Assembly: GCF_001294335.1 (NCBI RefSeq)
Contig: NZ_LGKG01000001.1
Span: 1 to 64,000, forward strand
Reading direction: 5' to 3'
From: Streptomyces chattanoogensis
Lineage (GTDB): Bacteria > Actinomycetota > Actinomycetes > Streptomycetales > Streptomycetaceae
Length of the DNA stretch: 64,000 nucleotides
Position 1 is the stretch's first letter, and the number at the start of each line of letters is the position of its first letter. The translations under genes were made by a program, and so were the position numbers. The notes under the pieces were generated by a model that searched no databases, was not told where the DNA came from, and saw only the letters and a list, made by a program, of their open reading frames with translations. Shown piece by piece: positions 1 through 64,000 of this stretch.

Positions 1-120
1 ATGCAGGGCGTCGCGGTCCGGGTCGGCGTAGACAGCCACACTCCCGATCCCCGCGTCCCGGCAGGCACGGGCAACCCGGACGGCGATCTCGCCACGGTTC
101 GCGATGAGCACCTTGCGCAC
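1..120 (-). CDS. accA2: Acyl-CoA carboxylase alpha subunit (biotin carboxylase/BCCP), N-terminus only
   Basis: Only the first 40 codons are inside the window; the gene runs off the left edge. They read [15 protein letters not shown] and continue with ACRDAGI and [13 protein letters not shown], the invariant start of the biotin carboxylase domain. In actinobacteria this domain is fused to a biotin carrier domain and serves as the shared alpha subunit for acetyl- and propionyl-CoA carboxylases. The GTG start at 120 is supported by AAGGAAGG about 8 bases upstream. The beta (pccB) and epsilon (pccE) subunits and the biotin ligase (birA) lie within 8 kb, so this is probably the partner of that complex. 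Family assignment is firm; which paralogue it is rests on context. Confidence 0.88.
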
Positions 121-536
121 GATGGGTCCTTCCTTGGCGCTTCGCCGCAACAAATTAACGTCGCGAGTTTAGGGACTGACGACACCGCATGCCGAGCCGA
201 TCCCGGGGGTGAGCTTGCCCACACGGAGCGTGGCGGAGGTGTCGTCGAGGGACCGAAGTCCCTTGATAGCCCAGGGTAGGCCCGGAATCCGGAGATGGTC
301 ACCAAGGCTCGATGTGGTCTAGGTCTCTGGCCGAGAGCGTTCGGCGGGTCGTCAATTCTTTGTGGAGTCCCTACGAATGGGCGAAGGAATCTTTGCGCCC
401 CGCTCCCGCGGCCGGGGCGCCCCCTCCCGTACACCTGAACGCCACTCGTGCAGACCTCTTGCCCCAGCTATTACCCAGCAGTAGCGTGCGCGATGTCTCC
501 GGTACTCGAGGTAACGGCGGTACCGGCCATGGAGCG
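121..536. other. Divergent intergenic region between accA2 and a membrane-protein gene
   Basis: No gene of convincing composition is seen here. It must carry the promoter of accA2 (leftward) and of the membrane protein at 537 (rightward). The stretch 140-175 is A+T-richer than its surroundings. At 315-326 TGGTCTAGGTCT matches 9 of 12 bases of the DasR-type core TGGTCTAGACCA; one half is intact and the other degenerate, so this is a weak candidate only. Confidence 0.4.
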
Positions 537-1019
537 GTGACGGCGGAAGTGGGTGGGCGGGTGGTGGCGCGCAGGCCGGTGGCCTTGGTTGCGGCGATGG
601 TGCTGATCCTTGAGGCGCTCGGGATCGTCCTGCTCAACTGGATCCTGAGCATTGTCGTGGATCATCAGCAGATGTCGCTGGCGGGGCTGAAGCCCGGCGC
701 GATGTCCGTCGGCGCCTGGGTCGCGGGCGCGCTGTTCGGGCTCTATCTGCTCCTCTGTGCTGCCGTCATGGCACGGACCGGGCTGCGCGACCGCGCGCCC
801 GGCGGCTTCGCCCGCATCGTGCTCATCACCTGTGCGGTGGTGCACGGTGTGCTCGGCGCGTTCGTCGTCGGGCCGGTGGGCTGGCCGGCGTTCGCCGGGA
901 TGATGGTCGTCCTCGCGATGATCGTGCTGACGCTGGTGGCGTACGGGGAGCCCCGGACCCCGGCCGCGGACGGTGACGGGGGCGCCGAGGCGCTCGGTAC
1001 GGCGCCCGGCTCGGCCTGA
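537..1019 (+). CDS. Small integral membrane protein, unknown function
   Basis: A 160-residue protein with four hydrophobic stretches at roughly residues 12-35, 58-80, 95-115 and 118-138, and a charged Gly/Ala/Asp-rich C-terminal tail (about 20 residues), probably cytoplasmic. The frame is open further upstream, but GTG at 537 is chosen because GGAG lies 5-8 bases before it and because the N-terminal extension would be of non-membrane, low-quality composition. It is divergent from accA2 and convergent with the PfpI gene. I do not recognise a named family. The context beside acyl-CoA carboxylase genes recurs in Streptomyces but does not assign a role. Confidence 0.7.
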   Translation: MTAEVGGRVVARRPVALVAAMVLILEALGIVLLNWILSIVVDHQQMSLAGLKPGAMSVGAWVAGALFGLYLLLCAAVMARTGLRDRAPGGFARIVLITCAVVHGVLGAFVVGPVGWPAFAGMMVVLAMIVLTLVAYGEPRTPAADGDGGAEALGTAPGSA

Positions 1020-1143
1020 CCGCCGACGGGGAATGGTGGCCCCCCACCGCAGGGCAGATGGCTCAATCCGGCCGCTGCGGTGGCGAGTTCGCGGATCATC
1101 CGCCCGTTACGAGAGTCCTGGGGACTGACCCGTCGGACAGGCC

Positions 1144-1710
1144 CTAGCCCTCCGCCGGCGCCTCCTTGCGCAGCACACCGATGAACGCCCGCATCCACTT
1201 CGGCTGGTCGGGCCAGGCCCGTGCCGAGACGACGTTGCCGTCCACGACCGCCGCGCCGTCGACGAAGATTCCGCCGGCCATCTCCACGTCCGGCGCACAG
1301 GCGGGGTAGGCGGAGGTCCGGCGCCCCTTGAGGACGCCGAGCGGGGCGAGGGCGATGGCCGCGTGGCAGATGTGGGCGACGGGCTTGGCGGCGTCGAAGA
1401 AGTGGGTGACGACGCGCCGGAAGTCGGGGTCGTTGCGCAGGTATTCGGGCCCCCGGCCGCCCGGGAGCACCAGGGCCGCGTACTCCGTCGGCTCGACGTC
1501 CGCCAGGGCGAGGTCGGCCGGCCAGGAGTGGCCCTGGCGCTCGATGTAGGTGTCGAAGCCGTCGACGAAGTCATGGGTGACGAACGACAGCTTCTTGCGG
1601 GAGGGCGCCGCGACATGGGTCTCGTAGCCCTCCTCCAGCATCCGCTGGTAGGGGTAGAAGAACTCCAGGTCCTCGGTGGCATCACCGGCGATGATCAGGA
1701 TCTTGGGCAT
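1144..1710 (-). CDS. DJ-1/PfpI family protein (class I glutamine amidotransferase-like)
   Basis: A 188-residue single-domain protein. It starts M-P-K-I-L-I-I-A-G-D, continues with L-P-G-G-R-G-P-E-Y-L, and has the nucleophile elbow A-H-I-C-H-A with the reactive Cys followed by His. These are the hallmarks of the DJ-1/PfpI superfamily, whose members act as proteases, glyoxalase/deglycase-type enzymes or chaperones. The ATG at 1710 is chosen over an open upstream extension because GAGGAG precedes it by 7 bases and the homology begins there. No signal peptide is present, so it should be cytoplasmic. The gene is transcribed leftward after MOSC with a 358-bp gap, so it probably has its own promoter. 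The substrate cannot be deduced. Confidence 0.85.
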   Translation of the reverse strand: MPKILIIAGDATEDLEFFYPYQRMLEEGYETHVAAPSRKKLSFVTHDFVDGFDTYIERQGHSWPADLALADVEPTEYAALVLPGGRGPEYLRNDPDFRRVVTHFFDAAKPVAHICHAAIALAPLGVLKGRRTSAYPACAPDVEMAGGIFVDGAAVVDGNVVSARAWPDQPKWMRAFIGVLRKEAPAEG

Positions 1711-2068
1711 GGTCCGCGCTCCTCGTGGTCGCATCGGGGCATCCGGTCCCGCCACGATGCGCGCCAGGGCCCGTCGGCAGGGAGAACCCGGGGCCGAATT
1801 CCGGCCATCGTGGAAAATCACCCGGACGGCCCCGGGGCGGCCGGCGGGTGCCGGTCGGGCTTCCCGTCCGGACGGACTTGCTGCGTACCGTGCCGGAGGC
1901 GGCGTGCCGGCGCACCGCCGGACGGCAATGATCCGACCGGGCCGCTCGTCCCGGGCGTCCAGAGGGCCGTGCGCGCGGGCTCCCGTACGTCCTCGCCGGA
2001 GCGCAGGGCGGCAGGGGCCCGGGGAGCGGCCGGGCCGGCGGTGAGCCGGGCGGCGCAGTCGGGATCGC
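1711..2068. other. 358-bp intergenic gap
   Basis: Open frames here have the composition of chance frames in high-G+C DNA and no recognisable protein features. The leftward promoter of the PfpI-family gene is expected in this gap. I see no clear palindrome or repeat. Confidence 0.5.
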
Positions 2069-2971
2069 TCACATCGTCCAGGACGCACCGGCGCCCGGTG
2101 GCGTTCCGGTCCCGCCCGCCTCCCCGGCGTCGCCCCCGGCCTTGTCCCCGGCGCCTTCGACAACAGCGAACTCATCCCCCACCGCCAGCTTCCCCGTCCG
2201 CAGCACGGAGTACAGCGCCCCGAACGCCACACCCCCCTCCGGCGCCCGCCGGTACGTGGCCAGCATGCGCAGCGGCTCGGGCCCGGCCTTGGCGCCCGCC
2301 TCCTGGTCGACCAGGGTGACGGCGCAGCGGATCGCCGGCTTGGCGAAGCCCAGCTCGGCGACGCCGGCCGTGACCCGTCGCGCGCGGTCCTCCTCGTGCG
2401 GGTCGGTCCAGCCGTCCACGACGATGTTCGGCCGGAACCGGCTCATGGGCAGGGACGGCTTGCCCGCCGCGGTGTAGCGGGCGTTGAGGTGGTCGAGGGT
2501 GGCCCGGGAGAGGATGTGCAGCGGGCTGCTGTCGGCGTACGCGGAGGTCCCCGGGTGGATCCCGGGCGCGATCCGTTCGTGCTCCGGCGGTACGCACACC
2601 AGCCGGCTGGCCGTCCCGAGGACCTCGGACAGCCACCCGGCCGCGGCATCGCCCTGGTCGATGCCCTGGTACGGCGCCCCGAACAGGTCGACGGGGACGC
2701 GGGCCGAGGCGGTGTCGACGGGGAAGCGGACCGGGGCCGTGCCCGCGGTCCGCAGGGTGAGGTACGCCCCCTCCTCGCCGATCTCGGGCCGTATCAGCGC
2801 CAGCTTCGGATCCCTGCGCTGACTGCGGTAGACGCCGCCTTCGCCGACCACCATGAAGCTCCGGTCGTACGGCAGCCCGGCGGGCGTCAGCTCGGCCTCG
2901 GTCAGCGGGACCCCGGCGCACCCCTTGACCGGATAGGTGAGCAGTTCTGCGATGGTCGCCTTTGTCGCCAT
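2069..2971 (-). CDS. MOSC domain protein, YcbX/mARC-like molybdenum-cofactor enzyme
   Basis: A 300-residue protein. The N-terminal beta-barrel (residues ~5-125) opens with L-L-T-Y-P-V-K-G-C, typical of the MOSC_N domain. The MOSC domain (~130-275) carries A-I-R-C-A-V-T-L-V-D, followed by P-L-R-M-L-A-T-Y-R-R and F-G-A-L-Y. The Cys in I-R-C is where the mARC/YcbX group coordinates the sulfurated molybdenum cofactor. Such enzymes reduce N-hydroxylated compounds using a ferredoxin-like partner. No C-terminal 2Fe-2S domain is fused here; the last 25 residues are a Gly/Ala-rich tail. It lies downstream of maf with a 74-bp gap and is probably co-transcribed. Confidence 0.88.
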   Translation of the reverse strand: MATKATIAELLTYPVKGCAGVPLTEAELTPAGLPYDRSFMVVGEGGVYRSQRRDPKLALIRPEIGEEGAYLTLRTAGTAPVRFPVDTASARVPVDLFGAPYQGIDQGDAAAGWLSEVLGTASRLVCVPPEHERIAPGIHPGTSAYADSSPLHILSRATLDHLNARYTAAGKPSLPMSRFRPNIVVDGWTDPHEEDRARRVTAGVAELGFAKPAIRCAVTLVDQEAGAKAGPEPLRMLATYRRAPEGGVAFGALYSVLRTGKLAVGDEFAVVEGAGDKAGGDAGEAGGTGTPPGAGASWTM

Positions 2972-3045
2972 GAGGTCAGCTTGCTACATACGGCCGCACC
3001 GCGCCGGAGCCGGGGCCCGTCAAGTGGCCTGTGTGCGCGGGCCGT

Positions 3046-3687
3046 TCAGGTCCACAGGTCGGTGATGGCGATGTCCAGACCGGCGAGCAGCCGGCGCAGC
3101 AGCGGCAGGGAGAGGCCGATGACGTTGCCGGGGTCGCCGTCGATGCCGTCGATGAAGGGGGCGGAGCGGCCGTCGAGGGTGAAGGCGCCGGCGACGAAGA
3201 GCGGCTCGCCGCTGGCGACGTAGGCGGCGATCTCGGTGTCGGTGGGCTCGCCGAAGCGGACGGTGGTGGCGGCGGTGGCGGAGGTCTTGCGGCCGGTCGC
3301 CGTGTCGATGACGCAGTGGCCGGTCTGGAGGACGCCGGAGCGGCCGCGCATGGACTTCCAGCGGGCGGTGGCGTCCTCCGCGTCGGCGGGCTTGCCCAGC
3401 GCGCGGCCGTCCAGTTCCAGGACCGAGTCGCAGCCGATGACCAGCGCACCCGCCGCCTCCGGGCGGGCGGCGACCGCGGCGGCCTTGGCCTCGGCCAGGA
3501 CCCGGGCCAGCTCGCCCGGTGTGGCGGCGGTGAGCGCATCCTCGTCGACACCGCTGACGATCACCTCGGGCGCCAGCCCCGCCTGCTGGAGCAGGCCGAG
3601 CCGGGCGGGGGACTGCGAGGCGAGGACGAGGCGGCGGGCCCGGGGGTCGGGCTCGGGGTGGTGGTGGGGGTGGGGCGCTGGGGTCAT
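3046..3687 (-). CDS. maf: Maf-like nucleoside triphosphate pyrophosphatase
   Basis: A 213-residue Maf/HAM1-superfamily protein, which hydrolyses non-canonical or modified NTPs to NMPs. The signature [11 protein letters not shown] lies at residues ~18-28, the catalytic acidic segment G-C-D-S-V-L near residue 80, and [11 protein letters not shown] near the C-terminus, as in Maf proteins. The N-terminus contains a short His/Pro-rich stretch. ATG at 3687 or an in-frame ATG three codons upstream (3696) are both possible; neither has a good ribosome site. It follows the PBP gene by about 30 bp, so the two probably share a transcript. Confidence 0.88.
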
Positions 3688-3728
3688 GGTCGCCATCGTA
3701 CGGAGGCGGTGGCGGGGAGCGCGCGGCG

Positions 3729-5213
3729 TTACTTGCCCAGCACCGCCCGCATCACCGACTTCGCGATCGGGCCGCCCAGCTTGCCGCCGGCGATCTCGGA
3801 GCGGGGGATGTCCATGTCCTTGGGGTCGACGAAGACGGCCACCGCGACCGGGGAGGTGCCGTCGCTCTGCTTGGCGTACGAGACGAACCAGGCGTAGGGG
3901 CGCTCGTCGTTGACGTTGGCGCCGTGCTGGGCGGTGCCGGTCTTGCCGCCGACGGTGACGCCGTCGATCGCCGCCTTCTCCGCGGTGCCCTTGGCGACGG
4001 TGTACTCCATCATCTCCTGCACCTTCTTGGCGGTGTCCTCGGAGACGGCCTGCGGGTCGTCGGGGTGCAGCGGCGTCGGCTCGAACTTCTCGATGGTGGA
4101 CATGCCGGGGCCCTTCAGCTCGTCGACCATGTACGGCTTCATCACCTTGCCGTTGTTGGCGATCCCGGCGACGACCATGGCCATCTGGAGCGGGGTGCTG
4201 GTCAGGCTGCCCTGGCCCATGCCGGTGAGCGCGGTCTGCGGCTGGTCGAGCTTCTTGGGGTAGCCGCTGGCGACCGCGCGGACGGGGACGAACTGCTCCT
4301 TGTTGAAGCCGAACTTCTCGGCGGTCTCGCGCATCTTGTCCGTCCCCAGCTTGTGGGCCGCGTCCAGGAAGACGTTGTTGCACGACCACTGCATGCCGGT
4401 CTTCATCGATGCCTTGTCACAGGGGGCGCCGGCCACGTCGTTGCCGACCCGGGTGTGGGTCTGGGGGAGGGTGTACGGAGCGGGGGCACCGGAGGGGGTG
4501 TCGATGTCGGTGACGGTGCCGTGCTCCAGGGCCGCGGCCGCGGTGAGGATCTTGAAGGTCGAGCCGGGCGGGTAGATCTCGCGCAGCGCCCGGTTGTTCA
4601 TCGGCTTGCTCTTGTCGGCGTCGAGGGCCAGGTACTTCTTGGCCTCCGCCGTGCTCAGCCCGGCGAAGACGGAGGGGTCGTACGACGGGGTGCTGGCCAG
4701 CGCGAGGATCTTTCCGGTGCGCGGGTCGAGGGCGACGACGGCGCCGCGGGCGTGCAGATCGGTCAGGCCCTTGTAGGCCGCCTTCTGGGCCTTCTCGTCG
4801 ATGGTGGTGATGACATCGCCGCCGCGCGGCTTCTCACCCGTCAGCACGGCCTGTGCCCGGTTGAAGAACAGCCGGTCGTCCTTGCCGCTGAGGACCTTCT
4901 TGTAGACGCCCTCGAGCATGCTCTCGCCCTGCGCCTGCGAGGCGTACCCGGTGATCGGCGCGTACATCGCCCCGTCCTTGTACGTCCGCTTGTACTTGAA
5001 GTCGCCGTCGGTCGCCACGGATCCGGTGACGGGTTTGCCGCCCACGATGATGTTGCCGCGCGGATAGGAGAACGCCTCGATCTTGACCCGGCGGTTGTTC
5101 GGGTCGTTCGCGAGCTCCTCGCCCGTGACGAACTGGATCCAGGTCACCCGGACCAGCAGGGCGAGGACCAACACCCCGCAGAAGACGGCTATGTGCCGCA
5201 GCGGCCTGTTCAT
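3729..5213 (-). CDS. Class B penicillin-binding protein (PBP2/FtsI-like transpeptidase)
   Basis: A 494-residue membrane-anchored peptidoglycan transpeptidase. A single N-terminal signal anchor (residues ~7-27) is followed by a dimerisation/PBP2 N-terminal domain (~45-130) and the transpeptidase domain. All three active-site motifs are intact: S-T-F-K (nucleophile Ser218), S-C-N in W-S-C-N-N, and K-T-G-T-A near residue 425. The protein is short for an FtsI and closest in layout to the Streptomyces PbpA group of SEDS-partner PBPs, but no rodA/ftsW gene is adjacent. The position between maf and pccE suggests a housekeeping role in wall synthesis during growth or sporulation; which process cannot be decided from sequence. 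Confidence 0.9.
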
Positions 5214-5324
5214 CGCGTCGCTCTCCCACTCCCCAGGGGCGCGGGACAGGTACCACCCGCCCCGCCCGATTTGCGCTCTTCGGGAGGTAAAGATGCGACG
5301 AGCGAGGCAAAGGTTGCGTCATTT

Positions 5325-5372
5325 CCGGACGCTCGTCTCCGGGCCCTCGTCTCCGGACGCTCGTCTCCGGGC
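5325..5372. repeat. Two identical 20-bp direct repeats, 28 bp apart
   Basis: The 20-mer CCGGACGCTCGTCTCCGGGC occurs exactly at 5325-5344 and again at 5353-5372, separated by CCTCGTCT. It lies upstream of the PBP gene (start 5213) and downstream of the small membrane gene. It could be replication-slippage debris or a binding region; nothing else supports a function. Confidence 0.6.
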
Positions 5373-5388
5373 CGTCACCCCGGCGCCG

Positions 5389-5517
5389 TCACCGCCAGGC
5401 GAGGAGAATCGTCCCCAGGATCGCGGCTATGGCGAGCACGATGCCCATCCGGCGGAGTTTGTCCTGCGCATCGCGCAGCTCCTCGGGCGGCTCATCGGGC
5501 GGGTCGGACCACAGCAT
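5389..5517 (-). CDS. Small single-pass membrane protein
   Basis: A 42-residue protein read from ATG 5517: an acidic N-terminus (M-L-W-S-D-P-P-D-E-P-P-E-E-L) followed by one hydrophobic helix G-I-V-L-A-I-A-A-I-L-G-T-I-L-L and a short basic end. The frame is open 20 codons further upstream to a GTG at 5577, but that longer version runs through a perfect palindrome and looks less natural. No strong ribosome site precedes 5517. It is in line with pccB-pccE upstream and the PBP gene downstream. No family is recognised. Its existence is supported by the amphipathic composition and Streptomyces-like context, not by similarity. Confidence 0.5.
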   Translation of the reverse strand: MLWSDPPDEPPEELRDAQDKLRRMGIVLAIAAILGTILLAWR

Positions 5518-5547
5518 GCGACCGATCCTGCGCCCGGGCACGGCCGC

Positions 5548-5575
5548 GGCGCCTGAGTACGCGTACTCAGGCGCC
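5548..5575. repeat. Perfect 28-bp uninterrupted palindrome
   Basis: Positions 5548-5575 are identical to their own reverse complement, with core CTGAGTACGCGTACTCAG and no loop. It lies in the 200-bp gap downstream of pccE. With no spacer and no T-run it is more like a dimeric repressor site than a terminator, although a cruciform or bidirectional terminator is possible. Symmetry is certain, function is not. Confidence 0.85.
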
Positions 5576-5718
5576 ACGGCGCGAAGGACTAGTCAGTGCA
5601 TGATGCAGCGACTTTCCGGGGGAGCCGGAGCGGCTCTGCGGTGCATCTCACACCGGACCGGTCGGCGCACACAGCAACCGGCAACGACTCCCGCCCCGGC
5701 CCACCCCGACGTACGGGG

Positions 5719-5931
5719 TCAGCGGGGCCAGTAGCTGGTCCGCCAGGCACGCGGCCCCGGGTGCGGCACCCGGGAGCGGGCCGGAACGGTGGACGCCGGG
5801 TCGGACCACTCGTCGCCGCGGGCCTCGCCCGCGGGGGCGGCGGCAGCGGCGGCCACCGCCCGCGCCCGCACCACCGCCAGTGCGGCGGCCAGCTCCTCGG
5901 GGGTCGGATTGCCTCGTACGACCTTGATCAT
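5719..5931 (-). CDS. pccE: Acyl-CoA carboxylase epsilon subunit
   Basis: A 70-residue protein beginning M-I-K-V-V-R-G-N-P-T-P-E-E-L-A-A-A-L, the diagnostic start of the small epsilon subunit found only in actinobacterial acyl-CoA carboxylases. The subunit binds between the alpha and beta subunits and raises activity of the complex. The middle is Ala-rich and low in complexity, and the C-terminus W-R-T-S-Y-W-P-R is typical of the family. It starts only 13 bp after the pccB stop, so the two are translated from one message. Confidence 0.92.
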   Translation of the reverse strand: MIKVVRGNPTPEELAAALAVVRARAVAAAAAAPAGEARGDEWSDPASTVPARSRVPHPGPRAWRTSYWPR

Positions 5932-5944
5932 GGCGACGGACCTC

Positions 5945-7552
5945 CTAGAGCGGGATGTTGCCGTGCTTCTTCGGCGGCAGCGCCTCGCGCTTGTTGCGCA
6001 GGGTGCGCAGCCCGCGGACGATGTGGCGGCGTGTCTCGGACGGCATGATCACCGCGTCGACATAGCCGCGCTCGGCCGAGACGTACGGGTTGAGCAGGGT
6101 GTCCTCGTACTCCTGGATCAGCTCCTGCCGCTTGGCTTCCTGTTCGGCCGGGTCCTCGATCGCGGCGAGCGTGCGGCGGTGCAGGATGTTGACCGCGCCC
6201 TGCGCGCCCATGACGGCGATCTGCGCGGTCGGCCAGGCGAGGTTGAGGTCCGCGCCCAGGTGCTTGGAGCCCATGACGTCGTACGCACCGCCGTAGGCCT
6301 TGCGCGTGATGACCGTGATCAGCGGGACCGTCGCCTCGGCGTACGCGTAGATCAGCTTGGCGCCGCGGCGGATGATGCCGTCGTACTCCTGGTCGGTGCC
6401 GGGCAGGAAGCCGGGGACGTCGACGAAGGTGACGACCGGGACGTTGTACGCATCGCAGGTCCGGATGAACCGCGCGGCCTTTTCGGACGCGTTGATGTCC
6501 AGGACACCGGCGAACTGCATGGGCTGGTTGGCGACGATACCGACCGAGTGGCCCTCGACCCGGCCGAAGCCGGTGAGGATGTTCGGCGCGAACAGCGCCT
6601 GGGTCTCCAGGAACTCGCCGTCGTCCAGCACATGCTCGATCGCGGTGTGCATGTCATACGGCTGGTTCGCGGAGTCCGGGATCAGGGTGTCCAGCTCACG
6701 GTCGTAGTCCGACGTCTCCAGGTCGGCCTCCTCGGGGAAGGACGGCGGCTCGGAGAGGTTGTTGGACGGCAGGTAGGACAGCAGCGTCTTGACGTAGTCG
6801 ATGGCGTCCTTCTCGTCACCCGCCATGTGGTGCGCCACGCCCGAGGTGCTGTTGTGCGTCCGCGCACCGCCCAGCTCCTCGAAACCGACGTCCTCACCCG
6901 TGACCGTCTTGATGACGTCCGGCCCGGTGATGAACATGTGCGACGTCTGGTCGACCATCACCGTGAAGTCGGTGATCGCCGGGGAGTAGACGGCCCCGCC
7001 CGCGCACGGGCCGACGACCAGCGAGATCTGCGGGATCACGCCGGAGGCATGGGTGTTGCGGCGGAAGATCTCGCCGTAGGCACCCAGCGAGACCACACCT
7101 TCCTGGATGCGGGCGCCGCCGGAGTCGTTGATGCCGATGACCGGGCAGCCGTTCTTCAGCGCGAAGTCCATGACCTTGACGATCTTCTCGCCGAAGACGC
7201 CGCCGAGCGCGCCGCCGAAGACCGTGAAGTCCTGGGAGAAGACGGCCACCGGGCGGCCGTCGACGGTGCCGTAACCGGTGACCACGCCGTCGCCGTACGG
7301 GCGGTTCTTCTCCATGCCGAAATCGGTCGACCGGTGCCGCGCGAATTCGTCGAGCTCGACGAACGAGCCCTCGTCCAGAAGCAGACCGATGCGCTCACGC
7401 GCCGTCAGCTTCCCCTTGGCATGCTGCTTTTCCACCGCACGGGCGGAACCGGCATGGGTGGCTTCTTCGACCCGCCGCTGCAGATCCGCCAGTTTGCCCG
7501 CGGTGGTGTGGCTGCCTGGATTGTTCAAAGCGGTTGCTTCCGGTTCGGACAT
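5945..7552 (-). CDS. pccB: Propionyl/acetyl-CoA carboxylase beta subunit (carboxyltransferase)
   Basis: A 535-residue biotin-dependent carboxyltransferase that moves CO2 from carboxybiotin to propionyl- or acetyl-CoA, making (methyl)malonyl-CoA for fatty acids and polyketides. Both crotonase-like halves are present, with [11 protein letters not shown] in the N-half and the G-G-A-Y-D-V-M acyl-CoA oxyanion loop in the C-half. The start ATG 7552 has AGGAG upstream; an in-frame ATG 14 codons earlier has none. It is divergent from birA across 152 bp and followed directly by pccE. Substrate preference (propionyl over acetyl) is set by a residue I cannot judge without alignment; the symbol follows the actinobacterial locus. 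Confidence 0.95.
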
Positions 7553-7704
7553 CGGGATGCGGCTCCTGCTCGTCCTGGACTGGTGCTCGTACAAGCGCGT
7601 ACTGAGGGTGGTACGCGTGGGGAACGGGTTTGGCTACCGACTCGTAGCGTATCCGCGGGACTGCTCTGCGGCACTGCGTCGTTGACCACACCTAGGCTGG
7701 TCCC

Positions 7705-8580
7705 ATGACGCCTCAACCACCGGGAAACCGGGACAAAGACGCAGGCCGCTGGAGCGATCTGGACCGCCCGCCGCTCTCCGAGCACGCGCTGCGCCGAGCC
7801 CTGGTCCGCCCCGGAGCGCTGTGGACCTCCCTGGACGTCGTCGCCTCCACCGGGTCCACCAACACCGACCTCGCCGCGCGCGCGGCCAAGGGGGAGGTGT
7901 CCGAGGGCGCCGTCCTCATCGCCGAGGAGCAGTCGGCGGGCCGCGGGCGGCTGGACCGCCGCTGGTCGGCGCCGCCGCGCTCCGGCCTCTTCTTCTCCGT
8001 CTATCTCACCCCCCAGGTCCCGATGTCCCGCTGGGGCTGGCTGCCGCTGCTCACCGGCGTGGCCACCGCCGCCGCCCTCGTCCGTTCGGCAGGCGTCGAC
8101 ATCGCGCTGAAGTGGCCCAACGACCTCCTCGTCACGGTGGCGGGCGCGGAGCGCAAGACGGGCGGCATCCTCGCCGAACGCGCCGGCGACGGCGTCGTCA
8201 TCGGCATCGGCCTGAACGTCTCGCTCCGCGCCGACGAGCTCCCCGTACCCACCGCCGGCTCCCTCGCGCTGGCGGGCGCGCGCGGCACCGACCGCGACCC
8301 GCTGCTGCGCGCCGTACTGCGCTCGCTGGAGGACTGGTACGCCAAATGGCAGGACGCCATCGGCGACCCCGCGGCCAGCCGCCTCCAGGAGACCTACGCC
8401 GCCGGCTGCGCCACCCTGGGCCGCTCCGTACGGGCCGAACTGCCCGGCGACGCGGAACTCCTCGGCGAGGCGGTCGCCATCGACGGCGACGGACGGCTGA
8501 TCCTGGCGACCGCGGACGGCGTGCAGCAGCCGGTGGCCGCGGGCGACATCGTCCACCTGCGGGCCGCACCTGGTACGTGA
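7705..8580 (+). CDS. birA: Biotin--[acetyl-CoA-carboxylase] ligase
   Basis: A 291-residue biotin protein ligase that makes biotinyl-AMP and attaches biotin to the carrier lysine of acyl-CoA carboxylases. The adenylate loop reads S-A-G-R-G-R-L-D-R-R-W (residues ~73-83) and the catalytic Lys sits in L-K-W-P-N-D-L-L-V. The small C-terminal SH3-like domain (residues ~235-288) is present. There is no N-terminal helix-turn-helix, so this is a monofunctional (class I) ligase, not a repressor as in E. coli. It is divergent from pccB, matching enzyme to substrate. Confidence 0.95.
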   Translation: MTPQPPGNRDKDAGRWSDLDRPPLSEHALRRALVRPGALWTSLDVVASTGSTNTDLAARAAKGEVSEGAVLIAEEQSAGRGRLDRRWSAPPRSGLFFSVYLTPQVPMSRWGWLPLLTGVATAAALVRSAGVDIALKWPNDLLVTVAGAERKTGGILAERAGDGVVIGIGLNVSLRADELPVPTAGSLALAGARGTDRDPLLRAVLRSLEDWYAKWQDAIGDPAASRLQETYAAGCATLGRSVRAELPGDAELLGEAVAIDGDGRLILATADGVQQPVAAGDIVHLRAAPGT

Positions 8581-8771
8581 CGACGCCGGCCACGAACGGC
8601 GCCTGCCCCGGCCCAGCCCGCTGCGGGGTGCCCTCGCGGCGTACCGCGCACCGCCAGTGAGAGTGAGCCAGAGCACACCTGCCGTATCGTTGGGGCGGTC
8701 CGCCGTGGAGCGGACCTTGGGCGAGAAGTGATCGGAAGGGCAGTGCGCAGGGACCGGACAGGGAGCAGGCG

Positions 8772-9938
8772 GTGACCGCGGACGACCCGGGCACCGCCCC
8801 GACGAGCGACGCAGCCGACAAGCCGGACGACGAAGCCACCGGCCCGGAGGACGAGGGCCCCGACCAGGGGGATGAGGCGCCCGCCGGGCCCGACGGGCCC
8901 CTCGCCATCCGCCTCGAACAACTCATCCTCGGCGCCGACCGCCGCTATACGCCGTTCCAGGCGGCCCGCAGCGCCGGTGTGTCGATGGATCTCGCGGCCC
9001 GCTTCTGGCGCGCCATGGGCTTCGCCGACATCGGCCAGGTCAAGGCGCTGACCGAGGCCGATGTGCTGGCGCTGCGGCGGCTCGCCGGTCTGGTCGAAGC
9101 CGGCCTGCTGAGCGAGGCGATGGCCGTACAGGTCGCCCGCTCCACCGGCCAGACCACCGCCCGCCTCGCCGACTGGCAGATCGACTCCTTCCTGGAGGGC
9201 CTGACCGAACCGGCCGACACCGGCCTGACCCGCACCGAGATCACCTACCCGCTGGTCGAGCTGCTGCTCCCCGAGCTGGAGGAGTTCCTGGTCTACGTCT
9301 GGCGGCGGCAGCTGGCCGCGGCCACCGGGCGGGTCGTCCAGGCCCAGGACGACGCGGAGATGGTCGACCGCCGCCTGGCCGTCGGCTTCGCCGACCTGGT
9401 GGGTTTCACCCGCCTGACCCGCCGCCTGGAGGAGGAGGAACTGGGCGAGCTGGTGGAGGCGTTCGAGACCACCTGCGCCGACCTGGTGGCCGCGCACGGC
9501 GGCCGGCTGATCAAGACGCTCGGCGACGAGGTCCTCTTCTCGGCCGACGACGCGGGCATCGCGGCGGAGATCGGCCTGCGCCTGATCGAGACCATGACCC
9601 ACGACGAGACGATGCCGGAGCTGCGGGTCGGCATCGCCTTCGGCACGGTCACGACCCGCATGGGCGATGTCTTCGGCACGACCGTCAACCTCGCCAGCCG
9701 GCTCACCTCGATAGCGCCCAAGGACACCGTCCTGGTGGACGAGGCGTTCGCGGAGGAGCTGGGACGTACCGGCGAGGCCCCGGTCTCCGAGGCGGACGCC
9801 GCGGCCGCGGAGAAGGCCGCCCGGGAGGGCACGGGCGAGGCACCGCCGTCGTACCGCTTCGCCCTCCAGCCGATGTGGCAGCGGCCGGTCCGTGGCCTGG
9901 GGGTCATCGAGCCGTGGCTGCTGAGGCGCCGCTCCTGA
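8772..9938 (+). CDS. cya: Class III adenylate cyclase
   Basis: A 388-residue soluble protein. Residues ~45-185 form an all-helical N-terminal region with an HTH-like YTPFQAARSAGVSMDLAARF segment. Residues ~198-340 are a class III cyclase homology domain: F-A-D-L-V-G-F-T-R-L contains the metal-binding Asp, then L-I-K-T-L-G-D-E-V-L-F, and M-G-D-V-F-G-T-T-V-N-L-A-S-R-L with the transition-state Asn and Arg. It converts ATP to cAMP; in Streptomyces the product acts with Crp in germination and antibiotic control. GTG 8772 follows GGGAGCAGG. Order birA-cya is conserved in the genus as I recall it. Confidence 0.92.
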   Translation: MTADDPGTAPTSDAADKPDDEATGPEDEGPDQGDEAPAGPDGPLAIRLEQLILGADRRYTPFQAARSAGVSMDLAARFWRAMGFADIGQVKALTEADVLALRRLAGLVEAGLLSEAMAVQVARSTGQTTARLADWQIDSFLEGLTEPADTGLTRTEITYPLVELLLPELEEFLVYVWRRQLAAATGRVVQAQDDAEMVDRRLAVGFADLVGFTRLTRRLEEEELGELVEAFETTCADLVAAHGGRLIKTLGDEVLFSADDAGIAAEIGLRLIETMTHDETMPELRVGIAFGTVTTRMGDVFGTTVNLASRLTSIAPKDTVLVDEAFAEELGRTGEAPVSEADAAAAEKAAREGTGEAPPSYRFALQPMWQRPVRGLGVIEPWLLRRRS

Positions 9939-10118
9939 TCACGTAGGGCGATCACGCAGGGCGTGGGTGGCGCCGTGCGGCGTGGCAGGGCCCGCCGAGT
10001 GGGCCGGGCCGGGCTGCCGGGGCTGAGCCGTGGCCCACGGGCCACCCCGGCACCCCCGCGTCGCGACCCCTCCTGTTCGTACGCCCCCGTACCTGAAATG
10101 ATCCCGCCAGATCACTCA

Positions 10119-10136
10119 GGTCAACGGTCGTTAACC
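10119..10136. promoter_or_regulatory. Inverted repeat overlapping the leader of the enoyl-CoA hydratase gene
   Basis: GGTCAACGGTCGTTAACC: two 8-base arms with one mismatch around a 2-base centre, ending just before the ribosome site GGGAGGG of the hydratase gene. The position is right for a repressor operator. No candidate regulator is adjacent. Confidence 0.5.
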
Positions 10137-10148
10137 GGGAGGGCTGTC

Positions 10149-10964
10149 ATGGACGGCGGGACACGCGAGATGCGGCGGTTCGGGGAAGAGGGCTGGGTCG
10201 GGATCGAACGGCACGGCTTTGTGGCGGAGCTGGTCATGGACCGGCCGAAGGCCATGAACGCGGTCTCCACGGCGATGGCCGACGCCCTGTCGCAGGCGTG
10301 CACCGAGCTGGCCGCCGACCGGTCGGTACGGGCCGTGGTGCTCAGCTCCACCCATGAGCGGGCCTTCTGCGTGGGCGCCGACCTCAAGGAGCGCAACTCC
10401 TTCACGGACGCGGACCTGATGCGCCAGCGGCCGCACACCCGCGCCGCGTACACCGGGGTGCTGGAGCTGCCGGTGCCCACCATCGCCGCCGTCCACGGCT
10501 TCGCGCTCGGCGGCGGTTTCGAGCTGGCGCTGGCCTGCGATCTGATCGTCGCGGACGGCAGCGCGGTGGTCGGGCTGCCGGAGGTGTCGGTCGGCGTGAT
10601 CCCCGGCGGTGGGGGCACCCAGCTGCTGCCGCGCCGGGTGGGGGCCGCCAGGGCGGCGGAGCTGGTGTTCACCGCGCGCCGGGTGCCGGCCGCCGAGGCC
10701 GCGGAGCTGGGGCTGGTGGACCAGCTGGCCGCCGACGGGCAGGACCGCACGGAGGCGCTGGCGCTGGCGGCCCGGATCGCCCGCAACTCGCCGGTCGGGC
10801 TGCGCGCCGCCAAGAAGGCCCTGCGGCTGGGGCACGGCCTCGACCTGCGCGCGGGCCTGGAACTGGAGGACGGCGCCTGGCGCAGCGTGGCCTTTTCGGG
10901 GGACCGCGCGGAGGGGGTCGCGGCGTTCAACGAGAAGCGGGACCCTGACTGGCCGGGGGAGTGA
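10149..10964 (+). CDS. Enoyl-CoA hydratase/isomerase family protein
   Basis: A 271-residue crotonase-fold enzyme. The acyl-CoA binding/oxyanion segments A-F-C-V-G-A-D-L-K-E and F-A-L-G-G-G-F-E-L-A-L-A-C-D are intact, and the catalytic Glu region reads G-L-P-E-V-S-V-G-V-I-P-G-G-G-G. It hydrates 2-enoyl-CoA in beta-oxidation, or acts on a related acyl-CoA. ATG 10149 is preceded by GGGAGGG; the longer open frame upstream is rejected. It is monocistronic, between cya and a GGDEF gene, with a palindrome in the leader that could bring regulation by an acyl-CoA-responsive repressor (inference). Confidence 0.9.
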   Translation: MDGGTREMRRFGEEGWVGIERHGFVAELVMDRPKAMNAVSTAMADALSQACTELAADRSVRAVVLSSTHERAFCVGADLKERNSFTDADLMRQRPHTRAAYTGVLELPVPTIAAVHGFALGGGFELALACDLIVADGSAVVGLPEVSVGVIPGGGGTQLLPRRVGAARAAELVFTARRVPAAEAAELGLVDQLAADGQDRTEALALAARIARNSPVGLRAAKKALRLGHGLDLRAGLELEDGAWRSVAFSGDRAEGVAAFNEKRDPDWPGE

Positions 10965-11144
10965 CCCGTCGGCCGGGGGGGGGCCGGGCGGCGCCCCTCT
11001 TGATCACTGAGTGCAACCCTCAGCGGCTCCTGCCCCGGCCTGCCCCGACGTACGGCGCCGCGCGCATTGGGTGAAACATTCCTACCCTGTAGTTCAGGGT
11101 GTGCTCACGGTGACGGGTTCACGGGAACGGAATGTGAGGATCCG

Positions 11145-12311
11145 GTGACGGGCCAGGGCAGTGCCGACGGCGATATGAGGCTGCGGGCGGTGGTGGAGCT
11201 GGCGCAGGCGATGGCGGCAGCGCCCACCCCGCACGAATCGGCGCGCGCCGCCGCCCTGGGTGCGCAGCAGGCCCTGGGCGGCTCCTTCGCGGCGGTCTCC
11301 AAGTGGGAGCGGGAGCTGGGCAAGCTGCGCGTGCTGGTCAATGTGGGCGAACTGGCCGAAGGGGAAGAGGAGTTCCCGGACGACGAGGCGTACCCGGTGC
11401 ACGAGTTCCCCGAGATCGCCGGCCTGCCGCACGAGCGGTGGTCCGGTGGTGAGCCCGACGCCTGGGTGGAGACCGCCGACGGGCCGTACGCGGAAGGCCG
11501 CCCGGGTGACGGCCGCTGCAACCATCAGCGGGTGGCCGCGCTGCGCCGCCGCGGCCGCGGCTGCTGTGTGGTGGCGCCGATCGTGCTGCACGGCCGGGCG
11601 TGGGGTGAGCTGTATGTCGCACGGCGTGTCGGGGAGCCGGTCTTCACCCGGCCGGACGCGGATTTCGCGACCGTGCTCGCCGCCGTCGCGGCCGCCGGGA
11701 TCGCCCAGACCGAGCGCCTCGCCGAGGCCCGCCGGCTGGCCTTCACCGACGCGCTGACCGGTCTCGCCAACCGCCGCGCCGTGGACATCCGGCTGGACGA
11801 GGCGCTGGAGCTGCACTGCCGGGAGGGTGCGGTGGTCAGCCTGGTGGTGTGCGATCTCAACGGGCTGAAGGAGGTGAACGACTCGCGCGGCCACGCCGTC
11901 GGTGACCGCCTGCTGGAACGATTCGGCTCGGTGCTCTCGCTGTGCGGCGCGATACTGCCCGGCACCCTCGCGGCCCGGCTCGGCGGCGATGAGTTCTGTC
12001 TGCTGTCGGTCGGCCCGTCGTCGGACGAGGTGGTCAAGGTGTCGGGCGAACTGTGCGCCCGTGCCGGGGAGTTGGACCTCGGCGACGGGGTCGCGGTCGG
12101 CGTCGCCTCGACCGGCGACCCGATCGGGCCGGTGCGCTCCGCCCGCCGCCTCTTCCGGCTGGCGGACGCGGCGCAGTACCGCGCCAAGGCCGCGCGCTCG
12201 GGCGAGCCGGTGGTCGCCGGGCGGCACGGCGGCCCCGACGATCCGGTCGTCCGGCTCGCGGACGCCCCGGAGCCGCGGCAGGGGCCGGAGCGTCGGCGGT
12301 TCCGCAGGTGA
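11145..12311 (+). CDS. GAF-GGDEF diguanylate cyclase
   Basis: A 388-residue cytoplasmic protein: a GAF-like sensor domain (~residues 10-185) with an inserted charged loop, then a GGDEF domain (~195-355). The active site R-L-G-G-D-E-F is intact, and F-T-D-A-L-T-G-L-A-N-R-R opens the domain, so it should make c-di-GMP, which in Streptomyces controls BldD and development. The residues five before GGDEF are I-L-P-G and not RxxD, so the inhibitory I-site appears to be missing. GTG 11145 has TGAGGA just upstream; a longer frame from 11067 has none. The C-terminus is Arg/Gly-rich. The locus recalls S. coelicolor SCO4931 (recalled order). Confidence 0.9.
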   Translation: MTGQGSADGDMRLRAVVELAQAMAAAPTPHESARAAALGAQQALGGSFAAVSKWERELGKLRVLVNVGELAEGEEEFPDDEAYPVHEFPEIAGLPHERWSGGEPDAWVETADGPYAEGRPGDGRCNHQRVAALRRRGRGCCVVAPIVLHGRAWGELYVARRVGEPVFTRPDADFATVLAAVAAAGIAQTERLAEARRLAFTDALTGLANRRAVDIRLDEALELHCREGAVVSLVVCDLNGLKEVNDSRGHAVGDRLLERFGSVLSLCGAILPGTLAARLGGDEFCLLSVGPSSDEVVKVSGELCARAGELDLGDGVAVGVASTGDPIGPVRSARRLFRLADAAQYRAKAARSGEPVVAGRHGGPDDPVVRLADAPEPRQGPERRRFRR

Positions 12312-12433
12312 GGCCGCCGCGGGCAGGTGGTGTCGCCGTGAGAGGTGCACGCTGGGTAAGGGGTGGTCCCGATATCCGGTCGTGACGAAACGCCTCGTGA
12401 CATCCGGCGATTCAGTCTCTAGGGTGCCTGAAT

Positions 12434-13978
12434 ATGGATATGCACACTGTGGTGCTGGGGACGTCCGGCACGACCGCACAGGACGTCATCGCGGTGGCCC
12501 GCGGTGCCGCCCGGATCGAGCTGCCCGAAGAGACGCTCGCGGCCGTCGCGGCCTCCCGCGCCTTCATCGACGACCTCGCTGCCAAGCCCGACCCCGTGTA
12601 CGGCGTTTCGACGGGCTTCGGTGCCCTCGCCGTCCGCCACATCAGCCCCGAGCTGCGCGCCCAGCTCCAGCGCAACATCGTGCGCTCGCACGCCGCCGGG
12701 ATGGGCCCGCGCGTCGAGCGCGAGGTCGTCCGCGCGCTGATGTTCCTGCGGCTGAAGACCCTGGCCTCCGGCCGTACCGGGGTGCGCCCGGTGGTCGTCG
12801 AGACCATGGCCGCGATACTCAACGCCGGCATCACGCCCGTCGTCCACGAATACGGCTCGCTCGGCTGCTCCGGCGACCTGGCCCCGCTCTCGCACTGCGC
12901 GCTGACGCTGCTGGGCGAGGGCGACGCCGAGGGGCCCGACGGCGTCGTCCGCCCGGCCGGCGAGCTGCTGGCCGCGCACGGCATCGCCCCCGTCGAGCTG
13001 CGCGAGAAGGAGGGCCTGGCCCTCCTCAACGGCACCGACGGCATGCTCGGCATGCTGGTGATGGCCTGCGCCGACCTCGCCCGGCTCTTCACCTCCGCGG
13101 ACATCACCGCCGCCCTCTCCCTGGAGGCGCTGCTCGGTACGGACAGGGTGCTCGCGCCCGAGCTGCACGCCATCCGCCCGCACCCCGGCCAGGCCGCCTC
13201 GGCCGCCAACATGCTCAAGGTGCTGGCCGGTTCGGGCTTCACCGGGCACCACCAGGACGACGCCCCGCGCGTCCAGGATGCCTACTCCATCCGCTGCGCC
13301 CCCCAGGTCGCCGGCGCCGGCCGGGACACCCTGGACCACGCCCGCCTGGTGGCCGACCGCGAGCTGGCGTCGTCGGTCGACAACCCGGTGGTGCTCCCCG
13401 ACGGCCGGGTCGAGTCCAACGGCAACTTCCACGGGGCCCCGGTCGCCTACGTCCTGGACTTCCTCGCCATCGCCGCGGCCGACCTCGGCTCCATCGCGGA
13501 GCGCCGTACCGACCGTCTCCTGGACAAGAACCGTTCGCACGGGCTGCCCGCCTTCCTGGCCGGTGACCCGGGCGTCGACTCCGGCCTGATGATCGCGCAG
13601 TACACCCAGGCCGCGCTGGTCAGCGAGCTGAAGCGGCTGGCCGCGCCCGCCTCGGTGGACTCCATCCCGTCCTCCGCCATGCAGGAGGACCATGTCTCCA
13701 TGGGCTGGTCGGCGGCCCGCAAGCTGCGCACCGCCGTCGACAACCTCACCCGGGTCGTCGCCGTCGAGCTCTACGCCGCGACCCGCGCGATCGAGATGCG
13801 CGACGGCCTGACGGCGGCCCCCGCGACGCTCGCGGTGCTGGACGCCGTACGGGCGGCTGGCATCAAGGGGCCGGGCGAGGACCGTTTCCTGGCGCCCGAC
13901 CTGGAGGCCGCCTACGCCTTCGTACGGTCCGGGAAGCTGGTCGAGGCCGTGGAGCCGGTGACCGGGGAGCTGGCCTGA
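12434..13978 (+). CDS. hutH: Histidine ammonia-lyase
   Basis: A 514-residue enzyme that deaminates L-His to urocanate, the first step of histidine use. The MIO cofactor triad is Cys-Ser-Gly in G-C-S-G-D-L-A-P-L (Ser146 from the first ATG, Ser144 from the second ATG at 12440), a variant known in Streptomyces enzymes in place of Ala-Ser-Gly. The catalytic Tyr loop Y-G-V-S-T-G-F-G and the S-S-A-M-Q-E-D-H segment are intact. Other hut genes are not adjacent, which is the usual situation in Streptomyces. An AGGGTG element lies about 10 bases before the first ATG. Confidence 0.95.
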   Translation: MDMHTVVLGTSGTTAQDVIAVARGAARIELPEETLAAVAASRAFIDDLAAKPDPVYGVSTGFGALAVRHISPELRAQLQRNIVRSHAAGMGPRVEREVVRALMFLRLKTLASGRTGVRPVVVETMAAILNAGITPVVHEYGSLGCSGDLAPLSHCALTLLGEGDAEGPDGVVRPAGELLAAHGIAPVELREKEGLALLNGTDGMLGMLVMACADLARLFTSADITAALSLEALLGTDRVLAPELHAIRPHPGQAASAANMLKVLAGSGFTGHHQDDAPRVQDAYSIRCAPQVAGAGRDTLDHARLVADRELASSVDNPVVLPDGRVESNGNFHGAPVAYVLDFLAIAAADLGSIAERRTDRLLDKNRSHGLPAFLAGDPGVDSGLMIAQYTQAALVSELKRLAAPASVDSIPSSAMQEDHVSMGWSAARKLRTAVDNLTRVVAVELYAATRAIEMRDGLTAAPATLAVLDAVRAAGIKGPGEDRFLAPDLEAAYAFVRSGKLVEAVEPVTGELA

Positions 13979-14004
13979 CGGACCCTCGGGCGCACGCGCC
14001 GGGC

Positions 14005-14331
14005 TCAGGCTTCTCCGTCGCGGCCGCGCCGCACCGAGTAGCCGACCAGCCCGGCGCCCAGCGCGAGGCAGCCGGCGGCGCCGATGACGTACGGCGTGGT
14101 GTCGGGGGAGCCGGTGTCGGCGAGGAGGTGCGGGGACCCGGCGGGGCCCTCGGTGGCGGTCGCGGCGCCGTCGCCGTCCGCCGCGCCGGGGTGCACCGCC
14201 GCGCCCGGACGGGCGCCGGAACCGGCCGGCCGGGCATCCTCCACACCGGCGTTCGCGGACGGTACGAACCACAGGGCGCACAGCACCGAACCCGCGGCCG
14301 CGGCGGTCAGCAGTGGTCGTCGTGCGGTCAC
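14005..14331 (-). CDS. Sortase-E-type (LAxTG) cell-wall-anchored small protein
   Basis: A 108-residue protein with an N-terminal signal peptide (R-R-P-L-L-T-A-A-A-A-G-S-V-L-C, likely cleaved after S-A-N-A), a Gly/Ala/Pro-rich low-complexity middle, the sorting motif L-A-D-T-G, a hydrophobic helix and a basic tail R-R-G-R-D-G. This is the LAxTG plan recognised by class E sortases in Streptomyces, as in the long chaplins. No chaplin domain is visible. GTG 14331 is preceded by a near-perfect AAGGAGG, which fixes the start. No sortase gene is nearby. The exposed part is only about 60 residues, so it may be a spacer or surface peptide. Confidence 0.75.
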   Translation of the reverse strand: MTARRPLLTAAAAGSVLCALWFVPSANAGVEDARPAGSGARPGAAVHPGAADGDGAATATEGPAGSPHLLADTGSPDTTPYVIGAAGCLALGAGLVGYSVRRGRDGEA

Positions 14332-14465
14332 CGGGCGATCCTCCTTGCGGGTCCGGCGCATTGGCCGCTGAGATCGTCCGCTGACATGCGCCGTTGACCG
14401 CAGATGTTAGTGACCGCCGCGGGTCGCGGGGAAGTCCGGCCGCGGACGTGCTTACCCTCCGTCCC

Positions 14466-14804
14466 ATGAGCAATGGTGAGACATCACGTTTTGTGCGGCT
14501 TCATGTGGAGCTGGTCATGGAGGTCACGGACGCCGAGCGGCTGACCGGCGCCGCCCTCGAGCACATCGGCGGCGACCCCTCCCTCCCCGACGACCAGCGC
14601 AAGCAGGCCCAGGACACGGTCCGCGAGGACCCCGCGGAGGCGCTGGCCCATCTCGTCGACCCGTTCGACCTCGTCACGGCCGTGCCGGGCACCGAGCTCG
14701 CGCACGCCTCCTGGAGCAGTGAGGAGATGACCGACTACGACCCGGACGCCGAGTGGGACGCGGCGGAGTGGGACCTGGCGGACGACACACCCGCGGAGGC
14801 CTGA
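14466..14804 (+). CDS. Small acidic conserved-type protein, unknown function
   Basis: A 112-residue soluble protein. The N-terminal R-F-V-R-L-H-V-E-L-V-M-E-V-T-D looks like a beta strand plus helix, and the C-terminal third is very acidic (D-Y-D-P-D-A-E-W-D-A-A-E-W-D-L). No family is recognised. The ATG at 14466 is the first sensible start; the open frame extends upstream with non-coding-like composition. A terminator-like hairpin follows at 14838. Confidence 0.65.
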   Translation: MSNGETSRFVRLHVELVMEVTDAERLTGAALEHIGGDPSLPDDQRKQAQDTVREDPAEALAHLVDPFDLVTAVPGTELAHASWSSEEMTDYDPDAEWDAAEWDLADDTPAEA

Positions 14805-14837
14805 TCCGGGCAGCACCGACCCCCATCCATCGACCAC

Positions 14838-14868
14838 GGCCCCCGTATGCGCCTTTCATCCGGGGGCC
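14838..14868 (+). terminator. Hairpin after the small acidic protein gene
   Basis: Perfect 8-bp arms GGCCCCCG and CGGGGGCC with a 15-base loop, followed by a pyrimidine-rich TCTCATCTT. This is a plausible rho-independent-like terminator about 35 bp after the stop. Confidence 0.55.
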
Positions 14869-14917
14869 TCTCATCTTCCTGCATATGGGTCGTCTGTCTG
14901 CCTGCGCATCCCCTGCC

Positions 14918-14944
14918 CGTATAGGTATCGTCTACCTGCATACG
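14918..14944. promoter_or_regulatory. Interrupted inverted repeat upstream of the L,D-transpeptidase gene
   Basis: CGTAT-A-GGTA on the left and TACC-TGC-ATACG on the right form two nested matching arm pairs around TCGTC. It lies 157 bp before the ldt start in an A+T-richer leader. Possible operator; the regulator is unknown. Confidence 0.4.
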
Positions 14945-15100
14945 TATCCATTGTGTCCGATTTGAGTGGCATCCTTCACATTCCCCTTTCCTTTTCCGTC
15001 GGCGTGCAACACGGTCGAAAGGCACAGACGTAACGAAAGCTCGAACCATCGGATCGGGAGTTCTGCCGGAGATCTGTCGGGAGTTCTGGGTTCGGTAGCA

Positions 15101-16402
15101 ATGGAGATACGCGTGATAACGGACAGCAATCGACGCACGGGTCTGATGACCGGCGCCGCACTGCTCGGGGGCGTCCTCACCCTCACGGCATGCGGCGCCG
15201 CCCACGGCGACGACGGCCATGCCGCGCATCCATCGAAGCCCGCGCACCAGACGCAGCCCGCGCACCAGAACGCCCAGCAGGTCGATGCCGCGGCCGTCGA
15301 GGACGCCTCGCAGGCCAGGATCGCGATCACGCCCCAGGACGGCACCAACGGCGCCGGCATCGGCAACGGCGCCAAGGTCACGGTCAGCGGCGGCAAGCTC
15401 ACCGACGTCACCATGACCGCCGGGAACGCCCACAGCACCGTCGAGGGCACGCTGTCCGCCGACGGCACCTCCTGGAAGCCCGACACGGCGCTGGCCAAGT
15501 CCACGACGTACAAGATCACCGCCCATGCCGTGGACTCCCAGGGCCGCAAGGCGGTGGAGAACTCGACCTTCACCACCGTCGCCCCGGACCCCCACACCTT
15601 CATCGGCACCTTCACCCCGGAGGACGGTTCGACCGTCGGCGTCGGCATGCCGGTGTCGGTCAACTTCGACAAGCCGGTCGTGAACAAGAAGCGCGTCGAA
15701 TCCGCGATCAGCGTCGCATCGACCAGCAATCAGCGGATCGTCGGCCACTGGTTCGGCAACAAGCGGCTGGACTTCCGCCCCCAGGGGTACTGGCAGCCGG
15801 GCTCCACGGTCTCCATGACGCTCGGCCTGGCCGGGGTCGAGGCCTCGCCCGGTGTCAAGGGCATCCAGAGCAAGACCGTCGGCTTCACCGTCGGCCGCTC
15901 GCAGATCAGCACCGTCGACGCCAAGACGCACAAGATGACCGTCGTCCGCGACGGCCGGGTGATCAAGACCATCCCGATCTCCGCGGGCGCCAAGGACCAC
16001 CCCACCTACAACGGCAAGATGGTCATCTCCGAGAGGTTCAAGCAGACCCGGATGAACGGCTCCACGGTCGGCTTCGCCAAGAAGGACGGCAAGGGCGAGT
16101 ACGACATCCCCGATGTCCCGCACGCCATGCGGCTGTCCGCCTCCGGCACGTTCATCCACGGCAACTACTGGGGCAAGGGCATCTTCGGCAAGGCCAACAC
16201 CAGCCACGGCTGCATCGGCCTGGAGGACGTCCGGGGCGCCAAGGACCCGTCCACCGACGCGGCATGGTTCTTCGAGCACTCGCGGCTCGGTGACGTCGTC
16301 CAGGTGGTCAACTCCGGGGACCGCACCATCCAGCCGGACAACGGCCTCAACGGCTGGAACATGGACTGGTCGCAGTGGGTCGCGGGCAGCGCCCTGCGGT
16401 GA
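15101..16402 (+). CDS. L,D-transpeptidase lipoprotein with Ig-like domains
   Basis: A 433-residue secreted lipoprotein that should form 3-3 peptidoglycan cross-links. The lipobox L-T-A-C puts the lipidated Cys at residue 31. A His/Gln-rich linker (~35-60) is followed by two Ig-like domains (~65-165 and ~170-265) and a YkuD catalytic domain (~270-400) with H-G-N-Y-W and S-H-G-C-I-G-L, the nucleophile being Cys371. This is the layout of mycobacterial LdtMt2-type enzymes. ATG 15101 is chosen because the signal peptide begins there; upstream extensions would bury it. A strong hairpin follows the gene, so it is probably monocistronic. Confidence 0.93.
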   Translation: MEIRVITDSNRRTGLMTGAALLGGVLTLTACGAAHGDDGHAAHPSKPAHQTQPAHQNAQQVDAAAVEDASQARIAITPQDGTNGAGIGNGAKVTVSGGKLTDVTMTAGNAHSTVEGTLSADGTSWKPDTALAKSTTYKITAHAVDSQGRKAVENSTFTTVAPDPHTFIGTFTPEDGSTVGVGMPVSVNFDKPVVNKKRVESAISVASTSNQRIVGHWFGNKRLDFRPQGYWQPGSTVSMTLGLAGVEASPGVKGIQSKTVGFTVGRSQISTVDAKTHKMTVVRDGRVIKTIPISAGAKDHPTYNGKMVISERFKQTRMNGSTVGFAKKDGKGEYDIPDVPHAMRLSASGTFIHGNYWGKGIFGKANTSHGCIGLEDVRGAKDPSTDAAWFFEHSRLGDVVQVVNSGDRTIQPDNGLNGWNMDWSQWVAGSALR

Positions 16403-16437
16403 TCCGCCCGCGCGGGGACGGCCTGCGCACAAGCTGA

Positions 16438-16480
16438 CCGACGCCCGGTGACGCCGTAAATACGGCGCACCGGGCGTCGG
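16438..16480 (+). terminator. Long stem-loop terminator after the L,D-transpeptidase gene
   Basis: Arms of 20 paired bases with a single bulged A at 16451 and a 2-base loop (inner part CGCCGTA-AA-TACGGCG). No T-run follows, as is common in high-G+C terminators. It separates ldt from the GNAT gene, which starts 21 bp later. Confidence 0.75.
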
Positions 16481-16500
16481 CCGTGCGTACGGTGCGCGGC

Positions 16501-17469
16501 ATGGAAATCGACACCGAGGCGTGGTTCGCCGTGGCGGCCGCGGCACACGGGCATGACCGCCCGAGCACACCGGCCCCCGAACACGCCGCCGAGGCCGGGC
16601 GGCTGAAGGTCCGCTCCCCGCGCAGCCGCTCCGCCGTCTTCGCCCTTCCCGCCACCGGCGGTTACGCGGGTGTCGCCCTGCTGCGTCTCTTCGGCACCAC
16701 GGAGAACGCCAAGAACGCCAAGAACGCCACGACCGCCACGACTGCCTTCCTCGACACCTTCACGGTCCACCCCGGGCGGCGCGGCCGCGGGGCGGGCCGC
16801 GCACTGTGGGACGAGGTGCGCGCCCGGCTCGCCGCCGAGGGGCGTACGTCGGTCAGCGCGATGGTCCAACGAGGCGGCGCGGGCGAGGAGTTCGCCCTCT
16901 CGCGGGGTGCGGAGTGCGCGCTGCCGATGGCGGCGTACGTCCAGGAGGTGCGCGAGGTTCCCGCCGAGCCCGTCCCGCCCCCGCCCGGCTACCGCTTCCT
17001 CGCCTGGACGGGCCTCGTCCCCGACGAGCACGCCCTCGCACACGCCCGCGCGCACGACGCCATGGAGGACGCGCCGGCCGGCGACCTGGACCTGCACCGC
17101 GACCCCTGGGACCCGGAACGGATACGCGCCGCGGCCCGCCTCGTCCGCGACCGCGGCGGCGTGCTGCTGACCGTGGCGGCCCTCGCCGAGGCCGACGGCG
17201 CCATCGCGGGCTACACCGAACTCGTCCTGCCCACCCCTGCCTCCGTACGCGCCGTCCAGTACGACACCGTCGTCGTCCCCGGCCACCGCGGCCGCGGCCT
17301 GGGGCGCGCCGTGAAGCTGCGGATGCTGGCGTATCTGCGCGCGGAACGGCCCGGCGTACGGGAGATCGTGACGACCGTCGCGGACGCCAACGGGCCGATG
17401 CGGGCGGTCAACGCGGGCCTGGGGTACCGGGCCGACAGCGCGGTGGGGATGTACCAGTTACGGCTGTGA
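16501..17469 (+). CDS. Tandem GNAT N-acetyltransferase
   Basis: A 322-residue protein with two GNAT folds. The first (~residues 40-150) has the acetyl-CoA loop H-P-G-R-R-G-R-G-A-G-R-A-L-W; the second (~165-320) has V-P-G-H-R-G-R-G-L-G-R-A-V-K. The second domain ends with V-N-A-G-L-G-Y-R. Substrates of such double-domain Streptomyces GNATs are mostly unknown; related proteins include mycothiol synthase-like enzymes, but key features of MshD are not evident. The third-last sense codon (17458-17460) is TTA, so efficient completion may depend on bldA. The segment A-K-N-A-K-N-A-T-T-A-T-T-A is a local codon-repeat expansion. Confidence 0.85.
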   Translation: MEIDTEAWFAVAAAAHGHDRPSTPAPEHAAEAGRLKVRSPRSRSAVFALPATGGYAGVALLRLFGTTENAKNAKNATTATTAFLDTFTVHPGRRGRGAGRALWDEVRARLAAEGRTSVSAMVQRGGAGEEFALSRGAECALPMAAYVQEVREVPAEPVPPPPGYRFLAWTGLVPDEHALAHARAHDAMEDAPAGDLDLHRDPWDPERIRAAARLVRDRGGVLLTVAALAEADGAIAGYTELVLPTPASVRAVQYDTVVVPGHRGRGLGRAVKLRMLAYLRAERPGVREIVTTVADANGPMRAVNAGLGYRADSAVGMYQLRL

Positions 17470-17528
17470 GGGAGCCCGGCCGGCAGGGCCGTCCCCGGGC
17501 GCCGCGCCGTCGTCCGTACCCTGACCAG

Positions 17529-18839
17529 GTGACGGACCACGACAGCAGCGCAGGAAGCCGGAGCGGCCGGACGGGCGGGCGGAAGGGCCGGACCGGCCGG
17601 GCGCCCTCGGCGGCCGATGAGCTGGTCGGGAGCGTGCTCGGCAGCGTGCGCTACGCGGCGGACGGGGCGGCGGCCGAGGACGCCGTCGAGGCCGGTGCCT
17701 CGATGCTGGCCGCGGCGCCCGCCGGCTGGGAGGCGGTGAGCGCCGCGGTGGTCGCGGCGGCCGCGGCCGGGGTGGCGCAGTGCTGGGCGGGCGGCTGGCA
17801 GCCCGCGGACCTCGAGCGGTACGTGCGGCGCCAGGGTCCCGAGGGGACGCAGGCGGCGCTGGTCGTCGACGCGATGGCGGCCGAGGCGTCCCGCGCCCCG
17901 GCGGCCGGTGCCCCGCGCGGCGCCCGCTGGGCCGAGCAGCTGCGGCGGCTCGGCGCCGAGGTCTGGTGGGAGGCCGACCGCGGCTATCTCGACGCCCTGG
18001 CCGGGCGCCGCCGCACCACCCGCTTCGAGACCGCCTACGACGTCCTCATGACCCTGCGCGCCCTCGCCAGGGTCCCGCGCATCACCCCGCTGCCGACGCC
18101 CGGCCGGGCGCCCGCCGGGGAGGCCCGGAGCGCGGCCGCCTCCCGTGCCCTCGGCCGTATCCGCGGCCTGCTGGCCAAGGCCGAGGCGACGAACTTCGCG
18201 GAGGAGGCGGAGGCGCTGTCCGCCAAGGCGCAGGAGCTGATGGCCCGGCACAGCATCGACGAGGCCCTCCTGGACAGCGGATCCCAGGGCGGGCAGCCGG
18301 GCCCGTCGGCGGTCCGCATCGGCATCGAGGGCCCCTACGAACAGGCCAAGGCGCTGCTCCTGGACGCCGTCGCGGCCGCCAACCGCTGCCAGGCCGTCTG
18401 GGCCGCCGACGTGGGCTTCTCCACCGTCGTCGGCTTCACCGCCGACCTGGACGCCGCCGAGATGCTCTACACCTCGCTCCTCCTCCAGGCCACCGCCGCC
18501 ATGCACCGTGCGGGCGACGCCCACCACGCCCGCTCCCGCCGTACCCGCGACTTCCGACAGACCTTCCTCGTCGCCTACGCGGACCGCATCCGCGCCCGCC
18601 TCGCGGCAGCGACCGAGGCCGCCACGAACGCCGCTACCACCGAGTCCCCCGGCACGGCCCCCGCCCTCCTGCCGGTCCTCGCCGCCCGCGAACTGGCCGT
18701 GGAGAACACCACCAGCACCCTCTTCCCGGACACCGCCCCGGTCCGCCTGCGCGGCGTACGCGACGCCGACGGCTGGCACGCGGGGCGGGCGGCTGCCGAC
18801 CGGGCGCGGCTGGGGGAGGACGGTCAGGGCCTGTCCTGA
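17529..18839 (+). CDS. DUF2786 domain protein
   Basis: A 436-residue Ala-rich soluble protein from GTG 17529. The central segment (~residues 205-250) reads R-I-R-G-L-L-A-K-A-E-A-T-N-F, then E-A-E-A-L-S-A-K-A-Q-E-L-M, the signature of DUF2786. These proteins occur in actinobacteria and phages; their function is not known. The N-terminus is basic and Gly/Ser-rich, and the last 150 residues are helical. The 3' end overlaps the convergent methyltransferase gene by 16 bp, so transcripts from the two run into each other. Confidence 0.8.
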   Translation: MTDHDSSAGSRSGRTGGRKGRTGRAPSAADELVGSVLGSVRYAADGAAAEDAVEAGASMLAAAPAGWEAVSAAVVAAAAAGVAQCWAGGWQPADLERYVRRQGPEGTQAALVVDAMAAEASRAPAAGAPRGARWAEQLRRLGAEVWWEADRGYLDALAGRRRTTRFETAYDVLMTLRALARVPRITPLPTPGRAPAGEARSAAASRALGRIRGLLAKAEATNFAEEAEALSAKAQELMARHSIDEALLDSGSQGGQPGPSAVRIGIEGPYEQAKALLLDAVAAANRCQAVWAADVGFSTVVGFTADLDAAEMLYTSLLLQATAAMHRAGDAHHARSRRTRDFRQTFLVAYADRIRARLAAATEAATNAATTESPGTAPALLPVLAARELAVENTTSTLFPDTAPVRLRGVRDADGWHAGRAAADRARLGEDGQGLS

Positions 18840-19357
18840 CTCGCCGGCCCTTCCACCCACACGATCCGCCGCTCCACCCGCGGATCCCGATGCCCGGCCG
18901 ACGCCCGCCCGGCCACCGTGAACCCCCACTCCACCAGCGCATCCTCGGTCGCCGCGGCCCCGGTCTCCTCCGTGTACGGCCCGATGACGAGCCGCCCGCC
19001 CGGCGCCACCGCCGCACCCAGCAGATGCCGCACCAGGTCCGCGCGGCGCCGCCCGGGCACGTACTCCAGCCCCACCCGTACGACGTCGAACCGCCGCGGC
19101 GGCACCCACGTCAGGGCGTTGCCCTCCCAGATGCGGTCCGCCAGACGCGGCAGCCGCCGCCGGGCCAGAGCCGCCAACTCCCCGATGATCTCCAGCCCGT
19201 GGACCTCCAGCCTGAGCCCGTCCTGCGCCCCCCACCGCTCCAGGCACTCCATCAGACAGCCGTTGGCGCACCCGACGTCCAGGAACGCCCCGTCCCCCGC
19301 CACGGCCGCCGGCACGAACCGCCGCGCCGCGGCCCGGTCCGCCGCACCGCGCCCCAT
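18824..19357 (-). CDS. Class I SAM-dependent methyltransferase-like protein
   Basis: A 177-residue protein with the SAM-binding motif I F-L-D-V-G-C-A-N-G-C-L-M-E (residues ~26-38), an acidic post-I segment V-H-G-L-E-I-I-G-E-L, and L-V-I-G-P-Y as the strand-4/5 region. The size corresponds to a bare Rossmann core, so the substrate-recognition part is small. The substrate is unknown. It is convergent with the DUF2786 gene. The start has no good ribosome site; ATG 19357 is simply the first start in frame. Confidence 0.75.
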   Translation of the reverse strand: MGRGAADRAAARRFVPAAVAGDGAFLDVGCANGCLMECLERWGAQDGLRLEVHGLEIIGELAALARRRLPRLADRIWEGNALTWVPPRRFDVVRVGLEYVPGRRRADLVRHLLGAAVAPGGRLVIGPYTEETGAAATEDALVEWGFTVAGRASAGHRDPRVERRIVWVEGPASQDRP

Positions 19358-19534
19358 CCCCGACTGCCCCCACGGCGCGCGACGGAGTCGTCGGACCCCG
19401 CCGTCTCCTCGGCCCTGCTCCCGTCCGGCCCGGTACCGGCCTCGACCTCACGCACGCCTCCAGGGTTCACGGGAAACCGCACACCCTGTCCGCCGCACCG
19501 GCGCGCCGTCAACGGCATTTCGCCCCGGGCGGCT

Positions 19535-20938
19535 TCACCGCAGCCGGTCGGCCCGGCGCTGCTTGAGGTGGCCCGCGGCTGCCAGCGCCGCCACCACGAC
19601 GGCCGTGCCGGCGAGCTGCTGACGGCCGTCCGCACCGGCGGCCATGACGGCGAAGACGCCGAGGATGGCGGCGAACGCGAACCACGTCAGGTAGGGGAAG
19701 CCCCACATCCGCACGGACAGCAGCTCAGGATTCTCGCGCTCCAGACGGCGGCGCATCTTCAGCTGGGTCAGGCAGACGAGGGACCAGACGACCAGCACCG
19801 AGCAGCCGGCGATGTTCAGCAGCCAGGCGAACACGGTGGTCGGCCAGAGGATTCCGGCGATGACGGCGGCGAAGCCGAACACACAGGACGCCAGTACCGC
19901 CGCCGCCGGCACGCCCCTGGTGACCCTGCCCAGGAATCGCGGGCCCTGGCCCCGGCTGACGAGCGAGTACGCCATCCGCGACGAGCCGTAGATATTGGCG
20001 TTCATCGCGGAGAGCAGTGCCACCAGCACCACGATCTGCATGATCGTGCCGGCCGCCGGGATGCCGAGCCGGTCGAGCACGGTGACGTAGGGGCCGTCCG
20101 CGGCGACCTTCGGGTCGTTCCACGGCACCAGGGTGACGACGACGGCCATGGAGCCGATGTAGAAGACGGCGATACGCCACACGGCGGTACGGACGGCGCG
20201 GGCCACGTTCCGGCTCGGCCGGTCGGACTCCGCCGCCGCGATGGTCACGGTCTCCAGGCCGGCGAAGGCGGAGACGGCGGTCAGCAGCCCGGCGGCGAGT
20301 CCGGCGGCGCCGGTCGGGAAGAAGCCGCCGTGGTTGGTGAGATGGCTGGTGCCGGGTGCGCTGCCGAACACCCCGAGAATGCCGAGCACGCCCAGCACCA
20401 GGAAGGCGACGATCGCGGTGACCTTGACGGCGGCGAACCAGAACTCGAACTCGCCGAAGTTCTTCACCGCGGTCAGATTGCTGGCGCAGAAGAACGCCAT
20501 GAAGATCGCCACCCAGCCGTAGGCGGGGATGAACGACACCCAGGTGTGCATGATCGCACCGGCCGCGGTGGCCTCGGCGGCCACGCCGGCGCAGAGCATC
20601 AGCCAGTACATCCAGCCCGAGGTGGCACCCGCCCAGGCACCGAGCTCCTCCTCGGCGTGCACCGAGAACGCGCCGGTGGAGGGCCGGGCCGCGGACATCT
20701 CGCCGAGCATCCGCATGATCAGCATGACCAGTGCGCCGGCACCCGCGAAGAGGAGGACGACGGCCGGTCCGGCCGCGGCGATACCGGCCCCGGAGCCCAC
20801 GAAGAGCCCCGCACCGATGACCCCGCCGAGCGCGATCATCGACAGATGGCGCTGTTTGAGGCCGTGCGACAGCACGGATTCGCCGTCCTGCACGGCCTGC
20901 GGGGAATCCTGGGGGGACCGGGTGATTGTCCGACTCAT
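19535..20938 (-). CDS. Amino-acid permease, APC superfamily (AAT group)
   Basis: A 467-residue transporter with about 12 predicted membrane helices. The first helix carries S-M-I-A-L-G-G-V-I-G-A-G-L-F-V-G-S-G, the unwound substrate-binding segment of the APC fold, and the conserved G-L-E-T-V-T-I-A-A-A-E-S helix 6 loop is intact. AAT members are proton symporters for one or a few amino acids (gamma-aminobutyrate, aromatic amino acids, Lys and others); specificity is not readable here. It appears monocistronic. Confidence 0.9.
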   Translation of the reverse strand: MSRTITRSPQDSPQAVQDGESVLSHGLKQRHLSMIALGGVIGAGLFVGSGAGIAAAGPAVVLLFAGAGALVMLIMRMLGEMSAARPSTGAFSVHAEEELGAWAGATSGWMYWLMLCAGVAAEATAAGAIMHTWVSFIPAYGWVAIFMAFFCASNLTAVKNFGEFEFWFAAVKVTAIVAFLVLGVLGILGVFGSAPGTSHLTNHGGFFPTGAAGLAAGLLTAVSAFAGLETVTIAAAESDRPSRNVARAVRTAVWRIAVFYIGSMAVVVTLVPWNDPKVAADGPYVTVLDRLGIPAAGTIMQIVVLVALLSAMNANIYGSSRMAYSLVSRGQGPRFLGRVTRGVPAAAVLASCVFGFAAVIAGILWPTTVFAWLLNIAGCSVLVVWSLVCLTQLKMRRRLERENPELLSVRMWGFPYLTWFAFAAILGVFAVMAAGADGRQQLAGTAVVVAALAAAGHLKQRRADRLR

Positions 20939-21075
20939 GGTCGTGCCTGTTCATTGCGTGAGACGTTCGGAGAGCCGCACGAGTCTGCGGGGACGCCTGG
21001 TACGTATGACGTGAACGCCCGCTATTCGGACCGTTCGCCTACGCGTGGTGAAGGAACCACCACGCGACTGCGCGT

Positions 21076-21867
21076 CTACCGGGGCGACGACAGGACCTGC
21101 AGCACCGCACGCAGCGGCTCCGGCGACGTCGAGAACTCACCGAGGAAGGGATACGACAGTTCCGTGACGAGGAACAGGTTGGCGGCGACGAGGACGCTCA
21201 CCGCCCCGACCATCCCGTAGTGCGTCAGAGCCTGCTCGCAGCCGAAGACGACGGAGAACCCGAGGACCAGGCCACTGGTCAGAAAGATCACCATCCACAA
21301 GGACAGCGGCGGACCGGTGTTGGTGCGTGCCTCGAGCAGCCGTTCCGTGCGTGCGCGGCTCAGTTCCTTCAGGGACGCGAGCGAGCTGGTGAGGAACGCC
21401 CGTTGGGTGTCGTTGCGGGGCTCGAGGTTCTCGTACGCGGTGTGCAGGCGGTTCAGTGCGCGCTCGGCCTCGGGCGCGGTACGGCCGGACGCGGCGCCGG
21501 GCCACTCGGCCGCCGCCGCCCGGCCGTACTCCCACAGCCCCTGCCGGAGCCGTGCGCTCTCGGCCTTCCCGAACACCTCGAGTCCCCTGGCCATCTGCGC
21601 CGCCATGGCGCCCTCGGTCCGCGTCGTCTGGTCCGCCGTGTTCACCTGGCCCCAGAGCGCGAGGACGATGAAGCCGACGAGGAACCCGTAGACGACAGCG
21701 ATGACGGGGAAGACGAACTGTGCGACCTCGTTCTGCCTGCCCTGCCGGAGGCGGGGGAAACGGTGCCGGACGAACGCCTGGACGCCCGCTGTACCGCCGA
21801 CGACACCGGCGACGAGCCCCGCCAGCAGCAGCCAGGACGGGACGTTGATCACGATCCAACGGGCCAC
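21076..21867 (-). CDS. DUF4239 membrane protein (bestrophin-like domain)
   Basis: A 263-residue protein with two N-terminal helices (~residues 8-28 and 50-72), a long soluble helical segment (~75-190) and two C-terminal helices (~193-245). This is the DUF4239 layout, sometimes annotated as bestrophin-like and possibly an ion channel. The GTG at 21867 is chosen because GGAG and AGGAG both lie upstream and the hydrophobic N-terminus starts there. No operon partner is evident; mgt follows upstream on the same strand. Confidence 0.75.
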   Translation of the reverse strand: MARWIVINVPSWLLLAGLVAGVVGGTAGVQAFVRHRFPRLRQGRQNEVAQFVFPVIAVVYGFLVGFIVLALWGQVNTADQTTRTEGAMAAQMARGLEVFGKAESARLRQGLWEYGRAAAAEWPGAASGRTAPEAERALNRLHTAYENLEPRNDTQRAFLTSSLASLKELSRARTERLLEARTNTGPPLSLWMVIFLTSGLVLGFSVVFGCEQALTHYGMVGAVSVLVAANLFLVTELSYPFLGEFSTSPEPLRAVLQVLSSPR

Positions 21868-21955
21868 TGCTCCACGCTCCTGACGTACCCACACCCGCCA
21901 TCACCAGCGCGGTGGCCAACGAACGCGCCGGACTGCGGACACGCTGCCGGTGCCT

Positions 21956-23167
21956 CTATCCGGCGGGCAATGCGGCCTCGATGAGGTCGCCCGCCCGCCG
22001 GGTGCCGCCCTCGGCAGCCATCTCCCGCTGGACGGCCGTGAGGCGGCGGCCCACTTCCGGGTCGGCGACGAGCGCGAGCACCGCCGCACGGAGGGTTGCG
22101 GCGTCCGCCTGGTCCACCGGGACGTGGCGGGCCACGCCGAGCCCCTGGAGCGTGTCCGCGTTGCCGAACTGGTCGACGGCCTGCGGGACGGCCACCATCG
22201 GCGTGGCGGTGGCCAGGCCCTCCTGGCTGCCTCCCGCGCCGGCGTGCGTGATGAACGCGTCGGCCTCCCGCAGGATCGCCAACTGCGGTACCCAGTGGTG
22301 CACTTCGACGTTGTCCGGGACCTCCCCGAGCTCGTCGGCGGTGACGTGCTTGCCCACCTGGAGCACGACGTGCCAGCCCGGCAGGCCGCCGAACGCCTTG
22401 ACGCACTCGCGGTAGAAATCCGGCTGCTTGGTGAAGGACGAGCCGAGCGAGACGAGCAGCACCCGCTCGGCGTTCGCGGGCCGCTCCCACCCGCCCTGCG
22501 CGGTGCGGTCCCCCTGGCAGGCGCCGACAAAGGAGTGGACCGTCTCGTCGACCCGGTCGGCGTGCGGCTGCAGCGCCTTCGGGATGAGCACGATCGAGCG
22601 GGCGGGGCGGCCGACGAACGGGTCGGGGTGCTGCGTGATCCCGTTCTCCGCAAGCCAGTCGGTGAACTTCGCGTAGTACGCCCTGCCACGCTCGGTCGCC
22701 CTGGGCTCCGCCCACATCGGCTCGGCGACCTCCTCCTCGTACCCGTCCCACGCGACGAGGTTCGGCGAGAGGGAGATCGCGGGCACACCCCAGCGGTGCG
22801 CAAGGACGCGCGCCGGATACGAGGTGATGTCGTGCAGCACGAGGTCCGGCTCGTCCCCTTGATACGCCTCGATGAGCTGCGGCAGCGCCTGGATCGCGTC
22901 GTCCAGGAACGGCTCGACGTTGTCGAGGAGCGTGGTCCCCCACGCGGACGGGTCGCTGTCGGGCGACGGCAGCGTCGTGCGGTACGGGACCGGCTCGGCA
23001 CCGGTCGCGGCGACCTCCTCCTTCAAGCGGGGAGGAATCGCGTACGTGACGCGATGCCCTCGGGCGACGAGCTCGCGGATCACTTCGAGGCTCGGGTTCA
23101 CATGCCCATAGGCGGCTATGGAGAACATGGCGATATGGGCGCGTTTTACCTGCTTTTGGTCCGTCAC
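21956..23167 (-). CDS. mgt: Macrolide-type glycosyltransferase (Mgt/OleD-like, GT1)
   Basis: A 403-residue GT-B glycosyltransferase. The N-terminal acceptor domain begins [15 protein letters not shown] with the catalytic His in G-H-V-N-P. The C-terminal donor domain has [10 protein letters not shown] and [10 protein letters not shown], the UDP-sugar site. The closest named proteins are S. lividans Mgt and oleandomycin OleD/OleI, which glucosylate the desosamine 2'-OH of macrolides and inactivate them, with broad acceptor tolerance. It lies far from any macrolide PKS, so defence against external antibiotics or xenobiotics is likely. GTG 23167 starts 15 bp from a perfect palindrome. Confidence 0.92.
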
Positions 23168-23182
23168 GCCCTCACCCTAAGA

Positions 23183-23197
23183 GAGACGAAACGTCTC
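23183..23197. promoter_or_regulatory. Palindromic operator candidate of mgt
   Basis: GAGACGAAACGTCTC: perfect 6-bp arms around AAA, only 15 bp upstream of the mgt start codon. A TetR-like repressor is a natural candidate, but no such gene is adjacent; the nearest regulator is the MarR gene at 29468. Confidence 0.6.
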
Positions 23198-24002
23198 GTC
23201 CAACTTCTTTTCGAGCCGCCGCTCCGTGGAGCGCCATCCGCCGGCGGGGCGCGCAGCCTGCCTGCCGGGGGAGAGTCGTGGGACCGGGTGATCAGCCGTC
23301 GGAGGGCCCGTACGCCGCCACGAAGTCGCCGTACTGCTCCTCGGTCTGCCACCCCGGCCCGCGTGTGCCGGACTCGCCATCGGCGGTATCGGGGGACGGG
23401 AGTGGATACGAGACAGGGCCACTGCGGACTGTCTTCCGCCGACGACTGTTGCGGCCCTCTCGCTCCTCTGCAATGTGTCATCCCGTGCCGGGCTGCAAGA
23501 TAAAAGGTCAGTTTCCATGCGGCGGAACAGGATTGCTCGATTCCTTGTCAGCGCTCTGAGTCAGATCGTCAATCCATCGCCGATATGACTCCTCCGCGAG
23601 ACGACTGGTAATCGACTTAAAAGCGGTCGTAGCCATGCAGCTCTCATAACGGTGGCCCTCGCCGCCGCGGGCGCCAGGCGGCGAGTTCGGATTCGAGGCG
23701 GGCAATGGTCGCGGCCGGGTCGTCCTGCGGCGCGGCGCGGGGGTCGTCGAGGTGTCGCTCCGTGTGCACCCCTGGTGCGTCGGGCCCGCCTCCTGGCAGG
23801 CGTCGGGGTATGCGCAGGAGGCCCGCTCTTGGCGGGCCCCTGGGCGCGGTGCGCAATGCCCGACCGCGGACGATCTCGACTGAGCCTTGTATTGCGCTCG
23901 CATTGCTCCGAGCGACGTGAAGGGGCACGCTAGATGTAGGGCCTTGGTGTCTCTTGCTTCGCTGACGTGGGATGTATTTCGTCAGGCGGGTGAACGAATC
24001 TG
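23198..24002. other. Gene-poor, partly A+T-richer stretch with ORF debris
   Basis: No full-length gene is convincing. On the minus strand a frame ending at 23292 finishes with T-E-E-Q-Y-G-D-F-V-A-A-Y-G, which looks like a real protein C-terminus without its body. A 42-codon frame at 23508-23636 (minus) starts M-A-T-T-A-F-K-S-I-T-S-R and could be a small gene. Another minus frame near 23660 contains D-D-P-A-A-T-I-A-R-L-E-S-E-L. The patchwork suggests remnants of lost genes rather than an active locus. Confidence 0.4.
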
Positions 24003-24863
24003 ATGACGGGTACGCAATCACTTGAGTTCGTCATTCCGCTCTTGGTGCCAGTTCTGACAGGGGCGATGGGCGCCCTGGGTATCCTGATCAAGGATTACCG
24101 CACGCAAAAGAGCCTTTATCACCAGATGCGGCGTGAAGTTGAAATAGGGCAAGCCGAGGTGCAATTCATTCACGCCTGGATACGGGCTCGTCAACTACTG
24201 GGCCCGCTGGGGGAGGATTCCCGTACAGCCCAAGACTGGCTGGACAGATGCTATGCGGCGGTGGAAAGTTCTCAAAGGAAGGTGCCCCTGCCTCAATCGA
24301 AGCAGAAGCCTGCCCTGCGTCGCCTGCTCCTGCTTCGGGAGATTCACGGAACTGCTGCGCAAATATGGCGGATCATTTACTGGCTGCTATTCATCTGGTG
24401 TAACTGGATCGCAATTGGAGTGGTGTGGCAACTGGTGGATTTGATTAAAGGAGTCCCGGATGCGGTATATGGGGTGCTCGGTATGGTGATCGTCGCGGGC
24501 ATCTTTGCGCCTGTCACGGCTGTCGCGAGAGTAGTGGCTGTCCATTACGGTAAAGGGGGTAAAAAGCCAGACGCGGTGCCACCCAGGTCTTCTGGTAAGA
24601 CCGTATGGCGTCACCATAAGGGCGAAGTGGCGCCCCGTCAGCCTTCCCACAGGACTGCTTGGGTTCACCATAAGACTGAAACGGCGCCCCGCCAGCCTTC
24701 CGGTACTTGGGCTCACCATGAGACCGGAGCGGCACCCCGTCAGACTTCCCACAGGACCGCTTGGGCTCACCATAAGGCCGAAGTGGCGCCCCGCTGGATT
24801 TCCCGTAAGGCCGGCTGGGATCACGAAAGGGCCGAAGCGGCGCCGCGCCAGCATCGTCATTAG
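24003..24863 (+). CDS. Membrane protein with five C-terminal His-rich repeats
   Basis: A 286-residue protein of unknown function in an A+T-richer patch. It has an N-terminal hydrophobic helix (~7-28), a soluble helical segment (~30-115), two further helices (~120-145 and ~155-180), and then a basic tail made of five imperfect repeats of about 17 residues. The repeat theme is W-x-H-H-K-x-E-x-A-P-R-Q-P-S-H-R; four repeats keep the A-P-R core exactly as AAPR, ETAPR or EVAPR. The tail should be cytoplasmic if the N-terminus is out. His pairs suggest metal or nucleic-acid contact, but this is speculation. The repeats also look like a young DNA tandem array (~51 bp period). Only a weak ribosome site precedes ATG 24003. 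Confidence 0.6.
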   Translation: MTGTQSLEFVIPLLVPVLTGAMGALGILIKDYRTQKSLYHQMRREVEIGQAEVQFIHAWIRARQLLGPLGEDSRTAQDWLDRCYAAVESSQRKVPLPQSKQKPALRRLLLLREIHGTAAQIWRIIYWLLFIWCNWIAIGVVWQLVDLIKGVPDAVYGVLGMVIVAGIFAPVTAVARVVAVHYGKGGKKPDAVPPRSSGKTVWRHHKGEVAPRQPSHRTAWVHHKTETAPRQPSGTWAHHETGAAPRQTSHRTAWAHHKAEVAPRWISRKAGWDHERAEAAPRQHRH

Positions 24864-25275
24864 AAGTCGTCTGTCGGCTGCGGCCGAAGGCCCCCGTGGC
24901 GGCGGTCGAGTCGTACGCCCGGTCCGGGCGATCAGGTGCTGGCCACCCCGTGTCACGGAACGACTCGAAGACGCCCGGAGCCCGACCGGTGAGGACCGCG
25001 CCCGCATCATGGTGAAGGTGAAGCGCGAGGCGGCCCTCTCGACGAAACGGGTGCGGCCCGGAAATTGTGAACCTACCGGTCACGGTGGGCGACGCCCTGC
25101 CGGCCATCGGACGGCCCAGGGGTCCGCATGACGGCCCGAAGGCCCCTCAGACCCACTCCACCTCGGAGTCGATGTTCGAGGGGCCCTGCGTCGGCAGAGG
25201 CGTTCTGGGTGCTTTCCGCTGTCGCTACGTTGTGGTCATGTATCGAACTGCGGGCAGATGCTGCCGGCGAAGAGG
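24864..25275. other. Intergenic region before msrA 3' end
   Basis: No gene is supported. Open frames on both strands have chance-like composition. G+C rises again toward 25250, where conserved gene order resumes. This looks like the right edge of the variable segment. Confidence 0.45.
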
Positions 25276-25941
25276 TCAGCCGTCCGCTTTGGCGACGCCG
25301 ACCGGGCAGGACACGCCCGTCCCCCCGATCCCGCAGTACCCCGCCGGATTCTTGTCCAGGTACTGCTGGTGGTACCCCTCCGCCGGATAGAAGGGCCGGC
25401 CCTCGGCGGGGAGGATTTCGGTGGTGATGTCTCCGTAGCCGGAATTCTGCAGGACGGTGCGGTAGGCGTCGCGGGAGGACTCGGCGGCGGCCTGCTGGGC
25501 GGGGGAGTGGGTGTAGACGGCGGAGCGGTACTGGGTGCCCACGTCGTTGCCCTGGCGGAAGCCCTGGGTGGGGTCGTGGGATTCCCAGAAGAGTTTGAGG
25601 AGGGCGGTGTAGGGGACGACGGCGGGGTCGTAGACGACGCGGACGGCCTCGGTGTGGCCGGTGTGGCCGCTGCAGACCTCTTCGTAGGTGGGGTTCGGGG
25701 TGTGGCCGCCCTGGTAGCCGACGAGGGTGGTCCAGACGCCGTCGGCCTGCCAGAACTTGCGCTCGGCGCCCCAGAAGCAGCCCAGCCCGAAGTCGGCGGT
25801 CTCCAGGCCCTCGGGGTACGGGCCGAGCAGCGGGTTGCCGAGGACGGTGTGCCGGGCGGGGACGGTGAAGTCCGGCTCGGGGCGGCCCTTCAGCGCTTCC
25901 TCGGGGGTGGGGAGATGGGTCTTGAAGCGGGAGAACAGCAT
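25276..25941 (-). CDS. msrA: Peptide methionine-S-sulfoxide reductase A
   Basis: A 221-residue enzyme that reduces Met-S-sulfoxide with thioredoxin. The active-site motif G-C-F-W-G contains catalytic Cys55, followed by the conserved G-Y-Q-G-G and [13 protein letters not shown]. Resolving Cys residues are near the C-terminus in Y-C-G-I-G-G and S-C-P-V-G. Length is normal for actinobacterial MsrA, with a 45-residue N-terminal extension. It is probably monocistronic. Confidence 0.96.
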
Positions 25942-26109
25942 CAGGATCAGGCTCCAGAGGATGAGGCGGGGACGGGCGCTGCTACGAGGACGGACTGGCG
26001 GTGCGGACGGACGTGGCGGTGAGGCGGTCGCGGCTACTGGGGCAACATTCTGCGGCGGGACCGCATTCCGCGCGGCCGGGGCCCGGGTCCGTACGGGTGC
26101 CGGCGGCGC

Positions 26110-27249
26110 TCAGCGCCCCTCCGGCGGAAAGCCCGCCGACGTGCCGCCCATCTGCTCCCAGCCGGCGATGGCCAGGGCCCGGTAGGCGGCGTACTCGGCG
26201 GCGGGGCTGCGGCCGTAGGACCACGGGACGGCGCCCACATGGCCGTCGACCAGGCGGAGCTGTTCCATCGCCTCGGCATAGCGCTCGGCGCGGACCAGGA
26301 ACCACACCAGGAGATGGCGGACGTGCGGGGCCATCGGGTGGTCGGCGGGGGCCTGGCCGAGGGCGAAATGGGCGCCCTCGACGGCCCGCTCGATCACCGC
26401 GCTCTGGTAGAGGCTGCGGACCATGTTGGCCTCGGGGAGGTGCTCGTAGACCGCGAAGAGGGGAAGGGCGGGCAGCAGGCTGTTCTCCGGCGCACCGGCC
26501 GCCGCGCGCTCCGCGAACGCCTCGGCCTCCTTGCGGGAGCCGTGCCACTTCTCCGACCAGTACGGGAGCGCGGCCAGATGCGCGCCCATGTGATGCGGGG
26601 CGCGCTGGGCGACCTTGGACCAGAGCTCTTCGTAGTCGGCGGGCCGGTCGTTCAGGCCACGGGCCACGGCCAGCTCGGTGATGTACGGGATCGGACTGCC
26701 CGGTGCCAGCAGGGCCGCCTCCCGGCAGACCGTACGGGCCTCCTCGAGGATCATGCGGAAGTCCTGGGAGCCGGGGTCGCGCAGCGCCTGCAGGACGAGG
26801 AACTGGGCGTGCGTCTGCGCACCGCCGGCGTCCTTGGGGGACTCCAGGCGCCAGGTGCGCAGCCAGATGCCGCCGCTGCGCCGCCCGTCGCCGCGCGCGG
26901 CGTCCTCGGCGCCCTCCCGCGCCAGCTCGAACGCCGCCGAGCCCGCCAGCGTCTGCACCCGCTGCCAGCGCAGCTCCCAGTCGTCCCCGGTGGCCTTCAG
27001 CAGCTCGGCCGCCGGGCGCCAGTCGTGGGTACGCCGTATCTCCTTGAGCGCATCGTCCAGCTCCTGGTCCGGGCCCGGCAGGCGGACGTCGAGTTCGTCC
27101 AGCGGCACGAAGCCGTAGCCGGCCATCGGGTCGGCGGCCACCACCAGACCCTGCCGGGTCTGCTGTACGGCCCGCCGGCGCCGCATCCAGGGCAGGAAGA
27201 CGCAACCGCCGAGTGCGGTCGCGGCGAGGAGCACGAGCAGAGCGTCCAT
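26110..27249 (-). CDS. Membrane-anchored helical repeat (TPR-like) protein
   Basis: A 379-residue protein conserved beside msrA and metB in Streptomyces by recalled order. One N-terminal hydrophobic anchor (residues 2-20) is followed by R-R-R-R-A and a soluble region built almost entirely of helix pairs, for example W-R-P-A-A-E-L-L-K-A and A-V-E-G-A-H-F-A-L-G-Q, consistent with TPR-like repeats. No catalytic motif is seen. ATG 27249 is chosen because the anchor starts there; the frame is open upstream. The role is unknown; a scaffold on the cytoplasmic membrane face is possible. Confidence 0.7.
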   Translation of the reverse strand: MDALLVLLAATALGGCVFLPWMRRRRAVQQTRQGLVVAADPMAGYGFVPLDELDVRLPGPDQELDDALKEIRRTHDWRPAAELLKATGDDWELRWQRVQTLAGSAAFELAREGAEDAARGDGRRSGGIWLRTWRLESPKDAGGAQTHAQFLVLQALRDPGSQDFRMILEEARTVCREAALLAPGSPIPYITELAVARGLNDRPADYEELWSKVAQRAPHHMGAHLAALPYWSEKWHGSRKEAEAFAERAAAGAPENSLLPALPLFAVYEHLPEANMVRSLYQSAVIERAVEGAHFALGQAPADHPMAPHVRHLLVWFLVRAERYAEAMEQLRLVDGHVGAVPWSYGRSPAAEYAAYRALAIAGWEQMGGTSAGFPPEGR

Positions 27250-27409
27250 GTGGTGTGTCCCGGTCGGAGTGGTGGCGGGTGGGGCAGGGTCACGATGAGG
27301 GGCGAGGGTGAGCCGTCGGCGCACTCTCCTGTTACCTCTGTATTTCACTATCCAGGGAACCAAAAAGTTCCGCGGAGGCCCCTTGCGCGGCCGACTACCC
27401 TCGGCAGGC

Positions 27410-28570
27410 ATGAGCGAACAGCGCGAAGAGCGCCACCAGCACTTCGAAACCCTTGCCATCCACGCAGGTCAGGAGCCCGACCAGGCCACCGGCGCGGTGG
27501 TGCCGCCCATCTACCAGGTTTCCACTTACAAGCAGGACGGCGTGGGCGGGCTGCGCGGCGGATACGAATACAGCCGCAGCGCCAACCCGACCCGTACCGC
27601 CCTTGAAGACAATCTCGCCGCCCTCGACGGCGGGCGCCGCGGCCTCGCCTTCGCCTCCGGCCTCGCCGCGGAGGACTGCCTGCTGCGCACGCTGCTGGCC
27701 CCCGGCGACCATGTCGTCATCCCGAACGACGCCTACGGCGGCACCTTCCGCCTCTTCGCGAAGGTCGTCGAGCGGTGGGGTGTGGAGTGGTCGGTGGCCG
27801 ACACCTCCGACCCGCAGGCCGTACGCGCGGCGCTGCGGCCCCGTACGAAGGCGATCTGGGTCGAGACGCCCAGCAACCCCCTGCTCGGCATCAGCGACAT
27901 CGCGGCGCTGGCCGGTATCGCCCGGGACGCGGGAGCCAAGCTCGTCGTCGACAACACCTTCGCCAGCCCCTACCTCCAGCAGCCGCTCGCCCTGGGCGCG
28001 GACGTGGTGGTCTATTCGACGACCAAGTACATGGGCGGGCACTCGGACGTCGTCGGCGGCGCGCTGGTCGTCAACGACGACACCCTCGGCGAGGAACTCG
28101 CCTACCACCAGAACGCGATGGGCGCGATCGCCGGGCCCTTCGACGCCTGGCTGGTGATGCGCGGCATCAAGACCCTGGCCGTACGGATGGACCGGCACAG
28201 CGCCAATGCGGCGCGGGTCGCGGAACTGCTGACCTCCCACAAGAAGGTCACCCGCGTCTACTACCCGGGACTGTCCGAGCACGCCGGCCACGAGGTCGCC
28301 GCCAAGCAGATGCGCTCCTTCGGCGGCATGGTGTCCTTCCAGGTCGCGGGCGGCGAGCAGGAGGCCGTGGAGGTCTGCAACCGGGCGAAGCTGTTCACCC
28401 TCGGGGAGTCGCTGGGCGGCGTGGAGTCGCTGATCGAGCACCCGGGGCGGATGACGCACGCCTCGACGGCCGGTTCCGCGCTGGAGGTCCCGGCCGATCT
28501 GGTGCGCCTGTCGGTCGGCATCGAGTCCGTCGACGATCTGCTGGCGGACCTGACGCAGGCGCTCGGGTGA
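27410..28570 (+). CDS. metB: Cystathionine gamma-synthase/lyase
   Basis: A 386-residue PLP enzyme of the Cys/Met metabolism family. The PLP Lys lies in Y-S-T-T-K-Y-M-G-G-H-S-D, with upstream Y-E-Y-S-R-S-A-N-P-T-R and F-A-S-G-L-A-A, and the phosphate-binding and substrate Arg regions intact (V-R-L-S-V-G-I-E). It either condenses O-acylhomoserine with Cys (gamma-synthase) or cleaves cystathionine (gamma-lyase, as in reverse transsulfuration common in Streptomyces); sequence alone does not separate these. ATG 27410 is preceded by CGGCAGGC. It ends in a terminator shared with the convergent sigma-factor operon. Confidence 0.9.
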   Translation: MSEQREERHQHFETLAIHAGQEPDQATGAVVPPIYQVSTYKQDGVGGLRGGYEYSRSANPTRTALEDNLAALDGGRRGLAFASGLAAEDCLLRTLLAPGDHVVIPNDAYGGTFRLFAKVVERWGVEWSVADTSDPQAVRAALRPRTKAIWVETPSNPLLGISDIAALAGIARDAGAKLVVDNTFASPYLQQPLALGADVVVYSTTKYMGGHSDVVGGALVVNDDTLGEELAYHQNAMGAIAGPFDAWLVMRGIKTLAVRMDRHSANAARVAELLTSHKKVTRVYYPGLSEHAGHEVAAKQMRSFGGMVSFQVAGGEQEAVEVCNRAKLFTLGESLGGVESLIEHPGRMTHASTAGSALEVPADLVRLSVGIESVDDLLADLTQALG

Positions 28571-28607
28571 TGCGGGCCGGCTGAGCGATTCCCGCCCGTC
28601 AGGCGGT

Positions 28608-28856
28608 TCACCACCCCTCCGCCGGAGGGGTGGTGCGGGCCGGCGGCGGCAGCCACGGCCGGTCCGCCGACCAAGTCAGCAGCGCCGCCAGCGCGAGGAG
28701 CGCGAACAGCCAGCCGATCCGGCGCAGAAGGCGGCGCCGCGCCATGAGGCGGCGGCCGCGGGCGACGGCCCGTGCGGCCAGATCGGGCGGTACGGGCGGC
28801 GGCGGCCCGGCCAGCATGCGCCGTACCTCGGTCTCCTTGCGGTCGGGCCCGCTCAT
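28608..28856 (-). CDS. Small membrane protein coupled to a sigma factor
   Basis: An 82-residue protein: soluble basic N-terminal half (M-S-G-P-D-R-K-E-T-E-V-R-R-M-L and R-A-V-A-R-G-R-R), then one membrane helix (I-G-W-L-F-A-L-L-A-L-A-A-L-L-T) and a short Pro-rich exterior tail. Its ATG overlaps the stop of the upstream sigma-like gene as ATGA, so translation is coupled. The layout (cytoplasmic basic/acidic domain plus one helix) fits a membrane anti-sigma factor, but no zinc-binding HxxxCxxC motif is present. The anti-sigma role is an inference from linkage only. Confidence 0.65.
   Translation of the reverse strand: MSGPDRKETEVRRMLAGPPPPVPPDLAARAVARGRRLMARRRLLRRIGWLFALLALAALLTWSADRPWLPPPARTTPPAEGW
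28609..28635. terminator. Bidirectional hairpin between convergent metB and sigma operon
   Basis: Perfect 12-bp arms CACCACCCCTCC and GGAGGGGTGGTG with a 3-base loop. It overlaps the last codons of the leftward small membrane gene and lies 39 bp after the metB stop, so it can serve both transcripts. Confidence 0.75.
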
Positions 28857-29323
28857 GGCGGGGCCGGGGCCGGGGCCGGTTCCGGGCGGCTGCTGCGCAT
28901 CTCCGAGACGGCGTGCCGGAACAGCGCGTGCACCCGCTCGGCGGGCAGGCCCAGTTGGGCCGCGGTCTGTTCCTCGGCCACGTCCTCGTGGAGCAGCAGG
29001 ACGAGGACCAGCCGCTCCCGGGGCGGGAGCCGGTCCAGGAGGCCGCCGCGCGGCCTGCGGTGCCGGCGGGTGGTGTGCAGGAAACCGGCGGTGAGTTCCC
29101 GGCGGGCGCGGTCGTACGGGTCCTCGCCGCGCAGCCGGTCCCAGGCCGCGTACGTCCGCGACAGTGCGCAGATCAGCAACTCCTCGGCGGCCGGGGCCGG
29201 TTGGCCGTCCGGCTCGCCGGTGAGCAGGGCGGCGGCATGCAGCAGCCGCCCCGCCGCGCCCGCCACGAAGGACTCGAACTCCCGGGCACGGCAGCGCTCC
29301 CGCGCCCACCGCCGCTCTCGCAC
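28853..29323 (-). CDS. ECF/SigE-family-like sigma factor
   Basis: A 156-residue protein. The C-terminal part (~residues 95-145) has L-P-P-R-E-R-L-V-L-V-L-L-L and T-A-A-Q-L-G-L-P-A-E-R-V-H-A-L-F-R-H, a sigma region-4 helix-turn-helix. The N-terminal part (~5-85) is compatible with a diverged region 2 (F-E-S-F-V-A-G-A-A-G-R-L-L-H-A-A), but the core-binding consensus is weak. GTG 29323 follows GGGAGGGG at ideal distance. Downstream and translationally coupled is a one-helix membrane protein. Together they resemble a degenerate ECF sigma/anti-sigma pair. Target promoters are unknown. Confidence 0.7.
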   Translation of the reverse strand: MRERRWARERCRAREFESFVAGAAGRLLHAAALLTGEPDGQPAPAAEELLICALSRTYAAWDRLRGEDPYDRARRELTAGFLHTTRRHRRPRGGLLDRLPPRERLVLVLLLHEDVAEEQTAAQLGLPAERVHALFRHAVSEMRSSRPEPAPAPAPP

Positions 29324-29467
29324 CGCCCCTCCCGGCTGACGGATCCGCTGCCCCGGCCCCCCGGCAGCCCTGGCCCTCCATGGCACGGCAGAGCGGGCGT
29401 CCGGTCAAGGGGCGCGGCAGGAGGCGTGACGAAGCGGGGCCGGGCGGCCGTCAGGAGGCCCGGTGCG

Positions 29468-29968
29468 TCAGGACGCCGGACCCGCCGGCGAGAGCGAGGT
29501 GGTGAGCGTGGCGAGGGAGGTGTTGAAGCGGGTGAGGAGCGCGCAGAAGGCGTCCCGGTCGTCCTCGGACCAGCCCTCCGTCACCAGGGCCATCAGCGCA
29601 CGGCGCGACGCACGCACCTCCTCCAGACGGGTGCGGCCGCGCTCGGACAGTTCGAGCACCACGGCCCGGCCGTCCTCGGGGTGCGTGGCACGGCTGACCA
29701 GACCGGAGTCCACCAGGGGCGCCACCTGGCGGGTGACCGTCGAGGAGTCGATGCCCATCCCGCAGGCCAGGGCCTTGACGCCCATCGGTCCCTCCTGGTC
29801 GAGGCGGTTGAGCAGCAGATAGGCGGCGCGGTCCATGGAGTTGCGCGCCTGCCCGACGCCACCCAGCCGGCTCTGCTCGGCGCGGCGGGCGAAGACGGCC
29901 ACTTGGTGCTGCAGCGCGTCGAGGAGAGCGGTGTCGGGATGGGTCGTCATGTCCGGAGGGGTGGGCAT
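29468..29968 (-). CDS. MarR-family transcriptional regulator
   Basis: A 166-residue winged-helix protein. The recognition helix region reads A-L-A-C-G-M-G-I-D-S-S-T-V-T-R-Q-V-A-P-L, followed by the wing A-T-H-P-E-D-G-R-A-V, typical MarR features; flanking helices form the dimer domain. It is divergent from ilvA over 212 bp, so an autoregulatory site there is likely. The ligand is unknown. Two in-frame starts (29968 and 29950) are close; the upstream one is used. Confidence 0.88.
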   Translation of the reverse strand: MPTPPDMTTHPDTALLDALQHQVAVFARRAEQSRLGGVGQARNSMDRAAYLLLNRLDQEGPMGVKALACGMGIDSSTVTRQVAPLVDSGLVSRATHPEDGRAVVLELSERGRTRLEEVRASRRALMALVTEGWSEDDRDAFCALLTRFNTSLATLTTSLSPAGPAS

Positions 29969-30180
29969 GGCCGGGAGCTCGCTTCATGGAGGTGCGGGAT
30001 GGATGGGAGGACAGCGTACGCGGACCCTGCCCGGACCGTACCGGCCCTGCCGTACCGATAACGCCCCGTGAGATGGCCGAGACCATTCCGCGCCCTCGGG
30101 CCGGATCGCTCCGCACCGTACGGCGGTCTCGCCATACGGTCGAAAAGGCCCGGGACGGGCCGAACTGGGAGACTGGCGCC

Positions 30181-31482
30181 ATGGCAGATCACACGCCTCG
30201 TACGCCACAGGAGTCCCTCGCCGCCGAGGTCCCCGCCGACGCCGCGATCGCCGGGGTCGCGGACGCCGAGGACCCGATTGCCGCGATTACCGTCGACGAC
30301 GTACGCGAGGCGCACAAGCTGCTCTCCGGCGTCTGCCGCACCACTCCTTTGGAGGGCAGCCGCTATCTGTCCGGGCTGCTCGGTTCCCCCGTGCATCTCA
30401 AGTGCGAGAACCTCCAGCGCACCGGCTCCTTCAAGATCCGCGGCGCCTACGTACGCATCGCCGCGCTCTCCCCGCAGGAGCGGGCGGCCGGTGTGGTGGC
30501 GGCGAGCGCGGGCAACCATGCGCAGGGCGTGGCGCTGGCGGCGTCGCTGCTGGGGGTGCGCTCGACGGTGTTCATGCCGGTGGGCGCGCCGCTGCCGAAG
30601 GTCGCCGCGACCCGCGAGTACGGCGCCGAGGTGCGGCTGCACGGCCAGGTGGTGGACGAGACGCTGGCCGCCGCCGAGGAGCACGCGCAGCAGACCGGGG
30701 CGGTCTTCATCCACCCCTTCGATCACCTGGACATCATCGCCGGCCAGGGCACGCTCGGCCTGGAGATCCTCGAGCAGTGCCCGGAGGTGCGCTCGATCGT
30801 CGTCGGCATCGGCGGTGGCGGGCTGGCCGCCGGGATCGCGCTGGCGGTCAAGGCGCTGCGGCCGGATGTGCGGGTCATCGGGGTGCAGGCGGCGGGTGCG
30901 GCCTGCTATCCGCCGTCGCTGGAGGCCGGGCACCCGGTGTCCATCGAGACGCTGACCACGATGGCGGACGGGATCAAGGTCGGGCGGCCCGGTGATGTGC
31001 CGTTCCGGATCGTCCACGAGCTGGTGGACGAGGTCCGCACGGTCTCCGAGGACGAGCTCTCCAGCGCGCTGCTGCTGTGCCTGGAGCGGGCGAAGCAGGT
31101 GGTGGAGCCGGCCGGGGCGAGCCCGGTGGCGGCGCTGCTGTCCCACCCGGAGACCTTCGAGGGGCCGGTCGTCGCGGTGCTGTCCGGCGGCAACGTCGAC
31201 CCGCTGCTGATGCAGCGTGTCCTGCGGCACGGCATGGCCGCCGCCGGGCGCTACCTCTCGCTCCGGCTGCGTCTGACCGACCGCCCGGGCGCGCTGGCGA
31301 CGCTGCTGGGCGTGCTCTCGACGGCCGACGCCAACGTTCTGGACGTGGGACATGTACGGCTCGACCCCCGGCTCGGTCTGACCGAGGTGGAGGTGGAGAT
31401 CCAGCTGGAGACCAAGGGCCCGGAACACTGTGCCGAGGTCGGCGCGGCGCTGCGGGCGGCGGGCTATCACGTGATCGCCTGA
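30181..31482 (+). CDS. ilvA: Threonine ammonia-lyase (threonine dehydratase)
   Basis: A 433-residue PLP enzyme that converts L-Thr to 2-oxobutanoate for isoleucine synthesis or catabolism. The PLP Lys is in G-S-F-K-I-R-G-A-Y; the phosphate loop is [12 protein letters not shown]-terminal ACT-like domain (~residues 345-433, L-R-L-T-D-R-P-G-A-L-A-T-L-L) indicates allosteric control. A 35-residue Ala-rich N-terminal extension precedes the fold. ATG 30181 is the best start although a longer frame is open. Confidence 0.92.
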   Translation: MADHTPRTPQESLAAEVPADAAIAGVADAEDPIAAITVDDVREAHKLLSGVCRTTPLEGSRYLSGLLGSPVHLKCENLQRTGSFKIRGAYVRIAALSPQERAAGVVAASAGNHAQGVALAASLLGVRSTVFMPVGAPLPKVAATREYGAEVRLHGQVVDETLAAAEEHAQQTGAVFIHPFDHLDIIAGQGTLGLEILEQCPEVRSIVVGIGGGGLAAGIALAVKALRPDVRVIGVQAAGAACYPPSLEAGHPVSIETLTTMADGIKVGRPGDVPFRIVHELVDEVRTVSEDELSSALLLCLERAKQVVEPAGASPVAALLSHPETFEGPVVAVLSGGNVDPLLMQRVLRHGMAAAGRYLSLRLRLTDRPGALATLLGVLSTADANVLDVGHVRLDPRLGLTEVEVEIQLETKGPEHCAEVGAALRAAGYHVIA

Positions 31483-31837
31483 CGGTGGTCGGCTCGCGTC
31501 GCGCCTGCCCGGCGGACGGGGTGCCCCGCGGGTGCCCGGCCCGCCTCCATAATCCCTGTCGCGATGTATCGCGTTGGGAGTAGCATCCCCGTGTCGGGCC
31601 GCCGGTGCGTCGTGGCGGCCCGTTGCGGGCATCTGCGTGCCGGCGTACGGACACGGCAGCCGCGTCGGCAGACGCGCACGGGCGGCCGTGCGCGGACGGC
31701 GCAGCAGGCAGATGCGCACGGACGAAGGTAAGTGCACGCAAGCATGTGTGCCCGAGCGCAGAAATGCTCACAGGGCGTGCAAAGTCCGGCAACCGTATAT
31801 TCGACCTGGAACTGACCCAAGCCATGGGAGTACCCAT
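31483..31837. other. Promoter/leader region of the DrrAB-like exporter operon
   Basis: No gene is supported. The stretch contains a 14-bp inverted repeat at 31560-31573, immediately after a CATAAT at 31549-31554 that could be a -10 box, and then about 265 bp of leader rich in short GCGCACGG/CGGGCGGCC inverted motifs before the ATPase gene. Confidence 0.5.
31560..31573. promoter_or_regulatory. Operator candidate CGCGAT-GT-ATCGCG before the ABC exporter
   Basis: Perfect 6-bp arms around GT. The shape and the A-T-core resemble operators of PadR/TetR-type repressors that control drug exporters. It sits near the probable transcription start. No regulator gene is adjacent except the MarR gene 1.6 kb upstream. 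Confidence 0.5.
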
Positions 31838-32950
31838 ATGCCAGGCGCTATTTACGCCGAAGGTCTGGTGAAAACATTCGGTGAGGTACGGGCTCTGGAC
31901 GGCGTCGATCTCGACGTACCCGAAGGGACCGTACTGGGGATGCTCGGCCCGAACGGCGCCGGCAAGACCACCGCCGTACGGGTCCTGACGACCCTGCTCC
32001 GGCCTGACCGCGGACGAGCCGAAGTTGCCGGGATAGATGTCCTCGCGCACCCCGACCGGGTGCGCCGCGCCATCGGACTGTCCGGCCAATTCGCCGCCGT
32101 GGACGAGTACTTGACCGGCCGGGAGAACCTCACGATGGTCGGCCAGCTCTACCAGATGAGCGGCCGGGACGCCAAGCGCCGGGCCGGTGAGCTGCTGGAA
32201 CGCTTCAATCTCTCGGACGCCGCGGACCGCACGGCCAAGACCTACTCCGGCGGTATGCGCCGCCGTCTCGACCTGGCGGCGGCACTGGTCGTCAGCCCGC
32301 CCGTGATGTTCATGGACGAGCCGACCACCGGCCTGGACCCGCGCAACCGCCAGGCGCTGTGGGAGGTCATCGAGGAGCTGGTCGCGGGCGGTACGACCCT
32401 GCTGCTCACCACGCAGTACCTCGAGGAGGCGGACCGCCTCGCGCACGACATCTGCGTCGTCGACCACGGCAAGGTCATCGCCCGGGGCACCTCCGACCAG
32501 CTCAAGGCGCGCACCGGAGGAGAGCGCGTCGAGGTCGTGGTGCACGCTGCCGAGCACATCCCCGTCGCCGAGGCCGTGCTGAACGGCTTCGGCAAGGGCG
32601 AGGGCACCATCGAACCGCACACGCGCAAGATCACCGTCCCGGTGGCCGGCGGTGCCAAGCTGCTCGCCGAGATCATCCGGGAACTGGACACCCGCGGCGT
32701 GGAGATCGACGACATCGGGCTGCGCCGGCCGACGCTCGACGATGTCTTCATCTCGCTGACGGGGCATGTGGCGGAGGCCGCGGACGGGAGCGGGGAGAGC
32801 GGCGCGGATGCCGACGGCGGCACCGGAGGACGTCAGAAGAAGGGCCGGAAGGCCACCGGACCGGGCGAGCCGGCCGCCGTACGGGAGACGGCGGGCGGCG
32901 GGACGGCCGACGGGGACCGCGGAACGGCCGACAAGGAGGGCGTGAAGTGA
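31838..32950 (+). CDS. DrrA-type ABC transporter ATPase
   Basis: A 370-residue ATPase: Walker A G-P-N-G-A-G-K-T-T (~residue 38), Q-loop, signature Y-S-G-G-M-R-R-R-L-D-L-A, Walker B V-M-F-M-D-E-P, H-loop region L-L-T-T-Q-Y-L. A DrrA C-terminal domain follows (residues ~215-315), then a 55-residue charged Gly-rich tail that is not part of the family. ATG 31838 has GGGAG upstream. The stop overlaps the permease start as GTGA, so the two are coupled. They likely export a drug or lipid; the substrate is unknown. Confidence 0.92.
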   Translation: MPGAIYAEGLVKTFGEVRALDGVDLDVPEGTVLGMLGPNGAGKTTAVRVLTTLLRPDRGRAEVAGIDVLAHPDRVRRAIGLSGQFAAVDEYLTGRENLTMVGQLYQMSGRDAKRRAGELLERFNLSDAADRTAKTYSGGMRRRLDLAAALVVSPPVMFMDEPTTGLDPRNRQALWEVIEELVAGGTTLLLTTQYLEEADRLAHDICVVDHGKVIARGTSDQLKARTGGERVEVVVHAAEHIPVAEAVLNGFGKGEGTIEPHTRKITVPVAGGAKLLAEIIRELDTRGVEIDDIGLRRPTLDDVFISLTGHVAEAADGSGESGADADGGTGGRQKKGRKATGPGEPAAVRETAGGGTADGDRGTADKEGVK

Positions 32951-33828
32951 CGACGGCGAGCCAGCAGGCACAGCCCCCGGCCCCGGTCCACAGCCCGCGG
33001 CAGCGCGGCGGCATCGGCGGGTCCGTACGCGACTCCCTGGTGGTGGGCAAGCGCAATCTGATCCGGATGATGCGTATCCCCGAAGTGGTGATCTTCGGGC
33101 TGATCCAGCCGATCATGTTCGTGGTGCTGTTCACCTACGTCTTCGGCGGCTCCATCCTCATCCCCGGCGCCCCGTCCGGCAACGCCCAGGCGTACCGCGA
33201 ATTCCTGATGGCGGGCATCTTCGCGCAGACGGTCACCTTCGCCACGGCAGGTGCCGGCGCGGGCATCGCCGACGATATGCACAAGGGGCTGATCGACCGG
33301 TTCCGGTCGCTGCCGATGTCCCGCGGCGCGGTGCTCACCGGCCGCACCCTGGCCGATCTGGTGCAGACCGCGCTCACCCTGGTGGTGCTGGCCGTCGTCG
33401 CGCTGCTGATCGGGTGGCGTACGCACGAGAACCTCGCCAAGGTGCTGGCCGGCTTCGCGCTGCTGCTTCTGCTCGGCTACGCCTTCTCCTGGATCGGCGC
33501 GCTGATCGGCCTCTCGGTGCGCACCCCCGAGGCGGCGACCTCCGGCGGCCTGATCTGGCTCTTCCCGCTGACCTTCATCTCGAACGCGTTCGTGCCGGTC
33601 AACGGCATGCCGGCCGTTCTGCAGCACGTGGCGGAGTGGAACCCGTTCAGTGCGACGGTGGCCGCGGCCCGGGAGCTGTTCGGCAACACCAACCAGCATG
33701 TCCCGAAGTCGGTGACCGGTGCCTGGCCGATGGAGCATCCGGTGGTGGCGTCGGTGATCTGGTCGCTGCTGATCATCGCCGTGTTCCGGACGCTGGCGGT
33801 GCGCAAGTACCGGTCGGCGACGGCCTGA
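32947..33828 (+). CDS. DrrB-type ABC-2 permease
   Basis: A 293-residue ABC-2 permease with six predicted helices starting near residue 45 after a basic N-terminal segment. Conserved features include D-D-M-H-K-G-L-I-D-R-F-R-S-L-P-M (the coupling region with the E/D-x-x-x-G-x-x-x-R-F-R pattern) and L-I-W-L-F-P-L-T-F-I-S-N-A-F-V-P. GTG 32947 overlaps the ATPase stop. With DrrA-like ATPase it forms a homodimer-type drug exporter. A strong hairpin follows at 33885. Confidence 0.92.
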   Translation: MTTASQQAQPPAPVHSPRQRGGIGGSVRDSLVVGKRNLIRMMRIPEVVIFGLIQPIMFVVLFTYVFGGSILIPGAPSGNAQAYREFLMAGIFAQTVTFATAGAGAGIADDMHKGLIDRFRSLPMSRGAVLTGRTLADLVQTALTLVVLAVVALLIGWRTHENLAKVLAGFALLLLLGYAFSWIGALIGLSVRTPEAATSGGLIWLFPLTFISNAFVPVNGMPAVLQHVAEWNPFSATVAAARELFGNTNQHVPKSVTGAWPMEHPVVASVIWSLLIIAVFRTLAVRKYRSATA

Positions 33829-33884
33829 GGGGGCCCCGCAGCGCGGTCCCCGAGGCCCGTCCACCAAGGCCCGTAGGTACGGCG

Positions 33885-33921
33885 AAGCGGCCCGGAGCGC
33901 TCTTCAGGCTCCGGGCCGCTT
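33885..33921. terminator. Bidirectional hairpin between the exporter operon and greA
   Basis: Perfect 14-bp arms (AAGCGGCCCGGAGC and its complement) with a 9-base loop, ending in CTTT on the plus strand and starting with AA, so it can act on both convergent transcripts. Confidence 0.85.
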
Positions 33922-33951
33922 TCTGCCCTGTGTGACTGGCGTCGGTCGGCC

Positions 33952-34449
33952 TCAGGCGCTGTACGGCTTGGCCTCGAGGATCTTCACGGCCGCCTTCTTG
34001 CCGTTCGGGAGCTCGTACTCCGCGGTGTCGCCGATCTTCTTGCCGTTCACGCCCGCGCCCAGCGGGGACTGCGGGGAGTAGGTCTCGATGTTCGAGCTCG
34101 CGTACTCGCGCGAGGCCAGAAGGAACTCAAGGGTGTCGTCCGGGTCTCCGTCGAACGCGATGGTGACGACCATGCCGGGAGCCACGGAGCCATTGGCGGC
34201 AGGAGCCTCGCCGACCTTCGCGGTCTCCAGCAGCTGCTTCAGCTGGCGGACGCGAGCCTCCTGCTTGCCCTGCTCTTCCTTGGCCGCGTGGTACCCGGCG
34301 TTCTCCTTCAGGTCACCTTCCTCGCGGGCCGCCGCGATCTTCTCGGTGATCTCGGCGCGGGCGGGACCAGACAGGTGCTCCAGCTCGGCCTTGAGCTGGT
34401 CATACGCCTCCTGGGTAAGCCAGGTGACGTTCTCGCTGGTCTGGGTCAC
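33952..34449 (-). CDS. greA: Transcription elongation factor GreA
   Basis: A 165-residue protein with the N-terminal coiled coil (W-L-T-Q-E-A-Y-D-Q-L-K-A-E-L through about residue 78), including the tip acidic pair in A-A-A-R-E-E-G-D-L-K-E-N-A-G-Y, and the C-terminal FKBP-like domain ending in the S-P-Q-S-P-L-G-A region. It rescues backtracked RNA polymerase by stimulating transcript cleavage. GTG 34449 is preceded by GAGGAG. Normal length. Confidence 0.97.
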   Translation of the reverse strand: MTQTSENVTWLTQEAYDQLKAELEHLSGPARAEITEKIAAAREEGDLKENAGYHAAKEEQGKQEARVRQLKQLLETAKVGEAPAANGSVAPGMVVTIAFDGDPDDTLEFLLASREYASSNIETYSPQSPLGAGVNGKKIGDTAEYELPNGKKAAVKILEAKPYSA

Positions 34450-34695
34450 AGGTGCTCCTCGTCGGTACTGGGGATAAATCAAACGCCCTACCAGGAAGGT
34501 TTGCGCCTTCACGGGTGGGCGAAACCACGAGCCTAACAATTCCGGCACAAAACGGGGAGGGGGAATTCCACAGCTCACACCCGCCGCCACATCGTCGCTG
34601 CTCAGAGGCGGTCGGCCGGTGTCGCCTCGCGACGCGCCCGGCCCCTTGCCCCGGGCATGCCGGAGGCGCGGTGGCGGGAATCTGTCATGCCCTGG

Positions 34696-35106
34696 TCAGT
34701 TGCCGCGGGCCGCCTGGCAGCCGACCAGTACGGCATTGGTCGCCCGCTTGGTGGTGCGCAGGGTGATCTCGGTGTTCACCTGGTCCGTGCGCTGGTCGAT
34801 GGTGACGTCCTTACGGCCCACCTCGGAGCCGTCCGCCGCCTGCGACCGCAGCGTGCACACGCCCTTGTCGTCCTTGTTCTTGATCACTTCGAGGTGGATC
34901 CTGACCGCGCTGTCGGACACCGCGTCCCAGGTGATCACGCGGCCGCTGAGATCCTGCCGGGCGATGTACGAGGCGCCCGCCCAGACGACCACGCCGAGCA
35001 GCCCGGCGCCCAGCACCGCGCCGATGATCTTGAGCTTGCGGTCCGCGCGCTGGTCCGCGGGGCGGCCGTAGCGTCCTTCCGGGAGCCCGTCGCGCACCGC
35101 CGTCAT
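34696..35106 (-). CDS. DUF4307 membrane protein
   Basis: A 136-residue protein with one N-terminal helix (I-I-G-A-V-L-G-A-G-L-L-G-V-V-V-W-A-G, residues ~27-46) and an exterior beta-rich domain containing two Cys (in G-V-C-T-L and V-G-C-Q-A) that may form a disulfide. This is the actinobacterial DUF4307 family, of unknown function, typically divergent from mca. ATG 35106 is preceded by a perfect AGGAGG. Confidence 0.85.
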   Translation of the reverse strand: MTAVRDGLPEGRYGRPADQRADRKLKIIGAVLGAGLLGVVVWAGASYIARQDLSGRVITWDAVSDSAVRIHLEVIKNKDDKGVCTLRSQAADGSEVGRKDVTIDQRTDQVNTEITLRTTKRATNAVLVGCQAARGN

Positions 35107-35211
35107 GATCAGTCCTCCTGGTACGGGGGCCGGGGCCGGCAGAGCCTTGCCGGTCTGTGCCCCGTGGGAATACAGCGCCCCCTCGCTTCGGTCACTATAG
35201 GAGGCAACTTC

Positions 35212-35262
35212 TTGAGCCTTTCATCCAGCCTTACCCAGCCTTCACTGAGGATCGAGTCTTGA
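35212..35262 (+). CDS. Short leader ORF overlapping the mca start
   Basis: A 16-codon frame (L-S-L-S-S-S-L-T-Q-P-S-L-R-I-E-S) from TTG 35212, preceded by a perfect AGGAGG at 35199-35204 with 7-base spacing. Its TGA stop at 35260-35262 overlaps the TTG start of mca by two bases (TTGA). The only strong ribosome site in this leader belongs to this ORF, not to mca, so mca translation is probably coupled to it. Whether the peptide itself matters is unknown. Confidence 0.5.
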   Translation: MSLSSSLTQPSLRIES

Positions 35263-36131
35263 CTGAGCAGCTGCGTTTGATGGCGGTCCATGCCCACCCC
35301 GACGACGAGTCGAGCAAGGGTGCGGCCACCATGGCCAAGTACGTGTCCGAGGGGGTGGACGTGCTGGTCGTCACCTGCACAGGAGGCGAGCGAGGTTCCA
35401 TCCTCAACCCCAAGCTTCAGGGCGACCCGTACATCGAGGAGCACATTCACGAGGTGCGGAAGAAGGAGATGGACGAGGCCCGGGAGATCCTGGGCGTCAA
35501 GCAGGAGTGGCTGGGGTTCGTCGACTCCGGGCTGCCCGAGGGCGACCCGCTGCCGCCGCTGCCCGAGGGCTGCTTCGCGCTGCAGGACGTCGAGGAGGCG
35601 GCCGGGCGGCTGGTCAGGCTGATCCGTGAGTTCAAGCCGCAGGTCATCACGACCTACGACGAGAACGGCGGTTATCCGCACCCCGACCACATCATGACCC
35701 ACAAGATCACGATGGTGGCCTTCGAGGCGGCCGGCGACCCGGAGAAGTACCCGGAGGCCGGTGCACCCTGGCAGCCCCAGAAGCTCTACTACAACCAGGG
35801 CTTCAACAAGCCGCGCACCATCGCGCTGCACGAGGCGCTGCTGGAGCGCGGCATGGACTCGCCGTACGGCGAGTGGCTGGAGCGCTGGAAGCAGTTCGAG
35901 CAGCGCGAGCGCACCCTGACCACCTACATCCCGTGTGCCGACTTCTTCGAGATCCGGGACAAGGCGCTGATCGCCCACGCCACCCAGATCGACCCCGACG
36001 GCGGGTGGTTCCGGGTCCCGATGGACATCCAGCGCGAGGTCTGGCCGACGGAGGAGTACGAGCTCGCGAAGTCGCTCGTGGACACCTCCCTCCCCGAGGA
36101 CGACCTCTTCGCGGGCATCCGCAACAATTGA
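35259..36131 (+). CDS. mca: Mycothiol S-conjugate amidase
   Basis: A 290-residue zinc hydrolase of the LmbE/MshB family that cleaves mycothiol S-conjugates into a mercapturate for export and GlcN-Ins for recycling. Zinc ligands lie in A-H-P-D-D-E-S (near the N-terminus) and G-Y-P-H-P-D-H; K-L-Q-G-D-P-Y-I-E-E matches Mca rather than MshB. The TTG at 35259 is the only start in frame near the homology boundary; GAGGA lies 8 bases before it, and a short coupled ORF precedes it. It is divergent from the DUF4307 gene, a conserved arrangement. Confidence 0.93.
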   Translation: MTEQLRLMAVHAHPDDESSKGAATMAKYVSEGVDVLVVTCTGGERGSILNPKLQGDPYIEEHIHEVRKKEMDEAREILGVKQEWLGFVDSGLPEGDPLPPLPEGCFALQDVEEAAGRLVRLIREFKPQVITTYDENGGYPHPDHIMTHKITMVAFEAAGDPEKYPEAGAPWQPQKLYYNQGFNKPRTIALHEALLERGMDSPYGEWLERWKQFEQRERTLTTYIPCADFFEIRDKALIAHATQIDPDGGWFRVPMDIQREVWPTEEYELAKSLVDTSLPEDDLFAGIRNN

Positions 36132-36135
36132 CCCC

Positions 36136-36381
36136 ATGATGAGCGCGACCAGCACCCTCGCCCTGACGCACTTCGTCACCCTTGCCGACAGCTTCGACAA
36201 GAACAAGGTGACCCCCGGCGTCCTCGGCTTCATCGTCTTCGCGATCATCGGCGGCGCCGTGTGGCTGCTGATGAAGTCCATGAACAAGCACATGCGGAAG
36301 GTGGACTTCGTGGAGGCCCCGGAGGAGGGCGAGGCGACGGCCCCGGCCGCTCCGACGGTGCCGAAGCCGAAGGCCGGCTGA
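36136..36381 (+). CDS. Small single-pass membrane protein downstream of mca
   Basis: An 81-residue protein: a short N-terminus, one helix (V-L-G-F-I-V-F-A-I-I-G-G-A-V-W-L-L-M, residues ~28-46), a basic K-S-M-N-K-H-M-R-K stop-transfer segment and a Glu/Ala/Pro-rich tail. It starts 4 bp after the mca stop with no ribosome site of its own, so translation probably depends on mca. Function unknown; the mca linkage is conserved in Streptomyces as I recall. Confidence 0.75.
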   Translation: MMSATSTLALTHFVTLADSFDKNKVTPGVLGFIVFAIIGGAVWLLMKSMNKHMRKVDFVEAPEEGEATAPAAPTVPKPKAG

Positions 36382-36526
36382 GGGTCCTCGCCCCCGCGCC
36401 TCAGGACCGGGTGACGGTGGACGGCCGGCCGATGGGTTACGGCCGGCCGACCGGCCCGGCGGCTCGCTGATCCAAGCGGTCGGCGAGCCGTACCCCGGGC
36501 AGGGCCCGTCGCCCCGCGGCCCGGCG

Positions 36527-39500
36527 TCAGTCCGCGGCGGCCGGCGCGACGGATATGCCCATGACCTCGCGCGCATGGCGGCCCGGCAGCATGCCGAGCC
36601 GCCATGCCTGCCACCCCGTCTCCGGCTCCACGCCGCGCTCCAGCAGCAGCGCGAACGCCTCCGCGCACTCCGTCAGCTTTCCGTCGCGGGACGCGTGCGA
36701 CTCCCGTAGGAGCTGCGCCAGCTCCTCCTGTGCCACGGCCGTGCCCACCACCGAGCCGCCCAGTGAGGCGAACGGCAGCAGCGTGCAGCGCAGGAACCGG
36801 GCCCAGTCCTCGCCGCGCAGGTCGCCGTACCCGGCGAAGATCCGCGCCGCCTCGTCGGCCAGCTCCAGCGCCTGCGCCGCCCGGCCGTTTCCCGCGTCGA
36901 TGATCACCAGCTCCAGGCACGACCAGGCCTCGCCGTGCGGCACCGCGATCCGCTGGAAGTCCTTGCGCGCGTCCTGGAGCAGCTGCCGGGCGAAGCCGCT
37001 GTTGCGCAGCGAACCGGTCTGTGCGGCCCGCAGATCCCGGGTTACCCGCCCCGAATGATGCCGGGCGCAGGCCAGGCCGTAGCCGTCCTGCATCCGGCTG
37101 AACATCGTGCGCGACCGCTCCAGCTGCCGCAGCGCCGCGTCCTGCTCGCCGCGCTCCTCCAGCGCCTGGCCCAGGTAGTACATCGTCCAGGCCTCGCCGC
37201 GGGCGTCCTCATGCCGCTGATGGAGCGTCAGCGCCTGGCGCAGCCGGTCCGCGGCGGGGTCCGGATCGCCGGCCACCAGCCGGGCGCGCGCCAGCTGGGT
37301 CATCGCCCAGGCCTCGCCGCGCTCGTCCTGCGTCCGCCCGTAGAGCTCCAGCGCGGCATGGAGCGACTCCTCCGCCCGCGGCACCTCGCCCATCCGCAGA
37401 TACACCTGGCCGAGCTGGAAGTGCGCCCACGCCTGGCCGTGCACGCTCTCGCTCTCCTCGTGCAGCTCCAGCGCCTCGCGGAGCAGGGCGAGCGCCTCGG
37501 CGATCCCCGCCCGGTCCCGCTCCACGGCCGCCAGCGCATGCAGCGTCCAGGCCCGGTCGCCGTGCATATCGGGGCCGGACTGCATCTCCAGCGCCTCCCG
37601 CAGCTTGGCCGCGGCCTCGGTGAGATTGCCCTGCTGCTGGAGGGTGATGCCCAGATCGCGCAGCGCACGGGCGGCGCCCGCCGGATGCTGCGCCTCGAAG
37701 TACAGGTCCACCACCGACGACAGCGTCGTCCGCGCCTTGTCCAGCTCGCCGAGCTGGCGGGCCGCGACACCCGTACGCCACTGCACCGAGCGCATCAGCA
37801 GGCCCTGGCCCACCGCCCTGGTCAGGTCGTTCAGCTCGCCGAGGCGGTAGAGGTCGCCGCGCAGCAGGCAGTAGTCGGCCAGCGCGCCCAGCAGATGCGA
37901 GACCGTCGCCTGGTCCACCTCCTGGTCGGCGTGTGCCAGCGCGGCCGTGATGAAGCTGGACTCGTCGTCCAGCCACTGCAGGGCGGCGTCCAGCGAGGTG
38001 AAGCCGTGCGAGCCGAAACGGTCGGCGCGCGTCGACGTACGGCCGTCGACCAGGCGGATGACCGAGTCGGCCAGCTCCGCATAGCCGCGGATCAGCCGCT
38101 CCTGGGCCGCGACCCGCTCCTCCGGGGCCTCCTCCGCCGTCAGCCGGCCGTAGGCGAAGCGGTGCACCAGCGCATGCAGGCGGTAGCGCCTGCCCCGCAC
38201 ATGCTCGATCAGCCCGGCCCCGGCCAGCGTCGTCAACTGCCGCTCCGCCTCGGCATTCGCCACGCCCAGCAGCGCCGCCGCGGCCGCCGCGCCCAGGGAC
38301 GCCCGGCCCACCAGGGCCAGCCGGCGCAGCAGCCGCCGGGCCGCCTCCGGCTGATCGGCGTAGCGCAGCGACAGGGCCCGCTCCACCGGCGTCGCCGAGG
38401 CGTACGACGCCAGATCCGCGGCCAGCTCGGACGGGGTGCGTGAGCCCAGCGAGGAGCCCGCCGCCCGCAGGGCCAGCGGCAGTCCCGCGCACTGCTCGGA
38501 GATCTTCTCGATCGCCTGCGCGTCGTACGGACCCGCCGTGCCCGCGGTCGCCTCCTCCGCGCCGCCCGCCGCCCGCAGCAGCTCCTCGGTGCCCGCCGCG
38601 TCCAGCGGGCCCATCGGCAGCTGATGCACCCAGGCCTGGAGGTCCGCGGGCAGCTCCAGTGGCTCACGGGAGGTGACCAGCACCAGGCTGTCCGAGCGGT
38701 CCGGCACCAGCGTGCGCACCTGTTCCGGATCGGAGGCATCGTCGAGCAGGACCGTCACCGGAAGGCCCGCCACATGCTGGTGATAGAGCTCGGTCAGCCG
38801 CTTGACGTGCTGCTCCTGGGCGGTGCGCTCGCGGAACAGCAGCTGCTCGCGGGGCGCGCCGAGGCGGTTGAGCAGATGCAGCAGGGCGTTCCGGGTAGGC
38901 AGCGGCATCTCTCCGGGGGTGTCGCCGCGCAGATCCACCACACACGCGCCACGGAACTGATCGCGCAGCTGGTGGGCCGCCCGCACCGCCAGCGCCGTAC
39001 GCCCCGAGCCCGGCTCGCCGTGCAGCACCACCACGGTCGGCTTGGTCTCCGTACTCGCGCGGGCCGCGTGCACCCACTGCGCGATCTGCGTCAGCTCCGC
39101 CCGGCGCCCCGCGAACGGCCCGTCGGAACGGGGCAGTTGGGAGAACGAGTGCTCCAGTACGGACCGCTGCCGGGCCGCCGCGCTGCGGTCCGCGCCGCGC
39201 AGCTGCGGCCCTGGTGCGGCCGTCGTCCCGCCCGCCTTCGACGCCGTGCCGCCGCGGGCCCCCGCCAGCATCCGCTGCTGGTCCAGGAACGGCCGGATGC
39301 CGCGCACCTCCAGCGCCGTCAGCCACTGCAGCCGCAACTGCTCCAGGCCGCCGGGCTGGCCCCGTTTCCCCGCCTGCTCGTGTGCCGCCGGCAGATGGCC
39401 CGCGGCCAGCTTCACCACCGTGGCCCCGGCCCCGGCGAGCAGTACTGAGGCCCCGGCGCCCAATGCCGCGCCCGCGCCCGTCCCGTACGCGAGGTCCGTA

Positions 39501-39802
39501 CCGAAGGCCGCCAGCGCCGCCACGCCCGCCACCACCGCCGGAGTGCCCAGCTCCTTGCGCGACAGCCGCTCGGCCAGCGGGCGCTGCCCGGCCCCGGCCT
39601 CGTCCAGCGCCCGCACATACGCGGTGTACTCCTCCGCCGCGCTGCCCGCGATGTCGTCCAGCGCCGCGCGCGCCCTGCCGAGCAGCACGCCCCCGTCGAG
39701 CCGCCCGCCCGGACGCCGAGCCTCCTCCTCCACGGCCCGCGCCACCAGCGCTTCCGCCTCCGCACGGTGCCCGTCACGCAGCACAGCCAGTGACCCCGGC
39801 AT
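36527..39802 (-). CDS. STAND NTPase: NB-ARC domain with TPR repeats
   Basis: A 1091-residue signal-transduction ATPase. Residues ~1-100 form a helical cap, and ~75-120 include a hydrophobic Ala/Gly-rich stretch that may be membrane-associated. The NB-ARC core begins near residue 220: Walker A G-E-P-G-S-G-R-T (~residue 262), Walker B V-T-V-L-L-D-D-A-S-D, and the C-A-G-L-P-L-A-L-R GLPL motif. A winged-helix region follows (~480-560), then about ten TPR repeats (~600-960; for example A-W-T-L-H-A-L-A-A-V and A-W-A-H-F-Q-L-G-Q-V-Y). Unlike SARP/AfsR proteins it has no DNA-binding N-terminus. ATG 39802 has GGAGGGGG upstream. The downstream effector is unknown. Confidence 0.88.
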   Translation of the reverse strand: MPGSLAVLRDGHRAEAEALVARAVEEEARRPGGRLDGGVLLGRARAALDDIAGSAAEEYTAYVRALDEAGAGQRPLAERLSRKELGTPAVVAGVAALAAFGTDLAYGTGAGAALGAGASVLLAGAGATVVKLAAGHLPAAHEQAGKRGQPGGLEQLRLQWLTALEVRGIRPFLDQQRMLAGARGGTASKAGGTTAAPGPQLRGADRSAAARQRSVLEHSFSQLPRSDGPFAGRRAELTQIAQWVHAARASTETKPTVVVLHGEPGSGRTALAVRAAHQLRDQFRGACVVDLRGDTPGEMPLPTRNALLHLLNRLGAPREQLLFRERTAQEQHVKRLTELYHQHVAGLPVTVLLDDASDPEQVRTLVPDRSDSLVLVTSREPLELPADLQAWVHQLPMGPLDAAGTEELLRAAGGAEEATAGTAGPYDAQAIEKISEQCAGLPLALRAAGSSLGSRTPSELAADLASYASATPVERALSLRYADQPEAARRLLRRLALVGRASLGAAAAAALLGVANAEAERQLTTLAGAGLIEHVRGRRYRLHALVHRFAYGRLTAEEAPEERVAAQERLIRGYAELADSVIRLVDGRTSTRADRFGSHGFTSLDAALQWLDDESSFITAALAHADQEVDQATVSHLLGALADYCLLRGDLYRLGELNDLTRAVGQGLLMRSVQWRTGVAARQLGELDKARTTLSSVVDLYFEAQHPAGAARALRDLGITLQQQGNLTEAAAKLREALEMQSGPDMHGDRAWTLHALAAVERDRAGIAEALALLREALELHEESESVHGQAWAHFQLGQVYLRMGEVPRAEESLHAALELYGRTQDERGEAWAMTQLARARLVAGDPDPAADRLRQALTLHQRHEDARGEAWTMYYLGQALEERGEQDAALRQLERSRTMFSRMQDGYGLACARHHSGRVTRDLRAAQTGSLRNSGFARQLLQDARKDFQRIAVPHGEAWSCLELVIIDAGNGRAAQALELADEAARIFAGYGDLRGEDWARFLRCTLLPFASLGGSVVGTAVAQEELAQLLRESHASRDGKLTECAEAFALLLERGVEPETGWQAWRLGMLPGRHAREVMGISVAPAAAD

Positions 39803-40639
39803 GCGAATCCCCCTCCAGCAGTTACAGCAGGTTCAGTAGTTGCGACAGTTCCAGTCGTGCCGAACGATTGTGGCCACGGCGCGGTGATCGTCGCCGTACG
39901 CACAGTGTTCCGCGTCCACGCGAATTCCGGCAGGCCTGTGGAAAACCGTCCTGTGGACAACTCCCTCCGTATCCGGCGTGCTTCGCCCCATTGGGAGAGG
40001 ACGGTGCGACGACGCGGCGTCCCGGTGCTGCTCAGCGTCGCGTCGCGGCCCTGGCCCGTACGTCCGATGTCGCCATGACGGGGATCGACGCGGAACCCGA
40101 ACAGCCGCTGCCCGAAGGCGTGTTGGAGGCCATCGCCCTGCCCGGTGAGATCGCGCGGCTGCGCAGACTCCGGGCGACCGAACCCGGCGTCTGCCGAGAC
40201 CGCAGTCCGAGCCGATTCCGCGCGACCAAGGCCGGCATCGGTCCCCGAACGGTCAGCGAGATCCTCCACCGACACGGCGTGCCGGTGCGCCGCCGCTGCG
40301 CGAACGCGGCATCCCTGCCCCAGACGCCCGCGGGCGACCCCGCGTCGAAGCAGGTGGTGCTCGATGACCAGGTGTGCAGCCATATGGGTCGCAGGACGCG
40401 GTGCGACAGCTCACTGAAGGCAGAAAATCCGCTCAGTCGCAATCCCCTCCCGGAGGGGAAATCCGTGAGCTCGGAAATCCGCCAGAGGCACAAAATTATT
40501 CAGTCCGCAAATTCGGCGGAGGCATATAGTTCGCTCGGCCGCAACAGTTTTGGAGAGAAACTCCAAGATTGACAGCGTTGTGGAGTTTGCTTATAGTCCC
40601 GTCGTTCAATCTCCCGCCGATCGATATCCGAAGGTGTTC
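39803..40639. other. Junction between core genome and accessory region
   Basis: Left part: probable promoter of the STAND gene. From about 40075 a low-quality frame described separately. From about 40400 the DNA becomes A+T-richer (ATTATTCAGTCCGCAAATTC), consistent with horizontally acquired sequence starting here. TCCCCTCC-C-GGAGGGGA at 40444-40460 is an 8-bp inverted repeat that also contains a strong ribosome-site-like GGAGGGG before GTG 40465. Confidence 0.5.
40075..40572 (+). pseudogene. ORF remnant with helix-turn-helix-like segment
   Basis: An open frame of 165 codons whose first half contains G-I-G-P-R-T-V-S-E-I-L-H-R-H-G-V-P-V-R-R, which resembles the terminal HTH of recombinases or invertases, but with no catalytic domain. 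The second half is of different composition and may be a separate leader: GTG 40465 (after GGAGGGG) to the stop at 40572 would give 35 codons just upstream of the MFS gene. I treat it as debris of a mobile or regulatory gene; a real small gene is possible. Confidence 0.3.
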
Positions 40640-42217
40640 ATGGCTACGCCTCCAACGCTGCCGAAGTCCAGGCAGCGGTTAATTCTTGCCGTTCTCATGG
40701 TGTGTTCGCTGCTGATTTGGCTGGACAACACCGTCCTCAGTATTACTCTGGAGACCCTTGCCGACCCGGTCCGTGGACTGGGCGCCAGCCCGGCCGAGCT
40801 GCAATGGGCCACCGGCGCATACACCCTGGTCTTCGCAACCTTGATGTTCACCGCCGGCGCAGTGGGCGACAGCTTCGGCCACCGGAATGTGCTCGCAGTC
40901 GGCTTGGTGATCTTTGCCGGGGCCTCGATCTGGGCGGCGTACGCAGGCGATGCAGGCCAGCTGATTGCCGCCCGGGCCGCGATGGGAGTCGGCGCCGCAC
41001 TGATCATGCCTGCCAACTTCGCCATTCTGTTGTGGACCTTCACCGGCCCCGGGCGGGCAACCGCAATCGCCGTTTCTTCGACATCCACCGGTGTCGGAAT
41101 GGCGGCGGGTCCGGTGTTGGCGGGACTTCTGCTCAGCCATTTCTGGTGGGGTTCGGTCTTTCTCGTCAACGTCCCGATAGTCGTGCTGGCATTGGCCGGG
41201 ATCGTCCTGCTGGTTCCCAATTTTCGCAGCCCTACCGTGCGGCCGCTGGACCCGGCTGGGATATTGCTGTCGACCGGCGGACTCGCGGCGTTGACCTACG
41301 GCCTGATCCGCGCGGGCCAGGTGGACGCCTGGAGCCGTTCGGACGTCTGGGCGCCGGTCGCGGTCGGGCTTGTCCTGCTGGCCGCTTTCGTGCTCGTCGA
41401 ATTGAGAATCAAGGAACCGAGTTTCGATCCCCGGATGTTTGCGCAGCGAGTGTTCGGTGGTGGCAATGCGGCCATGGCGTTGCTGCTCTTTTCGGTGGCT
41501 GCCGTCACTTTCTACAACGCGTTCTATATGCAGGGTGCATTGGGCTACTCGCCGATGAAGGCCGGCCTGGCCAATGTTCCGACCGCGGTCGGCGCTGTCG
41601 TAGGGGCGCCCCTGGGCGCACGTCTGGTTGGCCGATGGTCGCTGCGCCCTGTCGCGGTGCCGGCGCTCACTGTGGCGGCGTTGAGCTTTGGCGCCGTCGG
41701 ATTTCTCGATCTGCACACCCCACTCGTCTGGATCGAGATCCTGTTGTCGGCGCAGGGACTTTCCGTCGGCTTGGTGATGGCCCCGGTGACCGGAGCGCTG
41801 CTCAGCAGCCTGCCGCTGGAACGGTCCGGTGCCGGGTCGGCCGTCACCAACACGGCGCGACAGGCCGGCAGTGTGATCGGGATCGCGGTGGGCGGCACGA
41901 TCATGTCGATCGCCTATCGAGGCGCAATCGAACCCTCGCTGAGCGATGTTCCGGAGGCGCTACGGGATAGCGCCCGGGTTTCCGCAGAACAGGCTCGGCA
42001 TGTCGCCGCCACTCTCGACCGGCCCGCTCTTGCGCAGGCCGCCGATCATGCGTTCATCCACGCTATGCACGTCGGCGCGGTCTGGATCATGCTCATCGCA
42101 CTCTTCGCAGCGGCCGTGCTGCTGATTACCTTGCCTGTTGCCGGAAAGAAGAAGGGGCCGACACCGGAGCCGGATGACGAAGATGCCCGCAGCCCCGAGT
42201 CTCGATCCACCGCGTGA
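40640..42217 (+). CDS. MFS drug exporter, DHA2 (EmrB/QacA) family
   Basis: A 525-residue transporter with about 14 predicted helices. Motif A reads G-A-V-G-D-S-F-G-H-R, and the DHA2 motif region has L-D-N-T-V-L-S-I-T-L at the end of helix 1. ATG 40640 follows GAAGG. Codon 14 (40679-40681) is TTA, so expression may require bldA. The gene is less G+C-biased than core genes here (many ATT, CTT and TTT codons), a sign of transfer. It precedes a HelD-like gene by 137 bp. Likely role: export of an antibiotic, perhaps the product of the PKS cluster. Confidence 0.9.
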   Translation: MATPPTLPKSRQRLILAVLMVCSLLIWLDNTVLSITLETLADPVRGLGASPAELQWATGAYTLVFATLMFTAGAVGDSFGHRNVLAVGLVIFAGASIWAAYAGDAGQLIAARAAMGVGAALIMPANFAILLWTFTGPGRATAIAVSSTSTGVGMAAGPVLAGLLLSHFWWGSVFLVNVPIVVLALAGIVLLVPNFRSPTVRPLDPAGILLSTGGLAALTYGLIRAGQVDAWSRSDVWAPVAVGLVLLAAFVLVELRIKEPSFDPRMFAQRVFGGGNAAMALLLFSVAAVTFYNAFYMQGALGYSPMKAGLANVPTAVGAVVGAPLGARLVGRWSLRPVAVPALTVAALSFGAVGFLDLHTPLVWIEILLSAQGLSVGLVMAPVTGALLSSLPLERSGAGSAVTNTARQAGSVIGIAVGGTIMSIAYRGAIEPSLSDVPEALRDSARVSAEQARHVAATLDRPALAQAADHAFIHAMHVGAVWIMLIALFAAAVLLITLPVAGKKKGPTPEPDDEDARSPESRSTA

Positions 42218-42354
42218 TGGGCTGTCAGCTGTCCCCTGGCAGTGAGCTCGATGGCGCCGGTCACCTCGCCGAATCTTTTCCCTTTTCCCGAGCGCGGCAA
42301 TGTCGTCCCTACGCCCTCGGTCGCTCGTATGGATCGAATCGAAGGAGACCCCTG

Positions 42355-44436
42355 TTGTCGAAAATCAATGATCCCGCTGTGCGTGCGGTTGAATCGGAGC
42401 AGGATTATGTGTCCTCCTTGTATGAGTTGCTCACCGAGCGGCTTTCCGAGGCGCGAGTACACCGAGCGAGTGTGCTGAAGGCCCCGGCGGACAGCGCCGG
42501 TGAGGCATACGAGAGAGAAATCGCCGCCGAACGTCTGACCAAGGAAATCGGCCGCCTGGAGGGCGCCGAAAAGGGGCTGGTCTTCGGGCGGATCGACTGG
42601 AGGGATGGCACGGCCCTGCGCATCGGGCGGATCGGACTGCAGACGGAGGAGGACGACCTGCCTCTGCTCGTGGACTGGCGCGCGAACGCGGCGCGGCCCT
42701 TCTACGAGGCGACACCGGTCCACCCGATGGACCTGCGGCGGCGCCGGCACCTGCGCCTCGAGGAGCGCACGGTCATCTCGGTGAGCGACGAACTGCTGGA
42801 CGGGACCGCCCCGACCGACCAGGACGTCGTGGGGGACGGCCCGTTGACCGAGGCTCTGTCGGCACGGCGTACGGGCAGGATGCACGCGGCCGTCGCGACG
42901 CTGCAGGCCGAGCAGGACGAGATCGTCCGCTCCGCCCACCGTGGGGTGACCGTGGTGCAGGGCGGGCCCGGCACCGGCAAGACGGTGGTCGCCCTGCACC
43001 GGGCGGCCTATGTCCTGTACGCGTTCCCGCGCGCCACGGAGGAGGGTGTCCTGGTGGTGGGCCCGAACGTTCGGTTCCTCGACTACATCTCCCAGGTCCT
43101 TCCCTCGCTCGGAGAGAACGACGTCGTTCTGGCGACCTGCCAGGAACTGGCCGGAGTGTCCACGGACACGGTGGGCCCGTTCGATACGGCGCGTCTCAAG
43201 GGCAGCTCCGACCTCGCCGACGCCCTGGCCGGCCTGCTGCGCATCCACCAAGCCCCCGCCGGTGACTTCACCGTGCGGGTCGGACAGGAGCTGGTTCACC
43301 TCTCCGGCGAGGAAGTCGCCGCGGCACGCGACGCCGCCGTGGCAGCCGTACAGGGGCACAACCCCGCGCGCCAGGTGTTCAAAGAGCTCCTGGTCGACGC
43401 CGTCACCGACGCGATGCAACGAGACATGGGCGACCTCCTGGAGCAGATCGACGCCGATGCCGAAAGGATGACGGGCATCAACCTCGACCGGTTCACGGGA
43501 GTCGCCCAGCGCCGTGCCGAAGGTGCGGCCGACTCAGGTCCGGTCCACGAGCTGGACCTGGACGCCATCCGAGCCGATCTCCTCGACGACGCCGGCGTCG
43601 ACGGAGCGGTCGAGGTGTTGTGGCCGCGGCTGGTACCCGGTGACCTCGTGAAGGCGCTCCTGACGAACGCCGACGCTCTCGCCGAGCGCCTGCCCCGCCT
43701 GACCGCGCAGGAGCGGTCCCTTCTGCTGCGCGGTCCGGACGACCCGTGGACCGATGCCGATGTGCCGGTGCTGGACGAGGCGGCGAACCTGGTCGACGGC
43801 CCCCCTGAGCGGACGTACGGGCACGTCGTCGTCGACGAGGCGCAGGAACTGACCGCCATGCAGTGGCGGATGATTGTCCGCCGCTGCCCGGCAAAGGCGA
43901 TGACGCTGGTGGGTGACTTCGCCCAGGCAGGCCCGGTCGCGTCAGCACGTGACTGGAAGGAAGCACTGAGCCCCCACGTCGGACCGCGGTTCCAACTGCA
44001 CAACCTGACCGTCAGCTACCGCACCACGCAGGAGATTCTGGAGAGCGTCCGGGACCTGCTCACGCGGATCGCTCCGGACCAGAAGCCCACACGGTCACTG
44101 CGAAGCGGTGCGAGCCCTCGCACCGTGACCGCATCTCCGGACGGGTTGGTCACCGCCGTCGTTCAGGAACTCCGCGCCCAGAGCACCGCGCACCCGCGCG
44201 AGCTTCTGGGAGTGATCTGCGCGGACACCAGGGTGAGCGAGCTGACGGCCCAGGGCATCGCCCACCACGCACGCATCGTGCCGGCGTCCGAAGCACGCGG
44301 CCTGGAATTCGACGGGGTCGTCGTCATGAACCCCGAGGAAATCATCACGACCCGCCCCGGTGGGGAAAGGGACTTGTACGTAGCCCTGACCCGGGCCACC
44401 AAGCGCCTCTGCACCATCACCGTCCAGCCCGCCTGA
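42355..44436 (+). CDS. HelD/HelR-like RNA-polymerase-associated SF1 helicase
   Basis: A 693-residue protein with a UvrD-like core split by family-specific arms. N-terminus: an antiparallel coiled coil (E-S-E-Q-D-Y-V-S-S-L-Y-E-L-L through ~residue 70) and V-F-G-R-I-D-W-R-D, L-P-L-L-V-D-W-R-A-N-A-A-R-P-F-Y, both diagnostic of HelD. Walker A is G-G-P-G-T-G-K-T (~residue 203), Walker B V-V-V-D-E-A-Q-E-L, motif VI Y-V-A-L-T-R-A-T-K. HelD proteins bind RNA polymerase and release it from stalled complexes; Streptomyces HelR protects against rifamycins. TTG 42355 is set by AAGGAG upstream. No 19-bp rifamycin-associated element is visible before it. Confidence 0.88.
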   Translation: MSKINDPAVRAVESEQDYVSSLYELLTERLSEARVHRASVLKAPADSAGEAYEREIAAERLTKEIGRLEGAEKGLVFGRIDWRDGTALRIGRIGLQTEEDDLPLLVDWRANAARPFYEATPVHPMDLRRRRHLRLEERTVISVSDELLDGTAPTDQDVVGDGPLTEALSARRTGRMHAAVATLQAEQDEIVRSAHRGVTVVQGGPGTGKTVVALHRAAYVLYAFPRATEEGVLVVGPNVRFLDYISQVLPSLGENDVVLATCQELAGVSTDTVGPFDTARLKGSSDLADALAGLLRIHQAPAGDFTVRVGQELVHLSGEEVAAARDAAVAAVQGHNPARQVFKELLVDAVTDAMQRDMGDLLEQIDADAERMTGINLDRFTGVAQRRAEGAADSGPVHELDLDAIRADLLDDAGVDGAVEVLWPRLVPGDLVKALLTNADALAERLPRLTAQERSLLLRGPDDPWTDADVPVLDEAANLVDGPPERTYGHVVVDEAQELTAMQWRMIVRRCPAKAMTLVGDFAQAGPVASARDWKEALSPHVGPRFQLHNLTVSYRTTQEILESVRDLLTRIAPDQKPTRSLRSGASPRTVTASPDGLVTAVVQELRAQSTAHPRELLGVICADTRVSELTAQGIAHHARIVPASEARGLEFDGVVVMNPEEIITTRPGGERDLYVALTRATKRLCTITVQPA

Positions 44437-44443
44437 CGCCTCG

Positions 44444-44468
44444 GCGCCCGCGTCGTCGCCGCGGGCGC
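44444..44468 (+). terminator. Hairpin after the HelD-like gene
   Basis: Perfect 9-bp arms GCGCCCGCG and CGCGGGCGC around a 7-base loop, 8 bp after the stop codon. No T-run. Confidence 0.6.
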
Positions 44469-45033
44469 AGCCGGCGCGGCATGGACACCGGCCCGCGCGC
44501 ACGGGGCTGCTCGCCGCCTGACCGCTCCTGGCCGCACCCGGCCCCATGCGGCCTGGCCCAAGCCGACGACGTTCGGATCCCCTTCGCGCAGCAGGGTGAA
44601 GCCGACGTCGGGCTTCGGGTCGTACGCGTCGGGATCGATGCCGAGTTCGTGCGTGCGGCGGCACCGGTGGACGAGCACGTGGGGGCATTCGACAGCGGAG
44701 CCGGTGTTCGGCGTGAACACCCCAACCCCAGCCGCCTGTCGGTGCTATGGCATGTTCCGGTCAATATTCCCGCACGAAGACGGCCGTGGGGCAGGGGCGC
44801 AGTGGCGCGGCGTCCCACTCGGACCGGTTGGGATGCCCGGCATCCCGGTCCTCGGGCCCGAGCTCCCCGACGAAACCTCACCCCCCCGCTGACCAGCAAC
44901 TTTCACGAGGAAACGGCTTCCCTGTCGGCACGGTCTTGCGGCCACGGGTCGTCACTCCGGACTCGGCTGTGTAACGGGGCCACTGGCTCGGCGGGAAGAA
45001 CCGCGCCTGCACGCCGGAACGGCCGCGGCGCTA

Positions 45034-45055
45034 ACTTACCTGTTGACAAGTTTGT
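45034..45055. promoter_or_regulatory. Operator O1, upstream of the MFS promoter
   Basis: An imperfect 22-bp palindrome with core ACCTGTTGACAAGT. It matches O2 (45099-45120) at 18 of 22 positions. It lies immediately upstream of the -35 box. The length and AC..G....C..GT symmetry fit an autoregulatory element of butyrolactone-receptor-type TetR proteins, one of which is encoded downstream at 47037. Confidence 0.65.
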
Positions 45056-45057
45056 TA

Positions 45058-45086
45058 TTGACGCCCCATGGGCGGGGTTCTATCGT
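45058..45086 (+). promoter_or_regulatory. Promoter of the second MFS gene
   Basis: TTGACG (45058-45063) and TATCGT (45081-45086) with exactly 17 bases between them, a classical sigma-70/HrdB-type promoter. It is flanked by operators O1 and O2, so repression would block polymerase binding and early transcription. Confidence 0.65.
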
Positions 45087-45098
45087 TCAAACGATCAA

Positions 45099-45120
45099 AC
45101 CTACCTGTTGGCAAGTAAGT
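45099..45120. promoter_or_regulatory. Operator O2, downstream of the MFS promoter
   Basis: A 22-bp palindrome, pattern AC-n-TAC-n-TG-n4-CA-n-GTA-n-GT with core ACCTGTTGGCAAGT. It lies just after the expected transcription start. Its 18/22 match to O1 is the strongest evidence that both are bound by the same protein. Confidence 0.7.
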
Positions 45121-45172
45121 CGGGTGGGTGCTCTCGTTCTGTGGCAAGTCCTGTGACAAGGAGGCGAAGGCT

Positions 45173-46831
45173 GTGGACCAAGTGCGGTCAGAGGAAGGAC
45201 TTCCGTCGGAGGAGTCGCCTCCGCAACTGCGGGGCGGCCGGTTATACCTGGTCCTGAGCGCGGCCGTGATCGCCATGCTGCTGGGCTCCCTGGACGGCAC
45301 GATCCTCGGTACGGCCATGCCCAGGATCGTCGGCGAACTGGGCGACGCCGATCGCCTTTCGTGGGTGGTCACGGCCTACATGCTCGCCATCGCCATCTCG
45401 ACCCCGGTATGGGGAAAGGTCAGCGACATGTGGGGGCGCAAGGGCGCTTTCATGGCCTCTGTCGCCGTTTTCCTGCTGGGTTCGATACTCTCCGGACTTT
45501 CCCAGAGTGTGATGGAGCTGGTCGCCTTCCGGGTGCTGCAGGGGCTGGGCGGCGGCGGCCTGATGGTCGGCGCCATGGCGGTCATCGGAACCGTCATCCC
45601 ACTGCGTCAGCAGGGCCGGTACCAGGGCGTGATCTCCGCTGTGATGGGTCTGGCCATGATCAGTGGGCCGCTCTTCGGCGGCATCATCACCGATCGCCTC
45701 GGCTGGCGCTGGTGCTTCTACGTGAACGTCCCGCTGGGCGTCGCCGGGATACTGATGATGTCGGTCCTGCGCCTGCCCAGGCAGCGCTCCCGTGCCCGGA
45801 TCGACTACGGCGGGGTGATGCTGCTGACCGTCGCGATCATGGCCGCTGTGCTGGTGACCACGTGGGGCGGACGGGACTACAGCTGGGGCTCGCCCATGGT
45901 GCTCACGCTGATCGCCGTGGCGGTGCTCGCCGTGGCGGCCCTCCTGTACGTGGAGCGGAGGGTGGCCGAACCGATGCTTCCACTGGGGCTGTTCGCCAGC
46001 CGGAACTTCTCCCTGGTCACCGTGATCGGTTTCCTCCTGGGGTGCGTGATGACCAGCGGCATCACGTTCCTGCCGATCTTCCAGCAGGTCGTCCAGGGTG
46101 CCTCGGCCACCAACTCCGGGCTGTTGCTGTTGCCCATGTTCGGCGCCATGGTGATCGTGAGCGCGTTCATGGGACGGGTGATCACCAACACGGGCAGGTA
46201 CAAGGCCTTCATCGTCTCGGGCGGCGTGTTGCTCGCTGTTGCCACCCTGCTGCTCAGCCGCATGACCATCGGGACCGCCCCCGCGCTCTCCGCGGTCTTC
46301 ATGGCCGTACTCGGCGCGGGAATCGGCCTGTTGACGCAGACGACGATCCTCGTCTCGCTGCAGAGCGCCGACGTCCGCAACATCGGTGTGGCCTCTTCCA
46401 CGGCAACCCTCGCCCGTACCCTCGGCAGTTCCGTCGGCGTCGCCGTCAGCGGCACGATGTTCGCGAGCGGTGTGGCGCGAGTGCCCGGCGGCGACTCGGC
46501 CGCTCGGCCGGATCCGGCTGTTCTGCAGAAGCTTCCGCACGCGGCCCGTACGGCGTATGAACACGGGGTTGTCGACGGGACGGGACGGGTGTTCCTCCTC
46601 GCCGGCGTGCTCTCCCTCGTCGCGGTGGTGGCCGCGCTTCTGGTGCGCGAGGTCCCGCTGCGCGCGTCGAACGGTCCGCAGTCCGAACCCGCCGACAGCC
46701 CGGGCACCGTGGGGCTGGATGCCACTTCGAGCGACCTGGCCGGCAGTGGGGCCGCGGAACCCCGCGGCGCGGAGGGCTCCCCGCGGCCGGACCGGCGCGG
46801 GACGCGGACGGACGCGTCCGCTCTCGACTGA
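45173..46831 (+). CDS. MFS drug exporter, DHA2 family (14 helices)
   Basis: A 552-residue transporter. Motif A is G-K-V-S-D-M-W-G-R-K and the helix-1 motif L-D-G-T-I-L-G-T-A-M-P. A 60-residue polar tail follows the last helix. GTG 45173 is preceded by CAAGGAGG, which favours it over the ATG at 45128. Codon 24 (45242-45244) is TTA, suggesting bldA control. The promoter is bracketed by two palindromic operators and a TetR gene follows, the usual layout of a regulated resistance pump. It is likely the self-resistance exporter of the PKS product (inference). Confidence 0.92.
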   Translation: MDQVRSEEGLPSEESPPQLRGGRLYLVLSAAVIAMLLGSLDGTILGTAMPRIVGELGDADRLSWVVTAYMLAIAISTPVWGKVSDMWGRKGAFMASVAVFLLGSILSGLSQSVMELVAFRVLQGLGGGGLMVGAMAVIGTVIPLRQQGRYQGVISAVMGLAMISGPLFGGIITDRLGWRWCFYVNVPLGVAGILMMSVLRLPRQRSRARIDYGGVMLLTVAIMAAVLVTTWGGRDYSWGSPMVLTLIAVAVLAVAALLYVERRVAEPMLPLGLFASRNFSLVTVIGFLLGCVMTSGITFLPIFQQVVQGASATNSGLLLLPMFGAMVIVSAFMGRVITNTGRYKAFIVSGGVLLAVATLLLSRMTIGTAPALSAVFMAVLGAGIGLLTQTTILVSLQSADVRNIGVASSTATLARTLGSSVGVAVSGTMFASGVARVPGGDSAARPDPAVLQKLPHAARTAYEHGVVDGTGRVFLLAGVLSLVAVVAALLVREVPLRASNGPQSEPADSPGTVGLDATSSDLAGSGAAEPRGAEGSPRPDRRGTRTDASALD

Positions 46832-46890
46832 TCGATCGCGTATGCCTGTTGCCGGCTGTGACCGGCGGTGGCCCGTTTGTAACGGTGGTG

Positions 46891-46918
46891 TTGACCGTGC
46901 GAGATGGGCGACGATGCT
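46891..46918 (+). promoter_or_regulatory. Possible promoter of the TetR gene
   Basis: TTGACC (46891-46896) followed after 16 bases by GATGCT (46913-46918). A good -35 and a weak -10; it would let the regulator be expressed independently of the MFS gene. Confidence 0.4.
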
Positions 46919-47036
46919 CTGTGCCGGGAATCGCTCCGCGCACCGGCGGTGGCTCCGTCCCCCACGGGTCGTGTGCCCCGCCGGTGCGCGGGCGACGTTT
47001 GGGATGGGTCGTTGGGCACCGGAAGGTGAGAGTTGT

Positions 47037-47765
47037 ATGGCACAACAAGTCAGAGGGCTGAAGACCAGTCGCCTGATCGTCGAGACGGCGGCGCAGGTCT
47101 TCTGCGAGCGGGGGTACGAAGGGACGAGCACCACCGAAATCCTGTCCCGGTGTCATGTGACCAGGGGCGCGTTGTACTTTCACTTCGCCTCGAAGCAGGA
47201 CCTCGCCCTCGCGGTGCTCACGGAGGGGAGCGATGTCCTGCTGCCGTTGCGGCGCCGGCTGGTGCTGCAGAGCCTGATCGACTTCAGCCTGGAGTACGCG
47301 TACCGGCTGCAGACGGACGTGGTGACGCGCGCCTCCGTACGCCTGCGAACGGAGCTGGAGTACCAGGGCGCGGCGCTGCCCGAGGGGGGCGATGTGCGTG
47401 AGGTGATCCTGGGGCTGCTGCGCGAGGCGGAGAAGGCCGGCGAGATCGTGCCCAGCGCCGACCCCGGTGAGGTCGCGGATGTGCTGGTGGGGTCGTCCGC
47501 GTCCGTGAGCCTGTTCCGGGTGGGCCAGGAGTCCGGGCTGACCCGTCGCGTGGCCACGCTCTGGAGGTACCTGCTGCCCGCCGTGGCGGTTCCCGGGCTG
47601 CTGATGTCCCTGCAGCTCGTCCTGAACCAGGCCGAAACCCGGCTGCGGGAACGGCTCGCGGGGAGGCCCGCCGGGGGGCGGGGCGAAGAGGCGACCGACC
47701 CGCCGGCCGACGATCCGCAGGAAGCCCGCCCCGGCTGGGCGCGGCCCGCGACACTCATGGGCTGA
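47037..47765 (+). CDS. TetR-family regulator of the gamma-butyrolactone (pseudo-)receptor type
   Basis: A 242-residue protein. The N-terminal HTH reads T-A-A-Q-V-F-C-E-R-G-Y-E-G-T-S-T-T-E-I-L and V-T-R-G-A-L-Y-F-H-F-A-S-K, the exact plan of ArpA/ScbR/JadR2 proteins. The ligand domain (~residues 65-205) is less conserved, and a 35-residue charged tail follows. Its position between a pump and a JadR1-like regulator matches JadR2, a pseudo-receptor that represses jadR1 and responds to antibiotics. No butyrolactone synthase (afsA-like) gene is nearby, favouring pseudo-receptor over true receptor. ATG 47037 has GGAAGGTGAG upstream. Confidence 0.85.
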   Translation: MAQQVRGLKTSRLIVETAAQVFCERGYEGTSTTEILSRCHVTRGALYFHFASKQDLALAVLTEGSDVLLPLRRRLVLQSLIDFSLEYAYRLQTDVVTRASVRLRTELEYQGAALPEGGDVREVILGLLREAEKAGEIVPSADPGEVADVLVGSSASVSLFRVGQESGLTRRVATLWRYLLPAVAVPGLLMSLQLVLNQAETRLRERLAGRPAGGRGEEATDPPADDPQEARPGWARPATLMG

Positions 47766-47845
47766 CGGAACATCAGCGGCCCGGATCCCGCGTATCGCCA
47801 CCTGTCGCGCCTGTCGCCACCTGTCGCGCGTTACCCACTGTAGAG

Positions 47846-47863
47846 ACATACAGAGTTGTTTGT
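47846..47863. promoter_or_regulatory. Palindrome ACATACA-n4-TGTTTGT
   Basis: Two 7-base arms with one mismatch. ACATAC and GTTTGT ends are typical of autoregulatory elements bound by butyrolactone-receptor homologues. It is 81 bp after the TetR gene stop. Confidence 0.5.
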
Positions 47864-47980
47864 TAACCGACGGCTCCGTCGGCCGCGCGGCGCGGTCCTG
47901 GGGGAGCGATGACCTCGCGGTCGCCCCGGCCTGTCGCGAGCGACACCGGACTCGCCACATGAGACGAATCCCAACGTCGT

Positions 47981-48064
47981 AATTCGACGTGATCGCGCCA
48001 GTGAGATGTCATCACGCCACCGAATTCGACGTGATCACGCCAGTGAGATGTCATCACGCCACCG
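47981..48064. repeat. Two tandem 42-bp direct repeats
   Basis: Copies at 47981-48022 and 48023-48064 differ at one base (G or A at repeat position 15). Each holds GTGAGATGTCATCAC, itself a near-palindrome. The period of 42 bp equals four DNA turns, so proteins bound to both copies would lie on the same face. Likely activator or repressor sites. Confidence 0.8.
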
Positions 48065-48136
48065 AGTGGTGCGTGCAGATTGCTAACGGAGCGTCAAAAA
48101 TGCTGGCCCGTCACATGCGTGTACCCAGAATCTTCC

Positions 48137-48166
48137 TTGACAAATAGACAAGCCTGCTTGTTATGT
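48137..48166 (+). promoter_or_regulatory. Promoter with palindrome in its spacer
   Basis: TTGACA at 48137-48142 and a weak -10 near 48159-48166. The spacer carries ACAAGC-CT-GCTTGT (48148-48161), a perfect 6-bp-arm palindrome. A bound dimer would exclude polymerase. The probable target is the response-regulator gene 240 bp downstream, which implies a long leader. Confidence 0.55.
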
Positions 48167-48405
48167 TGATCAGTGGGTCGAGGGATACGCGAGCTCATGG
48201 GGCGCGGGTCGCGCGGCCTGGTGGCTGCGCAGGTGAAATGCGACATACGAGGATCTGGCGTGAACGGGGGCGGAATCAATGTCGGAATTGTGTCGGTCCG
48301 TCTTCCCTGCTGTTCTCTCGCGGGGTCCTATCCGCTATCTCCATGCGCTCCGACGCTCTTCTTACTGTTGACGCGCGAATAGAGCACCAGGAAACCGGGG
48401 GTCAG

Positions 48406-49092
48406 ATGCGGGTATTAGTAGCGGAGCCTGATTGTGAATCCGCGAACTCACTCCGTCAGCACATGCGACGCCACGGATATGAGACGGAGATAGCCGATAC
48501 GGGCGCCGGCGCCCTGGGTTCCTACCAGGAATACGATCTCCTGATTCTTGATCTTGAGCTTCCCGATGTCGATGGGCTGCAGGTCTGCCGCAGCATACGC
48601 ACCACGAGCGACATACCCATTATCGCCTTCACCTCCCACGGCACCGAACTCGACCGGGTGCTGTGCCTTCAGGCGGGCTGCGACGACTGCCTCGTCAAGC
48701 CGTTCGGATTCCGCGAACTCGTCGCCCGGATCGAGGCGATCATGCGTCGTATCCGGCCGAGAGCCATGCGCAGCCGGCGCCTCTCCCACGGTCCACTGCA
48801 CATCGACCGGGACCGTCGCGAGGTCTATCTGCACGACACCCAGGTCAAGGTGACGCGCAAGGAGTTCGACCTTCTTCAGTTCCTGGCCTCGCAGCCGACG
48901 ACCGTGTTCTCACGGGAGCAGTTGATGACCGAGGTCTGGGGAGCGTCACTCCCCGGCGGAGCCCTGGGTTCCAATATCGCCCGCACCATCGACACGCACG
49001 TCGGAACCCTGCGCAACAAGCTTGGTTCAAGTGAATGGATCATCACCGTGCGCGGAGTCGGATTCCGGTTCGGCGGCGTACAACAGTGTTGA
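48406..49092 (+). CDS. JadR1-like atypical response regulator (OmpR type)
   Basis: A 228-residue regulator: receiver domain (residues 1-118) and winged-helix DNA-binding domain (~128-224, V-T-R-K-E-F-D-L-L-Q-F-L and I-I-T-V-R-G-V-G-F-R-F). Asp49, Thr76 and Lys98 are kept, but the acidic pocket reads A-E-P-D-C instead of an adjacent acidic pair, and no histidine kinase is nearby. This fits the JadR1/LndI group, which controls angucycline genes and senses end products. Codon 4 (48415-48417) is TTA, predicting strict bldA dependence. A start at 48343 would add 21 residues. Confidence 0.88.
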   Translation: MRVLVAEPDCESANSLRQHMRRHGYETEIADTGAGALGSYQEYDLLILDLELPDVDGLQVCRSIRTTSDIPIIAFTSHGTELDRVLCLQAGCDDCLVKPFGFRELVARIEAIMRRIRPRAMRSRRLSHGPLHIDRDRREVYLHDTQVKVTRKEFDLLQFLASQPTTVFSREQLMTEVWGASLPGGALGSNIARTIDTHVGTLRNKLGSSEWIITVRGVGFRFGGVQQC

Positions 49093-49134
49093 CAAACATA
49101 TGGAGTTGACGACGATGCCGAGTTGACGTGGCTG

Positions 49135-49166
49135 GGGCAGCGGTGACGTAACGTTCACCGCTGCCC
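49135..49166 (+). terminator. Rho-independent-type terminator of the response-regulator gene
   Basis: Perfect 12-bp arms GGGCAGCGGTGA and TCACCGCTGCCC with an 8-base loop, followed by TTTCCCTT. 43 bp after the stop. Confidence 0.8.
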
Positions 49167-49229
49167 TTTCCCTTGTCGGCGCCGCTTCCGTTTCCTTCGT
49201 TGGTGAAGGCCCGCCCTGGCGGCCGTCGC

Positions 49230-50105
49230 TCAGCGTTCCGTACGGGAGTCCTTCCGGTGGCTCAGAGCGCTCCGGACATCCGCCTCGGCGTAGTACGTCC
49301 GGCCGTCCTTCCGGTGGCGTTCCCACTTGTGCTGACTGGCCAGTCGGTAGACGCTGCCCGACGGAATGCCCCAGAGCCGCGAGACGGCCTGCGGGCTGAG
49401 CCAGCGCGGTGGGTGATTCCCCCCGTGCGCCGACTGCCCGGGGTGCCCGGGCTGCCTCATGCGTTCGCGCAGGTGGAGCCACTGGTGCTCCTCCCAGCGG
49501 TGCTCGGGGACCGCGTCGCAGCGGATACCGCGCCCCTCGGAGCGGCCGGTGTCCACCGTCGTGCTGAGCGTGCCGGGGCAGCCCGGTTCGACGCATCTGC
49601 CGACCGGCACCCGGCGCGGCTGGGCGGGGGAGGCGATCCGGCGCGCGGCCCGCTCCAGACGGCCGAGCTCGTACGAGAAGTCGGCGGCGGCCGGGTGGCG
49701 GCAGAGCCAGTCCAGGTGATGCTCCAGGAACATGGCCAGCGCCGGCACGGTCCGCCGCGGGGCGGTCAGCGTCCGCTCCCCGGCGACCAGGCCCGCCCAG
49801 CTTGCCAGCCCCCTCAGTACCGCGGACCGCGCCTCGACCGCGCGGCCGTTGAGCCGCATTCCGGGGAGCGGGCCGCCGGAGGTCTTCTCCTGCGGAGCGC
49901 GGGAACCGGTCAGCAGAAGGCCGCACTCCTCGTACAGCGCCGGGAGGTTCCGCAGGGCGGAGCGCAGCCCGGCCTGACAGCGCGGGCACAGCCGGTATCC
50001 GCTCGCCACCCGGCACGCGGCGCGTTCGGCGGTGTGCGTCTCCCTGCACGCGGTTCCCACGCACACGGTGGTCGTCGCGGCCGCACAGGATGTTTCCGTG
50101 GTCAT
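49230..50105 (-). CDS. Zn-ribbon/HTH protein of unknown function, divergent from the PKS operon
   Basis: A 291-residue soluble protein. Residues ~10-45 contain C-V-G-T-A-C, A-A-C-R and L-C-P-R-C, a probable zinc site. The centre (~60-170) is helical, followed by a second Cys pair region (R-C-V-E-P-G-C-P-G). Residues ~240-285 form a MerR/excisionase-like HTH: L-S-P-Q-A-V-S-R-L-W-G-I-P-S-G-S-V-Y. ATG 50105 follows GAGGGG. Similar proteins are common in Streptomyces and phages without known function. Its divergent position suggests, but does not prove, a regulatory link to the cluster. Confidence 0.65.
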   Translation of the reverse strand: MTTETSCAAATTTVCVGTACRETHTAERAACRVASGYRLCPRCQAGLRSALRNLPALYEECGLLLTGSRAPQEKTSGGPLPGMRLNGRAVEARSAVLRGLASWAGLVAGERTLTAPRRTVPALAMFLEHHLDWLCRHPAAADFSYELGRLERAARRIASPAQPRRVPVGRCVEPGCPGTLSTTVDTGRSEGRGIRCDAVPEHRWEEHQWLHLRERMRQPGHPGQSAHGGNHPPRWLSPQAVSRLWGIPSGSVYRLASQHKWERHRKDGRTYYAEADVRSALSHRKDSRTER

Positions 50106-50654
50106 CCACCGATTCCCCTCGTCGACTACTCCTTCAGCTAATGCGAACCCCGGAGCCGAAGGCAAGAAGTCCGTGGAATCTTTGCGGTCACCGTGCGATC
50201 TCCTCAAGCATTCCAAGTTTCTGCAAGCTGACGTCCTGTGGTGTGTGAAGTCCCGTCCGTGCCGTCACGCCAGGCTGTGGCCCCCATCACAAATTGTCAG
50301 TAAGTTGACGTTTCGCTGGCGCTCCACTGTCGATCCTGCCGGTCTCCTGGCTACTTGTTGTGCGGCTTTTGAAGGACTGGTGTTGATCTCTGTAGGTGGT
50401 AGCGAAGAAGCTATTCACTAACTTCCGATGCACTGTCTCCGCCGGCCTGGTCCGGTTTCCGCAGCGATTTCCTTTGCTTTCGCGCTGCCGTCACATGCAT
50501 GCCGGATCCCATCTGAGTGCGTTTCCCGAGAGGGAGACGCCACCTTCTTGCGCGGCACTTCCCAACGCCTTCTTTCCTTGGCGTGCGTGGCTGAGCGTGT
50601 CAGGTGAACCGCGTTCTCGGTGGAATCAGTTCGGACACGTTCAGGGAGAGATAT
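50106..50654. other. Divergent promoter region of the PKS operon
   Basis: No gene is supported. It should carry the rightward PKS promoter. TTGACG at 50305-50310 is the best -35, without a clear -10. CTACTTGTTG at 50351-50360 matches the left half of operator O2 at 9 of 10 bases, a possible half-site. The first PKS gene is preceded by GGGAGAG. Confidence 0.5.
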
Positions 50655-52145
50655 ATGGATGCATCTGTCATTGTCGTGGGCGCTGGTCCGGCCGGGCTGA
50701 TGCTCGCCGGGGAACTCCGTCTGGCGGGTACCGACGTCATCGTCCTGGAGCGGCTGCCCGCGCCCACCGGTGAATCGCGGGGACTGGGTTTCACCGCCCG
50801 CACGATGGAGGTCTTCGACCAGCGTGGTCTGCTGCCCAGGTTCGGCGAGATCGAGACCAGTGCCCAGGGCCACTTCGGCGGCCAGCCCGTGGACTTCTCG
50901 ATTCTCGACGGCGCGCACTACGGCGTGAAGGCCGTGCCGCAGTCGCGGACCGAGGCGATCCTGGAGGAGTGGGCGGCCGGGCTCGGCACGGACCTCCGAC
51001 GAGGCCACGAGGTCGTGTCGTTCACCGATGACGGTGAGGGTGTGGACGTCGAGGTGGCCGGCCCGGAGGGCACGTACACCCTGCGGACCCGGTTCCTGGT
51101 CGGCTGCGACGGCGGGCGCAGCACCATCCGCAAGTCCGGCGGCTTCGACTTCCCGGGCACCTCGGCGACCCGCGAGATGTTCCTGGCGGACGTGCGCGGT
51201 TGCGAGATCGAGCCCCGGCCGATCGGGGAGACGGTGGCACGCGGCATGGTGATGTCCGCGCCGCTCGGCGACGGGGTGGACCGCATCATCGTGTGCGAGC
51301 AGGGGGCCCCGCCGCGCCGGCGCACGGAACCGCCCGCCTACGAAGAGGTGGCGGCGGCCTGGCAACGGCTGACCGGGCAGGACATCTCGCACGGTGAGCC
51401 GGTGTGGGTCAGCGCGTTCGGCGACCCGGCCCGTCAGGTCACCGAGTACCGCCGGGGCCGGGTGCTGCTGGCCGGCGACTCGGCGCACGTGCACCTCCCG
51501 GCCGGCGGCCAGGGCATGAACGCCAGCATTCAGGACTCGGTGAACCTGGGGTGGAAGCTCGCGGCCGTGGTCGCAGGGCGGGCCCCGTTGAGCCTGCTCG
51601 ACACCTACCACTCCGAGCGGCACCCGGTCGGCCGCAGGCTCCTCATGAACACCAGTGCGCAGGGCAAGCTCTTCCTGAGCGGCGACGAGATGCAGCCGGT
51701 GCGGGACGTGCTCGCCGAGCTGATCCGCTACGACGTCGTCAGCCGTCACCTGGCCGGGATGGTCTCGGGGCTGGAGATCCGCTACGACGTGGGCGAGGGC
51801 GACCACCCGCTCCTCGGTATGCGCATGCCGCACCTGGAACTGGTCGTCGACGACACCAAGACGAGCAGCACCGAACTGCTGCACCCCGCCCGCGGCGTGC
51901 TGCTGGACCTGGCCGGTGACGCCGCGCTGCGCGCGAGCGCCGAGGGCTGGTCGGACCGGCTGACCATCGTGGCGGCCACCACGCACGAGGCCCCCGGCCA
52001 GGGCCGGTTGGCGGGCGCCACGGCGGTGCTCGTCCGGCCCGACGGATACGTCGCCTGGCTGGCGCCGGGGAGCACGGACTCGCTCGCCGCCTCCCTGGAG
52101 CGCTGGTTCGGTCCCGCGCGTGAACTCCCGAAGCAGAAAGGCTAA
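50655..52145 (+). CDS. FAD-dependent aromatic polyketide oxygenase (PgaE/UrdE-like)
   Basis: A 496-residue class A flavoprotein hydroxylase. The FAD dinucleotide motif is [12 protein letters not shown] (residues ~6-17), the second FAD motif [14 protein letters not shown] near residue 275, and the NADPH/FAD D-G motif V-G-C-D-G-G-R-S. The C-terminal thioredoxin-like domain (~395-490) lacks catalytic Cys. It is the first gene of the operon, as urdE and pgaE are, whose products hydroxylate C-12/C-12b of the angucycline. ATG 50655 is preceded by GGGAGAG. It starts only 2 bp before the cyclase. Confidence 0.92.
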
Positions 52146-52147
52146 TC

Positions 52148-52477
52148 ATGCACAGCACGCTGATCGTGGCGCGGATGGAGCCTGGTGCGAGCCAGGACGT
52201 CAGCCGTCTCTTCGCGTCCTTCGACGGCACCGAGATGCCGCACCTGATGGGGACCCGCCGCCGGCAGCTGTTCTCGTACCGCGGCCTGTACTTCCACCTC
52301 CAGGACTTCGAGTCCGACAACGGGGGCGAGCGCATCGAGGAGGCGAAGAGCGACCCGCGGTTCGTCCGGATCAGCGAGGACCTCAAGCCGTTCATCGAGG
52401 CGTACGACCCGGCTACCTGGCGTTCACCGGCCGACGCGATGGCGACCCGCTTCTACCACTGGCAGGCGGGCCAGTGA
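52148..52477 (+). CDS. TcmI/UrdF-family polyketide cyclase
   Basis: A 109-residue ferredoxin-fold cyclase. H-S-T-L-I-V-A-R-M near the N-terminus, [16 protein letters not shown] and D-P-R-F are conserved in TcmI, JadI and UrdF. In angucycline pathways this small cyclase helps close the angular fourth ring. GAAAGG precedes the ATG. Its TGA stop overlaps the KS-alpha start as GTGA. Confidence 0.92.
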
Positions 52478-53745
52478 CCGGGCGACGGGTCGCCGTCACC
52501 GGCATCGGAGTGCTGGCCCCAGGGGCTCTCGGTGTCAAGAACTTCTGGAGCCTGCTGAGCGAGGGCCGTACCGCCACCCGGGGCATCACGCTCTTCGACC
52601 CCGCCCCCTTCCGCTCGCGCGTCGCGGCCGAGATCGACTTCGATCCCGCCGCGCACGGTCTCGGCCCCCAGGACGTCCGGCGCATGGACCGCGCCGCCCA
52701 GTTCGCCGTGGTCGCGGCCCGCGAGGCCCTGGAGGACAGCGGACTGCACGACGGGGCGCTGGACCCGTACCGCACGGGAGTGACCATCGGCAGCGCCGTC
52801 GGCGCGACGATGAGCCTGGACGAGGAGTACCGCGTCGTCAGCGACGGCGGACGGCTCGAGCTGGTGGACCACACCTACGCGTCCCGGCACCTGTACGGCG
52901 CCTTCGTGCCCAGTTCGTTCGCCGCCGAGGTGGCCTGGGCGGTCGGCGCCGAGGGGCCGGCCTCGGTGGTGTCGACCGGCTGCACGTCCGGCCTGGATTC
53001 CGTCGGGTACGCCTGCGAGCTGATCCGGGAGGGTTCCGCCGACGTCATGATCGCCGGTGCGACGGAAGCCCCGATCTCGCCGATCACGGTGGCCTGCTTC
53101 GACGCGATCAAGGCCACCACCCCGCGCAACGACGAGGCCGCCCAGGCCTCTCGCCCGTTCGACGCCACGCGCAACGGCTTCGTCCTGGGCGAGGGGTCCG
53201 CGGTGTTCGTCCTGGAGGAGCTGGAGAGCGCGCGGCAGCGCGGGGCCGAGATCCACGCCGAGATCGCCGGCTACGGCACCCGCTGCAACGCCTTCCACAT
53301 GACCGGACTGCGGCCGGACGGCGCGGAGATGGCCGAGGCGATCCGGGTCGCGCTCGACGAGGCGCGGATGACCGCCGAGGACATCGACTACGTCAACGCG
53401 CACGGGTCGGGCACCAAGCAGAACGACCTGCACGAGACCGCCGCCGTCAAGCGGAGCCTGGGCGAGCACGCGTACCGGACCCCGATCAGCTCCATCAAGT
53501 CGATGGTCGGCCACTCCCTGGGGGCCATCGGCTCGATCGAGATCGCCGCCTCCGTGCTGGCGATGAAGCACGACGTCGTACCGCCCACAGCCAACCTGCA
53601 CACCCCCGATCCGCAGTGCGACCTGGACTACGTACCGCTGGTCGCCCGCGACTGGGGGACCGACACGGTGCTGACCGTGGGCAGCGGATTCGGGGGATTC
53701 CAGAGCGCCATGGTGCTCACCGGGCCCGAGAGGAGAACGGCATGA
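52474..53745 (+). CDS. Type II PKS ketosynthase alpha
   Basis: A 423-residue beta-ketoacyl synthase. Active-site Cys170 is in [10 protein letters not shown]; the two catalytic His are in [11 protein letters not shown] and [10 protein letters not shown]. It condenses malonyl extender units with the chain-length factor to build the poly-beta-ketone. GTG 52474 is fixed by the 4-base overlap with the cyclase stop; it ends in an ATGA overlap with the CLF gene, giving equimolar synthesis of the KS/CLF heterodimer. Confidence 0.97.
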
Positions 53746-54965
53746 CGGCGCCCGTCGTGGTGACCGGCATCGGCGTCACGGCACCCAACGGACTGGGCAC
53801 AGGCCCGTACTGGGAGGCCACCCGGATCGGCCGCAGCGGCATCGGCCGCATCAGCCGGTTCGACCCGAGCCCCTACCCGTCCCGGCTCGCCGGCGAGGTT
53901 CCGGGGTTCAACGCCGAGGAGCACCTGCCGAACCGGCTGCTGCCGCAGACCGACCGCATGACGCGCCTGGCGCTGGTGGCCGCGGACTGGGCGCTGGCCG
54001 ACGCCGGCATCAAGCCCGCCGAACTGCCCGAGTTCGACATGGGAGTGGTCACCGCCAGCGCGTCCGGCGGCTTCGAGTTCGGGCAGAACGAACTGCGGGC
54101 GCTGTGGAGCAAGGGCGGGCAGTACGTGAGCGCCTACCAGTCCTTCGCCTGGTTCTACGCCGTCAACTCCGGGCAGATCTCGATCCGTAACGGGATGAAG
54201 GGCCCCAGCGGCGTGCTGGTCAGCGACCAGGCGGGCGGCCTGGACGCGATCGCCCAGGCACGCCGGCAGATCCGCCGGGGAACCCGCCTGATCGTCTCGG
54301 GCGGTGTGGACGCCTCGATCTGCTCCTGGGGCTGGGTCGCCCAGCTGACCAGCGAACGGATCAGCACCAGCGAGGACCCCGACCGTGCCTATCTTCCCTT
54401 CGACCGCGAGGCGCGCGGCCATGTGCCCGGTGAGGGCGGTGCCCTGCACATCCTGGAGGACGGCGAGTCCGCACGGGAGCGCGGGGCGCGGATCTACGGC
54501 GAGATAGCGGGCTACGGCTCCACCTTCGACCCCGGCCCCGGCAGCGGGCGCCCGCCCGGCCTGCGCAGGGCCATCCAACTCGCCCTGGACGACGCCGGGA
54601 TGGTGCCCGACGAGGTGGACGTGGTCTTCGCGGACGCCGCCGCCGTACCGGAGCTGGACCGCATCGAAGCCCAGGCGGTCTCGGGCGTCTTCGGCCGCCG
54701 GGGCGTACCGGTCACCGCACCCAAGACGATGACCGGCCGGCTGTACTCCGGCGGGGCCCCGCTCGACCTGGCCGCGGCCCTGCTGGCCATCCGCGACGGC
54801 CTGATCCCCCCGACGCCCAACGTCACACCGGATCCCGCGTACCAGATCGACCTGGTGACCCGGGCGCGTCCCGCGAGCGTGCGGGCCGCCCTGGTGGTGG
54901 CACGTGGCCACGGCGGGTTCAACTCCGCCCTGATCGTGCGCGCGCCCCAGGCGGGCGGCGTCTGA
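53742..54965 (+). CDS. Type II PKS chain-length factor (KS beta)
   Basis: A 407-residue KS-like protein in which the active-site Cys is replaced by Gln163 (V-S-D-Q-A-G-G-L-D), the hallmark of the chain-length factor. It pairs with KS-alpha, decarboxylates malonyl-ACP for priming and sets chain length. In angucycline systems this is a decaketide. The exact length cannot be read without aligning the gate residues. It overlaps KS-alpha by ATGA. Confidence 0.97.
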
Positions 54966-54998
54966 CACAGCTGACCGAACCCTGACAGGAGTGACATC

Positions 54999-55262
54999 GT
55001 GAACGAGATCTTCACCCTCGACGACCTGCGCCGGATCCTGCGCGAGGGAGCGGGCACCGCCGAGGGGACCGACCTCGACGGCGACATCCTCGACGCCGGC
55101 TTCGAGGAGCTGGGGTACGAGTCCCTGGCCCTGCTGGAGACCGCCAGCCGCATCGAGCGCGAATACGACATCGCGCTCGACGACACCGCCCTGGCCGACG
55201 CCAGGACCCCGCGGGACCTGCTGGAGGCCGTCAACGCCCGCCTGCGGGCGTCCGCCGCCTGA
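54999..55262 (+). CDS. Type II PKS acyl carrier protein
   Basis: An 87-residue ACP. The phosphopantetheine Ser42 lies in E-L-G-Y-E-S-L-A-L-L, an accepted variant of the G-Y-D-S-L motif; the protein is acidic, as ACPs are. It carries the growing chain. GTG start preceded by ACAGGAGTG. No PPTase gene is in the visible cluster, so an external PPTase must act on it. Confidence 0.96.
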   Translation: MNEIFTLDDLRRILREGAGTAEGTDLDGDILDAGFEELGYESLALLETASRIEREYDIALDDTALADARTPRDLLEAVNARLRASAA

Positions 55263-55349
55263 TCCGCCGGCGCCGTGCCGACGCGGGGCCGACGCCCGCC
55301 TTCGGTCCCCGCACGGCGCCGCCCCCTCGTACACCTGCATTGGAGAGAC

Positions 55350-56135
55350 ATGTCGAACCACGAGCGCCGGGTCGCCCTCGTCACGGGCGGCACCAGCGGC
55401 ATCGGCCTGGCCGTCATCCGGCTGCTGGCCGCCCAGCACCACCGCGTCTACTTCTGCGCCCGCAGCGCCGAGAACGTGGCCGCCACCGTCAAGGAGCTGC
55501 GCGCCGAGGGCCTGGAGGTGGACGGCACCGACTGCGACGTCCGTTCCCCCGACGACGTGCGGCGGTTCGTACAGGCCGCCGTGGACCGCTACGGCACCAT
55601 CGACATCCTGGTCAACAACGCGGGCCGCAGCGGCGGAGGCCCCACGGCGGACATCACGGACGAGCTGTGGCTCGACGTCATCGACACCAACCTCCACAGC
55701 GTCTTCCGGATGACCCGCGAGGTGCTGACCAGCGGCGGTATGCGCGACAAGAGCAGCGGGCGGATCATCAACATCGCCTCCACGGCGGGCAAGCAGGGCG
55801 TCGTCCTCGGCGCCCCCTACTCCGCGTCCAAGCACGGGGTGGTCGGCTTCACCAAGGCGCTGGGCAACGAGCTGGCGCCCACCGGCATCACCGTCAACGC
55901 GGTCTGCCCGGGCTACGTCGAGACGCCGATGGCGCAGCGCGTGCGGCAGGGCTACGCCGCCGCCTACGACACCGACGAGGCGCAGATCCTCCAGAAGTTC
56001 CAGGCCAAGATCCCGCTCGGCCGCTACTCCACCCCCGAAGAGGTCGCCGGCCTCGTGGGCTACCTGGTCACCGACACGGCCGCCTCGATCACCGCCCAGG
56101 CCCTCAACGTCTGCGGCGGCCTGGGCAACTTCTGA
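55350..56135 (+). CDS. Polyketide C-9 ketoreductase (ActIII/UrdD-like SDR)
   Basis: A 261-residue short-chain reductase. NADPH motif T-G-G-T-S-G-I-G-L-A-V (~residues 13-23), N-N-A-G, catalytic Ser and Y-S-A-S-K, and a C-terminal A-L-N-V-C-G-G-L-G-N-F. The residues G-G-P-T-A and P-G-Y-V-E-T-P-M are shared with ActIII, which reduces C-9 of the nascent chain and guides first-ring folding. ATG 55350 follows GGAGAG. Confidence 0.95.
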   Translation: MSNHERRVALVTGGTSGIGLAVIRLLAAQHHRVYFCARSAENVAATVKELRAEGLEVDGTDCDVRSPDDVRRFVQAAVDRYGTIDILVNNAGRSGGGPTADITDELWLDVIDTNLHSVFRMTREVLTSGGMRDKSSGRIINIASTAGKQGVVLGAPYSASKHGVVGFTKALGNELAPTGITVNAVCPGYVETPMAQRVRQGYAAAYDTDEAQILQKFQAKIPLGRYSTPEEVAGLVGYLVTDTAASITAQALNVCGGLGNF

Positions 56136-56206
56136 CCCGGCCGGGCCCACCGCCCCGGCACCCGGAACACCGCCGCCGCACGGAGCAGCCAAGAAGGAGA
56201 CAGCAC

Positions 56207-57157
56207 ATGCCGCAGACCGCTCTGCGCGAAGTGGAGCACGACATCACGATCTCGGCCCCGGCCGCCGACGTCTACCGGCTGCTCGCCGAGGTCGGGAACT
56301 GGCCGCAGATCTTCCCGCCCACCCTCCACGTCGAACAGCTGGAAAGCACCGGGAACCAGGAGCGCATCCGGATCTGGGCCACCGCCGGCGACGAGGCCAA
56401 GAGCTGGACCTCGCGCCGCACGCTCGACCCCGTGGCCCGGCGCATCGACTTCCGCCAGGAGGTGTCCGCCCCTCCGGTGGCATCCATGGGCGGGGCGTGG
56501 ATCATCGAGGAGCTCGCTCCCGAGAAGTCCCGGGTGCGGCTCCTGCACGACTACCGGGCCGTGGACGACGACCCCGAGGGCCTGGCGTGGATCGACCGCG
56601 CGGTCGACCGCAACTCGCGCTCGGAACTGGCGGCGCTGCGCGTCAACATCGAGCAGGTGCACGCCCGCCGGGAGCTGACCTTCTCGTTCGAGGACAGCGT
56701 GCGCATCGACGGTTCCGCCGAGGACGTCTACGCGTTCATCGACGAGGCCCAGCTCTGGTCCGAGCGGCTGCCGCACGTGGCGTCCGTACGCCTGGAGGAG
56801 GACACCCCCGGGCTGCAGACCCTGGAGATGGACACCCGCGCCAAGGACGGCTCCACGCACACGACCAGGTCGTACCGGGTCTGCCTCCCGCACCACAAGA
56901 TCGCCTACAAGCAGACCACGCTGCCCGCGCTGATGACGCTGCACACCGGCCGCTGGACGTTCCACGAGGAGGCCGGCACCGTCATCGCCACCTCGCAGCA
57001 CACGGTGACCGTCAACACCGACAACATCTCCGCCGTCCTCGGACCGGACGCCGGAGTCGCTCAGGCCCGGGAGTACCTGCGCGGGGCGCTGGGCGCCAAC
57101 AGCCGGGCCACCCTCGGCCACGCCAAGGACCACGCCGAACGGCGCCGCCGGCCATGA
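56207..57157 (+). CDS. Didomain aromatase/cyclase (UrdL/JadD type)
   Basis: A 316-residue protein with two START/Bet-v1-like domains (~residues 5-150 and 160-305). Each begins with the same pattern: E-H-D-I-T-I-S-A-P-A-A-D-V-Y in the first and F-E-D-S-V-R-I-D-G-S-A-E-D-V-Y in the second. Didomain forms aromatise the first ring of chains reduced at C-9, matching the presence of the ketoreductase. ATG 56207 follows AAGAAGGAGA. Its stop overlaps the next oxygenase as ATGA. Confidence 0.95.
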   Translation: MPQTALREVEHDITISAPAADVYRLLAEVGNWPQIFPPTLHVEQLESTGNQERIRIWATAGDEAKSWTSRRTLDPVARRIDFRQEVSAPPVASMGGAWIIEELAPEKSRVRLLHDYRAVDDDPEGLAWIDRAVDRNSRSELAALRVNIEQVHARRELTFSFEDSVRIDGSAEDVYAFIDEAQLWSERLPHVASVRLEEDTPGLQTLEMDTRAKDGSTHTTRSYRVCLPHHKIAYKQTTLPALMTLHTGRWTFHEEAGTVIATSQHTVTVNTDNISAVLGPDAGVAQAREYLRGALGANSRATLGHAKDHAERRRRP

Positions 57158-58692
57158 CGGCACCGGGCATCGACACCCAGGTCCTCGTGGTGGGCGCGGG
57201 CCCCGTCGGGCTGATGCTCGCCGGCGAGCTGCGGCTCGGCGGGGCCGGTGTCACCGTGCTGGAACAGCTGGCCGCGCCGACCACGGAATCCCGGGCGTCC
57301 ACCCTCCACGCCCGCACCATGGAGATACTCGAACAGCGGGGCCTGGCCGAGGAGTTGGGCGATCCGCCGAACGGCGGTCCCGGTCACTTCGGAGGCATCG
57401 CGCTGGACCTCACGCTGCCCGGCCCCTACCCGGGGCAGTGGAAGGTGCCCCAGGCCCGGACCGAGGAGCTCCTCGCCGGATGGGCCACCGGGCTGGGCGC
57501 CGAGCTACGCCGTGGACACCGGGTGGTGGGCATCACCGACCGCGGGGACCACGTCGAGGTGGAGGTGGAGGTGGCGGCGGCGACGCCGCCATCGGCGGGC
57601 GGCGGTGGCCCGACGTCGCGCCGCCTCCGCGCGCAGTACGTCGTCGGGTGCGACGGCGAGGAGAGCATCGTCCGGCGGCTGGCCGGCTTCCCGTTCCCCG
57701 GGGAGGACGCGACCAAGGAGCTGCTGCGGGCCGACATCGCCGGAATCGACGTTCCCAACCGCCGTTTCGAACGGCACCCCCGCGGCCTGGCCATCGCCTC
57801 CCGCGGCCCCACGGGCATCACCCGGGTCATGGCCCACGGCTACGGCACCCCCGCCCGGCCCCGCACCGAGGCTCCCTCCTTCGAGGAGGTGACCCGCCTG
57901 TGGGCGGACATCACCGGCGAGGACATCTCCGGCGGCACACCGGTGTGGCTGAACGCCTTCGGCAACGCGCGCCGGCAGGTCTCCCGGTACCGCATGGGCC
58001 GCGTCCTGCTGGCCGGGGACGCCGCCCACCGGCAGATGCCCGTGGGCGGCCAGGCGCTCAACTTGGGCCTCCAGGACGCCGTCAACCTCGGCTGGAAGCT
58101 CGCCGCGCACCTGCGCGGCACCGGACTGCTCGACAGCTACCACGCCGAGCGCCACCCGGTGGGGCGGCGGGTACTGGGCAACATCGCCGCCCAGGCGCTG
58201 CTGCTCCTGGGCGGCCAGGACGTCGAGGAGCTGCGGTCGGTCTTCCGCGGGCTGATCGGGCTGCCGGAAGCGCGCGCCCACCTGGCGGGCATGATCAGCG
58301 GACTGGACGTCCGCTACGACATGGCGGGTGGCGGCGAAGGCGAACACCCGCTGCTGGGCGCCCGGTTGCCCGCGTACCGGCTGCACACGGCGGCCGGACC
58401 GGCCGGCACCCTCGGGTTGCTGCGGTCCGGCCGGGGCGTCCTGCTGGATCTCGGCAAAGACCCCGCGCTCGCCGCGGCCGCGCGGCGGTGGGCGGACGGC
58501 CGCGTAACCCACGTCCGGGCCGAGGCCGAACCCGGCTGCCGGGGCCCGGAGTTCGGTGCGGCACTGGTCCGCCCGGACGGCCACCTCGCCTGGATCGACG
58601 GCACACCGGCCGACCTGGACGCGGCCCTGCGCCGCTGGTTCGGCGCGCCCAACCCGGGCACCGGCACGCCGGCACCACGACACCGGGCCTGA
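57154..58692 (+). CDS. FAD-dependent polyketide oxygenase (oxygenase part of UrdM/PgaM)
   Basis: A 512-residue class A flavoprotein with V-V-G-A-G-P-V-G-L-M-L-A, V-G-C-D-G-E-E-S and R-V-L-L-A-G-D-A-A-H-R-Q-M-P. It is paralogous to the first oxygenase but carries Q-M-P-V-G-G-Q-A-L-N-L-G. Unlike UrdM and PgaM it has no C-terminal SDR domain; it ends at the thioredoxin-like domain. The missing reductase is encoded separately just downstream. A Gly-rich insertion (~residues 145-155) is unusual. It likely acts after or with the first oxygenase in C-12/C-12b or C-2,3 chemistry. Confidence 0.9.
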   Translation: MTAPGIDTQVLVVGAGPVGLMLAGELRLGGAGVTVLEQLAAPTTESRASTLHARTMEILEQRGLAEELGDPPNGGPGHFGGIALDLTLPGPYPGQWKVPQARTEELLAGWATGLGAELRRGHRVVGITDRGDHVEVEVEVAAATPPSAGGGGPTSRRLRAQYVVGCDGEESIVRRLAGFPFPGEDATKELLRADIAGIDVPNRRFERHPRGLAIASRGPTGITRVMAHGYGTPARPRTEAPSFEEVTRLWADITGEDISGGTPVWLNAFGNARRQVSRYRMGRVLLAGDAAHRQMPVGGQALNLGLQDAVNLGWKLAAHLRGTGLLDSYHAERHPVGRRVLGNIAAQALLLLGGQDVEELRSVFRGLIGLPEARAHLAGMISGLDVRYDMAGGGEGEHPLLGARLPAYRLHTAAGPAGTLGLLRSGRGVLLDLGKDPALAAAARRWADGRVTHVRAEAEPGCRGPEFGAALVRPDGHLAWIDGTPADLDAALRRWFGAPNPGTGTPAPRHRA

Positions 58693-58767
58693 ACCGGTCC
58701 GCCCCTCGGGCGGCCGGCGGGGACTTCCCCCAGGCCCCACCACACCACACCCCTACAGGAGGACACC

Positions 58768-59529
58768 GTGACCAAGCTTGCGGGCAAGACGGCACTCGTG
58801 ACCGGTTCGAGCCGGGGCATCGGGCGGGCGACCGCCGAGCGTCTGGCGCGTGAGGGCGCGCTCGTCGCCGTGCACTACGCCTCCCGGGCCGAGGCCGCCC
58901 AGGAGACCGTCGCCGCCATCGAGGCGGCCGGTGGCAAGGCGTTCGCCGTCCAGGCCGAACTGGGCGTCGCGGGCGATGTCGACACGCTGTTCGGGGCCCT
59001 GGAGAGCGGCCTGAAGGAACGTACCGGCGGCACCGCCCTGGACATCCTGGTCAACAACGCCGCGATCATGGGCGGTGTCGCCCCCGAAGAGGTCACCCCC
59101 GAACTCTTCGACCGGCTGGTCGCCGTCAACGCCAAGGCGCCGTTCTTCATCCTGCAGCGTGCCCTCACCCTCATGCCCGACGGCGGCCGCGTCATCAACA
59201 TCTCCTCCGGGCTCACCCGCTTCGCCAACCCGCAGGAAGTGGCGTACTCGATGACCAAGGGGGCCGTCGAACAGCTCGCGCTGCACTTCGCCAAGCACCT
59301 CGGCCCGCGCGGCATCACCGTCAACAGCGTCGCCCCGGGCATCACCAACAACGGCAGCCCGGTGTTCGACATCCCGGAGGCCGTGGAGCAGATGGCCCAG
59401 ATGTCCACCTTCGGCCGGGTGGCCGAGCCCAGGGACGTCGGCGACGTGGTGGCCTTCCTCGCCTCGGACGACGCCCGCTGGATCACCGGTGCCTTCATCG
59501 ACGCCAGCGGTGGCACGTTGCTGGGCTGA
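58768..59529 (+). CDS. LanV-like angucycline ketoreductase (SDR)
   Basis: A 253-residue SDR. T-G-S-S-R-G-I-G-R-A-T (NADPH), N-N-A-A-I-M-G-G, catalytic Ser and Y-S-M-T-K, and the family-specific V-A-P-G-I-T-N-N-G-S-P. The closest known group is LanV/CabV and the reductase half of PgaM/UrdM, which reduce C-6 of the angucycline. GTG 58768 is fixed by a perfect ACAGGAGGACACC. It is a separate gene 75 bp after the oxygenase, so the oxygenase and reductase need not be equimolar here. Confidence 0.9.
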   Translation: MTKLAGKTALVTGSSRGIGRATAERLAREGALVAVHYASRAEAAQETVAAIEAAGGKAFAVQAELGVAGDVDTLFGALESGLKERTGGTALDILVNNAAIMGGVAPEEVTPELFDRLVAVNAKAPFFILQRALTLMPDGGRVINISSGLTRFANPQEVAYSMTKGAVEQLALHFAKHLGPRGITVNSVAPGITNNGSPVFDIPEAVEQMAQMSTFGRVAEPRDVGDVVAFLASDDARWITGAFIDASGGTLLG

Positions 59530-59639
59530 CGTCCGCCCGCGGCGCCCGACCCGTGCGCCGCGCCCCCGACCGGCCGGTCGCGGTGATCCCCGCATCGCGG
59601 CCGGCCCTGTCCCGACCGAACCCCTGGCGGTGCATCTCC

Positions 59640-60935
59640 ATGGCGCAGGCCTCGGCCTCCTCCTCACCCTCGGCTCCGGCGACCCACGCGGGGCAGGGCC
59701 CCGTCCGCTGGCGGCCGGGCCAGTGGCTGCTGCTGAGCGTCCTCGCGGGCAACATGCTCATCGACGCGCTCGAAGTCTCGGTCGTCCTCGTCACCCTGCC
59801 GACGATCGGCCACGCCTTCCACCTCTCGACGTGGGCCACACAGTGGGTGATGGGCGGTTTCGCGCTCGGCTTCGGCGCGGCGCTGATCCCCGGCGCCCGG
59901 CTGACCACCGCGCTGGGACGGCGACCGGTCTACCTCACCGCGCTGCTCGCGTTCACCGCCGCCTCCCTGGCGGGCGGCCTGGCCACCGACCCGGTGGTGC
60001 TGACAGTCACCCGGGTCGTCAAGGGCGTGTGCGCCGCGCTCACCGCCCCCACCGGGCTGGCCATCATCACCACCACCTTCCGCGAAGGCCCCGAGCGCAG
60101 CCGGGCGATCTCGGTCTACTCGTTCTTCGGAGCCATCGGCTTCACGGCCGGACTCCTGCTCTCCGGCCTGCTGACACCGGCCGGCTGGCGCTGGGTCTTC
60201 CTCTTCCCGGCCCCCGTGGCGCTGCTGCTGCTCCTGCTCGGCGTGCGGTACATCCCCCGCGACGGCAGGCGCGTCCCGTCGCCCGCCGTGCCGCTGCGCC
60301 GGCTGCTGCGCAACGGGCGGCTGATGCGGTCGGCGCTCGGCGCGGCGGTGCTCAACGGCACGTTCCTGGGGCTGCTGTTCATCGTCACGTTCCGGCTTCA
60401 GACGGTCCGGGGCTGGACACCGTGGGGGACCGCGCTGGCCTTCCTGCCGGCCTGCGTTCCGCTCGCGGTCTCCGCGCTGCGCTCGGGGCCGCTGGTGCGG
60501 CGCTTCGGCACACCCCGGCTGATCGCGCTGGGCGCCGCCGCCGCGTGCGCCGGCGACGTGCTGGCGCTGCGCACGGCCGCCCTGGACGCGCCGTACCCGA
60601 CCGGTCTGCTGCCCGTCACGGCGCTGGTCGGGGCGGGCTTTGTCTTCGCGTTCGTGGCCCTGAACACGCAGGCGGGCGGGAGCGTTCCGGCGGAGCAGCG
60701 GGGTACCGCCATCGCCCTGTACCAGACCGCCGTGCAGTTCGGCGCGGTGCTGATGCTGGGTTCGGTGTCGGCGCTGCTGGCCGCCGGCCACCCCGGGCGG
60801 GCGGTCGGGGCCGACGCGCTCGCCGCCGCGTACCGCCCGCCCCTGCTGCTGGTCGCCGCGGTCGCCGCCGCGGGCCTGCTGATCGCACTGGGCGGCCTCG
60901 TCGCGGCCGGCTCCCGCCGCCGCCCACCACGCTGA
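59640..60935 (+). CDS. MFS exporter (cluster-associated)
   Basis: A 431-residue MFS transporter with about 12 or more helices; motif A region G-A-R-L-T-T-A-L-G-R-R-P is diverged from G-x-x-D-R-x-G-R. A 35-residue polar N-terminus precedes the first helix. ATG 59640 is chosen; a GTG at 59553 has no ribosome site. Located inside the biosynthetic run, it is the most probable dedicated exporter of the product or an intermediate. It is the third MFS gene in the accessory segment. Confidence 0.85.
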   Translation: MAQASASSSPSAPATHAGQGPVRWRPGQWLLLSVLAGNMLIDALEVSVVLVTLPTIGHAFHLSTWATQWVMGGFALGFGAALIPGARLTTALGRRPVYLTALLAFTAASLAGGLATDPVVLTVTRVVKGVCAALTAPTGLAIITTTFREGPERSRAISVYSFFGAIGFTAGLLLSGLLTPAGWRWVFLFPAPVALLLLLLGVRYIPRDGRRVPSPAVPLRRLLRNGRLMRSALGAAVLNGTFLGLLFIVTFRLQTVRGWTPWGTALAFLPACVPLAVSALRSGPLVRRFGTPRLIALGAAAACAGDVLALRTAALDAPYPTGLLPVTALVGAGFVFAFVALNTQAGGSVPAEQRGTAIALYQTAVQFGAVLMLGSVSALLAAGHPGRAVGADALAAAYRPPLLLVAAVAAAGLLIALGGLVAAGSRRRPPR

Positions 60936-60968
60936 CCCGCACCGTCCCCGACCATGGAAGGCGCCCCT

Positions 60969-62141
60969 GTGACCGCGCAACCGATCACCACGTCCAGGCT
61001 CCCCTCACTCACCGGACTGCGGTTCATCGCCGCTGCCCTGGTGTTCGCCGTCCACGGGGCGAGCACCGGGGTCTTCAAGGACCAGGCCGTGGCGGCGGAC
61101 TACTTCACGTTCTTCGGGAACGCGGGGGCCGTCGGCGTGTCGTTCTTCTTCCTCCTCAGCGGGTTCGTGCTCACCTGGTCGGCGCGGACCGGGGACAGCG
61201 CCCGGCGGTTCTGGCGGCGCCGCTTCTTCAAGATCGTCCCCAACCACGTGGTGACCTTCGCCGCCGCCCTCGTGCTGATGTCCCTGGTCAGCGCGCAGAT
61301 CGCGTTCCCGCAGACGCTCGCCAACCTGTTCCTGCTGCACGCCTGGCTGCCGGACGTCTCCTATGTGGAGACCGCCAACACGGTCAGCTGGTCTCTGTCC
61401 GTGGAGATGCTCTTCTACCTGGCGTTCCCGCTGCTGATCCGGCTGGTGAACAAGGTCCGGCCGAACCGGCTGTGGTACGGGGCGGCGGGCGCCGCGGCGC
61501 TGGTCCTGGTCCTGCCGGTCATCGCCCAGCACCTGCTGCCCGGCACCCCGCACTACTCCTTCCTGCCGGTGTCGTGGACGCAGGTCTGGTTCGTCTACGT
61601 CTTCCCGCTCAGCCGCCTGCTGGAGTTCCTGCTCGGGATGTTCATGGCCCGCATCCTGCTGACCGGCCGGTGGCCCGGGCTCGGCCTGCTGCCGGCCGGG
61701 CTGCTGGCCGTGGCCGCCTACCTGCTGCCGGTCTTCGTGACGTTCAACCAGCTCTACAACTACGCTGCCGTCACGGTCGTCCCGCTCGCGCTGCTCATCC
61801 CGGCTGCCGCCGCGGCGGACGTCAGGGGGCGCCGGACCTGGCTGAGCACCCGGACGTTCGTCTGGCTCGGTGAGATCTCCTTCGCCTTCTACCTCGTCCA
61901 CTCCCTGGTGCTGACGTACGGGCACCGGATCTTCGGCTCGCAGCCCAACATCTTCGGGCAGCCCACCGGCCCGGCCTGGGGCGCCCCGGCCGGCCTCGCC
62001 TTCCTCGCCGGCTGCTTCGCGGTGTCGGTGCTCCTGGCGTGGGGGCTGTACGCGCTCCTCGAGCGGCCCGCGATGCGCCGCTGGTCGCGGCCGGCCCGGG
62101 CCGCCTCGGGCGCCCGCGCCGGCGTGGCAGCGGACGCCTGA
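60969..62141 (+). CDS. Membrane acyltransferase, AT3/OafA family
   Basis: A 390-residue membrane enzyme with about ten helices: L-T-G-L-R-F-I-A-A-A-L-V-F-A-V-H-G contains the catalytic His region, F-F-F-L-L-S-G-F-V-L-T and S-W-S-L-S-V-E-M-L-F-Y are AT3 signatures. Such enzymes transfer acetyl or longer acyl groups from cytoplasmic acyl-CoA to sugars or polyketides during export, as in macrolide 3-O- or 4''-acylation. GTG 60969 is preferred over ATG 60954 because GAAGGC precedes it. Its presence predicts an O-acylated product, unusual in known angucyclines. Confidence 0.88.
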   Translation: MTAQPITTSRLPSLTGLRFIAAALVFAVHGASTGVFKDQAVAADYFTFFGNAGAVGVSFFFLLSGFVLTWSARTGDSARRFWRRRFFKIVPNHVVTFAAALVLMSLVSAQIAFPQTLANLFLLHAWLPDVSYVETANTVSWSLSVEMLFYLAFPLLIRLVNKVRPNRLWYGAAGAAALVLVLPVIAQHLLPGTPHYSFLPVSWTQVWFVYVFPLSRLLEFLLGMFMARILLTGRWPGLGLLPAGLLAVAAYLLPVFVTFNQLYNYAAVTVVPLALLIPAAAAADVRGRRTWLSTRTFVWLGEISFAFYLVHSLVLTYGHRIFGSQPNIFGQPTGPAWGAPAGLAFLAGCFAVSVLLAWGLYALLERPAMRRWSRPARAASGARAGVAADA

Positions 62142-62204
62142 CCCGCCCCTTCCCACCCTCGGTTCTCTTCCCGGTTCGTCTCACTACAGAAGGAATTCAA
62201 CGCC

Positions 62205-62792
62205 ATGTCCGAACAGCCCATCCGCCTCGCCGTCATCACCGGCAGTGTCCGCGACGGCCGGTTCGGCCCCACCGTGACCGACTGGATCACCGCCCAGACG
62301 GCGCACCGCACCGACCTCGACGTGGACGTCATCGACCTCGCGGACGTCCCGCTGGGAACGGCGGGCCCCACCCGTGAGCCCTCGCCCGAGATGACCGCGG
62401 TCCTGGACACGATCCGTCCGCGCATCGCCGCGGCGGACGCCTTCGTCGTGGTGACGCCGGAGTACAACCACAGCTTCCCGGCCGTCCTGAAGAACGCCAT
62501 CGACTGGCACCTGGTGGAGTGGCGGGCCAAGCCGGTCGGGTTCGTCTGCTACGGCGGCTTCTCCGGCGGGCTGCGCGCCGTCGAGCAGCTCCGGCTGGTC
62601 TTCGCGGAGCTGCACGCCGTCGGTATCCGGGACACCGTCAGCTTCCACGGCGGTGCCGCTGCCTTCGACGAGAACGGCACGCCCAGGGACGCCGAGGGCG
62701 CCGCCGCGGCCGCCAAGACCCTGCTGGACCAGCTCACCTGGTGGGCGCTGGCCCTGCGCGAGGCCCGCGACAAGCGCCCGTACGGGGCCTGA
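62205..62792 (+). CDS. NAD(P)H-dependent FMN reductase
   Basis: A 195-residue flavodoxin-fold reductase. FMN phosphate loop G-S-V-R-D-G-R-F (~residues 11-18) and the second FMN/active-site motif T-P-E-Y-N-H-S-F-P are intact, followed by A-I-D-W-H. It supplies reduced FMN, or reduces quinones. In angucycline clusters flavin reductases support ring-opening or hydroxylating oxygenases; here no FMN-dependent oxygenase is visible within the window. ATG 62205 is preceded by GAAGGAATTC. Confidence 0.9.
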   Translation: MSEQPIRLAVITGSVRDGRFGPTVTDWITAQTAHRTDLDVDVIDLADVPLGTAGPTREPSPEMTAVLDTIRPRIAAADAFVVVTPEYNHSFPAVLKNAIDWHLVEWRAKPVGFVCYGGFSGGLRAVEQLRLVFAELHAVGIRDTVSFHGGAAAFDENGTPRDAEGAAAAAKTLLDQLTWWALALREARDKRPYGA

Positions 62793-62844
62793 GCACAGCC
62801 GACGGAACGGGAGCCGGAGCGCCGAGGGAGAGGGCCACGCGACG

Positions 62845-63897
62845 ATGAAGTACACGATGTTGGGAAAGACCGGGCTACGGGTGTCGGAACTGTGCCTGGG
62901 CGCCGGGACGTTCGGCGAGGACGAGTGGGGGGCCGCCACCCCGGTGGCGTCCCGGCTGGTCGACCAGTACGCCGAGGCCGGCGGCAACTTCGTCGACACC
63001 GCCAACGTCTACGGCGGCGGGCTGTCGGAGCGCTGCGTCGGCGAGGTGCTGTCAGGGCGGCGCGACCGCTTCGTCCTGGCGACGAAGTACAACGCGATGA
63101 CCCGGCCGGGGGACGTCAACTCCGCGGGAAACCACCGGAAGAACCTGGTCAGCTCGCTGGAGACCAGCCTGCGCCGGCTGCGCACCGACCGGATCGACCT
63201 GCTCTGGCTGCACGCCCGCGACCCCTTCACCCCGGTCGAGGAGGTCATGCGGGCGCTCGACGACCAGATCCGGGCCGGCAAGATCCTCTACGTCGGCGCC
63301 TCCAACTGGCCGGCCTGGGAGGTCTCGCGGGCCAACATGCTCGCCGAGCTGCGCGGCTGGTCGGCCTTCGCCGGGATCCAGGTGCGCTACAACCTCCTGG
63401 AGCGCACCCCGGAACGCGAGCTGCTTCCCATGGCCGGGGCGTGCGACGTCAGCGTGTTCGCCTGGGGCCCGCTGGCGGAGGGCCGGCTGACCGGCAAGTA
63501 CCTCCGCAGCGAGAGCGGGCGCCTGAGCGTGGAGAACTGGGCCGGCGACAGTGAACGGGACACCGCGGTCGTCCGCGAGGTCGTCAGGATCGCCGAGGAG
63601 GGCGGCTGGACCCCGGCGCAGGTCGCCCTGGCCTGGCTGCGCGGCCGCCCCGCACAGCCGCTGCCCATCCTCGGCGCCACCCGGGAGTCCCAGCTCGCGG
63701 ACACCCTGGCCTGCCTCGACGTCCGCCTCGACGAGGCGCAGACCAGGCGGCTGGACGAGCTGAGCCAGGTGCCGATGGGCTTCCCGAACGAACTGATGCG
63801 GGTGCCCAAGTTCACCCGCAACGCCTTCTCGGACCGCTGGCAGGACCTGGAGCACCGCCGCCCCGCCGCCCGTACCGTCGCCGACTTCCTCGGATGA
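62845..63897 (+). CDS. Aldo/keto reductase
   Basis: A 350-residue AKR with a TIM-barrel. V-D-T-A-N-V-Y-G-G-G carries the catalytic Asp and Tyr, A-T-K-Y the Lys, and L-W-L-H-A-R-D the His. The NADPH-binding I-L-G-A-T-R-E-S-Q lies near the C-terminus. Length is typical of the potassium-channel beta-like group. Possible roles are reduction of a polyketide ketone or a deoxysugar 4-ketone elsewhere in the cluster. ATG 62845 follows GAGGGAGAGGG. Confidence 0.88.
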   Translation: MKYTMLGKTGLRVSELCLGAGTFGEDEWGAATPVASRLVDQYAEAGGNFVDTANVYGGGLSERCVGEVLSGRRDRFVLATKYNAMTRPGDVNSAGNHRKNLVSSLETSLRRLRTDRIDLLWLHARDPFTPVEEVMRALDDQIRAGKILYVGASNWPAWEVSRANMLAELRGWSAFAGIQVRYNLLERTPERELLPMAGACDVSVFAWGPLAEGRLTGKYLRSESGRLSVENWAGDSERDTAVVREVVRIAEEGGWTPAQVALAWLRGRPAQPLPILGATRESQLADTLACLDVRLDEAQTRRLDELSQVPMGFPNELMRVPKFTRNAFSDRWQDLEHRRPAARTVADFLG

Positions 63898-63918
63898 CCG
63901 GGCGCGCCACGGGTGCCG

Positions 63919-63952
63919 GCCCCCGCCCGGCACGTGCTGCCGGGCGCGGGGC
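63919..63952 (+). terminator. Stem-loop after the aldo/keto reductase gene
   Basis: Arms of about 14 pairs with one bulge (inner CCCGGCA-CGTGC-TGCCGGG), 22 bp after the stop. It probably ends the transcript that started in the PKS operon. No gene is seen in the last 100 bases. Confidence 0.6.
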
Positions 63953-64000
63953 GCGCTGCGCCGTGCGGGCTCCCAGGCCCCCGCACCGGCGCCTACCGTC

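Follow-up and report, generated by a model that had tools for sequence, protein, structure and literature searches.

Which product is encoded by the type II polyketide synthase genes at the end of this 64,000-nucleotide stretch of Streptomyces chattanoogensis DNA (the window), and does the unusual series of genes that follows them set it apart from known angucyclines? The segment between positions 50,655 and 63,897 belongs to a complete Streptomyces cluster that encodes an angucycline antibiotic decorated with sugars. This cluster spans about 45.1 to 86.3 kb, all on one contig, and passes the window edge: its left flank, from about 45.1 kb, contains regulators and a transporter, and beyond 63.9 kb the same contig carries deoxysugar genes, six glycosyltransferases and a P450, up to 86.3 kb. 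Thus, the preliminary description covered only about one third of it, a third that we assign, with a probability of roughly 85%, to the chattamycin (cha) cluster of a S. chattanoogensis-type strain, making a glycosylated angucycline.

Table 1. Features of the cluster that lie within the window.
Feature	Position	Strand	Basis and remarks
MFS exporter, left cluster end	45128..46831	+	PF07690; start codon not fixed
TetR-family regulator	47037..47765	+	PF00440
OmpR-type response regulator, presumed ChaI (pathway activator)	48406..49092	+	PF00072 + PF00486
Presumed ChaP (Aur1O homologue)	49230..50216	-	domain-free, beside regulator; start codon not fixed
FAD oxygenase 1 (PgaE/CabE type)	50655..52145	+	best solved structure CabE 2qa2, 867.8 bits
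Small polyketide cyclase, 109 aa	52148..52477	+	open frame; named by place and conservation
KS-alpha	52474..53745	+	PF00109/PF02801; STGCTSG
KS-beta / chain-length factor (CLF)	53742..54965	+	best solved structure actinorhodin CLF 1tqy_B
Acyl carrier protein (ACP)	54999..55262	+	PF00550
Polyketide ketoreductase (SDR)	55350..56135	+	PF00106; directly after ACP in 65/80 core-order loci
Didomain aromatase/cyclase	56207..57157	+	PF10604 (two stretches), PF03364 (two stretches)
FAD oxygenase 2, without fused reductase	57154..58692	+	PF01494 + PF21274
SDR ketoreductase, UrdMred/CabV type	58768..59529	+	4osp 419.6 bits vs 4kwh 379.4 bits
MFS exporter	59553..60935	+	PF07690
Membrane-bound AT3-family O-acyltransferase	60954..62141	+	PF01757
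NADPH-dependent FMN reductase	62205..62792	+	PF03358
Aldo-keto reductase (AKR), opens sugar region	62845..63897	+	PF00248; 81% in G115, 4,6-dehydratase next

From the ATG at 50,655 to the stop at 63,897, the genes listed in the preliminary description are all open and stand in the order given there, and the active sites of KS-alpha (STGCTSG), CLF (VSDQAGG) and ACP (the serine within GYESLA) are intact. For comparison, 80 related named loci were kept, each reaching up to 10 kb to either side of CLF and many ended by contig ends. The order cyclase, KS-alpha, CLF, ACP, ketoreductase, aromatase/cyclase and oxygenase recurs in 65 of these 80, and the run from the first oxygenase through the SDR and MFS genes in 33, indicating that the layout is not due to chance. 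The small cyclase, which matches no NCBIfam model at E<=1e-10, sits in the same place, directly between the first oxygenase and KS-alpha, in 46/80 loci. The CLF falls in database cluster P0001 (404 of 407 residues), and its gate residues F/G/L, the same in 82 of the 85 rows compared, would fit a chain longer than that of actinorhodin under the gate rule for such factors.

The assignment to the angucyclines is supported. Alongside the active sites and the core order, with ketoreductase, didomain aromatase/cyclase and small cyclase in their conserved places, there are two PgaE/UrdM-type oxygenases, the second of which has CabE and PgaE as its best solved structures (443.8 and 442.9 bits), and the SDR matches an angucycline ketoreductase. 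The latter had been called LanV-like, a label that we do not retain: 4osp outscores 4kwh (Table 1), structures which we take to be UrdMred and LanV and whose listing titles are oxygenase-reductase and reductase homolog. CabE, PgaE and presumably UrdMred are the best structural matches of the two oxygenases and the SDR. In the available part of PMC9260717, UrdM is a fused oxygenase-reductase, whereas in the window oxygenase 2 and the reductase are separate genes.

Three further genomes (G311, G115 and G175) carry closely related genes. In a tree of 83 rows, their KS and CLF form one clade with those of the window (SH-aLRT 95), the relatives having been picked by likeness to the window CLF, with no named tetracycline or spore-pigment references among them. 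This tree leaves out two long-branch rows, L016 and the spore-pigment-like L012; in a first tree of 85 rows, chosen in the same way and including both, the window stood apart from G115 and G175. The KS match of L016 is doubtful because its contig starts at CLF, and L012 has gate residues G/G/L as opposed to F/G/L in the window.

Two known loci were rejected as the closest cluster. The locus of the landomycin strain S. globisporus 1912 (L048) has the same core order, an OmpR-type regulator, and an FMN reductase and a 4,6-dehydratase nearby, but its KS/CLF fall in a separate clade, its SDR match is only 48%, and AT3 is absent from the piece examined. The rubiginone locus (L045) has the core and FMN reductase in common with the window, and AT3 and AKR genes of this kind are absent from the piece examined.

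The genes that follow the SDR had been considered a combination foreign to known angucyclines. In favour of this view, not one of the 80 named loci (pieces of up to 10 kb per side) combines AT3, FMN reductase and AKR, which would speak for the initial proposal that the angucycline is new and has an unusual acylation/reduction tail. Against this, the run MFS-AT3-FMN reductase-AKR-4,6-dehydratase is also found in G311 and G115, and in G175 AT3 follows MFS up to the contig end; AT3 directly after MFS has 97% identity in G311, 69% in G175 and 68% in G115. Moreover, the tail continues past the window edge into deoxysugar and glycosyltransferase genes, and the view that it is alien to known angucyclines is not supported: it is the front of the sugar and tailoring region, severed by the window edge. 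Acetylated angucyclines with published clusters also exist, namely warkmycin and rubiginone N, the latter with an acyltransferase gene in its cluster, according to the portions of the literature available. A new angucycline with such a tail is thus very improbable.

The comparison with the related genomes places the cluster more precisely. All 31 genes searched recur in G311 with 95-100% protein identity, and 27 of 31 in the S. anulatus-like genome G115 with 54-84%. What is observed directly is which genes the cluster contains, how they are ordered, its class and its recurrence in other genomes. The G115 cluster reads as that of warkmycin (BGC0001438, Streptomyces sp. CS057), with which the window cluster, compared via G115, has those 27 genes in common; among them are AT3, the FMN reductase, the AKR, the P450, four glycosyltransferases, a 3,5-epimerase-like gene and an O-methyltransferase. 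G115 has extra genes that the published warkmycin structure requires: a 3,4-dehydratase-like (DegT-family) gene for amicetose, a C-methyltransferase for olivomycose and a carbamoyltransferase. None of the three is in the window's cluster. In the rest of the window genome, the best carbamoyltransferase relative has 34% identity (up to 56% in shorter pieces), a single C-methyltransferase relative has 31%, and the 3,4-dehydratase-like gene has no match in a search run without a positive control. Conversely, GT1, GT6, 46DHb and 4KRc of the window cluster are without a separate counterpart in G115.

These differences, set on such an extensive common gene content, could mean that the cluster belongs to the warkmycin family and is distinct from cha, with the same backbone and tailoring, different sugars and a product of its own. 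However, the strain group of the window genome appears to be chattamycin-bearing, and the genome harbours no more than two type II KS/CLF pairs, the second of which, on contig C152, looks like a spore pigment pair from its sequence. A distinct cluster is therefore unlikely. The identity with cha (KM264312) is very probable, and we infer it from strain and layout: cha of S. chattanoogensis L10 likewise is of the angucycline class and has an OmpR-type regulator beside a domain-free gene. Most likely, then, cha is an identical cluster that had already been characterised. In the available parts of the literature, chattamycin B carries sugars at C-9 and C-1, as does warkmycin (PMC6163593); the chattamycin cluster of S. 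lydicus A02 is its cluster no. 37, and that strain also has another type II PKS cluster, for which L10 has no orthologues (PMC5567329). S. chattanoogensis NRRL ISP-5002 and S. lydicus A02 have 97.4% ANI, and cha was switched on in L10 via its own regulator, according to the partial sources available. The products and activator of the window cluster have very probably been published already, which closes the lead on the odd tail.

In the left flank, the OmpR-type gene and its domain-free neighbour resemble the chaI/chaP layout, and the available part of PMC8910723, which also treats this regulator family, describes ChaP as domain-free and close to chaI. This is a likeness of arrangement, and as such pairs are frequent in angucycline loci, with matches in 25 (regulator) and 21 (neighbour) of 81 loci searched, it says little in favour of cha. 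The regulator has 56% identity in L048, and the neighbour has no Pfam match at E<=1e-5. The first MFS exporter recurs upstream of the first oxygenase in G115 (58%) and G175 (62%); the TetR-family regulator has a 53% match in G175 and no counterpart in the G115 stretch examined, where the helicase gene to the left of the exporter also has no match.

In the chattamycin pathway, the minimal synthase with ketoreductase, aromatase/cyclase and small cyclase would produce an angucycline decaketide, to be oxidized and reduced by the two FAD oxygenases and the UrdMred-like SDR. The six glycosyltransferases would then attach deoxysugars, whose enzymes appear to be encoded at about 62.8-84.9 kb, and the OmpR-type activator, presumably ChaI, would turn the cluster on. 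Comparison with the warkmycin-like cluster provides testable assignments for the P450, AT3 and sugar-modifying genes; roles for the FMN reductase, the AKR and each glycosyltransferase are likewise predicted. Probably, the P450 adds a hydroxyl and AT3 an acetyl group, for which C-4 may be the site by analogy with warkmycin, and O-acylation of the product is plausible. AT3 has no sequence relative among solved structures (E<=0.001) and no NCBIfam match (E<=1e-10). The P450 carries the heme-ligand motif FGRGAHFCMG and scores 129 bits against the glycosyltransferase-activator family, far short of its cut-off of 343, so a role as such an activator is not supported. The accessible part of PMC8487521 gives C-2 and C-4 as the sites of the rubiginone P450s RubN1 and RubN2. 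An acyl group on chattamycin is not mentioned in the available parts of the chattamycin literature, and a literature search joining angucycline, O-acyltransferase, glycosyltransferases and deoxysugar returned nothing. It is conceivable, as a tentative proposal, that the cluster also makes chattamycin congeners for which no literature record was found, the P450 and AT3 working together to hydroxylate and acetylate C-4 of the aglycone, with GT1 and GT6 lengthening the sugar chains.

Recognised by gene content rather than by natamycin sequences, a polyene-type locus with a ligase-ACP-KS-AT loader, a P450 and an aminotransferase is present in the same genome.

The angucycline cluster in the window is very probably already known. 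We put at about 85% the probability that it is the chattamycin cluster of S. chattanoogensis L10 (cha, record KM264312), which was compared by description. The chain-length factor (CLF, KS-beta) agrees with its database cluster at 404 of 407 residues. Published accounts, available in excerpt, name a chattamycin cluster (no. 37) in S. lydicus A02, report 97.4% ANI between that strain and S. chattanoogensis NRRL ISP-5002 and give the genome of the latter as 9.13 Mb (PMC5567329); chattamycins A and B were obtained when the pathway activator was overexpressed in strain L10 (PMC11766693). In KM264312 the OmpR-type activator gene chaI is described as close to the domain-free chaP (PMC8910723), and an OmpR-type regulator also lies near a domain-free gene in the window; such pairs are common among angucycline loci, and this unspecific layout tempers our confidence. 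Elsewhere in the genome, a polyene-type locus (L114, G000:C171:1-18000) contains a type I PKS loader (ligase-ACP-KS-AT), a P450, a gene of the sugar aminotransferase family and, judged by eye, a ferredoxin-like frame. Its gene order appears to agree with that of the natamycin cluster, and it fits the natamycin-type locus expected of a natamycin producer.

All genes named in the preliminary description are present and open in the order it gave, between the ATG at 50655 and position 63897, where the aldo-keto reductase (AKR) gene ends, with intact active-site residues (STGCTSG in KS-alpha, VSDQAGG in CLF and the ACP serine in GYESLA). Their names agree with the families found in a Pfam scan; the 109-aa gene, without a match in an NCBIfam scan, was named a polyketide cyclase by place and conservation. 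The limits of the cluster had to be moved. Since sugar and tailoring genes follow on the right and an MFS gene and regulators precede on the left, it extends over approximately 45.1-86.3 kb, and what was described as an unusual tail is its middle.

Flanking genes of the cluster (positions on the 749,976-base contig, of which the window is bases 1-64000)
Feature	Position	Strand	Remark
MFS gene	45128		left of core
TetR gene, OmpR-type regulator, domain-free protein			after MFS gene, left of core
4,6-dehydratase	64058
2,3-dehydratase	65078
Gfo/Idh/MocA reductase	66484
Methyltransf_19 gene	67482
TetR gene	68333	minus
P450	69145		heme cysteine present
Glycosyltransferase	70467
Thymidylyltransferase	71852
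Epimerase-family gene	72835
Four glycosyltransferases	74561-79389
Putative 3,5-epimerase	79671		likeness judged by eye
TylF-like methyltransferase	80490
Second 4,6-dehydratase-like gene	81339
Two further epimerase-family genes	82504, 83942
Sixth glycosyltransferase	85064-86314

The cluster is a real, ordinary angucycline cluster, and the named gene families suggest that a decaketide would be assembled and then cyclised angularly. A scan with the window CLF gave 575 related named loci, and gene order was compared in the best 80, many of them broken by contig ends. The core order CYC-KS-CLF-ACP-KR-ARO/CYC-oxygenase occurs in 65 of these loci, with the first oxygenase in front in 46, with the SDR as well in 39 and with the MFS gene behind in 33. 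An FMN reductase directly follows the MFS gene in eight; the O-acyltransferase AT3 is found in two and the AKR in one, and none of these 80 partly broken loci has AT3, FMN reductase and AKR jointly. Both oxygenases have CabE and PgaE as best solved-structure matches (CabE scores of 867.8 bits for the first and 443.8 for the second). At its gate the CLF has F/G/L, a set found in 82 of 85 rows, versus F/T/F in the actinorhodin CLF; smaller gate residues permit longer chains. A second type II PKS set in the genome (L012, G000:C152:126001-146000, at 9204-12489), with KS, CLF, ACP and a 158-aa cyclase, carries G/G/L at the CLF gate and resembles those for spore pigments. The SDR, previously called LanV-like, scores higher against structure 4osp (419.6 bits) than against 4kwh (379.4 bits), which we take to be UrdMred and LanV, respectively. 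Its loop reads APGITNNGS, versus GPGITNNGT in 4osp and APGSTDNGS in 4kwh, and presumably bears on stereochemistry. LanV and CabV/UrdMred are described as giving opposite configurations (PMC5321127).

Among 392 genomes of the genus, counting that of the window, 131 have relatives of AT3 at E<=1e-60, but relatives at >=66% identity (up to four candidates scored per genome) occur only in this genome and in three other Streptomyces genomes, G311, G175 and G115; a Streptomyces sp. BHT-5-2 database entry matches AT3 at 97%. All 31 genes searched are present in G311 (95-100% protein identity) and 27 in G115 (54-84%), where separate counterparts of the sugar-region genes GT1, GT6, 46DHb and 4KRc were not found among the 31; the G175 contig ends just after AT3, and the comparison reaches no further there. 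A KS+CLF tree of 83 rows places the four clusters in one clade (SH-aLRT 95), which was not recovered in an earlier tree of 85 rows including two long-branch rows. Rough dN/dS values against G115 are <=0.60 in 33 of 35 genes, with dS >1 in three; the two exceptions are 4KRc and GT6, for which no true counterpart exists; for GT1 and 46DHb, the comparison was with a paralogue. In the comparison with G311, based on few changes, some genes have higher values: 0.79 (MFS), 0.75 (GT1), 0.70 (AKR) and 0.61 (P450).

Beyond the shared genes, G115 has a C-methyltransferase, a carbamoyltransferase and a DegT-family gene, by our reading 3,4-dehydratase-like. In warkmycin, as described in PMC6163593, C-4 bears an acetoxy group, C-1 a carbamoylated 5-epi-oleandrose and C-9 olivose-olivomycose-amicetose; the warkmycin cluster (BGC0001438) is reported to contain an OmpR-type regulator besides four glycosyltransferases (PMC5797532). 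Two G115 proteins agree with database proteins labelled S. anulatus at 395/397 and 394/395 residues, and for a strain that branches with S. anulatus, a cluster 97% similar to that of warkmycin is listed (PMC8866825). Given the match of the extra genes to the structure, these identities and the listed similarity, the G115 cluster reads as a warkmycin cluster. It shares P450 and AT3 with the window cluster, and in rubiginones the C-4 hydroxyl is reported to be made by a P450 (PMC8487521). Our best guess by analogy with the 4-acetoxy product is therefore that the P450 would hydroxylate C-4 and AT3 would acetylate it; it is possible that AT3 acylates a sugar instead, and no mention of an acyl group was found in the excerpts of the chattamycin literature consulted. 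The window cluster, in contrast to G115, lacks all three extra genes, with only distant relatives of the C-methyltransferase and carbamoyltransferase elsewhere in the genome. Its sugars should thus be 6-deoxy or 2,6-dideoxy sugars without those changes, unless a distant carbamoyltransferase acts in trans. GT1 and GT4 (L010:10467-18228, on the same contig beyond the window) resemble a recent duplication by eye, and G115 has a separate counterpart for just one of them.

On the left flank, G115 and G175 both have the MFS gene, OmpR-type regulator and domain-free gene upstream of their first oxygenase, and the TetR gene, of these two, is found only in G175; the G311 sequence compared covers the cluster from inside the domain-free gene rightwards. 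Left of the cluster, positions 36527-39802 (minus strand) encode a protein of 1091 aa that has TPR repeats and matches an ATPase of the AAA/NB-ARC type, and at 11067-13978 (plus strand) a gene of the aromatic amino acid lyase family (PF00221, 12434-13978) adjoins a GGDEF gene (11067-12311).
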